Of a stretch of 64,000 nucleotides of DNA, positions 1 through 64,000 are shown one piece after another. Below the pieces are notes generated by a model. That model searched no databases, was not told the DNA's origin, and saw only the letters and a program-made list of their open reading frames with translations. Source of the stretch: Pleurostoma richardsiae (lineage: Eukaryota; Ascomycota; Sordariomycetes; Calosphaeriales; Pleurostomataceae); NCBI GenBank assembly GCA_030052745.1, contig JANBVO010000013.1, positions 703,614 through 767,613 on the forward strand. The letters run 5' to 3'. Each line of letters starts with the position of its first letter. Position 1 is the first letter of the stretch. A program made the translations under genes and the position numbers.

Positions 1-3000
1 TTCTCGTTTCCGAAAATCAACTTGATGCCGTCAGCCTTCCCGGACAGGATATCAGCGATATGCGATCCGGTCCAGTGAGTCAGCTGGTTAGCATAGCGGT
101 GGTCAGGGAACTCCCGTAGTAAATCCTCCAAGATCGCCTCGCTGCTCTTTGAGGGAGTTGCGATACCGGTCCGGACGATGCGGCCGTCAACTAGGTCGAC
201 GATTCTGGTCTCCTCCAACAGTCTATACAAGTATTCACACAGTCTTCCGTGTTGTGACACATGAGGAACACGTTGCAGTTCCTGCCCCGACACAGCTGCG
301 GCAAGGTCGCAGCCTAGGGCTTTGAACGATTCAACCGTGAGCGCCACGCAGAGGTTAGCCTGTTTTGGCATGACATTTTCGAGATATCCTGAGCAGCGAT
401 GATCCTCAATGAAATGATCGGTGCGGGCCTTGGACTCTCCAAATGCTTCAAGGATTGCTGATGACGGAAGCTCCAGAGGGGCAGGGGTTTGAGAGCCATT
501 GATGCCATTGCTAACCCCAGGTTCTGTCACAGCAGAAATGTGTGTCGAAGGCGGAGTGCCAATACCGCTGGATATGGAGCTCTCAGTCGTCGTGTCTTGT
601 CCATCCTTGCTTGTCTTGTTGTCTGAGGTGGAGGAGGCCGAAGAGGTTCCCCTGGAATCGCCACCGTCCTCGTCGGTTACGCCTAAGGCGGACCGGAGAC
701 ACGCAAGGAGGCCAGGGAGATCGACCACGTGCATCAGGTCGTCGGTGTTCAGGCTGCAGCTGAAGGTGGACTCGATGTCTCGTGCCATCTCCATGCCCAT
801 AAGCGAGTCGATTCCGATATCTGCCAGATCTGTGTCGTCTCGAATTTCACCCGGTTCCAGTCCAGAGATCTCAGCAAGGACGACCTTGAGCTTGCCAAGG
901 AGATCTGGATGTTTTTCATTCGGGGCGTCTGGGAGATCTGCGCTTGTGGTTGTCCCGATCGGAGCAATGGACGCGACTACGTTTGATTGCGAATGCGGCG
1001 ACGGGTGGACTACAGGAGTCGAGTCTTCAGTGATGCTGGGCGAGGATCGTCCGGGACTGAGCCTAGCCAACAGCTTTGACATGGAAAGCTTCGACACTCT
1101 AGCATAGTTGATGCCAAGAATGACCTCGACGAGAGACCCAGAGACATCTTCAAACACGAAGATGTCAGTGAGGAAAGAATTGCCCGAGGCGTCACGGCTG
1201 TGTTGAGCCAGGATGTTCCACGAATGCAACTGATCGCCGTCCTCTTGCTCGGCCTTGGTCATCCGGGGGGATTTCGTCCATTGCTCAAAGCCGTTGGCTA
1301 TAAACATATCCTGATCGTTTTGGTTCGCAATGCAATTAACCCATATGCCTCCAACCTGGCTAAAGCAGTCGCCGAGCAAGGGATCAAGCCAGGTCTCGCG
1401 GCTACGTCTCCGTACAACCCGGCCAGCGGACTCACTTCGGCGTCCGACGAGCTTCTGAAGGCCAAAGAAGGCTGATCCATAGTCGACAACGTCAGAGAAG
1501 ACCTTGTAGATGCTTCGCCCTTGGATAACATCGTCGGCATCGTGGCTGTGCAGAAGATCCAGGCACCGCTGATGGCTCACCAGGCGCTCGAGCCGGTCAA
1601 ACTCGGTGCGGTACTGAACATTCTTCGGATCTTGGAAGTAAACTGCGCCAATCACATGCGTGACGGCTGCACTACCATCCTGCGCATTATTGCTGAAGAT
1701 CCTGAAGCTCCAGGCGTGGGACGTTGCGCTTATGGGCTTGAATTCCAGGTAGACGGTCCTCATCGGGTTTACGCAGATGGGAGACTGGTTACTGACGTCC
1801 CGAATCTGTGGTTGCAGGCCCTCCCGGGCGATCTCTGGGTGGACACTCATGATTGCCTCTACGGCTAGGTCAATCTGAAGAGTAGCGGGACAAATGGGTG
1901 CCGTCCTTGCGATGACGTGGCCCGCCACGATGTCCTGGTACTTTTGCATCTCTGTGTTAATGCGAAAGCAGGCATAGTCCTGCTTGTTGTCTTTGTAGCC
2001 CAAGAAGGTGTAGAGCATCTTCGTTTGGCTTTCTGGTACGTCAATGTGAGAGAGGATCTGCTTCGGGGGTGCCTTGAATTCGAGCCAGTGGCGCTGCTTG
2101 TCGAATTGGTATGGTGGAAGGATTAGAGAGGCGTACTCATACGAATGTGACTTGGCATGCAGCCAAAAGTGTGCCCGGGTCCCTGTTTTCCAGAGACTCA
2201 TCGTCATGTCAGTGAGCTGTTGAGGGCCCTGACCGCTTGTGATATTCACGGGTACGAAGTTATGAGCTTTAGGCGTATTGAGGGCTCTGCTCGCCATATT
2301 GGTGATCGTGGAGTTTGACCCGGCTTCAAGCCAGACAGCTGACGGATACAAGGCCTCCAGGCGCTGGGCAGCGTGGCTGAAATAGACGGGATCACGCATA
2401 TGATCGGCAACGTATGCTGATGTGGGCTGTTCCGTTTGATGGTTCCTGGTTGCCCTTTCAAGCGGGATCTCAGAGGATGTGAAACTCAGGCTATGGCCTA
2501 ATTTCTGCAGGTCCGTCTTGAGATTATCGACCAGAGGCGAATGGAAGGCGTTGGTAACGTTAAGTCTTTTGTACTTGATTACAACACCGTCCTGACGACT
2601 GGAGATTGCAGATTCGACAGCGTCAATCGAGGTCGTGGATCCGGCTACTGTGAAGCTCCTCGGACCGTTGAAGCAAGCTATAGAAGCAGCCCCGCCGGCT
2701 GCTTTCACAATGTTTTGGACGTCTTGCAAGTCCGCCTCCACGGCCATCATTGCTCCCTTATCGGCGCCCCATGAGTCCCTGATGATCTTGGATCGGCCAA
2801 AAACCATTCGTAGAGAGTCTTCGAGTCCCAGAGCTCCCGATACGCAGAGTGCTGTGAGCTCCCCGAATGAATGGCCTAACACGGCCACTGGTTGGACTCC
2901 GCTCTCAATCCAACTCATTGCACAGGCGTACTGCATTGAGAACAAAATCGGCTGCAGTTCCGAAGGATTCTGGAATGGCTCTCGTTGAAAGATGCCTGGG

Positions 3001-5936
3001 AAGATACTTCTGGCACCGATACTGCGGCAGACCCGATCGCATTTCTTCAGGTAATTGCGCAAGACTCTACAGCCGTCGTAGACTTGCCTGTCGAGCCCCA
3101 CGAAGGTCGAGATCTGGCCTCCGAAACAGAGAATGACAGGGCGCGGTGCTGGTAGAGTTATGAGCTTGCTCTTGTCATCTTCTATGTCTGCTAGGCTCTG
3201 GTCGAATTCGTCCAATGACTTGCTAGTGAAGATGAAGGCCGTCTCAAGAGACCAGTTGGATTGACGAGCCATATTGAAAGAAAGGTCCTGTAGACTGAAG
3301 TCTTTCGCAGCGACGGCCCTCTTCTGGGCCACAAACTGGCGGAGCCGTTTAGCGTAGGACCTAATACTTTTTTCATCTATTCCCGAGATCCAAAAAGGCA
3401 GTTTGGAGAATGCGGAACTTGCAGTCACGTCGTTCGATCGGGACGGTCCCAGTCGCGGTGCTTGCTTGACGATCATAGAAGCGTTCGAACCTGACGCTCC
3501 ATAATTATTGATCAAGGCGGCTTTACAGCTCGCCTGCCAGGGGATGGCTTTCTTTACAATTTGCATCATGTCTGATGCGGAGACGTTGATTGAGGGGTTC
3601 ATCGTATCGAAACTTGCCTGTGGAGGAATGGTTTGTTGATGAATCATGAGGAGCACCTTGATGAGCGAAACGACGCCCGAGCTTCCTTCTGTGTGCCCAA
3701 CGAGGCCTTTAACGGAGCCAAACTGGATTGGACTTGACGATGCGTTGTCGCCTTTAGCGGTAGAAGAAAACGCCGAACGAATACTCTCGTACTCGGCTGG
3801 GTCACCAACTGGGGTACCGGTGCCGTGGGCTTCGACATACGTTATTTGATTCGGCGCCAGGCCAGACTTTTTAATGACAGTCTTGAAGAGGTGGGATAGT
3901 GACGGCACATTGGGTACGAAAATAGGGGTGCAGTTTTCATTCTGGTAGACGGCAGTCCCAGGAATGACACCGAATATTTGATCCCCATCAGCAACAGCCC
4001 GTGACATCTTCTTGAGAAGCACCGTCGCAATAGCCTCGCCCCTACAATACCCATCTGCCTTGGCATCGAAGGGCTTGCATTGACCCGTTGGGCTCAGAAA
4101 GGAGGCTGCGGCAAGGTTCTGGAACCAGAGTGGTGAGCTGATGAAATTTGTGCCTCCTGCTAAGGCTGCCGAGCAATCGCCATTGAGAATGGCCTGACAG
4201 GCTTGATGGATAGCGACGGCGGATGCAGAGCAGGCTGTGTCAATGGTAAGTCCGGGGCCGGTCCAACCAAAGTAGTGACTGATCTTGCCGGCAATGAAGC
4301 TTCGCAAATTGCCGGTAGCCGAGAAGGCATTGGGAGGGTGGTGAGAGACGTTATTTTCGTAGTCAGTGGCATTCGTGCCGATAAAAACTCCGATTTGACG
4401 CTCTTGCTCAGAACGAGGCTTCTGGAAATAGCCTGACATGGTGACCGCCTGGTACGCATTCTGCAACAGCAATCTTTGCTGGGGATCCATCGAAACAGCT
4501 TCCCGTGGGGTCTTCTTGAAGAACTTGTGGTCGAAGGCGTCGTAGTCGTCGATAAGATTGGCGAACCATTTTCTGCTATTATCTGGCTCAGGCCTGAAGG
4601 CTGTCTGAAATCCGAACCGCGGATTATTGGATATCTCCTTGTGCTGAGACTTGCCTTCTGCGAGGATATCCCAGAAGCTCTCTAAGTCTGAAGCGCCAGC
4701 TACCTTGCAGGCCATCCCGATGACCGCAATGTCGTTAGCACCAGTAGATTCAGGTTGACCGTCGAGTTCCCCAAAATGTATCACTCGGGACTGGAGCTTC
4801 TTCAGCACAGTGGATGGGACGCATCGCTCAGGCCCAAAGGAAATGACATGGAGGTCTGTTCCGTTCGGTAACGAGGATATGGCTCCTTCGAACGTCTCAA
4901 TCCAGTTAGAGTGGTCCATCAATATAGCCCTCAGAGCGTCCTCGTGAAGTCCTCTTCCACTTTGCGTGGTGCTGATATTATCCCCTGTGGCCATGTGTAT
5001 GGGTAGGACCATGCTGGTAACATCCGGGAGTTGAAAAGAGGGATAGTCGTGGCAGAATTGTAAGAGAGTCTCAAAGTCCGCCTCATGTAGTCGGTTATGA
5101 AACCGGCCATGCAAGCCAATCTCATTAGCGGTGATTCCGGCTGCGCTCAGCTTATCCTTCAGGCTGAGCAGAGAGCTCTTCGCTGTCGTAACGGTTGCTC
5201 GGTTGTGGTCATAAGATACGGCAATATACGCCTAGGTTTTTTTCTCTGTTAGATGTGGTCCAAATGTTTAGGTGGAGTCCTCTATTCTCACCTCAGGGAA
5301 CTCCTGTATGATTCTCCCAAGTTCAGCCTCTGCTTCCTCATTTTTCCACGCAGTTGCGAGGGAAACAGATTTTCCCATAGCATCATCCAAATCCTGGGCA
5401 TCAACAACTGCTCCAATTGCCATAGCCAAGCGTAGAGCGGCTGCTCCATTATCACAAAACTGAGCTCGGTTTCGGCTGCAGGCGACTGCCGTTGCACTGA
5501 GAATACCCAAACAGAAACCCAAGGTCGATGAATTGCGTGGTGGACTGAATGGTGCAAGTCCATTGACACTACCCTCTGGGTCATGCAGAAGCTGGCTGTA
5601 TTCTGAGAGTTGTGATATAACAACCAACGGACTGAGAAGGATGTTTGGGAGCTGAAATTCTGCGTATTCTCTCAAGGTTCCCTCATGAACCCACTCAAGC
5701 AGGCCGTTGAGTTGAGACTCTCCGTCGATCAACTTCAGCTTTGGTAGTCGGTTTTTGAGAGCTTGCCAGTAGCTAGGCAGATCCTCGACAACATCCAAGA
5801 TCCACCGAGATTCACGACTGCTCGAGATGTATGAACGAACTCGTTCGAAGTAGTCTTCTCGAAAAGAGAGAGCTTGGGGCCCGAATAAGAGTACTGTGTC
5901 CCATTCCGACCCTTCATTTGACGGGTATTCCAGCAT
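1..5936 (-). CDS. Non-reducing polyketide synthase, SAT-KS-AT-PT-ACP-CMeT (3' end outside window)
   Basis: Builds an aromatic polyketide by iterative condensation without reduction. Exon 1 is 5936..5292, the intron 5291..5232 (60 bases, GTGAGA...CTAG), and exon 2 runs open from 5231 past base 1, giving at least 1958 residues. Domains seen in order: SAT with GFCLG (Cys142); KS from about residue 383 with DTACSAS (Cys549, codon 4232..4230) and EAHGTGT; AT with GHSFG (Ser1003); product template with His1320 (VAGHVI) and Asp1503; one ACP with GIDSL (Ser1691, codon 806..804). The last ~180 residues resemble the start of the C-methyltransferase domain of azaphilone/citrinin-type NR-PKSs. Whether it ends in a reductive-release or thioesterase domain cannot be seen. 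The start ATG at 5936 lies directly before a normal SAT N-terminus. It shares its promoter with the HR-PKS, which suggests that SAT takes the HR-PKS product as starter (inference). Confidence 0.95.
5232..5291 (-). other. Intron of the NR-PKS gene
   Basis: The donor GTGAGA follows codon GAG at 5292 and the acceptor CCTAG precedes GCG at 5231. Removing these 60 bases joins two halves of the SAT domain in phase 0; without splicing the frame stops at 5268. Confidence 0.85.
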
Positions 5937-6640
5937 TGTGTCGGTTGATCAAGTCTGTGAGGTGGGTAGCTAACCGTCGTTGGTTGAGGAAAACAATGGC
6001 TCTTGACAAATGTCCTATAAAGCTTTTTCGCTGCATGAAGACAGAACCAAAGGTGAGCTTAATTCTCTACTGCTTGAAGACTGTTGGTAAGAGGCCCCAA
6101 TCTCGAGGTACCAGTCAAATGGCCGAGTGAAGGAACGCGGTTCGGACGCTGAGGTTCCTTCTACACGGAGTTGAGATTAGAGGATCGGTATATTGCTCGA
6201 AGTCGAGGGCCTTCCATTTCCGGAGTTCATGCAGGCCGCCTGAAAGAGCAGATCTCACATAAGATGCGCCACGCTGGAGCAATCCTCCAGCCAACTCCAT
6301 TCCGGAGTTCAACCCGGAGTATCTCTGAGGCTACCCTAGATGCCTTTCAATTACTCCGTTATCAAAGCTCAACAACATGGAACTCTGGGATATCAATAGA
6401 ATTCGCATAAACGGAACTGGATTAGTGCGATTAACGCACTTCCTTGACTTCTGGGCGCCTGCCTAGTGCCCTTGGAGTAACACCGTGCTTGGGTATGGTT
6501 AAGAAATCCGCTATGGTCCTACGGCCGCATATTAAGAGATACACCGCGCGCAATCACCAACTCTTAGTAACTGGAAGCCGGCCGAAGGCATCTTCATTTG
6601 TCAAGCCCATTCAAGGTTCTGGAAGAGATCGGATCCCGCC
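5937..6640. promoter_or_regulatory. Bidirectional promoter shared by the two PKS genes, with clustered CGGAGT motifs
   Basis: This 704-base stretch separates the two PKS start codons and holds no convincing gene. It has CGGAGTT on the plus strand at 6166, 6221 and 6303, CGGAGTA at 6315, and CGGAGT on the minus strand at 6353..6358. Around 6293..6309 an AACTCC half faces a GGAGTT half across five bases. CGG-containing half-sites are typical targets of Zn2Cys6 regulators, one of which is encoded at 21606. That this regulator binds here is inference. Confidence 0.6.
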
Positions 6641-9600
6641 ATGACGTCCGCCCCTATTGCCGTTATTGGCATGGCCTGCCGCTTTGCTGGAGGCGTCGAC
6701 ACTCCTGAGAAACTCTGGACGTTGTGTGCGGAAGGCCGCAGCGGTGTAAGCAAACTCAGACCTCACCATTGGCGGTTTCTCTACCCTAAATCGACACCTG
6801 TGTCAGACAGGCTTGGAAATTCCGGATTAAGGGGGAACACGCAACCTTGCTAACTTGGGAGCCTTAGTGGAGTGAAATTCCAACCTCGAGGTTTAATGTC
6901 GACGGCGTATACCATCCCAATTCCCAAAAGACCAACACCGTACGTGTCTCCTTCTGAGAGTAGAGGCCCTGGTGTCATGGAAAGGCTTAGCTGACTTCGT
7001 ACTACTCCATCAGCAAAACGTCCGCGGAGGTCACTTCCTCTCCGAAGACCCCGCTTTCTTTGACGCCAGCTTTTTCAGTTTGCCATCGGAAATCGCATCT
7101 GTACGTTCAGAGATCGAAACTTATGAACTGCCAGAATGGGGAGAAATCTTCTAAACAACCGGAACCGGGAATAGGTCATCGACCCGCAGTTTCGACTTCA
7201 GCTAGAATCAGCGTATGAGGCCTTCGAAAGCGGTAAGCCCCTAGAGATATACAATTTGACATTATGGAACGTATGTGGCTAACGTATAACTTGCCCGATT
7301 TCAGCGGGTCTCACGCTTCAGGATGTTGCTGGCTCCAATACTGCTGTCTTCGCTGGTGCTTTCTTCCGCGACTATGCCGAAGGCAACATACGCGATCCCG
7401 AGGCCCTGCCTCGCTACTACCTCCTTGGAGTCGGTTCCGCTCTGGCAGCGAACCGAATTTCTCACTTCTACGACCTGCGGGGTCCAAGCATGACCATCGA
7501 TACCGGGTGTTCAACGACACTGACAGCACTCCACCAGGCGTGCCAAAGTCTCAAAATAAGCGAGGTACCTTGCCCAGATTGTCTAGATGGAAACCCTTCC
7601 ATTCATACGTATTTCGATATTAACACTGCAGTAGTGTGATATGGCCATGGTTGGTGGTGCTAATATCATATTGAATCCTGATATGTCCATAGGTCAGCAT
7701 GAACAAAGTCTCGGATGAACCCCTTGCTATGGTGAAATATTTGCTAACCTTCATATCTTTCTAGTCATGTCATCTTTAACGTGCGTTATACCCCAGGCTC
7801 CATACTCATATGGTGATCTCTGACAAACGGAAACAGGCTTCTGTCGCCCGATGGCAGGTCATACGCATTTGATAGCCGTGCTAACGGGTATGGACGTGGT
7901 GAAGGCTCAGCCACGGTGCTTCTCAAGCGGCTGGATGATGCCCTGCGTGATGGTGATCCCATCCGTGCGATCATCCGGGAAACAGCAGCGAATCAAGACG
8001 GGAAGACAGAAACCATCACGACCCCGAGCGGGGCAGCCCAGGAAGAACTAGTTCGCGCCTGCTATCGCAAGGCTGGTCTTGATCCGGCCCAGACAGCATA
8101 TTTCGAAGCCCATGGGACAGGTACCCCAACGGGGGACCCCATCGAGGCCAAATCCATCGGCTCGGTCTTCAAGGACAGTCGGTCCGATGGTCAGCCCTTG
8201 CGTATCGGCTCTGTGAAGACAAATATCGGTCACACGGAAACATCCAGCGGTTTAGCAAGTATCATCAAGGTTGCTCTTGCGTTGGAAAATGGCCAGATAC
8301 CCCCGAGCGCCAATTTCGAGAAGCCCAATCCGAAAATTGACCTCGATACGTGGAGGCTCAAGGTCCGTTACTGTGAAAGACCTCTGCTGTGTCTGGCTCA
8401 CAGAGACGACTAACGCCCTTTCGGAGTAGGTGCCGACCAAGCTGGAGCCTTTTCCTGAGATTAGCGGCGTCTGCCGTGCCTCTGTCAATAACTTCGGTTA
8501 CGGCGGCGCAAATGCTCACGCCATCATGGAGAGATATTCATCCTTTGTCGCCTCCGGCGAACCGAAAAGTCGTTCCAATGGGCATACTAACGGTCACACC
8601 AATGGCGACTTGAACGGTCTTACCAACGGCAACGGTAACAGCCATCAAGGAGGCGTTGAAAGTACTGGTCAGCCAAGCAGCAGCCGACCACGCGTCTTTG
8701 TCCTTAGCGCGAAGGATGAGCAGGCCGTCAGCAACATGGAAGTAAACCTAAAGAACTATCTCACAACTTCAGTCAAGGCCAAGTCCAATGAAGCCGAGTT
8801 TCTCGATGATCTGGTCTATACACTTGGCCAGCGCCGTACTAGGTTTCCATGGATTTCCACCGCGTCGGCACACAATTTATCAGACCTTATCTCCATACTG
8901 GAGTCGAGCAAGACAAAGAAGGCCCGGACCGCTGAGAAGAAGCCAAGGCTCGGTTTTGTGTTTACAGGACAGGGTGCCCAGTGGTACGCAATGGGCAGAG
9001 AGCTCATTGCAGCATATCCAGTCTTCAGGGATTCCCTGACTGAATCCGAAGGTATACTGAAAGGTTTCGGATGTCCCTGGTCACTCATGGGTGAGTTAAT
9101 ACCCTGTCCCGAGCGACAGAACTCCGCAGCTAATGGCACCTCCAGAGGAGCTGACAAGGGACCCCGAAACGGCCAGGCTTGGCGAGCAGCACTTGAGCAT
9201 GCCAGTCTGCGTCGTCCTGCAGATCGCCTTAGTGGAGTTGCTCTCATCTTGGGGCATCAGGCCTTCGGCGATCTCTAGTCATAGTAGTGGCGAGATCGCA
9301 TCGGCTTTTGCCGCGGGCGCTCTGGACAAGAGGAGCGCCATCGGCGTCGGATATGCGCGTGGACAGTTTGTGCCAGACTCCAAAGGAGGAATGATTGCTG
9401 TGGGACTTGGCCACGAGGCCTGTGATAACTACATCTCGCGAATTACATCAGGGAAAGTCGTGGTGGGATGTATCAACAGCCCAAACAGCACCACAATATC
9501 GGGAGATGCGTCGGGCGTCGACGAGATTGAAGAGCTGCTCAAGGCCGATGGGGTATTTGCTCGGCGACTCCGGGTCAGCACTGCGTATCACTCGCACCAC

Positions 9601-12600
9601 ATCTCCGTCTTCTCGAACGCCTATGAAGCCTGGATCCGTGACAAGGTAGCCCCGCGGAGACCAGAAGGCTTCAGTGTCAACGATAACGAGCTGGACTCCA
9701 TTTTCTCTTCACCAACCTACGGTCGGCGTGTATCATCTGCCAAGGCCTTGCTTGATCCTGTTCACTGGGCCAGAAGCCTATCCAACCCTGTTCAGTTCGT
9801 CGATGCATTCAAGGAGATGTGCCTCGGCGAAGGGGACTCATCTCTGGAAGTGGATCACATCATAGAAATCGGGCCTCATTCCGCTCTGGGAGGGCCCATT
9901 CGAGAGATAGTATCTCTGCCAGAGTTCCAAGGTCGCAAGCTACCATACAGCCCGTCTCTCGTGAGGAATACCGACGCTACAGTCACGACACACGCTCTTG
10001 TTTGCGACTTGTTGTGTGCAGGATATCCCGTCGACATGGAGGCTGTCAACTTCCCTTTCGGGAGACACGGCATCAAGGTCATCCCTGACCTACCGCATTA
10101 TCCTTGGAATCACCAGGTCAGGCACTGGTGTGAACCTCGCAACAACAGGGCCTTGAGGGAGCGAGCGGAACCCCCGCATGACCTGCTCGGCTCCCTCGAG
10201 CCTGGAACAAATCCAGAGAGCCCAACATGGCGGAATATGATCAGGGATTCTGAGCTTCCTTGGGTACGAGATCACATGGTGCAATCTAACATGGTCTATC
10301 CCGGCGCAGGGTTCATCTGCAGTAAGTGCCAATCCCTTTCCCTTGAATTGGCCCCAAGGCTCTTCCCGGAAGGTGGTTACTGACCAATCCTCTGAGTATA
10401 GTGGCCATCGAAGCTGCTGCGCAGTCGTGGAATACCGCAGGTAAAACAATCTCAGCCTACAAGTTTCGCGACATCGAAATTCTCCAGGCTCTTGTCATTC
10501 CCGATGATTCAAGAGGTGTTGAAGCTCGTCTGGAGCTGCGGCCGTGCGGTGACAAAGCCATATATGCCAAGGGTTGGAAGGAGTTCATCATTTCCTCAGT
10601 CACAATGGAGAACAAGTGGACGGAGATCTGCCGCGGACTTGTCACAGTTGAGCTCGGCGATCAACGGGCAATGTTAAACAGCGAGCAGCTTGTTCAGCCA
10701 ATGGATCTGGAAGCTTACAGGATCAGGATCTTCCCACCGGACTTGTACGCCGGGATGCGGTCCGTCGGCATCTTCCATGGTCCTATCTTTCAAAATCTGA
10801 AGTCCATTCGAGCTCGTAACGACCAGTCCGTGGCAATCCTCACCGTGCCCGACACTGCTGCTGTCATGCCATACGAGTACCAGCGACCACATGTCATCCA
10901 TCCGACAACACTCGACACGGTGGTTCAGAGCGCCTACGCTGCTTTGCCGGAGTCCCGGTCGAACAGCATGCAGCAACCATTCGTACCCAGGTCGATCAAG
11001 TCAATGTGGATATCACACAGCATCAGCAAGACTCCCGGCCATACGTTTCGATCTTATGCTATTCTGACCCATAAGACAAAACAGAATGCTCAGACGACAC
11101 TAACGGTGCTTGACGATGGAAACTCGCCTGTCATACGGATGAATGGGCTCACGTTGCAATCACTGGGTACCACTGCGACACCCCCAATAGAGCGCCTCTA
11201 CGAGAGCGAAAAGCTTAGCATCGCAAAATGGGCTCCTGACATAACACCCACGCCCTATACATATTTAAAGCAAGAGCTCAAGTTGCCGACGACCGATTCT
11301 GAGATGGAAACTATTCTGGATCTCAAGCGAGTCTGCTTCTACTTCATTCAGGACGCTCTCAAAGCTCTTGCCGATACAGAAGTCGCTGGGTTCGAGGGGC
11401 ACTTCCAGAAGTATTGCAATTGGATGAAGGTGCAGTCCGAGCTCGCCCAGAGCAATAAGTTTGCAGCGGACAGCTGTCAATGGGCGAATGACCCAGTTAG
11501 GTCTAGGAGGAGGCTCATGGCAAAAGCAAAAACTGCGAGTATCAACGGCGAGATGGTCTGTCGGCTCGGCCCGTCGTTGGTCTCGATTATGAAACAGGAA
11601 AAGACCCCGGAGCAATTGATGCAGGGAGATTCTCTTCTTAGCCGATACTTTGTTGATGCCCTCAGGTGGAACCGGTCTCGTCGCCAGATAAGTGCTCTGG
11701 TGCAGCACCTTGTCCATAAGCTGCCCAGGGCCAGAATCTTGGAGATAGGAGCTGGAGCAGGCGGGACGACAAAGAATATTCTCAACGTAATCGGGACTGA
11801 TGGTTCCGGCTGGGGTCCACTGGCAGCAACCTATCACTTCACGGATGTGTCCTCAGCGTCATTCGAAGCCGCACAGGAGAAGTTTAAACCCTGGAAGAAC
11901 TTGGTCCAATACAAGAAGCTCGACATCGAACAGGATCTGTCTAAGCAAGGGTTTGAAACCGGTTCCTATGATCTAGTTGTCGCCTCGCAGACGTTGCATG
12001 CGACGAAGGCCATACGGCACACTATGGCCGCTGTTCGGCGCTTGTTGAAGCCAGGAGGCAAGCTCTTCATCGCAGAGACCACTAGAGACCCGGTGGACAT
12101 ACCCTTTGTCTTCGGACTGCTACCCGGCTGGTGGATAGGTTAGTCTATCTTTAAAGTACCTTTGGCAATACGCACGAGTGAAGTACTGACATTCGATGGG
12201 TAGATGGCGAAGAAGGGAGACGCTCTAGTCCTTCTTTATCGGTCTCAATGTGGGACGGTGTTCTGAGAGATTCCGGCTTCAGCGGTGTAGACCTTGAAAT
12301 GCGCGACTATGACGATGATGAACTGTACGCTTTGAGCGTTATGGCCTCGACCGCATTGGAAGACAAGGAACATCCGACGCCGGCTAACACGGCCGTGCTT
12401 TTAGTCACAGCCGACACTGAGGCGGACAAACCTCCACAAAGCTGGATTAAGGCGTTCGCCGCTGAGATCGCCGGCATCACTGGCAAAGAACCCACTGTGG
12501 CATCACTCGAAGAAGGAGACCCTGGCGGCAAGCAATGCATTTACCTGGGTGATCTGGCCGGCACATCGGTACTCAAGGCACCGACCAGCTCGCAGTTTGA

Positions 12601-15282
12601 AGCCGTCAGACGTCTCTGTACCGCCTCTAGAGGGCTCTTGTGGGTTACTAGAGGAGGGTGCATTGGCTGCGAAGACCTCGACTCGTCTATGGCTGCAGGA
12701 CTGTTACGTTCTGTCAGGGAAGAGTATGCAGGCAAGCAGTTGGTTACCTTAGATCTGCACTCGAGTGCTGCAGATGCGTGGTCGGAGAGTTCTATTGCAC
12801 ATCTGATCCAAGTCTTCAAAACGGCCATCGGTTCAACAAGGACAGAGGCGGATCAAGAGTTCGAGTTCGCGGAGCGAAATGGCACGCTCTATGTACCTCG
12901 ATTCTACAAGGATGTCGAGAGGACTCAGGCTGCCTTCACCGATGAGTCCAGCGGCGCTCAACGCGCCCCGGCTAAGGAGCACTTCCGCCAGGAAGGCCGA
13001 GTACTTAGGATGTACATCGGCACTCCTGGCCTTCTCGACACAATGACATACAGGGATGACACCGATTTCGTCCACGGTGCCCTCCACCCAGATTACATGG
13101 AGGTCGAGCCGGCGGCTTTTGGCGTCAACTTTCGCGATGTTATGGTGGCCATGGGGCAGCTTGGCACCCAGACGGCCATGGGCTTTGAGTGTGCCGGCGT
13201 GGTGACCCGCGTCGGCACCAATGCTGCTGCTCAAGGGGACTTCAAGCCCGGGGACAGGATAGCAACAATGCTGTTTGGGAACTACGCCAGCCTTGTGCAG
13301 ATGCCATACACCAACGCGGCGCACATTCCTGATAGCTTAGACTTCGAGACGGCAGCCTCGATACCAATGGTATTTGCGACAGCCTATATTGCCCTTTTTG
13401 ACACAGCCAGGCTGAAAAAAGGTGAGAGTGTCCTGATTCATGCTGCGACAGGAGGTGTTGGCCAGGCTGCTATTATCCTGGCTCAGCATGTTGGTGCTGA
13501 GATCTATGCAACGGCTGGTACTCCAGAGAAGAGAGCACTATTGATCGAAAAGTACGGGATCCCCCCCGGACATATCTTCTCGAGTCGCGATACATCTTTC
13601 GGGGGCGGCGTGCGCTCAATAACACACGACAAGGGCGTTGATGTCGTTCTCAACTCTCTATCAGGACCGCTGCTGCAAGAAGGCTTCAACTGTCTGAGAC
13701 GCTTCGGGCGCTTCGTGGAGATTGGGAAGCGCGACCTCGAGGTCAACAGCAGCCTAGAGCTGGCTACTTTCAACCGCTGCGTTTCCTTTTCGCACATCGA
13801 CCTCTCGCAGACCTCTTTGTATGATGGTGCTCTTCTCCATCGCACCATGAAGGAGATCATGCGACTCTTTAGTGAAGGCCACATTCGAACGGTCACACCC
13901 TTGACAGTTTACCCGCTGTCTGAACTTGAGAAGACTTTCCGCCTCATGCAGGCTGGTAAGCACGTCGGAAAGATCGTCATCGCAGTGACCCCCGACGAGC
14001 TTGTACCGGTGAGTTCCTTGGCTATGTCTACCGCCCTTCGTTGCAGGACTTACTGACGGTACGAAATCAGGTTCAATCCCAGAGGCCACTAGCAAGGCTT
14101 CGATCTGACGCGTCGTATCTGATTGTCGGTGGCGTCGGGGGGATCGGGCAGTCTGTGGTCCAATGGATGGCCGAGCATGGTGCCGGAAACCTCATCGTGC
14201 TTTCTAGAAGTGCAAGTAGGGATGGCAAGATAGCAGCACTAGAGAAGGAGATAGCCGCATTCGGCACCAAAGTGAAGGCAGTCAGCTGCGACGTCACAGA
14301 CGAGTACGAACTGGTGAAGGCGTTGTGGCGCTGCCAACGGGATATGCCACCAATCCGTGGTGTGATTCACGGGGCAATGCTTTTGCGAGTAAGTGCTTTC
14401 TGATCAGACTGGTGCCCAATTTGAAGCTATGGGGGGTGGCTGACAATGTCCTTCTAGGACTCGATTTTCGACCAGATGACATATGAGAACTATCAAGCAG
14501 CCGTGCGGCCAAAGGTCCAGGGGAGCCTGAACCTGCATCGAGCCTTTGATGGCATGGAGCTGGACTTCTTCATTATGCTCTCTTCTATTGTTGGCGTCAT
14601 GGGTAATCTCGGTCAGGCCAATTACTCGGCTGGAGGCAGCTTCCAGGACGCACTTGCGACATATCGAAACTCACGCGGCCTGGTGGGAGCTTCAGTCGAC
14701 ATCGGCGTCGTTCGCTCGGTGGGCTACGTTTCGGAACACAGCGACACGGCCAAATTCCTTATCGACATTGGCCACAGATTACTGACGGAAGACGATGTGC
14801 TCAAGGCCATTGGCTACGCAGTGGCCTCCCCATACTGTGGCCAGATCATCCTTGGTCTGAACACGGGCCCTGGGCAACACTGGGAGAAGACTTGCATGGG
14901 TCGCGATATGCGTTTCGGCCCCCTGCGGTACCGAGAGACGACCACTCAGGCTTCGGCACCATCCGGTGGCGCAGCTGACATGGGCGCTAAGATTTCCCAG
15001 GCGACCACCCTCGAAGACGCAGCGGATGCAGTGGTGGAAGGGGTTCGCAAGAAGCTCATGGACATTTTCATGCTGTCGGAAAGCGAGGTTGACGTATCCA
15101 AGGGGCTCTCAGACCATGGAGTGGACTCTCTCGTGGCCGTTGAACTGAGGAATTTGTTGGCGTTGCGGGCCGGAGCCGAAGTCTCCATTTTCGAGATTCT
15201 GCAGAGCCCGTCCATTGCGCGCCTGGGTCTGCTAGTGGCCTCGAAGAGCAGCCATATTGACCCATCTCTTATTCCGGTATAA
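6641..15282 (+). CDS. Highly reducing polyketide synthase, KS-AT-DH-CMeT-ER-KR-ACP, 14 exons
   Basis: Iterative type I PKS making a reduced, C-methylated chain. Exons: 6641..6745, 6868..6939, 7014..7100, 7175..7232, 7305..7564, 7635..7692, 7765..7780, 7837..8362, 8430..9090, 9146..10321, 10402..12138, 12204..14008, 14071..14388, 14458..15282; together 7704 bases, 2567 residues, all junctions GT-AG. Landmarks: KS Cys176 in DTGCSTT and His311 in EAHGTGT; AT Ser661 in SHSSG (usually GHSSG); DH His991 and Asp1178 (HPTTLD); methyltransferase LEIGAGAGG near 1452; ER nucleotide motif near 1999; KR Tyr2349 (QANYSAG); ACP Ser2517 (HGVDSL). All domains look complete, so a fully reducing, methylating enzyme is expected. 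It carries no release domain, which fits hand-over to the adjacent NR-PKS. The 5' exons are the least certain. Confidence 0.93.
7765..7780 (+). other. 16-base micro-exon in the HR-PKS KS domain
   Basis: Introns 7693..7764 and 7781..7836 flank only 16 bases. Together with one base before and one after, they encode VMSSLT. The KS consensus between NPDM and LLSPDG needs this peptide, and all phases agree (1 + 16 + 526 bases). Confidence 0.75.
8578..8645 (+). repeat. Asn-Gly-rich repeat in the KS-AT linker
   Basis: An imperfect 12-to-15-base repeat encodes several copies of NGHTNG/NGDLNG/NGLTNG between the KS and AT domains of the HR-PKS. It is low-complexity and probably a flexible linker. Confidence 0.8.
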
Positions 15283-17043
15283 CACTAGAACGGTACGATT
15301 ATAACGAAGTTGCGGCAGGTTGAGAGTGGATTCGTAGTTTGACTCAGTTGCTCAGATAGATTTCATTTCACGTCATTCGCGATAGGTCGTGTGTCTTCCT
15401 CCTTTGCAAGCGATTATCCGCGATATCTTCTAAGATCTGGAGATTTTCAGGCCGCATGAGTAGCTAAAAGCAACCAGCAACCCCTCAGAACGATAGCATC
15501 CTCCGATTGGCGATTGGCATATGAAATTGAGAACAATATGACAAGTAGACCATGATAACTTCAACCAACACCGTCTTATATAGCCATGATCGTCTTTCTA
15601 GCCAGACTATCAATGCAGGCCCAAACTCCGCACAAATACTCGCCGGCCAGATTTGTAATAGACTGTCGGTTTCCACCTGCGAAGCACATTATCCATCAAC
15701 CACACGAGTGCCGGATATGGCCAGCCATGGTGGACGTAGGCTGCCCAACCGACGAGATTCTCCGCGCCTACACTCTCTAGCAACACAAGGCTGGTCCGTC
15801 GGGTACATAGAGCGAGATCGATCGTCCGGTCACTTCCAAGGGCAGACTTCCACTCCTCGACTAGTATCTCGGTCCATTGCCGAGCGTGAAGTAGATTGAC
15901 GGGCCACAGGGTAGTCGTGCTACTACTTATCGCCCCAGTGAACATTACCGCCGTGTTGAGTCTCAACATGTCATCCCTTGGGGCTGCATATTGCACACGA
16001 AACCCTAAGTGGATGATACAAGGCACTAAGAGGCAGGATCAGGAAGCTATGACACGGTCTTTGCGGATTGTTGTCATCGTCGAACACGGCAAACAAGGCT
16101 TTCTGATGAAGGCAACTCTCAGCGCGTATCTGTACGGATGGCGCGGTTTCTTGTGCAAGTTCGGATCAGGCAGTCTCGGTCGTGACAGGACGTACGCCGC
16201 CTTTCAACCCAACGAAAACGCAGTGAAGCCCTTAACGGATGCTCTCTTGCAAGACCTTTTATGGGAAATAACGTGAAGTGCTCTGCCGCGTCCATCTCTC
16301 GGGTCCAAACGACGGAAGACTCTCAAGGGTCACACAATATTCAAGAGGAAAATAATCATCATGTAGAAGACGATGCTCAAGAGGCAGAACCAGGTGATGA
16401 GGTGCTGTCAGATCAACCCTTAACGATAGAGGAATGGAACGTATAGGGGTGAACTACACTAGACTAGGCCGCCTCAGGAGGTTTGTTGGTTTGCCCTCCT
16501 TGTGATCATTGGTAAAAGTAGAGAAATGCAGGTTGATTTGTCCTAAGAACAATTATTGTATAACAGCGTCTATAACCATAATATATACACCCGTCCTCTC
16601 CACCCCGCCCTGGCGCATGGTTATACCAGTGCTTACTGCTTAGCTTATAAGCCTCAATACCTATCTTTCTATGTTCTACCTATAGGGGACCCCATAGAGA
16701 TTTCAGCAATCATCCTCTCAGAAATTCATTCCTCTAGTCCCTGCAACTTCCGGCCTCTTACCGTATTTGAAGTTGATGCAATGTATATCTGTGGCGCAAA
16801 GTTGTATAATGGTGTACATTCGGCGTGTGCTAATTACGTGTTTGGCCTCACTTTAGGTCAAGTGGCTGGAGTTGGCGGAAGTCGTCTAGATTAACTACAG
16901 TATAGAGTTAACACGCCACAAGAAACTCCGTGGTATAGACAGAAATAACACGGACAATATTAGAAGCTGCTCATTAATTACTCGCCTGCTCAACCCTGCA
17001 CTAGATCTGGAATGGTGATCTGGCAAGTTTGATTCAGACTATC
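15283..17043. other. Region between the HR-PKS and the first oxidase, no gene recognised
   Basis: Both neighbours end here (HR-PKS stop at 15282, oxidase stop at 17044), so it should hold two 3' UTRs. Open stretches of up to about 138 codons exist on both strands but match no family I recognise. Bases 16540..16700 are AT-rich. One AACTCCG lies at 16924..16930. Confidence 0.6.
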
Positions 17044-18575
17044 TTAGGCTACGGGCACACTCTGCTGGTTGTGAAAGACATCATGCGGGTCCACGCTTGC
17101 CTTGATATCCTTGAGCCTGTCCAGATTTGAGCCCCAGTAACCGACCCTTGCAGAATCGCTGTTCTCTCTAGGATCGACGTAGCCAGCGTATTGTGGGTAA
17201 TATGAGGCGGGATGTCCACTGGTGATGACAGTGTTCATACCATCGAGGAATTCGAATGTGGTGTCGCTCACACGGCCGCTTGTCTGGCCATACGTGAGCA
17301 TTACAAACGTCATGTCGCGATGTGGCATGGCTGTAGCATTCGAGGCAGTATTTCCTATGGCACCGCCAAGAAGCTCGAAGTTAACTGCCCAAAGCTGCGT
17401 ACCGTTCGTGGTGGTCTCGAGGTAGTCAAAGAAATTGTCAGCTACATCTCCTGGGACTTCAGTGTCCGCCTCAAAAGCGATACACTTCGCATAGAAGTAT
17501 GCCGGGTATGCCAGGCCACTCTGGATGATTTGTTCATACCATGCGACTGAGGCCACGTTGTAGTCCGTATAGACTTCTGAAGAGACTGAATCTGGTGGCG
17601 CCGTAGAGAAAAGGCTCTCCAAATCCAGAGCGTCAAGTTCTGCCTGGGTACCGAAGTAGGCCCCAGATACTGAGATGTAACCGGGATTGACGGATAGGGT
17701 AGACGACATCTGCCATGGCGCATCACCTTGGTAGACCCAGCCCTGCCAGGCCTTGAAGATCTTCGCTCTCGTGCTAGAGTTAGCTGCCGTCCACCCCAGA
17801 AAGTAGCTGACTGTTGATGGCGGCGCCGGATCAGTTCGGAAGACGAACTCGGTCACTGGAAGAGTTAGCACTCAGCAGTGAACCTTGTCGCTCCAAGTGA
17901 AATTACGGAGACGAACCGATGCCGAACGAAGCAGCCGCACCCCTTATCGCAAAAAAGAGATCAGGGTGCTGCGTTTCCGATGCGCGGACGATGGAGGAGT
18001 TGGCGAGGACAACTTCTACCTCGACGATGTGGTCAAGCGTGTATCCTGACATACGAGTGGTCGCTCCTACGCCTCCCACTGTCGCATGTCCACCAATCCC
18101 AATGTTTAGGCTGATACCGTGTGGGATGCTGCGCCGACCCGAACTGTACAGATCCCCGTTCAACTCCTCCAAAAGCATACCGGCGCCTACAGTAGCTTGG
18201 AAAGTTGAGGCATCTAGCGAGAAGGCCTTTAGGTTGTCCAAATGGATGGACAACTCGCCAGTCGAGGACCCTGTGACAATTGCGTTAGCCATGCGGTAGT
18301 AGGCCTTACTGAAAGAACTGCTTACCGTAGTTTCCATAATTGTGCCCCCCACTTCTTGGCTGCACCTTGACGCCAGCGCGGACCGCACAGGAGACTGCGG
18401 CTGCAACCTGTGCGGCAGTTGTCGGAAGGACTACTGCAGCCGGTACGACAGGAATATCCAGATTATAGGGCTCAACCGCATCGGTGTAGTTCTGCTGACT
18501 GGGAAATGCAACTAGGGTTGAGTTGCCTTGCATTGCGGCCAATAGGCACTGGGAGAAGGTGCCAAGGCCATACAT
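17044..18575 (-). CDS. FAD-linked (berberine-bridge-like) oxidase 1
   Basis: Flavin-dependent oxidase of the FAD_binding_4/BBE class, common as a tailoring enzyme in fungal polyketide clusters. Exons 18575..18326, 18270..17917 and 17855..17044 (introns of 55 and 61 bases) give 471 residues. The FAD domain has RSGGHNY, whose His is the usual 8-alpha flavin attachment, then GGHATVGGVG and RGAAASFGI; the C-terminal end has the BBE-type HDVFHNQQS. At the position where relatives have Cys (GTCPGVGIGG), this protein reads GISLNIGIGG, so a second covalent link to FAD is not expected. An in-frame TGA lies just before the ATG and no clear signal peptide is seen, so a short upstream exon is possible. 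It is divergent from oxidase 2. The substrate is presumed to be the PKS product (inference). Confidence 0.85.
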
Positions 18576-18998
18576 ATTGGCTCAAATGGAGGGGCACGGT
18601 CGGATACAGGAACATTTACTCACCCAGAACGAACGCCGCAAGGTGGCGCCGTCCTTCTTATCAACTCCCGACCGAGTCAGACTCGCATGATCATACTGCA
18701 GTGCATCGAGATCTTCAGAGCATCTCGGGTAAGTCCGTAAGTCCGGGGTGAGTTTAAACTCCGGTGCTGATGTGCGTGTAACTAAGTGAGTTCTGATGTC
18801 CGTGCTGATTCTTCTGAACTCCGTGTCAGTTAGTGTCCCCCGGAGTGGTGCTAATTCCAAGTAATTCATCGTTCGGGAGGGGGAATTATTAGAATCGAGT
18901 CGCTTTTGTCATATTACTAAAGGCATTAGATACTTATCTCGAGTCTCGTCACTGTTGTTAGTTGCTGTCACAAGGAGCGGCAATCCAGCACTAGGAAC
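18576..18998. promoter_or_regulatory. Bidirectional promoter of the two oxidases, with CGGAGT motifs
   Basis: This 423-base region lies between the start codons of two divergent flavo-oxidases. It contains CGGAGTT on the minus strand at 18757..18763 and 18817..18823, and CGGAGTG on the plus strand at 18841..18847. These are the same motif as in the shared PKS promoter, which suggests common control. Confidence 0.5.
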
Positions 18999-20716
18999 AT
19001 GTTGTTCGTTCCGGTCTTCACCATCCTACTTGGCGCGACGACGGCAGCAAATGTAGATAACATATTTCGTCCTTTTGTTTCCAACGATACCGAAATCTTA
19101 CCCTTCGCAGACATTAGCAACATATCAGATTTGAGTCAGAGATGGGACGTCCTCTATGAACCAACGTATCTCGGGGCCGTGAAACCCGCAGGGGAAAAAG
19201 ACCTCCAGGCCATCGTGAGATTAGTTCGTCACATAGGTAAATCGCAAGTGCTGACAGTAGCGATGCTAGGTAAAAATAGCGTCCGCGAGGGGGATTCCAT
19301 TTCTTGCAACTGGTGGGGGACATGGAGTCTCAGCGACTCTTGACAATCTCAGAAACGGTCTCGACATTGATTTGGGCAACTTCAAGTCCGTTCACCTAGA
19401 TATCGAGCGCAACAGACTGACAGTTGGTGGCGCCGTTCACTTTGGGGATGTAATCGATTTGCTGTACAATTCTTCAAGGGAAATTCGTGAGTCGCTCCGA
19501 GAGTGGATCACAGATGGTCTGCTAATGAGAGAAAGCCATTACCGCCTCACCATGCGTCGGTATGCTGGGCGCCACATTGGGGGCCGGAATCGGCATCATG
19601 CAGGGCATTCGCGGCCCATTGCTTGACTCTTTAGAGTCTGTACGGCTGGTCACAGCATCGGGACAGATTGTAACGGCTTCAGAGGGTGAAAACGAGGAGC
19701 TCTTCTGGGCTTTACGGGGCGCCGGTCATAACTTCGGTATCATCACCTCTGCGACCTATCGAGTCTACCTGGCCACGAACGATGGTCAGGTCACCAATGC
19801 CGACTTTCTCTTCCTTGCTCCGCAAAACGGCTCTGTCTGGAGTTATATGGCGTCACTGGATGATACTCTTCCCGCCGAACTGGCTTTCACATTTTTCGTG
19901 TCAAGGAATCCTCTAACACCGAACTCAACTGTGGTGAGGCGATTGCTGCTGCATGTCCTCAGTCCGCATAGAGCTAACATTGGAATGGCAGCCGATCATT
20001 GCAGTCAATGCGGCGTATTTTGGACCCCAGGCAGAAGCCCTGCCACATCTGCAGCCTTTGATTGACCTGGGTCCGGTAATGAGCAACATCTCCACGGTCC
20101 CGCTGAATGAAGAACTCGGCGCGCAGTTCTTCGGGATAAGTGCGGGAAACGGTGCTTGCGACACAGGTAACATCGTTAATGTCTACGGTCTGGCGCTGAA
20201 ACACACCGATGCCTCCGCTTGGGAGACGCACTTCAATGATCTTACTAGCTTCTTCCACGAGTACCCCGAATATGAAGGACGAGTGCTCATCCAGCGGTTT
20301 CCCAACCAAGCAGCCGTCGCTGTTGCCGACTCAGCTACTGCATATCCCCACCGCGAAGCCAAGATTCATCTGTAGGTCCTAAGCCCCACCCTCGCCGCCG
20401 CAAACCCAAAGGTACAAACACAGGGTGTTGCGGCGCATAGCGCAACCAGCTGACATGTGTATCCTTTGATAGGAGCATGGAGGGTTGGTACACTAATCGA
20501 AGCCTGGACGATGCCGTAAATGCATTCCTAGACGCATCCCGCGCCAAGTTCCAACAGACGAGCGGGTTTTCGGAACAGGCGGTCTACGTCAATTACGCCC
20601 ATGGCGACGAGGGTCCTGTGGCTTGGTATTCAAGCAGAAAATTGCACAAGCTCAAAGCCTTAAAGACGCGGTGGGATCCGACGGGGCTGTTCAACTGGTA
20701 CAATCCCATTGCTTGA
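18999..20716 (+). CDS. FAD-linked (berberine-bridge-like) oxidase 2, secretory signal
   Basis: Second flavin oxidase of the same superfamily but a different subfamily. Exons 18999..19214, 19270..19486, 19536..19933, 19992..20371 and 20473..20716 give 1455 bases, 484 residues. Introns are 55, 49, 58 and 101 bases; the fourth exon start is supported by a GCTAAC branch point before GCAG. Residues 1-17 form a hydrophobic signal peptide. ATGGGHG carries the His and ASPCVGMLG the Cys expected to bind FAD at two positions. The C-terminal end has the family motif VNYAHGDEG and WDPTGLFNWYNP. It pairs with oxidase 1 on a divergent promoter, so both are probably tailoring enzymes. The order of action and substrates cannot be told from the sequence. 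Confidence 0.85.
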
Positions 20717-21605
20717 TTAATTAATTTGCGCCAGGCTGAGCAACACAGCTTGGCTGTCAGCCATCGAACACGCGCCACAGGAGTACCAAGTTATATTGCC
20801 TTCTCAACGTTCTTTCAGCTCTTTGTAACAACTCATTCTTCGTAACACAAGACATTAACCCTTCTGACCTCATATCGTGACACCTAAAGCCAGCAGGATC
20901 TGCCTCCCCGTACGTATGAGCCGAGCCTCATCCTTCCTGGCGAGGCTGGCCAATCTCAAGAGCAAGTCTCGATTGACTTGAGAAGCCCACAGAGGATTGC
21001 GTCTATAGATAGGTACCGATAGGGCGCAAAGCTGCCGGTGATCCGCTACGTACCGAGTTTGGCACGACGCCGGCGCTCCCTTGGGGCAGCAGGATGGGCC
21101 GGGCCGGGTTACGCACAGATCTTAGCGTGAGCGGCGCTCTGGGCGGCGCGATAGGACTCAGATCTTGGTCTGCAACAAGACTGTTCCGGCTTATTCCATG
21201 CAAGCCAGGGATGCCCGATCAGTACATACACTGTAAGCATTACATTAGCGCTCACCACCCTCAAGGGAACCCGTTGAGACTCCTTCGCGGGCTGGCAGTG
21301 CCGGGAAGTCGTGGCGATTGGCTTGCGTCCCGGGTATAATTATTCCGCCATCCGATTCGCCCGATTCCGCGAAGGCGCGCGCGGGATGGAGTGGCGACTA
21401 GAAATAATGTCACCATACATCCCGGCCGTTCGCTGACAACCTCGGACTTGACCTGCGGCACCCAAGACGACCTCAGCTGTGCCGATCACCGTCCGATCAC
21501 CGCCCGCGAGCCGTCCAACCCTGAGTTTAGATAAGCTGTCGTGGGGCGCCGTCCAAGTCTGCTTGCTTGCTGCTTGGCGGCCACGACTCGCCGCCGTACT
21601 CAACC
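20717..21605. other. Region upstream of the Zn2Cys6 regulator, no gene recognised
   Basis: Holds the 3' flank of oxidase 2 and the 5' flank of the regulator gene. No coding sequence is supported and no CGGAGT copy was seen here. Confidence 0.6.
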
Positions 21606-23763
21606 ATGTATGCCCGCAGCGAGTCTCGCCAGCAACCCGGATATGCCTGTGAGGGTGAGTAGCAGTCGGCCATGCCATGTCCCGTGCACTGCGGGTCCGT
21701 TTCCATCGAGCCGGGTAGTGCTAACGCAGCAGCTTCGACCAGAGTGCCGCAAGAAGAAGCTGCGGTGCGACAGACAGCGGCCTCACTGCGGGGCCTGTAT
21801 TATCGCCGGCGTCGCCTGTCGGGTCATCGACCGGCGCATGCCTCGTGGTCCAAAGAAAGGCAGCTTCGAGGCCCTTCGCAACCGCATAGGTGAACTGGAG
21901 CGACATCTCTCTAGCATCCAAACGTCCAGCGCCATCACCGCAGAGCCCGTCCAAGATCTGGAAGAGTTTGAAGGTAGGCACGCATCTGCCATGCACGCCT
22001 GAGAAGCTTCACGCCCCGCCTTACCCCTCAGGGACCGGCTGCAACCTTATGAGCAGTTGTCTGTATCCATCGGTGAAGGTCACGATGCAGGGACCGTTGT
22101 TCGGTGATTGCAGTTACTCACACTCTATGCTCTCATTCACGCACAACAGGAAAATTCTACTCTGCTGACTATCCCAGTATTGAACTGGGAGGCTTCAGAT
22201 GAAGGCCAAAACGCAAGGCTCTCAGTCTCGAGTTCGAGCACTACGAGGGACCCCCAAAGCGCTCTTGCAACCCCGACTTTCTCCAACGCGACGTCGACTA
22301 AAGCGAGCCCAACACAAAGTCTACCGTCATATCACACTTCGGTGTGCGACGACTTGCAAATATCCGATCTCATGAAGGCTGACCTGTAAGAGCTGACCAC
22401 ACCAATGGCGATGCCCCTCAGAGGCATTAGGCAGTTCTGCGATTATACTAATCGTCTGTCAAGGACTCAGCTTTACTTTGACCGCGTCCATCCTGTAGTT
22501 CCAATGTTAAATCAAGCCAGAGTTGCCCAGTTCTCCAGAGACTCGAGAGCCATGAACGAATACCGGCAGTGTTTACAGTTCGCCATGTGGACCGTGGCAA
22601 TAACGTTCTCCAGCCAGTTCGGCCACCTTCGGGAGCCCATGTACTCCAGAACGCGCGCTCTTCTCGAAGCTCTCGACAACAAAGAGTCGGACATGAGAAC
22701 ATGCCCAATTGAGCAGGTGCAGTCGTGGATTCTACTGACGTTCTACGAGTTCACCAAGTGCAGTTACCGGCGGGCATGGCTAAGTGCCGGTCGCGTCTTT
22801 CGTCTAGTGCATCTGGCTAGACTTCATAACCTGGACAATCCCAAATTTCAATCAATCAGTGAACTCGAGATGGACTCAATCGGCAAGGAGGAGAAGAGGC
22901 GCACGTTTTGGGTTGCGTACTGCCTGGACAGGTTCATAAGCGTCAGCAATGGCGCGCCAATGACCCTTCTGGAAGAAGTCGTGAGTTGAGATCGCCAGAT
23001 GGCCGGTATGAGGACAGCTCACTGACTTTCTGTTAAGGTATGCACGCGGCTCCCGTGTCCTGATATCGAATTCGTAAACGGGCCCTTAACGCCAGGGCCG
23101 TTTTTATCCGAGGTCATGGCATCTGCGGACCCGCGGGCCTACTCCCCGCTCGCTGAATGTATCATCTTGGTGACCATCTGCGGAAGGGCCCTCGTGCACA
23201 AACAGGTCACGGATGTGGAGGCACTATACGGCAACTCACCTATAGAGTTTGCGCTCCGGCATGACTGGCTCGACTCTCTACTAGTTACCCGGATGAACAG
23301 CCTGGAGGTCAACTACCCGCGGGCTTCATTAGCCAGCGACCCCATGACCATGTTCGCACATCTGGTGGCCCGAACAGCCATCATATATCTCTGTCATATC
23401 ATGGAGCCGCTCTCCAACGATATACAGACGTCACCCTTAGTCTGGAGCCAGCAAGACCGTGGTGTGGTAGCGGCCCAGGAAATCTCCCGCCTGGCAGGGG
23501 AGCTGGAACACCTCGGCTACTTCAAAGCGCACACTTTTACCCCCCTCCCTATCTATTTGAGCGCAGCCAAGCTTCGGTCCCACATAGAACGCCGGAAATC
23601 GCAGCTTCAGTCCAGCCCAGGCCTTATGCGCGAACTGGAGGAGTCCCTGCAGGCCTCTTTAGATGCACTACGGAAGCTTGGTTCGGTGAACAACCTGGCC
23701 ACCTATTACCTGGAGTTGGTGAAGGCTAACAAGACTTCGGAGATATGCTTCAGGTTGGAGTAG
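21606..23763 (+). CDS. Zn2Cys6 (GAL4-type) transcription factor, probable cluster regulator
   Basis: DNA-binding nuclear regulator. Exons 21606..21654, 21743..21973, 22178..22385, 22431..22980 and 23038..23763 give 1764 bases, 587 residues. The first join (GAGG/GTGAGT to CCAG/AGTGC) is decided by the zinc cluster: only this phase rebuilds ACEECRKKKLRC with all six cysteines in C-x2-C-x6-C-x6-C-x2-C-x6-C spacing. A basic/helical stretch (GSFEALRNRIGELERHL) follows, consistent with a dimerisation linker. Exons 4-5 are the fungal-specific middle homology region (LYFDRVHPVVP, EEKRRTFWVAYCLDRF). The ATG has a good context (tcaaccATG). The 204-base second intron and the 45-base third intron are the least certain. 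Its position inside the cluster suggests control of the PKS and oxidase genes (inference). Confidence 0.85.
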
Positions 23764-25097
23764 ACCATATAAAGGTAGAATAACACCGTTAGAGGCTATA
23801 GAGTTTCCTTTCGGTCCCAATCACCAGTCAGCCAAAACGCTGAGCGCACAGCGCTTGCACTCTTGTGGCCAGCCCCCCGGAATCATGGGTATGGTCCTCG
23901 TCAATGTACTCTAGCTCCATGAGATATCTCATGTCCAACTTAGCCATCATTGATCATGATGAGCTACTTCAATACTTGGACGGTTTTGAAACTAGCTGTA
24001 GGCTAGAACATTGCTACACAGAGTAGGTAGATGATTGAACATAATCGCCACCACTCAGTTCAGGCCCTTCCCCTACAGTGCCAAGCTCTGCTTCTGCAAG
24101 ATTAAGCATTCAAAACGGAAGACGCCAAGGCATTGTTGCCGGTAACCGCCCGGAATTGGCCCTGAAAGGCGCTACAGCGCGGGATAGATCGCATTCAAAG
24201 GATGACCCTGCATATGCACGCAGCAATACTCCGTAGTGTGCCACTTAATTATCAGCGCGTCGAAGGAATCGGTGCGACCTTCCCAGCTGAGGTTAGATCC
24301 CTCCCTCTTTCAAGTGCGGCTGTAGTTCCTCAACAACAATCATTCAATCAGCGTCGACGGTTGAGGTCGTGCGCATCCGGAACCGGCGAGTACGAGCCGC
24401 CGGACATCTGGAGTTTGACGTACGGCCCACAACTCCGCGACACTCCGCGCAGACTCGGGCCATCATTGCAGCCTTCTTAGACAAGCTTACTGCCCTCGAA
24501 TGGCTCAGCTTCGCACACCGGCTGCAGGATGATGCGACCCTGCCGATCCTCGCGGTACCTTGCTGAGCCAAGTCTTCCCAGCCTGTGTAGATGCTGCGCC
24601 TTGTACACGTAGTACGGGTGCGAGGCACGAGAGGAATATGTCAGAAATGCTACCGAATCCGACGGACGAAGGCCGTGCCGCGAAGTTACGAGACCGAAAC
24701 ATGCATATTTGATGAGTTCTCCATGAAGCCCCGCATCGGAGATGGGTCGTATTAAAGGATGCGAGGATTTCTGTACGTAGGCCATCCTTTGAGTGATATC
24801 TGCTTACACTCGCGCAGTTTAGCGGAGACAGTGAGATGAACGATGAATAGCTTGGCCTCGCACCGGAGTCTCGGATAACTCCAGATCATCATGGCGCGTC
24901 ATCGAGAATTCGGGCAGATGCCTCTCTAGAATTGGCGAGGGTGGCATCGGCTACTGTTGACAATGATGGCTTTTACTAGTATATCTCACTCATCGAACTG
25001 CTATTGTTGAGCCCTCGACACTCATGTAAAACCGAGGCACAACTGGCACGTCATTTGCTGGTTGCGTACTATTTCAGCTTCCTCTATCTGGGCAAAA
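23764..25097. promoter_or_regulatory. 1.3-kb intergenic region upstream of the esterase-like gene, with CGGAGT motifs
   Basis: No gene is supported. Four CGGAGT copies occur: minus strand at 24228..24233, 24432..24437 (inside AACTCCG from 24431) and 24442..24447, and plus strand at 24864..24869. The two at 24431 and 24442 stand 10 bases apart in direct repeat. This may place the esterase-like gene under the same control as the PKS genes. Confidence 0.4.
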
Positions 25098-26973
25098 ATG
25101 GCGATTGCTGCGCGGCCTGCATCCTGGTGGTGGAAGGTCACCTTATGCTGGTGTCTGACTAGGCTTCCTGTGGCATCCACATCCCCGACAGTAAAGGATG
25201 GCACAGTCTCCTATCTCGGAACGGTGTCTGATGGAACAGAGGCCTTCCTCAACATCCGATTTGGTCAAGACACCGGAGGTGAGAGGCGTTTTCGGAATCC
25301 TCTTCCATACTCGTATCCAGCGGGTACCACCGTCAACGCCACGGCTGCAGGGGCGGCGTGCCCACAGGTCCTAGGCAATCCCGTTCCTTCCTTCACCGGG
25401 ATCTATGGCAATGTCACCGAGATATCGGAAGATTGTCTCAGTCTGCGGGTGTCCAGACTGCTTGGCACTAAGCCCAGTGCCAAGTTGCCAGTGATGGTGT
25501 ACCTTTTCGGGGGCGGATACGCATTTGGCTCTGTCTACGACGACACCGCCTATGACCCATCTGGACTCGTCAGGGAAAACGCAGCCAAGGGTCTGCCTGT
25601 AATATATGCTGCCATAAAGTGAGGCTTCTCTTCATCCTGTATCAAGCTAGTCATGATGGAGACTAACAGCAACCGTTGAAGTTACCGCAATGGTTTCCTT
25701 GGCTTTGCAGGTGAGTGCTTTATTGCACACCCGTGCCTTTGACGAGATTTATCTCGCGAACGCCGGCATAGGAGATGTTAATTTTGCTGGTGCAGCCTCG
25801 GACGCCCTGCGGAATGAAGACAACCTGAATTCTGGACTGCTAGACCAGTATCTTGGTCTTGAATGGATCCGCGACCATATCGAGGCCTTTGGTGGCAGTA
25901 AGGACGACGTGACGATCTTTGGAGAAGATGTAGGATGGACAAACGTCCAACTTCAACTCATGGCTTATGGTGGAAAAGCGAAGCCCTTATTTCACAGGGC
26001 TATTCTCCAGTCTGGGCCTACCCCGAGTGGCACGGGCTTGACCGCAGGTTTATCAGACACCCACACAGCGCAGCTGACTGGTATTCTCAACTGCACTTCA
26101 CCAACAGGAGATGGCCATGCAGAGTTGACATGCCTGAGGTCTCTTCCCCTATCAGTAATCAACACGGCAGCCGTTGAGTTCGGCCTAGCCTTTGAATCCC
26201 TCGCAGGACTGGGTACCTTTCGACCTACTGCTCCGTCGCCGTTTATCCCCGATGCGCCATCGCAGCTTCTGAGTACTGGCCGATTCCGTCAGGACGTGGA
26301 GATACTCATAGGATGGAACGAGAACGACGGGACCGTCTTCGTACCCTCGACTATCAACAGCACGGCCTACTTCTCCGCTGTCGTTGCCGCACTGTTCCCG
26401 GGCCTTTCCCAGTCGAATCTACAGACCCTGGGAGACCTCTATCCCGAGGACGCGTTCTCCGACTACCCCTCTGAAGGCATCGACCGGAACTTCTTCCGCG
26501 CGGCCCAGGTCGTGCGCGACGCCAACTTCGCGTGCCCCTCCCTCCGCCTGGCTGCGACCCTCCCGCCATCCTCCGCCTACGTCTACGCTCTTAACGAATC
26601 CGTCTTCACGCTCGGGCACGCCTTCTACAACCGCAGCTTCGTCGGCATCGACCACTTCAGCGACATGCCCTACGTCCTCGACTACGTGGCCAAGGCGCCG
26701 TACTCGAGCGTCGCCAGCCAGGCCGACTACGACATGGCCGCGCACATGTCGGGCAGCTGGGCGGCCTTCGCGACGCACGGCCACCCCACCGCTCACTACA
26801 ACGCCAATAAGACCTTCAGCGACTGGCCGTCGACGGGCGGCGGCGCCTGGCTTCGCGTGCTCGGGGGCCCACGGGACGGCGCGTCGTCGATCGGCTCCAC
26901 GTACGGTGAGGAGCTACCGGCACGCTGTGCGTTCTGGGGCCAGTCTGACGTTCTGGCACAGACGTATGCATGA
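25098..26973 (+). CDS. Carboxylesterase-family protein lacking the nucleophile serine
   Basis: Alpha/beta-hydrolase of the type B carboxylesterase/lipase family. Exons 25098..25618, 25682..25710 and 25796..26973 give 1728 bases, 575 residues. A signal-like hydrophobic N-terminus follows ATG 25098 (aaaATGg context; an in-frame ATG at 25062 is an alternative). Family landmarks are VYLFGGGYAFG (oxyanion hole), NYRNGFLGF, DQYLGLEWIRDHIEAFGGSKDDVTIFG and GWNENDGTVF. The nucleophile elbow, normally GESAG, reads GEDVG: the serine codon is GAT (25927..25929, residue 228). The acid and a His in a GIDHFSDMPYV stretch are kept. Hydrolysis by the classical mechanism is therefore unlikely. The last part of exon 3 is clearly richer in GC than the start. 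It is the last gene that plausibly belongs to the cluster. Confidence 0.85.
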
Positions 26974-27298
26974 AGTAGTCTTTGGTCGTGTCAGATCGGG
27001 CAAGATGAAACTTTGTAGTTCCTGTAATGAGAAGCAAGTAGCCAGAGTAACGGAAGCCTAGGTAGAGTCATCTGTACAACACAGGACTGCTTGGGGACAA
27101 CATGGTTAATAAAAATGTTATTCGCATTGAACTACGCCTTAATAATCATCAGCTAATAGTAGCCATATGAAAGTAAACTTAAAAGAAAGCCCATAGTAAC
27201 TGCCGCGAACACCTTACAACGACAGCCGCTACACGCACTTACTTGATCTACACAGTCGTAACAAACTCATAAAGCTCGCCGACCTAGTTCTCTGTCTG
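26974..27298. other. AT-rich intergenic region
   Basis: Lies between two convergent stops (esterase-like at 26973, unknown gene at 27299). Only 3' flanks are expected; nothing else was seen. Confidence 0.6.
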
Positions 27299-28192
27299 CT
27301 AGTATTGCTTAATCACCTGTTCAAACCATTCGTCACATGTTTCTTCAACGTCTGGATGTCCCAAAATATCCGATAGAGCTGGTCCGTCCCCTTCAGTCAC
27401 ATAGTCCTTGAGCACTGGTTCCTCGGGGCTTCGGGGTTCTGGCGGACAATTGCACGTCAAGGCTGGATTGTCCTTGCATCGTGTGTGATCTTCGTACCAG
27501 GCATCCCGGGCCTTACTCAATTCCCATTTTTTTTGCACGTAGGCTTTATGTTCCTTGATGTATGTTTCGATTTTGTCCAAGTCGATATTACCTTTGTACT
27601 CGTACCACTTCCTTACAATTAATCCCAAAGACCAGCAGGAATCGTCAAGCCTGAACTTCGAGGGGATGAGGTCCTTCAGTCCGACCATATAGTCGAAGCA
27701 GTGAACATGGTAATAGTGTTTGGTCTTGGCCCAATACCAGTCGCCTTGCACGCCATCGAGGCGGATACGGTAGTCATTCCAGATGAGGGCCCGGCAGTTA
27801 GCCTTGGCTTGGACGTAGAGGCTGTCGTCTCCGGCACGACACTTTGCTCTTTGAGAGCGGGACATCTCGAGGAAGGCGGTAATCTCAGGGTCAGACTCGA
27901 TCTCGCGTCGCAGTTGAGCGCCGTCTTCCATTAGTCGCTGCGAAGGCTTGAGGTTGTGACGCCGCTCGGCCTTGTCTTCCCACTCCCACATCTTCTTGTA
28001 GGCATCTAATTCGCTGCGAGCTCCTTCCACCTGCTTTAAGAAAGATTGTCTACAGCGTTGTTTCCGAGCAGTAGCGTCTGCTTCGTCTGATGGTGAGCGA
28101 GATCGGTCCCGCTTCTTGGTGGTTCGGTGTTCGTCGGACTGGACAGTTTCCATGGTTTCGGTGGTGGTGTTGAAACGGATGAACCAATCCAT
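27299..28192 (-). CDS. Unknown intronless protein, 297 aa
   Basis: One uninterrupted reading frame of 297 residues from ATG 28192. I do not recognise the family. The N-terminus (about residues 20-55) is basic and Arg/Ser-rich (KKRDRSRSPSDE), which looks nuclear-type. The middle is charged and helical with Trp-rich patches. Residues about 150-165 contain HYYHVHCFDYM, where His and Cys could bind metal, and a later NPALTCNCPPEP could add cysteines. No signal peptide or membrane segment is present. It lies convergent to the esterase-like gene and outside the obvious cluster genes. The length of the frame and its amino-acid make-up support a real gene. Confidence 0.7.
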   Translation of the reverse strand: MDWFIRFNTTTETMETVQSDEHRTTKKRDRSRSPSDEADATARKQRCRQSFLKQVEGARSELDAYKKMWEWEDKAERRHNLKPSQRLMEDGAQLRREIESDPEITAFLEMSRSQRAKCRAGDDSLYVQAKANCRALIWNDYRIRLDGVQGDWYWAKTKHYYHVHCFDYMVGLKDLIPSKFRLDDSCWSLGLIVRKWYEYKGNIDLDKIETYIKEHKAYVQKKWELSKARDAWYEDHTRCKDNPALTCNCPPEPRSPEEPVLKDYVTEGDGPALSDILGHPDVEETCDEWFEQVIKQY

Positions 28193-28607
28193 AATAATGA
28201 GTTGGTTAGAAAGATAAAATACTTCCTTTATATATGTACCTTAGGTAGATACGGAACCCACGCGCGTGATTCCGAGCGGGGTTTTATTCGCTTGTTTCAT
28301 CTCTGCGGCGCGGTCTTTGATCCCTGTGGCAGCAGGTATTCCTGATTCCCCCTCGCGGGCATACCAAATAGGCAGCTGGTCAGCCCCGGGCACGGGACGC
28401 CGATTTGCTGCAGACTTATCAAATTTATGCGTTTGGAGGCTATGGAGACATTCAGTGTAAGCGATGAATCACCTGAGCGATGTGAAATAAACACTTCGTC
28501 AAGGCGTGTAGGTAGGAGAATATTTGAGATTGCAATGGCTCTCGTACTCCATGGGCGACTTCGTCATCCTCCTTGCCGGCTCTGGCTACCTCTCCTTCGC
28601 TGATATT
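28193..28607. other. Intergenic region, no gene seen
   Basis: 5' flank of the unknown 297-aa gene and 3' flank of the questin-oxidase-like gene. Open stretches are short and unsupported. Confidence 0.5.
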
Positions 28608-30039
28608 TCACCACAGCGGCCTTGGCCCGACCTGGCTGACGAAAGAAGTCCAAGCATCGTCGAAGCCAGCGCCCCTGATCCATGTCACGCCGCCCGCCTC
28701 TGCGCCGTCGATGACCATGTTCGCCATCCTCGCCCAGTCATCCGGGGCCACGAGCGAGGACCCCCCGGGTGACTGTCTCGCCATGTCCCGCTCCGCCGCG
28801 GCGAGCGCGCGCACCATCTTGGCGACGTGCCCGTCCTCGCTCAGCCGGAGCGTGCGGTCGACGACCGTCGTCCAGGGGTTAGGCCCAGGTACCTTGGGCG
28901 CATAGTCGCGGATGTCCTCGCCGTGCAGCGCCGGGCTGCCCTGGGCGCAGTAGAGGAACAGGTCGATGCGGGCCTTCCACTCGAGTATGCGGGCGCGGAC
29001 CCGGCGGTCGATCCACGCCGAGCGTGCGTACACCGTCGTGAACAGGTTGCTGTTCACGCCGTGCATGAGGATGAAGTCTATCTTGACGTGCCGGTCGGCC
29101 CGCTGCGCTGCACAGGCCATGTAGGCCGTCGCGGTGGTGATGGATGCCGCTGCCTCTTCGAGTTTCTCATCTGTCGGGTCGGGGATCTTCGCCTTCGCTG
29201 TGAGCTCCGCTAGGTATGCGCCCTCTTTGGCGATCAACCCCTTCGTCGTGGCCGGGTCTGTGTACTCGACTGCCGCTTTGATCCGGTCGTCATTTTCCAG
29301 GGCTGCAAGCAGATCCGCAAATGGCGCCGGTCCCTTGACAGACTTGGACTTCTCCTCGGCGGGCAGTAGAAAGTCACCTTGCCAGGTGATGTGAGATGCC
29401 GTCTGGGCAAGCGCCTCGGCGACAATGGCCGGCTGCTCGAACTCGATGCCATAGCCGAGGTGGATGTAAGGATGGAGATAGCCGCCGAAGAAGCGCACGA
29501 ACATGTCCTCGGCAATGGCGGATCCCGAAAAGAGGTACTTGTTGACCGTGTCCTTCCAACCGTAGGTGTCAATCTCGTCCTCTAAGAACCTCAAGAACTC
29601 GGCGTAGTTTGAGACGCCGGTGTGAGCTTTGGGCGTGAGAGAAGCCCATAGCTTGGCGTCGTCCGACGCCGCAGCGGACCTGATCTGGGCCAGGATTTCG
29701 TCCGACTTCTCTAGATGTGGCTTGATGGGCTTGGAGCGCAGCTGCTCGGCGGCGTAGTGTTTGCGTATTGTTGAGGCAGACGCCCCGAGTCCATAGAGGG
29801 CGAGAACCATGTGGACACAGTGATTGTGCAGGCCCAGCGAGTTTGTTAGCGGGCTTTTCGCCTACTCAAGGCAGTGGGAAGTCTCTTCTCACATCTTGCG
29901 TGTCCGTAGCCCAATCATTATGCTCGTGGTTATGGTTGAGCACCTCATTGACCGCAACCGCACTGGCGGCGGTGACACCTGGTATGACCAAGCGGCCTTG
30001 ACCAGGCACGATCTCGACAATACGACTGGACGCGACCAT
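28608..30039 (-). CDS. Questin-oxidase-like protein (DUF4243/AflY-GedK family), 5' end unresolved
   Basis: Members of this family carry out Baeyer-Villiger-type oxygenation of anthraquinones in some fungal polyketide pathways. The main block is open from 29861 to 28608 and shows the family features GLHNHCVHMVLALYGLGAS, HLGYGIEF and HITWQGDFLL; the AflY-type C-terminus DYAPKVPGPNPWTTVVDRTL is also present. A fitting N-terminal segment (from ATG about 30039, including NEVLNHNHEHNDW) is encoded in another frame and is open to 29893. Joining the two in phase needs removal of bases 29892..29862, only 31 bases with GTGAGA and GTAG ends, which is too short for a normal intron. Either the splice model is different or a frameshift is present. 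It may or may not belong to the PKS cluster. Confidence 0.7.
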
Positions 30040-30930
30040 TTTTTTGAAGTTATTTCCGTCTTTGGGCTTAAAATGAACTAGCAATGAGCTGGAGATGATG
30101 GGGAAGCTCGATACCAGCGACCTTGGGAAGTGTTTTCATTCAGGGGGGATGGTTGGTTCAGTAGTTGAGCGTGGACGGTGGTTGCCTCAAACAGTTGAGA
30201 CACCAGTGCATAGAGGAACAAAGTATTTGAAATGGAGAGAAGCTGATACGCAGCTAGAATGGCGACATCCTTTACATCACAGGACCTGTAGGCTGACGAA
30301 AGCAGATTTCCTGGACGCATCGCACCTGATCCATTCGATGATTGATGCGGGGTCATCCGTCTAACGTCAGAGGCTGGCTCCTGATGTGGCACGATCCTGC
30401 GATGCTATGATAGGTAAGGCAATGAATGGTCTATTGGATCTCGAGGCTGGCTCTTTGCGGGCCCGTAGTGGCTCGGAAGGAGAGATGCTGCTGAGGAATA
30501 AGACGGATCTGCTGGTTGAAATATGCCATGGCACGGAATTTGAAGCAGCGAAAGTCAGAAAGCCTCCGTGGTCCTAACGATCTTGGAAAGTTTGAGAATC
30601 TTGTGTGTCTAGTTAGACATAGTTCAAGCCCGTCAGTCATCAAAGAGTATCCCTTTTTGCCCCGTAAATGTGATTTTTCGTTTCTTCAGTGGTTACTCAG
30701 AAGCGAATAGATGATCGGTTAGCACGAACATCTCAATTGTTCCTCTCAGTTCCTGCAATACTTGGCGAACAATGCCTCCCTTCACCCATGAGTACCTCCT
30801 ATCATAGTCAGCATCCACAGAAACTCCTTCGACATCTTTTCTCCTACTGAAGTGGCCGCCCATCTCCACAGTCGCTTCGGTTCTACTTTTCCAACTCCGC
30901 CTCGTTCCCAGCAAGCTCCGTGGACCCCTT
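30040..30930. other. Intergenic region, no gene seen
   Basis: 5' flank of the questin-oxidase-like gene and 3' flank of the decayed Clr5 gene. Several open stretches under 105 codons exist, none with recognisable content. Confidence 0.5.
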
Positions 30931-32753
30931 TCAAGTCTTACTTTCCAAACTCTGTATCTCCGTCATCGTCCGCTGCTGCTGGTCCCGCTCGACAAGACTC
31001 TTGCTCCTGCCGCCGCCGTGCTTGCCCTTCTTCTCCTTCTCGTCCGCCTCGGCCACCAGCTTCTTGAGGTGCTCCAGCCGCCGTTTGCACAACTCCGCCG
31101 CCTCGACGTGCCGGCCCTGCGCGGCCAAGAACTGCTCGAAGTCGCGCAGCATCGAGTTGGTGATGTTCTTGTCGCGGCCCCAGCCCTCGGCCACCGTGAC
31201 GGCCTCGCGGAACGCCGCCTCCGCCTGCTCCAGCTCGCCGGCGCCCCACCGCACCTTCGCCATGGCGCAGTGCACCATGGCGAGCTGGTACGGGTCGCGG
31301 TACAGCGCGTCGCGCAGCCCCTCGTCGTCCAGCACGGCGCGCAGCTCCGCCTGCGCCTGCGCGTGCTCGCCCTGCGACATGCGCCAGTCGGCGAGGTTGA
31401 TAGCGAGGTAGATGCGCAGCACGCTGGAGGAGGGGAGGCCCGAGGCCTCCGGGGCGTGCGACTCAAACCAGGCCCGCAGTCCGGCCTCCTTGTTGCCAAT
31501 CTCGTGCGACTCGAGCAGGATCCGGAGGTAGTCGTAGTACAGGTCCGCGATGAGCTTGTTGCCGGGGCCCAGGCGGGAGGCGAGGTCCTCAAAGGCCAGC
31601 TGGCAGATCTGCTGGACCACTTGACTGTAGTCCTAGGGAGCGTCGATCGCGGAGATGCGCTCCCAGACCATGGTGATGGGGCGGGTCCTCCCGAGGGTGA
31701 TGCGCAGGAGCTGCGGCAGGTACTGCGACAGCAGCGAGGCGATGTCGAACCGCTTCAGCTGGTGCAGCCGCGTGAAGAGGCGCAGCATCGCCGTCAGGAA
31801 GTCGGGCAGGTCGCACCGGATGATGTACCCGATGTCGGCGAAGGACGGCGAGAGCAGCTTCAGAATCTCGGGGCTCTCACCGATGTTGACGGACCGTGCG
31901 ACGATGAGGAAGGACCGAAAGACGTCGTGCAGCACACTGCGGGCGCGCTCGCCGCCCGCGTGGTCACGCAGTCGCCGTTGTACTTCCACTCCAGCGCGCC
32001 GCTTTCGAGGTTGCCGCGCGCGTAGTTCTGGTAGATGGCCAAGATCTCCTCGGGCACCCGGATCCGATCTGGCGAGCGGACGATGTCCGGATCAGGCGTC
32101 GACTGGAGCAGGCCTGTGACCGGGGAGGGGGACGGTGGCGGGGTCCGGCAGACTAGTTCGTCGCCGGCGCCGGCCTCGGGCTCCTCTCCGGATTTCATGC
32201 GGGCGCGGAGGGCAGGGTTGCGGCGGAGGTATCGTAGGACGTCGTCCATGTTAACCTCCTTCTGGCGGATGTAAAAGACAGACTTTTGCCCTGCTGTTCC
32301 CGCTCCTGCTTGAGACGCAGCAGCGCAATCACCTCGTGGGCCTTATTTTTCTTGTCTAGGCCCCAAGCTGTGATGCGACGCTAATACATCTTCGGTCTGG
32401 CACGAGGTGAGTATCTGGATTCCTACCACAGGTTTCGCGAGGGTTGCCCAAGGCGGGCAGTTGCAACCAACTGAGACTTACGTTGCTTGAAAGTGGTAAT
32501 CTCTCTCCATGATGGCCATGACTTCCTTCAGTGGCCGGCTCTCCTCGCGATAAAGCGTGGAGATCCTCGGGCGATGCCTGACCCAGTCCGCGGGTGTCGC
32601 CCACTGGCTATCGACGGGCATGATTGGGACAACGAGGCCGGGCCTGTCGATGGTGATGTTGATGGATATTGCATCGCCAGGGATGTCGGGCGAGACGAGG
32701 GAATCATCGGACGTGAGGGCGGCCCCAAGCGGCGCATCCTGATGGAGAGACAT
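30931..32753 (-). pseudogene. Decayed Clr5-domain/helical-repeat protein gene
   Basis: Clr5-domain proteins carry an N-terminal DNA-binding-like domain and a long helical C-terminal part. Exon 1 from ATG 32753 encodes WVRHRPRISTLYREESRPLKEVM, ending at a GTAAGT donor. The next exon continues PKMY-stop-RRITAWGLDKKNKAHEV: an in-frame TAG sits at 32383..32381 inside the domain. The frame then shifts at the A-run 32287..32284 to reach FYIRQKEVNMDDVLRYLRR, shifts again between about 31990 and 31860 to reach SVLHDVFRSFLIV, and meets TAG at 31635..31633 before VVQQICQLAFEDL. The last 229 codons are open and tetratricopeptide-like. Four lesions in one gene are hard to explain by introns, so I call it a pseudogene. 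Sequencing errors at one or two points cannot be excluded. Confidence 0.75.
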
Positions 32754-33105
32754 GTGTAATAATTAATACTGCCTGAACTGGGCGCAGGAGTGGGCAGAAT
32801 GGGCAGAATAGGCCTGTCAGGATCGTCATTCCGAGCATGAGGCTGGAGGCTGGACGGTCGGACGGATCAACCTTGGATTTAAGGCTGTCGTGGCTTGTCG
32901 TGATGGTGTGGGTGTGAAGCTGCTGGGGACATTTGTGGTCTGTGCCCGATCTGGGCGACTGACAAAAGTCCCCTGCAGGCTGCAGCAGCTGTCGGGGGGG
33001 GTTATTGGCTGTCGATAGAATGGAGGCTTTTGGGGGATGTTGTTGTCAGTCGACTCCGCATCCAATCAATGGCCGCCCGTAACATTGGAGTTCATGTGGT
33101 ATTCT
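32754..33105. other. Intergenic region, no gene seen
   Basis: 5' flank of the decayed Clr5 gene and 3' flank of the TRP-like gene. Nothing else was supported. Confidence 0.5.
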
Positions 33106-35482
33106 TTAGCCTGATCCTGAGCGCCGTCTTGACCAGCGTGGGGGTGAGAGGGAACTTGTAAGTTGCCGATCGCATTGCTCATCTGAGTGAGCACGGTGTT
33201 GCTCAAAAGAAATCAGTTGTGGGCTTGCCGTTCTCATCACCTGAAAGCCTCTCTGGGAGGAACTTGATCTATTGCCCATGAAGCGTTGCCAGAGACTAGT
33301 CTCCGACAGCCGATTGCGTGACTGCGTGATATCTGGCTCCTCATGTCGTTCCCATGCGGTCTCTCTATAAGGTGTGCCGTAAATGAGATCTGACTCGCGG
33401 AATGAGTAATCGTGCCAACGCGGACCGAGAGGTATTCTTTCTCGCGAAGGCGGAGTGTCAGAAGAACTAGAGCTGTCCGTTACGTCTGAAGCGGAGGCTG
33501 GAATTGGAACAGGAGTGCCTCCGCGGCCGACTTCTTTGGATGCCCCCGTGCCTTGTGATGGAGAACTACTACTCTGTTGGTGGGAAATCCCGGTGGCGCT
33601 GGAAAGACGACTCAATGAAGATCTTGGAGGGCGATAAAAGCGAGACGTAGATGAGGGATCAATCCGGGGTGCTTGAAGACTGGCCGCCCGCCGATGCTCG
33701 TCGCCCTCGAGTGGCGTCTCGCTGTCTATGAAATATGAGAGATTGGTGCGGGAAGTTTGACGCAAACGTAATTGGCGAAGGTTGAATATCTAGTATTGCG
33801 AACCCGTCAGTGAGTGATTTGCCCCTCTTGCTCGACTCTATACATACTTGCGGTCTATCCTGCTGCCTCGGAGCATTGAAGCACTCCACAAGTTGATGTA
33901 CAGCAGGTGTCAAGATTGCGAAAACTATCACTGCGGCATGAAGTAAGAGGATGAAATATGCCACGAAGCTCATCGTAGTGAAGGATGCGACGCCGGGAAG
34001 GAAAGTGATCATGAGAGCCACGGATGTCAGTCTAGCCGCTGCGCAGATGGTACTGGTCGAGAACCAATCGCTCTGCCGGAGTGTGGCCATGAAACCCATG
34101 GAAATAACCTCACAGAGAATCAAGACTACAATTTGAGCGACGGCAGAGATCTGAAGGCCGCCGATGGTCGCACCGCGAATAAACGCGAGGACAAAAAGTA
34201 CCAGCACAAAGTTGTCTTCCTGAAGCTGATGATGAGAGTCCGTCACTGGCAATGACTGATAAGCCTTGGACGGTTCAAGCATCAGCACACCGAGACTCCG
34301 CGTAGGTAGTTGACTCAGAAGCCATATGAAGGCAACTGCAATGGCGACAATAAATCCAACACTTAGTGAAGTGTGATAAGCAGGCAGGATCTTAGCGTTG
34401 TCGGCCTGGTATGCAGATAATGTGACGAGTGGGAAAAGAAAATACGATAACACAGCCCGAAGTACTTGACTGGTTATATATCGAAAGCCGCCTTGATACT
34501 CCTCATATTGACGGATCTGATGTCGATTAAGGAACCAGTGTAATTCGATGATAAGGGCAATGGCCACAGCGAGTAGCGCTATCATGATCACCATATTAAG
34601 CCAAAGTTCCATGGTCATCGGTGCCCCGACAATCTGCGTCATGAGCTCCAGGCCGAAAGTGCCGCCGTAAGAGCCATTGAATTCGTAGATGCCGTCATTA
34701 ATGCTTGGATATGTGGCGCCGCCCGTTAGGGCGTTTGAGCTGCTGAAGAGAGAAAACCAATTCAGGTGACTGACAACTGGCTGATAGAATCCCGGATACT
34801 GAAGACTTAGACTTCCCGTGAGGAAGATAAATTGGAGGTAAAAGAGGCAATTACCAAACCCCGGAAGAATAAGCGTGCGCTTGTCGCCTACATCCTCGTC
34901 TTCCTCACTTCGTCTTCTGAAAAGTGATTGTAAGCTGGCGCTAGCGAAGACGAGGAGGAATACAGCCAGAAGTGTGTATCGTAGCGCTTTCGAGATCGAG
35001 GTTGGGATTTGCGGACTGATGTTCGCTGATAGACAGTCCACCTCATCCGACTCATCCTGTCCAAACAAATGTAGGTTGATGTGAAAGGTCGATAACGGAA
35101 AGAGAACACCAAGGTCTTTTGAGATGACCATATCGAGACCAGATTGGTTGAAATCTGAGCTGGTCCTGTTCCTGCCCAGCATCGAACACGTTACGCTGGG
35201 TCGTACCCGATCTGTGGTTGCGCTGCCGAGCATCTCCGTGTCGATAACGACTGCTGCGATCCCGCGAGCCATCATCTCACAAGCATCTCTAGTGGTAAAA
35301 TCCTTGCGTAGGCTCGCAGTCATATTCGTCACCGAACCGATCTGTTCAAGACGTGCTGACAAACTCCAGCTCCCAGGTAGCCACGGTGACTCGGTAGGAT
35401 GTCCATCACAAGCCTTCCACTGCAGGTATGCCGACAAAGCCGGCGATACCAGTAGCCCAAGAAGACTTAAGACGGCGCGCAT
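33106..35482 (-). CDS. TRP-like (Flc/Pkd2-type) multi-pass membrane protein
   Basis: Fungal proteins of this type sit in the plasma or internal membranes and are linked to calcium, FAD transport or cell-wall maintenance. Exons 35482..33848 and 33789..33106 (intron 33847..33790, GTATGT...CTAG) give 772 residues. A signal peptide starts at ATG 35482 (MRAVLSLLGLLVSPALSAYL); an in-frame ATG at 35611 would add a less typical leader. An N-terminal luminal domain with several Cys and N-glycosylation sites comes first, followed by about nine hydrophobic segments; the signature HLNWFSLFSS, NGSYGGTFGLELMTQ and VGAPMT precedes the helical core. The cytoplasmic C-terminus of about 220 residues is Ser/Arg-rich and disordered. 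Assignment to the TRP-like family rests on these patterns, not on an alignment. Confidence 0.7.
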
Positions 35483-36633
35483 GACAATAAGGAAGCGCCG
35501 CGTGTTGATGATACAGTGAAGAAGGTGGATGTAGTCCCAGAGGAGAGCATGCAAGATTATGGACCTCAACTTGTCTAGAATTTTTAACGTCTCCACCTCG
35601 TATTCCCTCACCCCTGACTAGATTCCTCCTGGACACCTACTATAGTAGATGCGAGCCCACTTCCTGGCAATTGCTACTGTACCAAAATGCTAGTTTCGGC
35701 GCTAAGTGGACGACACTAGGGCCTAGGTACTAGGTAAGGCCCCTTCAATATAATTCTGAAGGATGCAAAAGAGTGAGTAGGCTACAAGGGTTTCGCTTTT
35801 TGGACAAAGTCCGTCTCGACGAGCCTGAACTTTCTCGTTAATAATGTTTCGATTCCTGAAGACATATGAGGAAGGTAGATACCTGAAGGCAAGTAGTTGT
35901 CTTTCGTGGGAAAACACCGTACCTCGTTTGCGGGCGTCTTACCAAAGTCCGGTATGCGCCGGCCGCCCGCCCCTAATCAGCTTAGAGAGGCACCGACCGC
36001 CCCCGGGTTCAACGACGTCCGACGACCAGGCCTCGGGAGGCCGTTTGCCCCACACACCTCTTCGTTCATTGCCGCCGTTTCGACACAACTCCATTACTTT
36101 GAGTTCCGGGAGACGCCATGCCGATGTACCTGGGCAATATCGACCTGTTGACAGACCACGACATCAACGTCGATATTGACACATACTGTTAAAGAGACGT
36201 GCGTGAAGTACTGCCTAGTGGGCTAGGAATTGGTCTTCGACGGTATTTTATGATCCTTCCCCTTAGAACTAGTCCTCGATAGCCATTCCTTCAGCTTGTT
36301 CACGTCGGTCCTTTCATGCACTCTTATCGAGGCTTGGGACAGGTTGTCATCTTCATCATCGTCATCTCTTCAAATCGTCTGGTCGATTTGCGTGAGACCG
36401 GAATTTGCCTGCAATTACCGGGATCCGCTTACGGTGATCATGGCTTCTTATAGCGGAAGGTCCAGGAACACCGGTTGAATTGATGCAGTTCCGTAGTAAC
36501 GTTACCTTCCCAGAACACAAGAGCTGAGATTATCGAGGTGCGGAGTTTCTTGAGATGATTACCAGTACACATTGTGATTGAAGCAGCGCATCGACAGCGT
36601 TCATACAGACGCACTACGCATCCTCCCTTCGTG
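35483..36633. other. Divergent intergenic region, no gene seen
   Basis: Contains the 5' flanks of the TRP-like gene (minus) and the GH2 gene (plus). No coding sequence is supported. A single CGGAGTT lies at 36541..36547, close to the background rate for a six-base motif. Confidence 0.5.
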
Positions 36634-39303
36634 ATGTATCTTAGCAGTCATTGGCAACGCTTCTGCCTCCAAATCGGGCTAGGCATTGCCCATGCATCCG
36701 CTGCTTCGCTATTATCAGGGCCTGGAGATTTCGCAGTTATTCCTGCCTGGGACATCCAGCAGACATCCCAAGTAGGAAACACACCGCTCTCTACCGTGTC
36801 CCAACCGGGCTTTGACACATCGTCGTGGTCTCACATTGATACAACACGATGCACCCTCATCGCCTGCCTAATGAGGGTGGGAATATTCAATGAGCAAGCT
36901 CTTTTCTACTCGGACTATCTCACACAAATCAGTCAGGGCGATTTCCTTCAGGAATGACTGTACCGGCATGAGTTCTCCCTGGATCCCAGTCCTGGGAAGC
37001 ACTATCTGCTGCAGACCAACGGTATCTCATCCAAGGCGGACGTGTTCTTCAATGGACATCATATTGCGAACAAGTCCTTCCAATCAGGAGGCTACGGCGG
37101 CCATACGTACGACATTTCGGAATTCGTCGGGGGAGAGAATGCGCTTCTTATTCAGACGTATCCGACCGACTACAACTACGACTTTGCACAGGGCTTTGTG
37201 GACTGGAATCCTTATCCGGCAGACAATGGGACAGGCATCTGGAGGAACGTGACTATCAAGGAGACAGGGCCGGTGGCATTAGGACCGCTGAGTGTTCTTA
37301 CTTATGTCCCTGTGCCGGTCGAGAAGCACAGCGCTGTTGTAACTGTAAGGGCGAACGTGATGAACCTTGAGAACACGACGGTCACATTTAGGGTCGATGG
37401 CCTGATCTCTGAAGAGGCAGGAGGCATCCCTCACAAGTTGGAAGAGTCTTTCACCGTTGGACCTCTTGGCTCGACCGTCGTCGCTCTATCATTGACTCTA
37501 GAAAACCCGAAGATCTGGTGGCCAAAGCAGTGGGGTGGCCAACCGCTCTACAATGCACAACTGTCCCTACCAACGAAGGGGGCATTATCTGACTCAACAG
37601 AGGCTGTTTTTGGTATCCGAAACATCACGTCCACTGTCAACTCCCACGATGACCGCATCTTCACACTCAATGGTCACCCCTTCCAGGTGCTGGGTGGAGG
37701 TTACTCACCCGATATTTTCCTCCGCTGGGATAGCGCGAAGTTCGCCGCCCAGGCGCAATACGTGCTAGACATGGGCCTCAACACGATCCGTCTTGAGGGT
37801 AAGATGGAGCATCCCGAGCTGTATGAAATCGCAGACCGCATGGGCCTCATGGTCATCCCGGGCTGGGAGTGCTGCGACAAGTGGGAGGCCTGGAGCTACA
37901 ATGATGAGCTGTCCGTGAGCCCAGTGCCGGTGTGGGATGCCGACGACTACGCGACGGCAAACGATAGCATGAGGCATGAATCTGCTATGCTGCAGACGCA
38001 CCCAAGCGTACTGGCGTACCTCGTCGGGAGCGACTTCTGGCCAAACGATCAGGCAACAGCCATCTATGCCGACGCGCTCGCGGAGGCCGGGTGGCAGACC
38101 CCTATCGTAGCCTCGGCATCTAAACGAGGGTATCCCCAGCTGCTCGGACCCTCGGGCATGAAAATGGACGGGCCATACGACTGGGTGCCGCCCAACTACT
38201 GGTATGACCCAGAACCATCTGCGGACCGCCTCGGCGCAGCCTTCGGCTTCGGGTCTGAGCTGGGTGCCGGCGTCGGCACGCCAGAGCTGGGTAGCCTCCG
38301 CAAGTTCCTCTCGGAGGACGACCTCACAGACCTGTGGACGAAGCCGAACAAGGGTCTGTTCCACATGTCCACGGCTGTGTCGCAGTTCCACGACCGCAGC
38401 ATATACAACGACGGTCTGTATCACCGCTACGGCGCGCCGATGAGCCTGGAGGACTACGTTCTGAAGGCGCAGATGATGGACTACGAGGCGACGAGGGCAC
38501 AGTTCGAGGCGTACTCGGCGATGTGGAGCGCGGAGAGGCCGGCGACGGGGGCGGTCTACTGGATGCTGAACAATGCGTGGCCGAGCCTGCATTGGAACCA
38601 GTTCGACTACTATCTGCAGCCGGCCGGGTCGTACTTCGGGACGAAGACAGGAAGCAGAATAGAGCATGTGGCGTATGATTATGTGGCTAAGAAGGTGTAC
38701 TTGATCAACCATTCTCTCGATCGTGAGGGACCCAGGACGGTCAAGGTGGAGGTCTTGACCATGAACGGCACGGTGATGTCGAGTGACACCATCTCCGTCA
38801 GCACGCAACCCAATCAAAGCATGGCGGTAATTGAAGTATCAACCCTGGCGGCGCCGGGGGTGGTCGTGTTCCTCAAGTTGGTCCTGCTCGACGGGACACA
38901 AACACTCAGCCGGAACGTGTACTGGGTAGCACCAACGCTCGACGCCCTGGACTGGGACAACTCGACGTGGTACCACACGCCCGTCACCAAATACGCAAAT
39001 TACACCGCCCTCAGCCGGCTCAGCGCCGCTAATATCTCCGTCTCGGCTTCGCAGCCGTTGTGCGGCGGAAGTGCGCGGGCGGTGATGCTAGAGAACCACT
39101 CGCCAGTGCCGGCGTTTTTTGTGAGGCTCAACCTCGTGGATGCACACGATGGGGACGTGGTACCCGTCCTTTGGTCGGACAACTACGTGACACTCTGGCC
39201 CCACGAGAAGCTGGAGCTGAAGGTGAGCTATATTAGCGGTACCGCTGCGACGATCCAAGTCAGCGGGGGCAACGTGGCTGCAGCGGAAGTGCGACTTCCA
39301 TAA
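36634..39303 (+). pseudogene. GH2 exo-beta-D-glucosaminidase gene interrupted by one TGA
   Basis: Family GH2 exo-beta-D-glucosaminidases are secreted and release glucosamine from chitosan ends. One frame runs 890 codons from ATG 36634 (signal peptide, then SLLSGPGDFAVIPAWDIQQ) to the stop at 39303, with a single in-frame TGA at 36955..36957. Relatives have Trp there (VPWFYR; here FLQE-stop-LYRHEF), so TGG to TGA is the simplest change. The reading frame is otherwise intact: WWPKQWGGQPLYN, NTIRLEGKMEHPEL, GWECCDKWEAW. The catalytic pair is visible as Asp467 in GSDFWPN and Glu542 in FGSELGAG, very close to Asp469/Glu541 reported for the Amycolatopsis enzyme (from memory). The rest of the protein shows no decay, so the break is recent or a base error. 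Confidence 0.8.
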
Positions 39304-41004
39304 GACAGTGAAAACCTCAGATTCCTCTACTTCGACAGTGCTTAATCCGCTCGCTCGTGGCTGATTGCCTACCTTGCCTTAGCTGGTGAGCAGTATTGGA
39401 TGTGTGGGCTGACAAAGACTCTCAACCCCGGGACGTAGAGCCAGAAATACCTAACACGACACGTATCTGGTAACAGCATCTATCATGAAACCCTAGCTGG
39501 GATGCGACAGGCTTATTTGGAAGCTCATGTTGAAGTTGTTTCAACCTGTCCTCTGGGACAAATGGTAAATCCCCTTCAGACGCTTGCTCGATTGGACATT
39601 TCGAGCCGGCTTCGTATCCTGTGGCGACTGCGGCAGATCAACGGCGACGGAAGCCGGGAATTATGGGCCCCGGAGCCAGATCAGGGGCGGGGTGTCGGAA
39701 CGACTGGGTGTGGATATGAATGTACTATCCCGTCCCGCAGACATTGCTTGATTGCCCAACAGGGAGCAGTGACTTCTACCAAGAGTCTGCAATCAGTGGG
39801 TGTCTAGATTGGCAGATTGGCCATAGCTGTTACAGTCGCTGTAATCTGCCTGGGCGTCATCAATCTCATGTGTGAGAAAATGCTGGCCTCTGAACGGCCT
39901 GAACCGCCGCGAAGCCCAGGGGGCAGATGCGCCGATGCGATTATCTCGAGATGACAGGTTTCCGAGGCCGCCCTAGTGGTCTCTCGTCAAGCCAGCCAAC
40001 ACTCCAGGACTCCTGGAATCCGAGCTGCTAGCCCTGGGCGCAGCCCTACATACCACTCAAGCCATACTACACTTACTGTACGGTTAGTGTGCGTAGACTA
40101 GTCCTGTAGCCTGGAATGATGGCTTCATCCCACTACAGTGGCGGGGCTGGGAACAGGCTATGACACCTATGACCTCATCGAATCTCCATTCTCCGGGGCC
40201 CGTCCTCGATCTCGGTCCAGGGTCTTCAGTGCTCTCGTGACATCTGGGTCCTTCGAAGCAAAGAGAACATCGATGGTAACCCATCCAGCCAGCCAGCCAG
40301 CCAATCGAGGACTCAGCATTGATTGAGCGTGATATCTGTCCGGATCGAGACTTCTCCCACGAATCGACCTGCCAAGCGGCCGTCCGGACAAGCTGCTCCG
40401 AGACCTGAAAGCACAAAGCGCCGCTGAACCCCTGCAGGATGCCTTGAGGCCCGACTCGTTGTTCTCTCAGGCTAGTTACAGCTTTGTTATCCTCCATCGA
40501 TAAGCGTCAGACGGCCCCTCCATGACGTCCGGCTGCCCCAACCGATCTCAGCTTGCTCCCGTCAGATCGGCCATCAGCCCGCCCTGACCAGGCTGGCTTC
40601 CTCCCAGCAGCTCTGCTGCCCTTTGTGCTTGCCACCTGCTCTGCCGGCGCTACGGTGCGCCAATGTAAGGGGGAAAGGTGTGGAGAGGCGTTGGCCTGCA
40701 AGTACAGTAAAGCGCGTCCATGACGCCTCGTCTCTGGGCTCCGAGAAGGCATGTCTCGCATGGCGCGCCGTCGACGCATCGGATGTCTTCATTCGGTTGA
40801 CGCTTTTAATATTGACTCTTCCAAACAAAACAAATCCCCCTTGTCCGTTCCTGTTTCCACAGTCTCTCGTCTGTTCTAGTGTACCGTACCCTGGCATAGC
40901 CACAAAATCAGAAGCCACCCTTTCCACTGCCTGAAGGTCTCACGGCAGCCTCCCAGGCAGATTGACTGCTGCCCTGCAAACAGGAGTGTAAGGCCACAGA
41001 CTGC
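39304..41004. other. 1.7-kb intergenic region, no gene seen
   Basis: 3' flank of the GH2 gene and 5' flank of the UV endonuclease gene. It holds only a short CCAG tandem run (40285..40302) and unsupported open stretches under 140 codons. Confidence 0.5.
40285..40302 (+). repeat. Short (CCAG)n microsatellite
   Basis: Four and a half uninterrupted copies of CCAG. Only a simple repeat; no function is implied. Confidence 0.9.
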
Positions 41005-43434
41005 ATGCTCAATCCCATTCACCCGCATCACGTTGTGACATCACGACTCGCCGGACGATTATTGCCGCAGACAGTCAGCAGACTTGCGGTTTATCTCTCC
41101 TGCCACATCTCGTGTCACGTTGCTGTCAGGGCATCGAAATCCGCGAGCCAGCTGTCATCGAAATCCTCGCCTGTTTCTCCGCGAGCGATAACGTCACGGA
41201 AGACATCACCTCACGCTCAAGGTTTGGCGATGCCTCGTCAGAAGAAAAAGGCAGGGGGCCATCCAGAAAATGCGGGCTCACCACAGCTTCCATTCGAGGC
41301 GAAAGCCGCATCTGGGCACGGAGCAACGGAGAACGTGAGACCTCCGAACCTGCGCAGGTCTAGTCGGCGAACAACGGCAGCCCAAAACGAGATGCAATCA
41401 GACAAAGGTGCCGCACCCGGTATCGGGTCGCAGCAGGACAGCTCTTCGGCATCCTCCGCATCGTCCCCGGACGACCCCCAGGCCATGGCTCCAAAGGCTG
41501 AGCTCTATGGCAACCGCAGCCCCGGGCAGGTCAACGAGGCCATCGAGAGGCTCGTCAAGATGGAACGCAAGTTCCGGCGCGCGGTCAAGCGGCAGAAGCA
41601 GCAACTCGAGACGAGTGTGATTGAGTCGTCCAAGGAGACCCCTGGCGGACCTGCGACTGCCCGCGTCGTCGGTGATAAGGCAACCGAAAAGACGACGCTG
41701 CCGGCGAATCCCACAGACCGGTCGATCCTCCCAACGCCGGACGGAGACGGCGATGATGTTGCGGGCCAGTACATGACCGCCACGCAAATTCCCGAGGAGG
41801 ACATGGAGGACGTGGACGAGAACGTGCTGGAGAGCACCGAGAACCTCGAGGTCGCAGAACGCGGTGCTAGCAGGCCTCCCCCGGTGAATAGCGACTATCT
41901 ACCGCTGCCATGGAAAGGTCGTCTAGGCTATGTAAGGACTTACAGCGCTCCGGTCGCCCTCTTGGGGGCGGTTGTCGCTCATCAGCTGACCTGGCGCAGG
42001 CATGCCTCAATACTTACCTGAGGAACGCGAAACCGCCCGTGTTCTGCTCACGGACATGCCGGATAGCGTCCATCATAGAACACAGGCATCCTCTGCAGGA
42101 TCCCTCTCAGCCAGAGTCGACCAAGAACCGTCCGGACAAGACCAAGCCTGCGGACAAGGCTCTGGGGATGAAATTTGTACAGCAGCTCGGGCTCACCAAC
42201 GCGGCGGACCTGGTCAAGATGCTGAGGTGGAATGACAAGTACGGCATCAAGTTCATGCGTCTCAGCTCAGAGATGTTTCCCTTCGCGAGCCACCCGGAGC
42301 ACGGCTACAAGCTTGCACCGTTCGCGTCCGAAATGCTCGCCGAGGCGGGGAAGGTCGTCGCGGAGCTGGGCCACCGTGTGACGATGCATCCGGGACAGGT
42401 AGGCTCACACTTGCAGGCCCCTGCAAAATCGAGATCGCCCCTCTAGAGGGTCTTGCTTGCGTGCTAACGCTTCACAGTTCACCCAACTCGGCTCCCCCCG
42501 CAAGGAGGTCATCAACGCCTCCGTCAGGGACCTGGAGTACCATGACGAACTGCTCAGCCTCCTCCGCCTTCCACCGCAGCAGGACCGCGACGCCGTCATG
42601 ATCATCCACATGGGCGGCACGTACGGCGACAAGACGGCCACTCTCGACCGCTTCCGCGCCAACTACAACACGCTGCTCTCAGACTCCGTCAAGCGGCGGC
42701 TCGTCCTCGAGAACGACGACGTCGCCTGGTCGGTGCACGACCTGTTGCCCGTGTGCGAGGAGCTCAACATACCGCTGGTGCTGGACTACCACCACCACAA
42801 CATCGTCTTCGATGCCTCGCAGGTGCGCGAGGGCACGCTGGACATCTCGCGGCCGGAGCTGATGGACCGGATCGCCAACACCTGGACGCGCAAGGGCATC
42901 AAGCAGAAGATGCACTACAGCGAGCAGGTGGCGGGGACGACGACGCCGCGCGACCGCCGCAAGCACGCCGCGCGGGTGCGGACGCTGCCGCCGTGCCCGA
43001 ACGACATGGACCTGATGATCGAGGCCAAGGACAAGGAGCAGGCGGTGCTGGAGCTGATGCGCACGTTCAAGCTGCCGGGCCACGAGCTGAGCAACGACCT
43101 GGTGCCGTACGAGAGGCTGGACGAGGATCGGGCCCCGCCGCCCAAGAAGAAGCAGGCTGATGGGGGAGGGAAGAAGAGTAATAAAAGGAAGAGGAAGGGG
43201 GCGGTAGCGGAGGAGGAGACGGATGTGAAGAGGGAGGAGGACGAGGGTGGCAATGGCGACGGCGAGAAACAACCTGAAGAGACGGGAGGCAATGAGAAAA
43301 TCAGCAAGGAAGAGTTTGGCATGGGTGGCCCTCTAAATAGAGTGTACTGGCCGTTGGGCATGGAGGAGTGGTTGAGGCCTAAGAAGAAGGAGAGGAAGCC
43401 CAAGATGAAGGACGAAGAAGGGGAGGAGGTATGA
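41005..43434 (+). CDS. uve1: UV damage endonuclease (UVDE/Uve1 family)
   Basis: Nicks DNA 5' to UV photoproducts and other lesions, starting alternative excision repair. Exons 41005..41931, 42000..42398 and 42478..43434 (introns of 68 and 79 bases) give 760 residues. The catalytic TIM-barrel core shows YLPLPWKGRLGYACLN, HPGQFTQLGSPR across the second junction, IHMGGTYGDK, LENDD and KMHYSEQ, with His and Glu residues typical of the metal site. The N-terminal 230 residues are disordered and the C-terminus (after about residue 660) is Lys/Glu-rich, likely nuclear. The first ATG (41005) opens a Ser/Arg/Leu-rich leader of mitochondrial type; a second in-frame ATG at 41230 starts MPRQKKKAGG and would skip it. 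The core assignment is firm, the start is not. Confidence 0.92.
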
Positions 43435-44331
43435 GGAGCCGCACACCCCCACGACCTGGCGCGCGCTTTCATTCTGTCTTCACTTCTAATCCGTTAGCAT
43501 GGTCGCTCAGGCGCCGGCCGTGTCTCCGTTCAGGGGATCTTGTACTATATATGGGGTTTCTGTACATGAGCGATCTTTACGGCCTGGACTGTTGATGTTC
43601 TGTACGATAGAAACGGTAAACCATCCACCAACATGGTATGGTCAGGGCAAGACGCACCGCATGCGATCTTGAGCAACTAGGTGTCCTCACTTCAGACTGA
43701 TTCATCCGTCGGTTGCTAACTCGCGTCAACCCCGCAATATTCCCGCTTCGAAGACTATCATGATCCGCAACCTCGTGATAACTTTGAACCGAGCTAAGAG
43801 CACGATGAGGGGAAAGTTCAGAGGCCAAACAAGGCCTCACTGTCACCATCTCCGCCTTCAGCCCCGCCCCCGCTCATCCATCGCCGGGGTGGTGATGGGA
43901 TAACTCGCCGCCATCGGGCCGTACCGGACCGGAACCCCCTTTCCTGTTTGTGCGGTACTCGTCCGTTTGGCCCGCTCCTCAAAAGTGCTCAGACTTCAAG
44001 AAGTTATTAATCGGTCCTAATCTACTAAGTATTACGACACTCGCCCAGACATTATCAATCCTGTCCCTTCTCGTACGAGTGTTCAAATTTTCAATGTAGC
44101 TCCTTAACAGTACTGGTAACCCATCATAGGCACGCTATTCTAAGAGTTCGAGCTGCCGCTTCTCGGCACCATGGTTATGCCCACAAGTCGATTTGCAACG
44201 TGTGAGAGCAATGTAACAGTCGGAGTCTACCCCATGGGGAACAGAGGCCACGCCTCTCACTATATAGCGCGAGGTGGGCGGCGAGCCAACCACTCATGCC
44301 GGCTCTGACATTCCCAGTGACTTGGTTCACA
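43435..44331. other. Intergenic region with a TATA-like box near its right end
   Basis: 3' flank of the UV endonuclease gene and 5' flank of the secreted-protein gene. TATATA at 44261..44266 lies about 70 bases before the ATG at 44332 and could be its core promoter. No gene was seen. Confidence 0.5.
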
Positions 44332-46299
44332 ATGCGCCTCCTTGCGGTTCATCACGTCATCACCTTGCTTGTCACCCTTGGTGGCATGCAAGGGGCTACT
44401 GCCTCATGCAAGCCGAAACTGTCTCCAGGTTGGCCGTCATCATGTGATACAACGTATGAATGGACTCGTTAGAAGCTGACAGAGTCACAGCCGCTCAGAG
44501 CCTCTTCGACTACTCGATGCAGGTCCAGGATTCGCGGTGGGACGATTCGTATAAGTACATCTGGTACCAAGACAGTGGTGTGTACCGCATATGTTGAACT
44601 CGAGGCCTAGATGAGGGGCATGAGCTCCTGAGACTCCTGCTGACCGTTGATAGGACCATGGTCTGTCAGGTTTACGGCTTGGTACACTGCCGGACTCCTT
44701 TATCGGAACGAAGGGAACGACGTAGAGAACGCAAAGGCAGCAATTGAGAACATGTGCGTGGGCCCGTGAACTGATTTTCTGCATCGGATTCTAATCGTCC
44801 CCAGTCTGACTTGTCAGATGGACTCGGACTATGATTCTGCCTGGTATGGGACTTGGAAACTGTCCCCTGACGCCCCAGATCCAACCTCCGACTCGCCACT
44901 GTACCCGCCTGAGATATACGTAAGTGCCTCATGATCCAAGCTCAACCAGGAGTCTACCAATGCTGACTGATCCGAAAATAATATAGACCACATATGATCC
45001 GAACTGGAGGGAGTTTGTGGGGTACGTCTCTGATAGCCAAGAACAGTCCGGTACCATTATCTGACACAACTCAGCACGCAGCTTGTCCAGGTTGTCGAGC
45101 TTTTTTCAGACCTTATAGGGGCCGACTTGGTAGGGCATATCGAAGACGCCCTTGAGATCTCGGCGGTGGGCGAGATGAGGCGCAACGGTACCTATCCAAC
45201 TGATGACAACTTGATCCTCGCCTACTCCAACCCGGGCCTGATGCGTGCCCTCACCGTAGGCTGGATCGGAGCACGCCGTGGCAATCAGACGTTCATCGAC
45301 TTTGCCAACACACAGGGCGCAGAACTGCTAGAGCTCTTCAGGGCCAATGGTTCAAACACTCTCGGCGAGTATAACGCTCCTAATTACTATGGCATGGACG
45401 TCTGGGCCCTGGCGGCGAACATAGCCTACGGCCCCAGGAATGCCACCATGACGAAGAACGCCGAGTACATCCTCACTGAGTTGTGGAAAGACGTCGCGGC
45501 GCACTACAATCCCTACCTAGGCAACCTCGCCGGTCCCTATGACCGCGCTTATACCCGTGACATGACGGAACACTCGGCGATCCTGTCTATGTACTGGTGG
45601 GGCATGTACGGGAGAGAGTACGGACCGCAGCCGCCGCTGGGGGAAGCGGACCTGCTGTTCGATGTAGCGCAGGGAGCGGCTCTTTCTCTAATCATGGACA
45701 CCGTCTCCCAGTTTGTCTCCCCGGGGACAGCAACGGCGCTCAAAGCCAAGGGGATTTGGTCCGGATCGCGCCTCCTGACCAAGACCATCCGCGAGTCACT
45801 CGAGACCGACACCGTCCGGGTCGCTACCTCTTGGATCAGTGCTCCGCTCATGATCGGAGGCCAGAAGTTGGCCGAGGAGGTCAACCGCGGAAACCAGTTC
45901 GTCCCTGCGATTGTGCACTGGGCCTCGGACCCCTCGCACACCCCTTATCCCTACAACGGGTTCTTCTTGCTCTACCCCTCGGCATCAACCATTGATGCTG
46001 TGGCGAGTCCGAACCATCTAAGTGTGTCATACCCAAACACAACGCAGGAGGGAACCGATATCTTCACCTTTGCTCTGTCGGGTATACCGCCGTCATGGAC
46101 TCTGGGCGGCAAAAGTGTCACCGGACTCGAGGAATTGCCTTGCCTTGAGGTGAATATCTCGGCGCCTGGACTGATGAAACAGCCGGTCACATATGGGTCG
46201 CAACTAAGAGATCACTGGTACTACAATATCTCCTATGCTGTGCCGGGGGACTTTGAGGGCGTTCCTGCCGTCAACATGTCTATAGAGTATACTTGCTAA
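44332..46299 (+). CDS. Secreted protein of unknown fungal family, 557 aa, 6 exons
   Basis: Exons 44332..44443, 44491..44577, 44654..44753, 44805..44919, 44987..45021 and 45075..46299 sum to 1674 bases, 557 residues, all phases consistent. Residues 1-25 are a signal peptide. The body has many Trp/Tyr and Asn-Xaa-Ser/Thr sites and motif-like stretches: TAWYTAGLLYRNEG, NAPNYYGMDVWALAANIAYG, YNPYLGNLAGPYDRAYTRDM. The helical N-terminal two-thirds followed by a beta-rich last third recalls alpha/alpha-toroid carbohydrate enzymes, but I cannot assign a glycoside hydrolase family or catalytic residues. The first donor (GTGATA) is weak; it was chosen because it is the only one that keeps phase. Extracellular location is well supported, function is not. 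Confidence 0.8.
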
Positions 46300-46977
46300 T
46301 GGACTGTCTTGCATGATGATGAGTGATCATGTCTTCTAGAAGGAAGTATGTCTCGGGTATACTTGAAATTGAGGCTCCTAGTTCGTGGAATGGAAGAACT
46401 GACGCAACGGGGTCTACTCCGTACGGTACACAGTTGACTTGCCCCGAAGTGGCAACCCCCCGGCAGGGAGCTTTAAGAAGCTAAACTGGCCCCGGTCAAC
46501 TCAAATGTCGGCTTGGCGGGCCGGGCGGTAAACGGGAAGGGGCACGGGCTACCCATGCTAAGGACCCCTGAACGAACCTGACTCCCATCTCGCAGGCATC
46601 TTCTTATATGTAACAGTGCTGTCCGCCTTTCTAGACAACTAGAGCCGGGTTCCTGCTTGAGCGTCATGACCCTCTTTTCCCCTTCCCCGATGGGCCGCAA
46701 GTGAAGAGAACGGCGCGCACTTGTGCAACTGATGCAGGCAACAGGGATCGGGCTAGCTTGGGTCTTCGTGCTTGCGAGATGCGTCGAGTGCTGCCTGAAG
46801 ATGAAGGACGTTGACGATGAGGAGCGCGATAGCTGTCCACCGTGGTGACGGTATGCCCTTTTCTGGTCGACGAAGCACTGTAGTAAATGGAGTCTATGAC
46901 CGTGCTAATTTGTCACTATCCTCTAGTCAAATTCGTGTCTACGTACACTATACTTCTTAGGCCTATGATGATGGCCT
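46300..46977. other. Intergenic region, no gene seen
   Basis: Lies between two convergent stops (secreted protein at 46299, MFS transporter at 46978); only 3' flanks are expected. Confidence 0.5.
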
Positions 46978-48465
46978 TCAAGATACCGCCCCTTCTTCAT
47001 CGTTATCTGCCTCTTTCCCTCCCACAGTCGCGCCGTCAGCGTCCCTAGTTGGCTCGTGCTTGTACAGCGTCATGTTGATGCACATGACGAATAGCCCGAC
47101 GTCGTATGCGAGGCGCAGAGCACCAGCCGCCACGAAGGCGATCCAGAACGAGTCGTTCCCCGCCAGGAGGCCGGTGATGGTCGGCCCCACCGTGCCCGAC
47201 AGCGTACGCAGCATGCTCGTGACGCCCATGATGGCGGTCCGCTCCTCGGGCCGGACCACGGCGGCGATCAGGGCGGCGCGCGGAGCCTGGTCGAGGCTGT
47301 TGAGGCCTATACGCACGAGCAGCAGCGTGTACGCGAGCGGGATCCCGCGGGCAGCCGGGAAGAGTAGCACGGCGGCCGAGCTGGGGATGTGGGTGAAAAC
47401 CATGGTGTTGACGAGGCCGATGTGGCGGGCCAGGGGGCTGGCGAAGACGCTGACCACGGCGCAGAGGAAGTACGCTGCCGAGAAGACGTCGCCGAGCGAC
47501 GACTTGGGCACGTGGAAGGTCGTGTCGAGGTAGTAGCTCGTCAGCGACATGGAGACCATGCCGTCGGCGAGCGTATCGACCATGAAGAGGAACCAGAGCA
47601 CGTACATGGTGCGGCGTGTCTCGGCGGATATCTGCGCTAGGCGGCCGCTCTTCTTGGGCGCGGGCGATGTTGAGTCCTCGAGACCCGTCGGCGTCTCGTG
47701 ATCTGGCGCCTCTGCCGCATAGTCTGTCATCTCTGACGAGTGCCGTTCTTCCTCGTCTTCCTCGTCGAGCAGTCCCTCTAGCTCGATTGGCTTATCGTCG
47801 GCCGCAGGTGGCTTCAGCTCACACTTGTCGCTCATAAGAAGCACAGACACCATGTTGACGGCGCCCATGACGCCGTAGACCCAGAAGCAGGCGTGGTACG
47901 CGTCCACGAGCTCCCAGCCGCGCCCGCGCAGGAGCTCAACGAATCGCCCCGACATCTCACTGCCCACGGCGGAACCGAGACTCGCCGTCATTACGTACCA
48001 GGCCAGCACATCGGCGCGGGTTCCGGCGGTCGTGAGGTCTGACAGCACCGACTCCTCGACGGCGCGGAAGGGCCCGAAGTCGCTGCCGGTGGCGCTGACT
48101 ACGCCCAGCACGGCGGCGGCCAGGAGCAGCCAGTAGCGCTCGCACAGCGCGAAGACGGCGCCCGAGATGATCATAAGCGCCGAACCGCCGAGCAGGGTGC
48201 GGCGCCGGCCGATGGCGTCGGCGACGAAGCTGAGTAGTAGCGAGAGGGCGATGTCGCCGGTGAGGGTCAGCGTCATGAAGAGCCCGATCTGGAAGTCGGA
48301 GAACTGCAGGGCGGCGAAGAAGAGCGCGAGCACCAGCGACACGGAGCCGAAGGCGAACATCCGGCAGCTGCGGTTGAGGATGATGAGCCAGGCATCGCGG
48401 CCAGTCGCCCGGACCGACCGGAGGCCGGACTCACGATAGGCGCTCTGCACGGCAGCTTTTAGCAT
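46978..48465 (-). CDS. Major facilitator superfamily transporter, 495 aa
   Basis: Membrane carrier with two halves of about six hydrophobic segments each. It is a single uninterrupted frame from ATG 48465. The first half contains the MFS loop motif as LSFVADAIGRRRTLLGG; the central cytoplasmic loop (about residues 225-285) is acidic and contains DEEDEEERHSSEMTD. The second half begins near RTMYVLWFLFMVDTLADGMVSMSLTSYYL. Relatives are drug-H+ antiporter-like carriers with no defined substrate, and nothing here fixes it. The region is GC-rich with strong codon bias, unlike the AT-rich flanks. It lies about 20 kb from the PKS cluster, so a role in export of the polyketide is not supported. Confidence 0.85.
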   Translation of the reverse strand: MLKAAVQSAYRESGLRSVRATGRDAWLIILNRSCRMFAFGSVSLVLALFFAALQFSDFQIGLFMTLTLTGDIALSLLLSFVADAIGRRRTLLGGSALMIISGAVFALCERYWLLLAAAVLGVVSATGSDFGPFRAVEESVLSDLTTAGTRADVLAWYVMTASLGSAVGSEMSGRFVELLRGRGWELVDAYHACFWVYGVMGAVNMVSVLLMSDKCELKPPAADDKPIELEGLLDEEDEEERHSSEMTDYAAEAPDHETPTGLEDSTSPAPKKSGRLAQISAETRRTMYVLWFLFMVDTLADGMVSMSLTSYYLDTTFHVPKSSLGDVFSAAYFLCAVVSVFASPLARHIGLVNTMVFTHIPSSAAVLLFPAARGIPLAYTLLLVRIGLNSLDQAPRAALIAAVVRPEERTAIMGVTSMLRTLSGTVGPTITGLLAGNDSFWIAFVAAGALRLAYDVGLFVMCINMTLYKHEPTRDADGATVGGKEADNDEEGAVS

Positions 48466-49592
48466 TCTGATAGGCGTCTGTAAGTTACGGTATATGCCGC
48501 ATGCCTAACCCCGCGCTGCGTTGTCCGGGGCTGTACGGGGCTCTACGGAAGTATGAAGCATAGGTAAGAAGAGATTTAAAAGGCGGGAACATGTGAGTAT
48601 TTGCAAGTCGCTTCTCCGCCCAGCACCGGCAACTCGCCGGATGCTCCCGGCCCCGCTAGTTATGCGCGATCCCCTTCGCTGTATGACGACATGCTCACCG
48701 CCCTTCACTATTTCCAGATCACCTCCGCAGTGGCACTTGACCAGTTGCCCAATCTAGCCCAGTGTTGCGCGGCGTAGGGCGCCTACCGTGGTTTAGCGGC
48801 GGCACCGGAGCCGATCACGGCAGACTCATCGTCGGCAATGGGGTGCCCGGCCTTGGCAGTCGATACTGGCAATGGAACCTTTCGCAGATACTGTCTCTGC
48901 GAATGCATACGTCCTGTTCTGGCATGGCAAAGGTACCGCGGAGTTGGAAACGTAGTTCACGCGTGTTCTCATAATCCGCCTAGGTAGGTAGTTGTGGGTT
49001 TTCCACCTTGAGTTTCTCACATTTCTCCCCAGCGCTTTTAGGCTAGGGTTTAGGCCTAAATCTTATAACATAGCTACGGCTGGGCATGTTTTTCTTCAAA
49101 TCCAACGGCGTCACGGCTTTGCACTAGCGCTATGCCCGCTCAACCCTCTGTCCTCCTACAACGTCTACAACGCTATGCGTGGCAACGCCGAGAGGTGTAT
49201 GAGTAGAGATGTTTCCCGAAAGAGAAGATGAATTCCAGAACATGGCCTCGTCCTACCTACAGAACTATTTTGGGGGCGTTCACAAGGAGACCTCGATGTG
49301 TGCAAGTTGAGCAAGCCTTGCATTCATTGATGCCCCATCGCTATGAATATGGAACGAGCGTGCATATTGACTTACGGATACCCTACGCCTATCCGCCTTG
49401 GACATTCTATTCACCCTTGGAATAGCATCTCAAAACCGCATATACCCGAGGGTACACGGGGCAGTGCATTAATATGATGTCTTCTGAACCATTGTCCCAG
49501 CCCATCATGTGGCAGACACCTAATCAGTCAAGTGTTTCCTGTAGAGAGCTGATCAAGACCAGCAGCGTCAAAACTAGCTAGAATCGCACGCC
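48466..49592. other. Intergenic region, no gene seen
   Basis: 5' flank of the MFS transporter and 3' side of the beta-lactamase-type fragment. Open stretches of 60-80 codons have no recognisable content. One CGGAGTT is present near 48939. Confidence 0.5.
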
Positions 49593-50012
49593 TTAGACCT
49601 CCTTGAAGAAAGTCTCACCGCTTGGAACATTCGTCTCGTGTATCCACGTCACAGACTGAATTGGACCTTGCGCGGGCCCACGAAACTTTACCAACCAATA
49701 CATAGGCGGCTGGTCCACCCAGCGCCCTCTGGAAACGAGATAGTTCCGCGGCCTCAGCCAGGTCCAGGTGTTATTGTGGTAATGCTCAAGCTCGTACATC
49801 TCGGACTCCAGACCTTGCAGCGCCCAGAAGAGCCGGCCGCCTTCAGCTTTTATGTCAACCCTGAGGTACCGCTGGCTGTTCCAGTACGTGCCGGCGTACG
49901 CAATGAGAGGTCTCGGAGATGTGATGGGCATTCTCTCCTGTTCCGGGGCGGATGCTGTGTGGTGATGCCACTGCAGGCAGCGAGCGACGCATTGCTCGGC
50001 TAAGTCAATATA
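49593..50012 (-). pseudogene. Orphan C-terminal fragment of a beta-lactamase-like protein
   Basis: A frame of 139 codons, opening after TAG at 50015..50013 and ending at 49593, contains DLAEQCVARCLQWHH followed by PLIAYAGTYWNSQRYLRVDI. This resembles the C-terminal DUF3471-like domain that follows the serine beta-lactamase/penicillin-binding-protein fold in fungal proteins. No SxxK or YxN motif-bearing catalytic domain was found upstream on the same strand to about 50.5 kb. A CTTAG just before the open frame could be a splice acceptor, but no fitting donor exon was recognised. It is most likely a relic. The domain identity is from pattern memory. Confidence 0.5.
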
Positions 50013-50553
50013 CTAAGGAGATGCGAGTTTGAAGAGCCATGGAGGCTTCCTGCCCGAACTGGACGATGTACCTGGCTTGATACGACGCGCATCATGCAGG
50101 AGCAGCTTTACTCCTCTCCATCGCCGAACGACCGGCTCTATAGTTCTCCACGGATGCGACGTCTCCGCGGATTAGTTAGTACCAGCACAGCCCCTGTGCC
50201 GCCTCTTCGGCCACCGGCCTGGGACAGATCAGCGGGACTACTACTCTCCGCATTGTCTAACCCCGGCCGTGGAAGTGGGCCACGAACAGGTATCGAAGCC
50301 CGCTAGGCGGGGAGAGATCATCCACAGAACGAGCTGTTGGGATTTATGCCATTTACTCCATCGCGCCTCATCTACTTACTCTGACAACCCAAACAGGCAC
50401 TACAAGCGTAGATAGCAAGATAGCAGTCAACACTATCCCTAGCGAGACAAACTTAGTAACAAGCCGCATGGGCATATAGGTGTCCTTGATACTGTGGGAC
50501 GTGTCCCAGTTGTATCAGGTGCCTAGGTCTACGTGGCGTTCACGTCCATCAGC
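50013..50553. other. Region with no recognisable gene
   Basis: Where the catalytic domain of the beta-lactamase-like gene should lie, no matching frame was seen. It also includes the 3' flank of the NmrA-like gene. Confidence 0.45.
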
Positions 50554-51495
50554 CTACCTGAGTTGAAGAGGATGCGCCTCCAAGAACTCCTCCAAAGTGG
50601 AGAGTTTCCCTCTCGCATTCTCCGCAGCCCAAGCAACCAACTTCTCCGTGTCCGGCCCGTAATACCCAAACTCCTCCCCATAACTGAGTGCCTCCACGAA
50701 TTCGACGAAGCTATCGGCCGTAAATGGCAGACTCTTCTTGAACTCCTCCGTCGACACCTGTTTGTAAACGATCGTCTTGCCCGTGGCCCTGGATAAAATA
50801 GCGACAATTTCATCTCCGGTGTATATCCCACCTGCGGCGCAGAAGGTCTTTCCCTCGTATTTGTCTGGCTCAGCAAGGATGGCACCGATGAATTTTCCCG
50901 TGTCCCCAATCGCATCGATCAACGGTATCCGGCTCTTGGAGGAAGCGAGGCGGGTTAAGGCCCAGGTGCCATCGGGAAGAGGCTGTGGTGCTAAGTAAGG
51001 TATGTCTTGGAAGTTCTCCATGAAGAGTCCTGGCGCGTAGAAGGCGCTCTTGATGGGGAGGCTGCGGATGTACTGCTCGGCTTTTACCTTGGCGTCGAAC
51101 GAGATGACCTCGGTATACTTGCCGCTCGACCTCCCTTGGACCGGCGGCATAGTGCTGAAGATGATGTACTCGGCGCCCTTTTGGACGGCGACGTCGGCAA
51201 TGGTTTTGGCGCTGTTGAACTCTACCGCCACACCATCGGGGGTCAAGGACGGTGTGGTCATTGCGAAGACGACTTGCACGCCGGTCAAGGCCGCCTCGAG
51301 AGAGGCCCGGTCGAGCACATCGCCCTGGACGACTTCGACTCTCTCCTTGAGCTTCTGGGCCTTCTCCGAGTCCAAGTGGCGGGTGATGGCTCTGATCTTG
51401 TATTGACGGGAAAACTCTGCGTCGTTTAGCACGTAGTTGACGATGGAACTACCTTGCTGGCCAGTAGCGCCGAAGACTGCGAGGACCTTAGCCAT
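50554..51495 (-). CDS. NmrA-like NAD(P)-binding protein, 313 aa
   Basis: Atypical short-chain dehydrogenase of the NmrA family: it binds NAD(P) by a Rossmann fold and often acts as redox sensor or isoflavone-reductase-like enzyme. It is an intronless frame from ATG 51495. The N-terminus has the dinucleotide motif VFGATGQQGSSIV (residues about 6-18), followed by AITRH and VVQGDVLDRASLEAAL; the middle has YIIFSTMPPVQGRSSGKYTEV and the end GYYGPDTEKLVAWAAENARGKLSTLEEFLEAH. The classical Tyr-x3-Lys catalytic pair of active short-chain dehydrogenases is not clear, so a regulatory role is possible. Length and motifs fit the family well. Confidence 0.9.
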   Translation of the reverse strand: MAKVLAVFGATGQQGSSIVNYVLNDAEFSRQYKIRAITRHLDSEKAQKLKERVEVVQGDVLDRASLEAALTGVQVVFAMTTPSLTPDGVAVEFNSAKTIADVAVQKGAEYIIFSTMPPVQGRSSGKYTEVISFDAKVKAEQYIRSLPIKSAFYAPGLFMENFQDIPYLAPQPLPDGTWALTRLASSKSRIPLIDAIGDTGKFIGAILAEPDKYEGKTFCAAGGIYTGDEIVAILSRATGKTIVYKQVSTEEFKKSLPFTADSFVEFVEALSYGEEFGYYGPDTEKLVAWAAENARGKLSTLEEFLEAHPLQLR

Positions 51496-53346
51496 GGTCT
51501 ATACCAGGGCTGAAGGATACAGAAGGTAGATTCCACGAATCTCAATTCTTCCCTGCTAAGTATTCTCGGTTTCAAGATATCAAATAACCTTCTGTCGCGA
51601 TCTGTAAATCTTGTTATACCTGTTCTATCACGGTCGGACAAACGTAGGCTCCTTCGCGGTACGTTTAATGCCCGAGCTTATAAATCCTTGATCTGGGGAA
51701 TGGCACCATCCCCGGGAAAACGGTAGAACTGATCCCCGTAGTCCGCTATTAGGTAGGTCAGTTAGTTCTTATTTCTCGAGCACGCATCGTGTGTGATTTA
51801 CCTATCCAAAGGAAAAGATCGCTGCCCAAATCGCGGCACACGTACGGGCGTTGTAAAAAAAAAAAAAATTACGCTCCAGGAATCATGCATGGCTCACCTC
51901 TCGATGGGGCTCCTTATCTTGAAGACGATGGCCTCGAACACTTTACTTAGTTCCGCAAAGTGTGAGGGGTCCGACAAAGACTCGGATATGGATGATTTGG
52001 CAGGCCCTGGGATCGCCACGTCCAACAATGGACGGGAGGCCAAGGTCTACAGTTCCGATGAGGACGACATTGATGGTTCCGAGCAGAGTTAAACTGGAAG
52101 TTGACCCCTAATGCAGCTGTATCTCCTATGAGGCTGAGGCTCGCTTCTGACGCATCTATATCCGCATCCAGGTGCTATTTCTGCAAACACACTTCTTGTT
52201 CTCCACATCTTACCCTGCTTCATGGCAACTTCAACTCTCTCATGCTTTATTTAATTGGGGAGGTTCAGCGGGCTGTGTAGGACTACTAACTTTGTCCGTC
52301 TGGTCTCCGATTTGAGGGTCAACCGCTGTGGTCAGCCTTAAAGACGTCGTAAATGTGGATGTCGCCCAATAAGCACCACAGTATTCAAGTATTCAAAAAG
52401 GGCAAGGACTCCGGCGTACCTGTTTCCGGGATCTGAGATCATGACCCTGCCACGAGCTCGTCACTGTCGAATCATCTCAGCTTTGCTTTTGCTGATGGCA
52501 CAGGAGCATGGTCTATATGTATGTATCAAAGAGTAGTCTCAAGCACCTGCACCCTGGCTCGGGACATCCATGTACAAAAGGCAAGGACAAGCGATTGTGT
52601 ACCTATCACAGACTGTGACAGTATTGGGTGCTCAACCTGGCTTCCTTCGATCAGGATAGATGTGGAGCTGGTTGAGTCTACAGTTTACATAGTAGCACAG
52701 TCGCTGCATACGTGCAGAAAATAGTGGTCAATCTATAGACGCTGCAGGTGATATTTTGCGTTGGCGGGACCAGCATCGGCGCATAGAGTCTGGGCGGTGG
52801 CAAACCAACAGGGCACCTCCCTGCATCAATGGCGGTTCCAGGATGGAGCTGAGGTACGCGTGGGGGTTGGCTCCAGCAGGGTTTCAAGCAGATGGTGAAG
52901 AATTTTGCTCGGTGAGAGATTTCAACCCATTTCACGTTCTTTGTCACTGATACAGTCGCGTTTCTGCTGCCACCCTGCTCCCCTATCTCCTATGCGAGTG
53001 ACGCCAAAAGAGGCTCGATGCGTGTCGATCGAACATCTCATAATTTAGGGGAGGTTGGTATCTGTCTCCGACGTTACACAACATGATATCATCGAACGCC
53101 ACACGTCGCTGCTGCCTTGGGATGCGAGACAGCAGACGACTCGTCTAATGCTAAGTGAACTGCTAAATCTCGCAAAGGTAACCTGGCATATCGATATCTA
53201 AGCATAGTACTATCTTACGGGACTGCAGGGAATGCTAGGTAAAAGAGAAGAAAAAAGGGGAGAAAGGGGGTGGGGCGTAATAGCAAAATTTGGGCAGCTA
53301 ATTATCATCTCCTTTTCCTGCACACCATCCCTCTCGATAACCTGCT
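51496..53346. other. 1.85-kb intergenic region with an A14 run
   Basis: 5' flank of the NmrA-like gene and 3' side of the Hsp70-like gene. It contains a run of 14 A at 51855..51868. An open stretch at 51793..52092 with an acidic Ser/Asp tail has no supporting features. No gene is called. Confidence 0.5.
51855..51868 (+). repeat. Homopolymer A14
   Basis: Fourteen consecutive A residues in non-coding DNA. It could be a simple-sequence tract or the trace of a retro-inserted poly-A end; no element was recognised beside it. Confidence 0.9.
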
Positions 53347-55851
53347 TCATTTGGCCAGGCACACGATAGTAGAGGTGTCTAGGCCTCGCTTGTATGGATG
53401 ATGCCGCTGCTGGTGAAAGTCGATCGGCGCGTCTCGCAGGGATCCCGACGGCTTCACGCCCCGATGCTTCCCTGACGGGGTCCCACATCGCGGACCGCAC
53501 GCGTTGCCGCCGGCTTCTCGCGCCTGAGAGCAGCATCGCGCAGAAGACCCCGACCTCCTAAGCGGCGAGCGGTGCGTGGCCGCGGCCGGCCCCCGGAGAC
53601 GACGCTCCGGGTCTGTTTCCAGCGGGCCGACGGCGTCGTTATCATCCTCGGCGGCGCTGCCCTCTGCATCCACCTCGTCCCCGGTGCCAAACGCCAGGCC
53701 CAGCTCGGTGAGGCTGTAACCCGGCCTTCCGACGTGCATGCAGTTTGTCCCCTTGTCGAAGTAGAGCGAGAGGGGTGTGGAGTCGACGAGCCGGTAGTGC
53801 TGGGACTTCTTCCACTTCTTCGACCGCTCGAGGAGCAGCGACGTGGACTCCCCACTCCCGACCCGGGTCAGACTGATGCGCCAGTGCCCGCGCGTCAGCC
53901 TCCCCAGGTGCAGGACGTCGTACGTTCTATAAAAATGTAGCGGCTCGTCGTTGCCCCCGGTGTGGCGGAAGGGGTCGCACACGATCTTGGCCTGGTCCAG
54001 GCCGGTTGCGAACAGATCTGCCAGTTGGTCGTGTTCCTGACCGGGGGAGAAGGGCGTCGGAGTCAGCTTCTCGATCCGCATACGGGGGATGACGGGGCGG
54101 GGAGATAGGCCACCGTAATCAATCTGGGGTTTAAAGAAGCGTTATCCGCTAAGGCTCACCTTATCGAGTAAGAACTTGGCCGTGTCATCCCACATGTTTT
54201 CGGGATTGCTGTTGTAGTTGACGTGCTGCAGCTGCTGGATGCCGAAGGCGGCGCCTCGGAGGAAGAAGTCGTCCTTGCTCACTGTGTTGCTGGCCGCGTA
54301 GGCAGCTCCCTTGGCGATCTTGACGTGTCTAGAAGCCACCAGCTTGTCAGCAGACTGGATATAAAGTCAGAAAGAAAACATCACATCCCCTGGGGGCTCC
54401 TCCACTCGCCCCGCAGCGTGATTTAGAAACCTACTCGTCGCTGATGTCGAGAGTGTCAGTGAAGACCGGTTTGGCTAGCTCAGCCTTCCTGCACATCTCC
54501 TTCAGCCTCTCCTGCAGCTCCTTGTTCCTGCACGTTCTGCCCGACACGACCACCATGCGATCGAAGGCGCCCTCGATCTCCGACAGGCCCGCGATCCGCT
54601 GGGCGGCCATCGCGAGCGGCCGGCGCAGCGCGTCCTCGAAGCACGCGTTGACCTCGTTGGCCTCCAGTGTCACCGACAGGGGGCCGTTCCGGTCCTCGCA
54701 GAAGAGCGTGACGGCGCGGTCCTGGCCAGGGCCCGCCGTCAGCTTCTTGCGGTTGAACTCGTCGAGGAGGATCTGCCTGCTCTTGGGGGAGAGCCCGACC
54801 ATGCGCATCCGGCGGGAGCACAGCTGACCGACGTTGTACTCCCAGTGCTCGCTTCCTCCTCCCGCGCCTAGAAGGTGCCGCAGATGGTCTGATCAGCGAC
54901 CGGCATGGCTCCTTGTCTGCGTCTCGGGGAAATAGCTGGGGGAAATTGGGTGCGGAGAGTGGTTGATGTACTTACCGAACGTTTCACCAATGCGGTAGAA
55001 GCTGACGGTCTCGTCCTCGCCACGGACCACGCTGAAGACGCATCCGTTCTGAAGGTCGTGTCAATCAAGCCAGAGCCGACTATTGTTAGAGACAGCAACG
55101 GGATGCGCTTACCATATTGTGGCCACCGAAATCCAGAAACAGGACCACGTACTGGCCGTCATTCCCCAGCGGCAGCTCTTCGATGTGATCCCTAAAGAGG
55201 TAGTGTGCAAGGGCTTCGGTCTCCGTATGGAAGCATACCTTGTCGGGCTCGTGCGCGAAGACCTTGGCCACGATGTCCCGATACGTGTCCTCGAAGTCCA
55301 GGTTCCACTGTGCGGGTATCGACAGGGCTATAGTGTCCACCTGCAGCTTCCTCCTGGTGCAGATGGCCTTGACGTGCCGCTGGATCGTGGAGAAGAGCTG
55401 CCTCAGACCTTGGTCCAGCCGGTCGCGGAACTCCGGGTCCTCCTTCAGGTCCAGCATGGGCTGCACGAGCGCGTACTGCTGCAGGAGCTCGTCGGAGGCG
55501 TTCGCCAGCACGTAGAAGGCGTACTTGAGCGAGATGGACCGGCGCTCAGGGTCGGGCTCGTCCCCAACGTACACGGGCCCGTTGTCGTCGAAGGGGTGGC
55601 AGCTCGTCGAGAAGTCGCCTTTCTCGTAGCGAGAGGAAAGGTTGTTCCGCTGTTTGTTCTCCACGATGACTTGGGACTTATCTCTCGAGCACCACAGGAA
55701 GGCGCGGGCACTGGTGCTACCGAGGTCGATTCCTAGGATCCTGGTACCACGGGCGAGAGACTGTCAGTCATATGCGAGTCGTCCGTCTAAGATACAACAG
55801 TCAGGCATCAAGAGGCATCTATTTAGGTACTTACACGGATTTCAGTTCCAT
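53347..55851 (-). CDS. Hsp70-like (actin/Hsp70 ATPase-fold) protein, 6 exons
   Basis: Member of the divergent fungal Hsp70-like group, which keeps the nucleotide-binding fold but lacks the usual peptide-binding domain. Exons 55851..55835, 55740..55113, 55048..54976, 54867..54435, 54328..54160 and 54123..53347 sum to 2097 bases, 698 residues. The phosphate-1 loop is ILGIDLGSTSARAFL, the phosphate-2 region FLDFGGHNMNG (canonical D-x-G-G-G-T is altered), and the adenosine-side motif VVSGRTCRNKELQERL. The fifth intron would be only 36 bases (54159..54124), unusually short but it keeps phase; unspliced, the frame stops within it. The last ~90 residues are Arg/Ser-rich and unlike the family, so the true C-terminus may differ. 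Such proteins are often found near immunity-type genes; no partner is seen here. Confidence 0.75.
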
Positions 55852-56926
55852 GGTTGTTCTTGATCAACAGTTGTAAAGCTTCAAGCGCAGCAGACGACAG
55901 GGGAACACGAGGCTTCAGTCAGGATCATGACCGGCCCTATTCTCATATATCGCGCCCCCGAGGTCGGGCAGAGAGACGGCCGACTATCCGCACGGTCAGA
56001 TCACTCACTCCCTCGCCTAGCCCTCTGGTATAGTCCTTGCAGAATATGGTCTGTCCCTGCAGCGGTGCCGTATTGGAGACTAAAGGCCGCAGAATTCTAT
56101 TTCTTATCAGGGGGAACCACGCGGACTATGCACTTACACTTGCCATAATTTGCACTCAGAGGTACACCGTACACCAACTCGTATACTGGCACGGCAGAGG
56201 AGACGGTTACAGAGCGACGAGATGTACCCCCTTGCCCCTTCCCAGGCAGCGTGCATGGCGTTTGTTGACCGGACAGGGTCAACAGGCGCGGGCCCACTGT
56301 CAATATTCTCGGTCAGCAAATAGCCTTTGCCTCTCCTGGTTAGGTCCGCTCCAGGGGGGGGTTCAGCTCGACTCCGGGGAACGCCAGGCACTTCCCCGTT
56401 CCTCTTACGCGAGAAACCGGCGGCTCCTCCTCCTATCGACAGCCAACATGCTTGGGAAGAAGAAACAAGGGGGCGTGGGGGTAGCCCGCCACTTTGAACG
56501 ACACTCACCGCAGGCAGCTAAGGCCCTTGAGGCCTGGAGGCCTACTGTGATAGTGGCAATGCACATATCTTGCTTTTTTCTTGGGAGTGCATGGGGGTTC
56601 ATCGTATCCGCACTCCGACCCTGGCGTTGTTTATGTACCGTCAGGGATTACCAGGGTTAGGCGGGCCTGACTCTGGTTGTCTAGATCTCTCTTGTCGGTC
56701 CTCTCTTTATTGCCCTGTGGTTTAGAATGGAGAGGACGGTGCTCTGGTTTTCTTCGAAACGAGACAAGAAGCACTGCCTTGCTTTTTCTTGTTCATTTCG
56801 CCCTGAGGTATTCATTCTGTGTCCTAAACCAAAGCCAGAGCGTGTACAAGCAGGGAGTCTCGAAGCCGTGGCCAACTTCGATAGACCTAACCAGCACCGA
56901 CTGTTTCCACTAAAGTTTTCCACACA
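55852..56926. other. Divergent intergenic region, no gene seen
   Basis: 5' flanks of the Hsp70-like gene (minus) and the putative zinc-binding protein gene (plus). Long open stretches exist on both strands but none has family features or a usable start. Confidence 0.5.
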
Positions 56927-57864
56927 ATGGCCCACCGCGGAAGGAAGCTGCTGAAGAAGGACGTTTCCAAATGCACTGAGGCGAAGAAAGAAGAGCAAGA
57001 GCAACTCGACTTCGACGCCTGCAGAGCTCAGATGGAGGACGTCATGAGGGCCCGCGAGAAAGCTGACTCCGACATGCGCGACCAGCTCGTCGCACTGGTC
57101 GAGAGCTATAAGTCCACCTGCCAGGGCTTGATGGACTCCAGGGCGGCTTGCCTCCAGCGCATGTTGGGGTCTTCGACTGCCGTAGCCAGAAAGTCCCTGG
57201 ATGGCGACTCATGCTACCCCCTATGGGTTCCGGACCGCGCCGTGTTCGCCAAGAGCGGTGTCGTCGTCTTCTATACCCCGGATCGTGATGGCAAGTCCGA
57301 CACAGATGGGGCTGCTTCGGAGATGGCTGCGCCGGTGGTGAGCCTTTCCGTTGGCGAATCTCTTTCGCTTGCTTGTCGGAATACCTAACAGTGCCACAGG
57401 ATCTTTCAGAGTCCCCCGCATGTCATCTTGACGACCTCCATAAAGAGCATCGCGATTCCTACCTGCCGGGTACGGAACAGGGCCGCACGGGGGCAGAGCC
57501 ACCACCTATAGATCGTGCTACTCCGGGAATAGCGATGCAGAGGACTCTCCGTTCGAGGACTAGCGAGATCGTCAATCCCCTTGCCTCCCGCTCCCTCCGG
57601 CCGCCCACAGCCCGACGCCAGCCCACACTGCAGCCTCCCATCAAGATAACCGAGTTGCGCAAGCTGCCGTACTGGGTGTTCGAGTACCGCTTCAGCCGCG
57701 GCCTCTCCCTGTGCACCCTGCGGTGTCCCTCGCCGACGTGTAGCGCGCCGGTGTTCAGTAAGCACCCCCTTAAGCGCAGCCGGGCGGCGAGCCACCTGAA
57801 GAGCTGCGGGGTGCCTTTCCGGAACGAGCGAGACATCATCCGCAAGTATGCTCGAGTCGGTTAG
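56927..57864 (+). CDS. Unknown protein with a C-terminal Cys/His cluster, 291 aa
   Basis: Exons 56927..57337 and 57400..57864 (intron GTGAGC...CTAACAG...CCACAG, 62 bases) give 876 bases, 291 residues. The ATG has a good context (cacaATGgcc). The N-terminal 110 residues are charged and probably coiled coil (KKEEQEQLDFDACRAQMEDVMRAREKAD). The middle is Pro/Arg-rich and disordered. The C-terminus carries LRCPSPTCSAPVF, then HPLKRSRAASHLKSCGVPF; two Cys four residues apart, then His and Cys, could form a small zinc finger of C2HC type. I do not recognise a named family. The function might involve nucleic acid binding, but this is inference. Confidence 0.6.
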
Positions 57865-59242
57865 TATACCCACCCCCTCCCCCCCAACCCCTCTGCCTCT
57901 TCACCTATGCACGCCTCGCCCCTGTGGTTTGTGCAGATTTTGCTGATTGTTCATTTCCTGCGATCCAGTGGTAACTGGTCGCCATGATCGAGAAGTCACC
58001 CTTTCTTGGGCTCGGAAGCACAATGCTACCCTCCTGGCCTCCAATGAGCGGGGTTTAGAACAGGAGAACCTCTAAGCTGCGCCGACGGTGCTGGAGCTTG
58101 CCGGCATCTCATTCGCTCACAGTATATGCACTATTTTGGTTAAGAAGTCGAGATTGCGAGCTAGAAAGCTAGGGAATCGATTGTATCGCTGGGAACTGAA
58201 TCGTCAAGTTATACTCTGACTTGGCTGGATCGATGTTCGGGGGGAGACTTCTTATACATGGCACGCCCGCGCACTGTGCCTACGAGCTGCTCTTCAGATT
58301 GCTTGCTGGGCTACCCGACGGGTGCTCGGCATCTCATCCGTGCTTGGTAAACCTGACAAGGCATCGCTTGACATCGTTGCCCAGCAAGTAATCAGTCCAG
58401 CGCGATCAAGTCCTGGAGCAGGTAGTTATCGTGAACGACCAGCCTTCCTGTCCTCCAACCTACCTGACCCTGGTCTGGAAGTCAATGGCCTTGAGCAAAT
58501 GATAGAATCAAGAAGCCGAGGATACCGGTCGCTCTCGGGCTTCTTGCACCTCCCATAACGTGCATAGTGTATCTCCGGGTTGGCTCAGATCGGCTTCTAG
58601 CTTGTGACCATCCTGAACGCTGGCGGACCCCCGCGATAGATGACGGTATTGATGCCGGGGCAGTGGGCCGGGTTCGTCTCTCCCCAGAGCAGGCCATTGA
58701 TGCGGTAGGCCCCCAACCAGCCTTTTTCGTATGTGCTTCAAGTCTCCCGGGGCCACAGAGATTGCTAGGAGCGGAAGCTCGCTTACGCGTAGATCCCTTT
58801 TGTAGGAATACTTGTTGGGTACAGCTGGGGAGGTTTCTGAATCAAGGTTGTACCAGTTAATTATCGTCATACCTAAAATCTTAAGGGGCCGAATAATACC
58901 ATGTCAGCGGGAGCACCCGGGCGGAATGCAAAGAGGAAACGAAAACAGACCGGCAGACACAGAACGCTAGTGTCGCGATGCTACGGAAATGAATCATTGA
59001 CAACATCCAGACTAAGATCTTTGACTGGCACATGCCCATTGAGGTTATCGGGCTTATACTGATTTTTTGTTTCCAATTCCGAGATAGACTTCTGTATCCA
59101 ACCTCTGTGTATGTATAATATCTCGAATGGCTCAAGGCATAAATCATCATTTCTGCGTGGACTCTTGATTACTTACTGCTGAAAGCAATCCCGTGTCATC
59201 CTCTCGCTTTTGATCGATCCTTTCCATCAACTCTCGCTCCAC
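57865..59242. other. 1.4-kb intergenic region, no gene seen
   Basis: 3' flank of the putative zinc-binding protein gene and 5' flank of the hydrolase. Unsupported open stretches of up to 120 codons occur on both strands. Confidence 0.5.
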
Positions 59243-60046
59243 ATGTCTCAGAAACCTTCATTTATCTTCGTGCCCGGCGCATGGCACCGCCCAGAGACCT
59301 GGGACAAGGTCATCTCCGAGATCCGCAGCAGAGAATACCGCTGCGTCGCCGTCGAGCTCCCCTCCACCACCGGGGATACCTCCGCAGGATTCGGCGGCGA
59401 CGTTAAGGCCGTCCAGGACGCGATCCGAGGTGAGACGGCTAAGGGTCGAGACGTCGTTCTAGTCGTGCACTCCTACGGTGGGCAGGTAGGCAACAGCGCG
59501 GTCAAGGGCTTCGCGCGCAGGCCGCATGACGGCTCCTCACCACCACCTCCCGAGAGCGCGTCCGGGCGGGGGCACGTCATCGGCCTCGCCATGATGGCCA
59601 CCGGCTTCACCGTCACCGGCGTCGGCTTCCTCGAGGCAACCGGCGGGAAGCCGCCCCCGCAGTGGGTGGCGGACACCCAGAACGGCGTGGCCACCATCGT
59701 GGTCGACGCCCGCGATATGCTGTACCACGACCTACCGGAGGAGGAAGGGAAGCTGTGGGTGGAGAGGCTCACGACGCAGTCGCTGAAGGCGCTGGCCGAG
59801 GGAGGGGAGCACGCATACTCGGGCTGGAGGGACGTCCCATGCTGGTATTTGCTGACGGCCGAGGACCGCGCGCTGCCACCGCAGGTGCAGCGCATCTTCG
59901 TGGAGGCGGCGCAGGCAGCGGGTGCCGACGTCACCCTGCGCGAGATCGCGAGCAGCCACTCGCCCATGCTGAGCAAGCCGAAGGAGACGGCGGAATTCAT
60001 ACTGAAGGCTGCGGACGGCTTCGTCGAGAAGAGCGAATCGACGTAA
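59243..60046 (+). CDS. Alpha/beta-hydrolase fold protein, 267 aa
   Basis: Intronless alpha/beta-hydrolase of the small AB_hydrolase type. The N-terminus FIFVPGAWHRPETWDKV supplies the oxyanion HxxP-like loop, LVVHSYGGQ the nucleophile Ser, EDRALPP the probable acid and ASSHSPMLSKP the catalytic His, all in the usual order. ATG 59243 (MSQKPSF) was chosen because the beta strand begins directly after it; ATG 59210 would add 11 residues with no known role. Some relatives occur in secondary-metabolite clusters, others are general esterases; the substrate cannot be read from the sequence. It lies over 30 kb from the PKS cluster, so no link is claimed. Confidence 0.9.
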   Translation: MSQKPSFIFVPGAWHRPETWDKVISEIRSREYRCVAVELPSTTGDTSAGFGGDVKAVQDAIRGETAKGRDVVLVVHSYGGQVGNSAVKGFARRPHDGSSPPPPESASGRGHVIGLAMMATGFTVTGVGFLEATGGKPPPQWVADTQNGVATIVVDARDMLYHDLPEEEGKLWVERLTTQSLKALAEGGEHAYSGWRDVPCWYLLTAEDRALPPQVQRIFVEAAQAAGADVTLREIASSHSPMLSKPKETAEFILKAADGFVEKSEST

Positions 60047-60989
60047 ATCTCTCGAAGTGGTCCTCAACAGGGTGCCTGGACATGGAGTTGCAAGTAGACG
60101 GAATCGGGCGGCGTTTGCAGCGTGTGCGCAGGATTGGCATGAAAATGTATGGATATAACGAAACGTCTCCTCTCACGCTATAAGGTTGGCCTAGAACAGT
60201 TACATTCGAATCCGACGTACGAAATATATAAGATTAACAGTCCTAACCATACCTAAGTGGGAGTATTCCCGTTTCTTAGTCTAGTCGTGTAGGTAGGTCA
60301 ACATGATGAAGCAAGCAAACAGCGGTATGAAGTGTGAAACTAGACGCTTGTGTAGTGCTAGGTGCTCAACGGGCCTCTCTAACTTTACGATGAGGAACTA
60401 AGTAATACCCAGGACATCCATGGTACGCAGAGAGAAAAGGAAATGGTACAAGTTTCCAAGTAGGGAGAGAAAATAGCGGCTTTACGGATGTTTTGTTGCA
60501 AGATACCTATGTGCAGGCTGGCTGGAGGAGGATATCTGTTAACTACGGCGCAAGTCTGGCCTCTACTTGAAGAAATTACGCAGGTGTAGAGATGTTAGTA
60601 GTATGGCTGCTCTGAGAGATTGTATGGTGGTCTTCGAGAAGTAGTCATCGCCTTGTAATCGAGGCGCGAACCTTAGCAGCTTGAAGCTCGGCTGCTCGCG
60701 GGTCGAGTGAGATCGCTGTCACGTCTGACTTGTCCAGATCCTCACCTTCCCTTCACTTTCTGCTTAGATTCCTCTTCTACTATCATCTTCTTCCATCTGA
60801 AGTTTTCTCTCTTACTCTCTCATCTTTGTACATTTCCTAACGTTGGAAATCTCCCAGAAGAGGAAACTCACCACCCAACAGCACCAACCCGTTTCTTACA
60901 GATCTCTCCATCTGCACAACAAGTCGCCTGCAAGTCTCTATCTTTCTTCACCAACAGACCTGGAGAACTACGCATATAAACACAACGCC
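60047..60989. other. Intergenic region with a pyrimidine-rich leader
   Basis: 3' flank of the hydrolase and 5' flank of the small Myb-like gene. Bases about 60740..60840 are rich in C and T, as is common just upstream of fungal transcription starts. No gene was seen. Confidence 0.5.
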
Positions 60990-61479
60990 ATGACGGACAG
61001 CAAGAAGACCAGTCTAGCCGCCAAAGCGGACCTGACCAAGCGCGAGGTCGAGATGCTCGTCGCAATGGTCCTGGCTGCCAAGGACTTCCAGCCGCAGGTG
61101 AGGCACCCTCGGTCGGGTTCCTGTCGGCTTCCCCAGCACCGCCGATAACTAACGCTCCAAAATCGACTAGATCAACTGGGGCAAGTTCACCACGTACATG
61201 GGATATAAGACAATCCACTCGGCCCAAGTCAGCGTCGTCACACTGCGAAAGAAGCTTCGGGCGCTGCGAGCTGCCGGACCGGACGGCAACGAACAGGAAG
61301 CTGCGACAGCCTGGACTCCCATAAACACTCCCACTCCACGAAAGCGCAAGACCGCCACCGCCGAGAGCCCTTCTACGCCATCCCGTGCGCAAAAGAGACC
61401 AAAGAAGCAGGGCAAGGACTTCGCTGACGGTGAGGACGACGAGCCTCGTGTGAAGTCGGAGATCGAGGATGAGTGCTAG
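60990..61479 (+). CDS. Small protein with a Myb/SANT-like N-terminal domain, 138 aa
   Basis: Exons 60990..61097 and 61171..61479 (intron of 73 bases, GTGAGG...CTAAC...CTAG) give 417 bases, 138 residues. Residues about 14-60 (LTKREVEMLVAMVLAA, then INWGKFTTYMGYKTIHSAQVSVVTLRKKL) resemble small fungal proteins with a helical, Myb-like domain in which a tryptophan or similar residue follows an acidic helix. The remaining 75 residues are basic and disordered (PRKRKTATAES, RAQKRPKKQGKD), a likely nuclear localisation signal, ending in an acidic tail. It is probably a nuclear protein that may bind DNA. The family is proposed from resemblance only. Confidence 0.65.
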
Positions 61480-62620
61480 ATCTGTAGTGTCTTTTGAGGA
61501 TGGGCCTGTCCAGAGATTGCTATGACATTTCTCATAAATAAGTGCTACGTTCGGACACTTTTGCTTCCATTTTGTCGCAGAGGACGAAGAGGAGAATGCG
61601 CAAATATGTCACGTCACACGGCACACGAATTATTCTCGAGTGGCATCGAGCCCAGGAAGGGAAATACGGACTGTAGGGGTCTTACCAGTCTAGATAGTAT
61701 AGGTAACAATGAAAGACTGTACATCGGACTGTCCTTCATCGGATCTTGAGAGCGTTTCCACTTTGGTTGTGTGATTCTGAGAGTTGTGTACCGCGTCCGA
61801 CCTCTCCATTTGCCAGTATGCGTGGTGCTTTGGCTCTCCTTTTTGCATACAGGTGCCTTTGCAGTCGGTGATAGCCTACCGGTCTCTAACATAACGCCTG
61901 CTAGACTCGCACCGTCTCATCGACACTGAACGGTGGGCAAGGCGTCTCACTTTGAATCGGAGGACTATGGGTTCGACCTCATTGCTATCACTAGGAACTC
62001 GGTTTCCTCGTTTTTGCTCTCCCATATTTGAAGAGTATTGTAGCCGCAACGATCTTTATGCCGAAGTGTCCCATACTCTTCATGACGTTCTTCTGGGGCG
62101 TCGTGACACGCTCAGATCTTGAGTTTCATTTCCCTACAGTGCTCCGATTACTTCCTGACTAGACGTATTCCTAGACTTTTCGACCCAGATTTTGACATGT
62201 CAGACATCAGTGTCACTTGTCAAATAGGTATCCACTGAGTACACTAATTATCATCGTGATATGGCAATGGCCGTGAGGACGTCTGTCCCATCAAACCGGC
62301 TCGGAGGCTTACCCCATACGCATATTTAGCCGTCAGGAAGAAGCACGTATTGTGGAGGAGCGGCGACACCAATCGTCCAGTTCGCCCTTAATATAAATTG
62401 ATTGTCGACAGATATTCGTCGTATTGCACACTATCTCGGGCAAAGTTCGAGGACCGATGACTTTGCATTGATAACGCCATCTGCATCCAGAAAGCATAAA
62501 ATATTCAAAGATACAGGGATGTCCTTTCTCATCCTTGAAAATCCTCTTGTCATCCGACGCTCTATTCCTACGGCGCGGGTCTTTTGCTTGGATAGAAACA
62601 CACACCACCTATTACCCAGT
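61480..62620. other. 1.1-kb intergenic region, no gene seen
   Basis: 3' flank of the small Myb-like gene and 5' flank of the SOD-like gene. A short tRNA-like stretch at 61921..61990 was examined and not accepted. Confidence 0.5.
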
Positions 62621-63314
62621 ATGCGAGCATCACTTAGTCTGTTGGGTTTGCTAGGCGGGTTCGCTCTCAGCCGTGCCCAGACGACGGGCAAGCTAGGCGA
62701 TGCTGTGATAGTGACCAACAACCCTCCGGGTGTTGAATACGCGGCGAAGTTCACCGGATCCATTACTGGCTGGGCCAATGCCAGCTCTGCCGCCGGGGGC
62801 AAGGGGGTGAGCTTCAACATCAGTGTCTCAGGTCTGCCCACGGAAAAGGGACCATTCAGTATGTCAGGGTTTGGCCGCATTGATCCTGCATTCATCAAGT
62901 TTCTAACCTGTAAAACTTCCTAGAGTACCACATCCATGTCAATCCAGTTCCGAGTGACGGCAACTGCACGGGGACGGGCGGGCATCTCGACCCTTTTCAA
63001 AGGGAGGATACGCCGGCGTGCGACAGCACCAAGCCGGCGACATGTGAAGTCGGAGACCTCTCTGGAAAGTATGGGACAGTTACTGGTCCGGTTGCTTTGA
63101 AGAGGTAGGGCCGTCCCAAGTCTCACCGCTATATTGTGATAGCGTAGCATTGTGACGTGGTAACGCTGATAGGGTTCACAGCTTTGTCGACCTCTATACA
63201 GCCCTCGTGCCTACCGATGTCGCATTCTTCGGAAACCGCAGCATAGTGTTTCACGATGCGAGCTCGGCTCGGATCGCATGTGCCAACTTCACACTTGTTG
63301 AACCCGTTGAATAA
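62621..63314 (+). CDS. Secreted Cu-only superoxide dismutase-like protein, 183 aa
   Basis: Extracellular SOD-fold protein of the fungal Cu-only group, which dismutates superoxide at the cell surface. Exons 62621..62858, 62924..63104 and 63182..63314 give 552 bases, 183 residues. Residues 1-20 are a signal peptide (MRASLSLLGLLGGFALSRAQ). YHIHVNPVP gives the HxH copper ligands, GGHLDPF the third His, and IVFHDASSARIACANF the fourth His and a disulfide Cys. The first junction (TTCA/GTATGT to TAG/AGTAC) restores the HxH strand. The zinc-binding loop of ordinary Cu/Zn-SOD is short and lacks its His pair, as in Cu-only enzymes. No clear GPI-attachment tail follows, so it may be free in the wall or medium. 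Confidence 0.85.
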
Positions 63315-64000
63315 AAGGAAGCCCGCAAAGGCTCTGCGTGCAACAACTTCTTTATCCTGTTGGTTCAAATAACCACTTCCAAAGCTAACTGGCTGTATCC
63401 AGCTTCTTCTCCAGAAGCCTGGACTTCGCCTTTCCGGGAGCATGGTCAACGAGAATGGAAGATATAAACAGGAGGTTTAGAGCCGTGTACGCTAGTAGAA
63501 ACCATAGGCCAGTAGGTATCATCATACATGCAATTCTCAACACAAATCAGATGGAATCATGAGTTGCCCGACTTCATAGAGTCTATAGTTGGCAACTACC
63601 AGTTGATAGTCCCTCCACAGAACAGTGACCATGGGATTAACGCTGAATCACATAGTGAACCCTTCGTCGGCCTGGAACATTCCTTATCAACTGCCAAGCC
63701 AGGCCGATGGTTCAGCTCCAAGACAATATGGCAGGCTAGTAAGTCTCCAGGCGCGCTTTTACTCTCACTAGTTGAAGGCCAAGAGCTCTGGATAACCGCA
63801 TCTGTGATAGCGAGCGTCGTCAGCCAGATGTAACCCCGTATGCCTGACCCTGAAGCTGTCAAAGCGGTAGTCCCCGCCACACGCAGGGATCCCCCGATCC
63901 TCCCCCACATCTCCAGGTCCTGGTACTGTCTATTGCAAGCTCGTGTTCGCCCCCCACTTTTTTTCATTCCCCCGCACACATCGAATCTCAAGATGACCAA
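63315..64000. other. Right-edge region, no gene recognised
   Basis: 3' flank of the SOD-like gene. A minus-strand open stretch (63596..64000) reaches the edge but has no recognisable family features, and a plus-strand one of 101 codons overlaps it. A gene continuing past the edge cannot be excluded. Confidence 0.4.

What the first reader, a model, noticed from the sequence alone, without database searches (positions are those of the whole stretch)
1..15282. Divergent SAT-NR-PKS (with CMeT) and fully reducing, methylating HR-PKS
Both synthases look intact and share one promoter. A SAT domain with its Cys142 and an HR-PKS without release domain imply direct starter transfer. Known clusters with this layout make azaphilones, sorbicillinoids or related methylated aromatics. 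The combination with two different BBE-like oxidases and a questin-oxidase-like gene nearby does not match any single known cluster I can recall, so the product may be new.
Basis: partly seen in the sequence, partly recalled or inferred. Interest (0 to 1): 0.8.

Follow-up and report, generated by a model that had tools for sequence, protein, structure and literature searches.

The report
Fungal azaphilone pigment gene cluster
Two neighbouring polyketide-making genes of the fungus Pleurostoma richardsiae belong to an intact gene cluster of a well-known kind that probably makes azaphilone pigments, and the second enzyme more likely supplies a side chain than the starting block.

Summary
An intact NR-PKS (minus strand) and an intact HR-PKS (6641-15282) diverge from a 704-bp gap; the SAT nucleophile is Cys142. 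The left flank, fetched here, completes the NR-PKS with CMeT and a reductive release domain and adds a ketoreductase, an O-acyltransferase, a SorC/AfoD/TropB-type monooxygenase, an MFS pump, an SDR and an FSH1 hydrolase. The organism is Pleurostoma richardsiae. This is the azaphilone core set: NR-PKS 61% identical to Hfaza1A, acyltransferase 59% to Hfaza1E, PT dyad intact (unlike sorbicillin SorB). Two FAD-dependent oxidoreductases in an azaphilone cluster with both PKSs have a precedent (azaG, azaL). No held paper joins 'Pleurostoma' and 'azaphilone', yet 185 orphan clusters of this class were already published. A new, uncharacterised member of a known kind.

The parts
1..5936 (-). NR-PKS SAT-KS-AT-PT-ACP-CMeT-R, the part inside the window (exons 5936-5292 and 5231 onwards). 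The gene goes on to -2037 (C35:701576-709549). Further left, outside the window: ketoreductase -3719 to -2384 (+), O-acyltransferase -5417 to -4038 (+), FAD monooxygenase -7246 to -5864 (-), MFS -9954 to -8031 (-), SDR -12175 to -11153 (-), FSH1 hydrolase -14009 to -12938 (-)
   Evidence: NR-PKS. Flank genes:
5937..6640 (.). 704-bp intergenic region between the two divergent PKS genes, presumed bidirectional promoter
   Evidence: gene starts, length; promoter function not tested
6641..15282 (+). HR-PKS KS-AT-DH-MT-ER-KR-ACP, 14 exons, 2563 aa, no release domain
17044..18575 (-). BBE-like FAD oxidase 1, SorD-like
   Evidence: Pfam BBE and FAD_binding_4; SorD 506 bits
18999..20716 (+). BBE-like FAD oxidase 2, only distant relatives among solved structures
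21535..23763 (+). Zn2Cys6 transcription factor (exons incompletely modelled)
   Evidence: Zn_clus, Fungal_trans
25098..26973 (+). carboxylesterase; membership in the cluster uncertain
   Evidence: Pfam COesterase; model
28611..29861 (-). questin-oxidase-like protein; membership in the cluster uncertain
   Evidence: Pfam Questin_oxidase 2.4e-87

Best explanation
An intact azaphilone biosynthetic cluster of Pleurostoma richardsiae working in the azanigerone manner. Shown here: domains, intact motifs and kinship. Inferred: all of the chemistry. The NR-PKS loads acetyl through its SAT, builds a C-methylated hexaketide, its PT closes the ring (C2-C7) and its R domain releases a benzaldehyde. The ketoreductase reduces the side-chain ketone. 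The SorC/AzaH-type monooxygenase hydroxylates and dearomatises the ring, giving the bicyclic pyranoquinone. The HR-PKS makes a short, methylated, reduced acyl chain that stays on its ACP, and the Hfaza1E-like O-acyltransferase moves it onto the new ring hydroxyl. The two BBE-like oxidases and possibly the questin-oxidase-like protein tailor the product; the MFS protein exports it.
For: NR-PKS 61% identical to Hfaza1A and 63% to Hypoxylon homologues; acyltransferase 59% to Hfaza1E. Proteins of all five families named for finding azaphilone clusters (nrPKS, hrPKS, serine hydrolase, FMO, O-acyltransferase; PMC8596599 section 12) lie in one 30-kb stretch. PT dyad His1320/Asp1503 intact, as in 60 of 66 NR-PKSs aligned, window included. 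NR-PKS and acyltransferase have the same tree sister, Cryphonectria, whose two genes are on contigs of equal length, while the window's HR-PKS groups with Truncatella, Ustulina and Xylaria, and the Cryphonectria HR-PKS listed lies elsewhere in the tree and on another contig: the HR-PKS is the more exchangeable partner. hfaza1 has NR-PKS, ketoreductase, FMO and acyltransferase but no HR-PKS (PMC7898651 passages), so an NR-PKS of this kind need not be HR-primed. SAT is 45% identical to Hfaza1A against 37% to UvSorB and 35% to CazM; at 9 discriminating columns it matches the acetyl set at 6, the HR set at 1, neither at 2.
Against: The SAT tree does not exclude kinship with the HR-started SorB clade (window+Cryphonectria+SorB, p-AU 0.369; window+Cryphonectria+Hypoxylon 0.149; window+Hypoxylon alone 0.0176). 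The relatives Truncatella and Cryphonectria carry a Gly at SAT column 102 that is otherwise seen only in CazM and the SorB clade. In Truncatella NR, HR and acyltransferase homologues are all close and on contigs of equal length, so there the three travel together. In chaetoviridin biosynthesis one HR-PKS serves both roles. The Hfaza1A and Hfaza1E functions are themselves bioinformatic proposals. No expression or product data exist here.
Confidence: 0.65

Rival explanations
1. The HR-PKS primes the NR-PKS: its methylated reduced chain passes from its ACP to the SAT Cys142 and is extended (asperfuranone mode), or it does both jobs (chaetoviridin mode).
For: SAT with intact Cys142 and an HR-PKS without release domain; SAT in one supported set with HR-started UvSorB; synthase homologues also adjacent in Pleopsidium, Kuettlingeria and Loekoesia by consecutive gene numbers; Gly at SAT column 102 in the relatives Truncatella and Cryphonectria.
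Against: The same anatomy is proposed not to work so in azanigerone. A ketoreductase, needed in Monascus for the acetyl-started hexaketide, is present, while group B Hypoxylaceae clusters, thought to have extended NR products, lack one (PMC8403587 section 18). The serine hydrolase is absent from the caz and trigazaphilone clusters and present here, although starter-mode asperfuranone has one. SAT column 102 is Ser, as in 35 of 67 rows, not Gly as in CazM and SorB (post hoc).
Confidence: 0.28
2. A sorbicillinoid-type cluster: HR-primed NR-PKS releasing an aldehyde that cyclises without the PT, then SorC/SorD-like oxidation.
For: NR-PKS falls in one strongly supported set with UvSorB; FMO best matches SorC and BBE 1 best matches SorD among solved structures.
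Against: PT dyad His/Asp intact; it is Tyr/Glu in UvSorB (PMC13300579 passages). No acyltransferase or FSH1 hydrolase is listed among the sor genes in the passages read (T. reesei does have an SDR, sor7). No hit named from Ustilaginoidea, P. flavigenum, P. paradoxum or Conoideocrella among the 120 listed HR-PKS homologues. SorD pocket residues Asp254, Thr359 and Phe387 read Thr, Asn and Leu here (alignment).
Confidence: 0.04
3. Two unrelated pathways lie side by side, the HR-PKS and NR-PKS not collaborating.
For: Proximity alone is not proof; clusters can lie close together or intertwine (PMC8403587 passages).
Against: In at least nine named fungi a listed NR and a listed HR homologue are on a contig of the same length, three times with consecutive gene numbers.
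Confidence: 0.03

Closest known systems
hfaza1 azaphilone cluster of Hypoxylon fragiforme
   Same: NR-PKS 61% (Hfaza1A) and acyltransferase 59% (Hfaza1E) identical; FMO, KR, transporter and transcription factor also present by family (PMC7898651 passages)
   Different: hfaza1 has seven genes and no HR-PKS; its acyl chain is proposed to come from fatty acids; the two FAD-dependent oxidoreductases sit in a second cluster, hfaza2
azanigerone (aza) cluster of Aspergillus niger
   Same: NR-PKS plus HR-PKS, serine hydrolase, FMO, O-acyltransferase, two FAD-dependent oxidoreductases azaG/azaL
   Different: A. niger NR-PKS P0072 (probable AzaA) only 52% identical and P0192 (probable AzaB) 47%; gene order not compared; no questin-oxidase-like gene mentioned in the passages read
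group B azaphilone clusters of Hypoxylaceae (multiformin type)
   Same: NR-PKS, HR-PKS, FMO, acyltransferase, FAD-dependent oxidoreductase at one locus (PMC8403587 section 18)
   Different: they lack the ketoreductase, present here; the Jackrogersella minutella and Daldinia NR-PKSs listed fall in a distant part of the tree, though whether they are group B enzymes was not checked
sorbicillin (sor) cluster
   Same: NR+HR pair, SorC-like FMO, SorD-like BBE oxidase, NR-PKS in one supported set with UvSorB
   Different: PT dyad lost in UvSorB, intact here; acyltransferase and FSH1 hydrolase here
homologous loci of Truncatella, Pleopsidium and Xylogone (no product known to me)
   Same: NR, HR and acyltransferase homologues on contigs of equal length
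   Different: context beyond these genes could not be read

Membership tests
azaphilone biosynthetic cluster | NR-PKS with SAT-KS-AT-PT-ACP-(CMeT)-R (group VII in PMC8596599) | tested here: met
   domains; kin of Hfaza1A; the group VII label itself was not tested
azaphilone biosynthetic cluster | active PT (C2-C7 aldol closure) | tested here: met
   His1320/Asp1503 align with the dyad; activity not assayed
azaphilone biosynthetic cluster | FAD monooxygenase of the AzaH/AfoD/TropB type | tested here: met
   AzaH itself was not available
azaphilone biosynthetic cluster | O-acyltransferase of the AzaD/MrPigD/Hfaza1E type | tested here: met
   59% to Hfaza1E; HNMMD motif; AzaD and MrPigD not available
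azaphilone biosynthetic cluster | makes an azaphilone | not testable with these tools
   no chemistry available
azanigerone-mode cluster (HR product as O-acyl chain) | HR-PKS dispensable for the core, supplies the acyl chain | tested here: inconclusive
   indirect: for; 59, 61 do not decide
starter-transfer cluster (asperfuranone/chaetoviridin mode) | SAT of the HR-acyl-loading kind | tested here: inconclusive
sorbicillin cluster | PT dyad lost | tested here: not met
   with PMC13300579
sorbicillin cluster | SorA-type HR-PKS | tested here: inconclusive
   no hit named from four SorB-clade species among the 120 listed homologues; SorA itself not compared

The most novel reading that the evidence does not exclude
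The locus is a living intermediate between azaphilone and sorbicillinoid pathways: an azaphilone core with intact PT combined with a SorD-like oxidase whose pocket has changed, so that the end product would be an oxidised or dimeric azaphilone of a type not described. In the same NR-PKS lineage the SAT starter choice would have switched repeatedly, marked by Ser or Gly at SAT column 102 (Ser here; Gly in CazM, the SorB clade, Truncatella and Cryphonectria), which would make starter choice predictable from sequence.
Probability: 0.12. Interest if true: 0.5.

Novelty: new member of a known kind. Interest (0 to 1): 0.28.

Why it matters
It assigns an orphan dual-PKS cluster of Pleurostoma richardsiae, a fungus named in papers on grapevine, olive and clinical moulds (listing only), to the azaphilone pigments. 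It also shows that 'SAT plus HR-PKS without release domain' does not by itself mean starter transfer. The homologous NR/HR/acyltransferase sets in Truncatella, Pleopsidium and Xylogone, beside NR/acyltransferase pairs for which no HR partner was listed, give a series in which the two modes could be told apart experimentally.

Tried and rejected
Sorbicillinoid reading: suggested by SorC/SorD matches and the SorB-containing set, rejected on the PT dyad and gene content. SAT phylogeny as arbiter of starter choice: tried with 67 rows (65 of the 120 listed homologues cover the SAT, plus CazM and the window), then with 25 rows and three AU tests; undecided. Discriminating SAT columns: 9 columns, from four rows taken as acetyl-type and three as HR-type, two of which are close kin, so weak; column 102 is post hoc. 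HR-PKS phylogeny: 47 of the 120 listed homologues, chosen by me, plus the window; it does not separate acyl-donor from starter HR-PKSs because the functional labels are too few. Acyltransferase tree: 28 of the 113 listed, chosen by me, own entry included. Branch-length ratio of SAT to the rest as a sign of changed specificity: looked at, not used, because the window row is average. Gene-order comparison with aza, caz and afo: not done; no annotated fungal records with context were at hand. NCBIfam scan of six proteins: weak SDR matches for one, nothing for five. The identities AzaA=P0072, AzaB=P0192 and MrPigA=P0027 are probable only (species, pairing, annotation), not verified; P0115=UvSorB is supported by its length of 2641 aa and Tyr1343/Glu1524 as printed in PMC9570055 and PMC13300579.

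A first script for the SAT tree failed on a missing motif and was repeated with a looser motif.

Full report
WHERE IT IS. The window is contig C35:703614-767613 of a 39.4-Mb genome and ends at the contig's right end. Forty kilobases to the left were fetched and joined in a script; the overlap matched. Window coordinate x is contig position 703613+x, so left-flank genes have negative coordinates. The acyltransferase of the flank is 100% identical to 'Transferase [Pleurostoma richardsiae]' on a contig of 767613 bases, the length of C35. P. richardsiae is in Calosphaeriales, Sordariomycetes.

THE TWO SYNTHASES. The NR-PKS starts at 5936 (minus), has an intron 5291-5232, and stops at -2037. SAT, KS, AT, a weak PT match, ACP and the methyltransferase helix-turn-helix are found in the window, CMeT and an NAD_binding_4 reductase in the flank. 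A 66-nt stop-free stretch in the CMeT (-172 to -237, GCAAGT...CAG) is read as a GC-AG intron: it is spliced out in the public prediction P0001 and absent from P0002, P0006, P0007 and P0072. SAT Cys is residue 142; KS DTACS, AT GHSFGE, ACP GIDSL and R YGDAK are present, and the PT dyad is His1320/Asp1503 in the model without that stretch. The HR-PKS runs 6641-15282 in 14 exons (2563 aa) with KS, AT, DH, MT, ER, KR and ACP matches and nothing after the ACP; key motifs are present. The first KS exons were placed by hand with recalled KS motifs. The genes are divergent, 704 bp apart.

THE NEIGHBOURS. Left, outside the window: GRE2-like ketoreductase at -3719 to -2384, O-acyltransferase at -5417 to -4038, FAD monooxygenase at -7246 to -5864 (SorC 391 bits, AfoD 356, TropB 353), MFS at -9954 to -8031, SDR at -12175 to -11153 and FSH1 hydrolase at -14009 to -12938, then a nucleoside-hydrolase-like gene and a sugar transporter that look unrelated. 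Right: BBE-like oxidase 1 (SorD 506 bits), BBE-like oxidase 2 (best solved relative 106 bits), a Zn2Cys6 factor, a carboxylesterase and a questin-oxidase-like gene, then TPR, TRP-channel and glycosidase genes. In BBE 1 the FAD-linking His78 and Tyr80 of SorD are kept, while Asp254, Thr359 and Phe387 read Thr, Asn and Leu (read off the alignment; residue roles from PMC11934079 passages).

KINSHIP. NR-PKS: 120 homologues listed; besides the window's own entry the best named are Hypoxylon enzymes at 60-63%, among them Hfaza1A (61%) and an H. rubiginosum NR-PKS (61%), then Pleopsidium and Truncatella (60%); A. niger P0072 52%, Monascus P0027 54% over 63% of the query. HR-PKS: Truncatella 60%, Pleopsidium 58%, Xylogone 55%. 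Acyltransferase: Truncatella 65%, Hypoxylon NC1633 64%, Thozetella 64%, Cryphonectria 63%, Hfaza1E 59%. NR and acyltransferase homologues share one in at least eight (Truncatella, Pleopsidium, Xylogone, Hyphodiscus, Hypoxylon NC1633, Cryphonectria, Thozetella, Phlyctema). In Cryphonectria, Thozetella, Phlyctema and Hypoxylon NC1633 no listed HR-PKS homologue has that contig length; the lists are cut at 120, so this is not proof of absence. Hyphodiscus has a reported azaphilone, hyphodiscorubrin, putatively linked to its dual-PKS cluster (PMC7496686 passages).

TREES. KS-AT part of the NR-PKS (66 rows): the window pairs with Cryphonectria (99*) inside an 18-row set (100*) with Truncatella, Thozetella, eight Hypoxylon enzymes including Hfaza1A, and a six-row clade holding UvSorB. 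KS to C-terminus, 25 rows: pair with Cryphonectria 100/100, further placement weak. Acyltransferase, 28 of 113 listed: pair with Cryphonectria 100/95 in a 12-row set (100/99) with Hfaza1E, Truncatella and Thozetella. HR-PKS, 47 of 120 listed: with Truncatella, Ustulina and Xylaria (99*), while the listed Cryphonectria HR-PKS lies elsewhere. So NR-PKS and acyltransferase travel together and the HR-PKS less strictly; in Truncatella all three are near relatives.

STARTER OR SIDE CHAIN. Published precedents (PMC8596599 passages and section 12): azanigerone, HR-PKS proposed to make only the acyl chain for AzaD, since its deletion leaves azanigerone E; asperfuranone, HR-PKS makes the starter; chaetoviridin, both. 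For the side-chain mode: the acyltransferase, the ketoreductase (Hypoxylaceae group B clusters lack one, PMC8403587 section 18), the FSH1 hydrolase (absent from caz and trigazaphilone clusters, but present in asperfuranone), the hfaza1 kinship without HR-PKS (PMC7898651 passages), and the inheritance pattern above. Against or neutral: the SAT tree (67 rows) puts the window in an 18-row set (100*) holding both Hfaza1A and UvSorB. AU tests on 25 rows reject window+Hypoxylon alone (0.0176) but neither window+Cryphonectria+Hypoxylon (0.149) nor window+Cryphonectria+SorB (0.369). At nine columns that split four rows taken as acetyl-type from three HR-type SATs the window matches 6, 1 and 2 neither. 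SAT column 102 is Ser in 35 of 67 rows including the window, and Gly in 9: CazM, the six-row SorB clade, Truncatella and Cryphonectria; the other 23 rows have Cys, Thr, Ile, Asn, Met or Ala. This is suggestive and post hoc. I hold the side-chain mode at about 0.65 and starter or dual use at about 0.28.

NOT SORBICILLIN. P0115 has the length (2641 aa) and the dyad residues Tyr1343/Glu1524 reported for UvSorB (PMC9570055 and PMC13300579 passages). The window's dyad is His/Asp, as in 60 of 66 rows including itself. That the sorbicillin NR-PKS belongs to a clade that also holds the azaphilone NR-PKSs was already in print (PMC5635595 passages).

NOVELTY. A cblaster survey had found 193 clusters of this class, 185 of them orphan (PMC8596599 section 12). 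No held paper contains both 'Pleurostoma' and 'azaphilone'; the 14 papers listed for 'Pleurostoma richardsiae' and 'genome' have no such title. I judge it a new, uncharacterised member of a known kind. The exact set with a SorD-like oxidase and a questin-oxidase-like gene was not met in the passages read, but borders are unproven.

Noticed in passing
L009, window -237 to -172: A 66-nt stop-free stretch in the NR-PKS CMeT domain begins GCAAGT and ends CAG and is spliced out in the public protein P0001: a probable rare GC-AG intron.
   Followed up: yes
SorB-containing clade P0115, P0089, P0079, P0084, P0091, P0097: The PT dyad is Tyr/Glu, His/Glu, Gln/Glu or intact His/Asp (Conoideocrella, sister to UvSorB) within one clade, so PT decay may have happened more than once.
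   Followed up: partly
SAT column 102 (window residue Ser102): Among 67 rows Gly occurs only in CazM, the SorB clade, Truncatella and Cryphonectria; Ser in the enzymes taken as acetyl-type and in the window; possible starter-choice marker.
   Followed up: partly
window 27302-28240 (-): 313-aa open frame with coding bias, no Pfam or NCBIfam match, next to the questin-oxidase-like gene.
   Followed up: no
G000 C66, C49, C52, C35: SAT-domain matches on four contigs of the genome, so probably three further NR-PKS genes besides this one.
   Followed up: no
lichen contigs (Pleopsidium, Kuettlingeria, Loekoesia): Lichen-fungus records carry consecutively numbered homologous NR/HR-PKS genes, a possible source of azaphilone-type pigments.
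   Followed up: no
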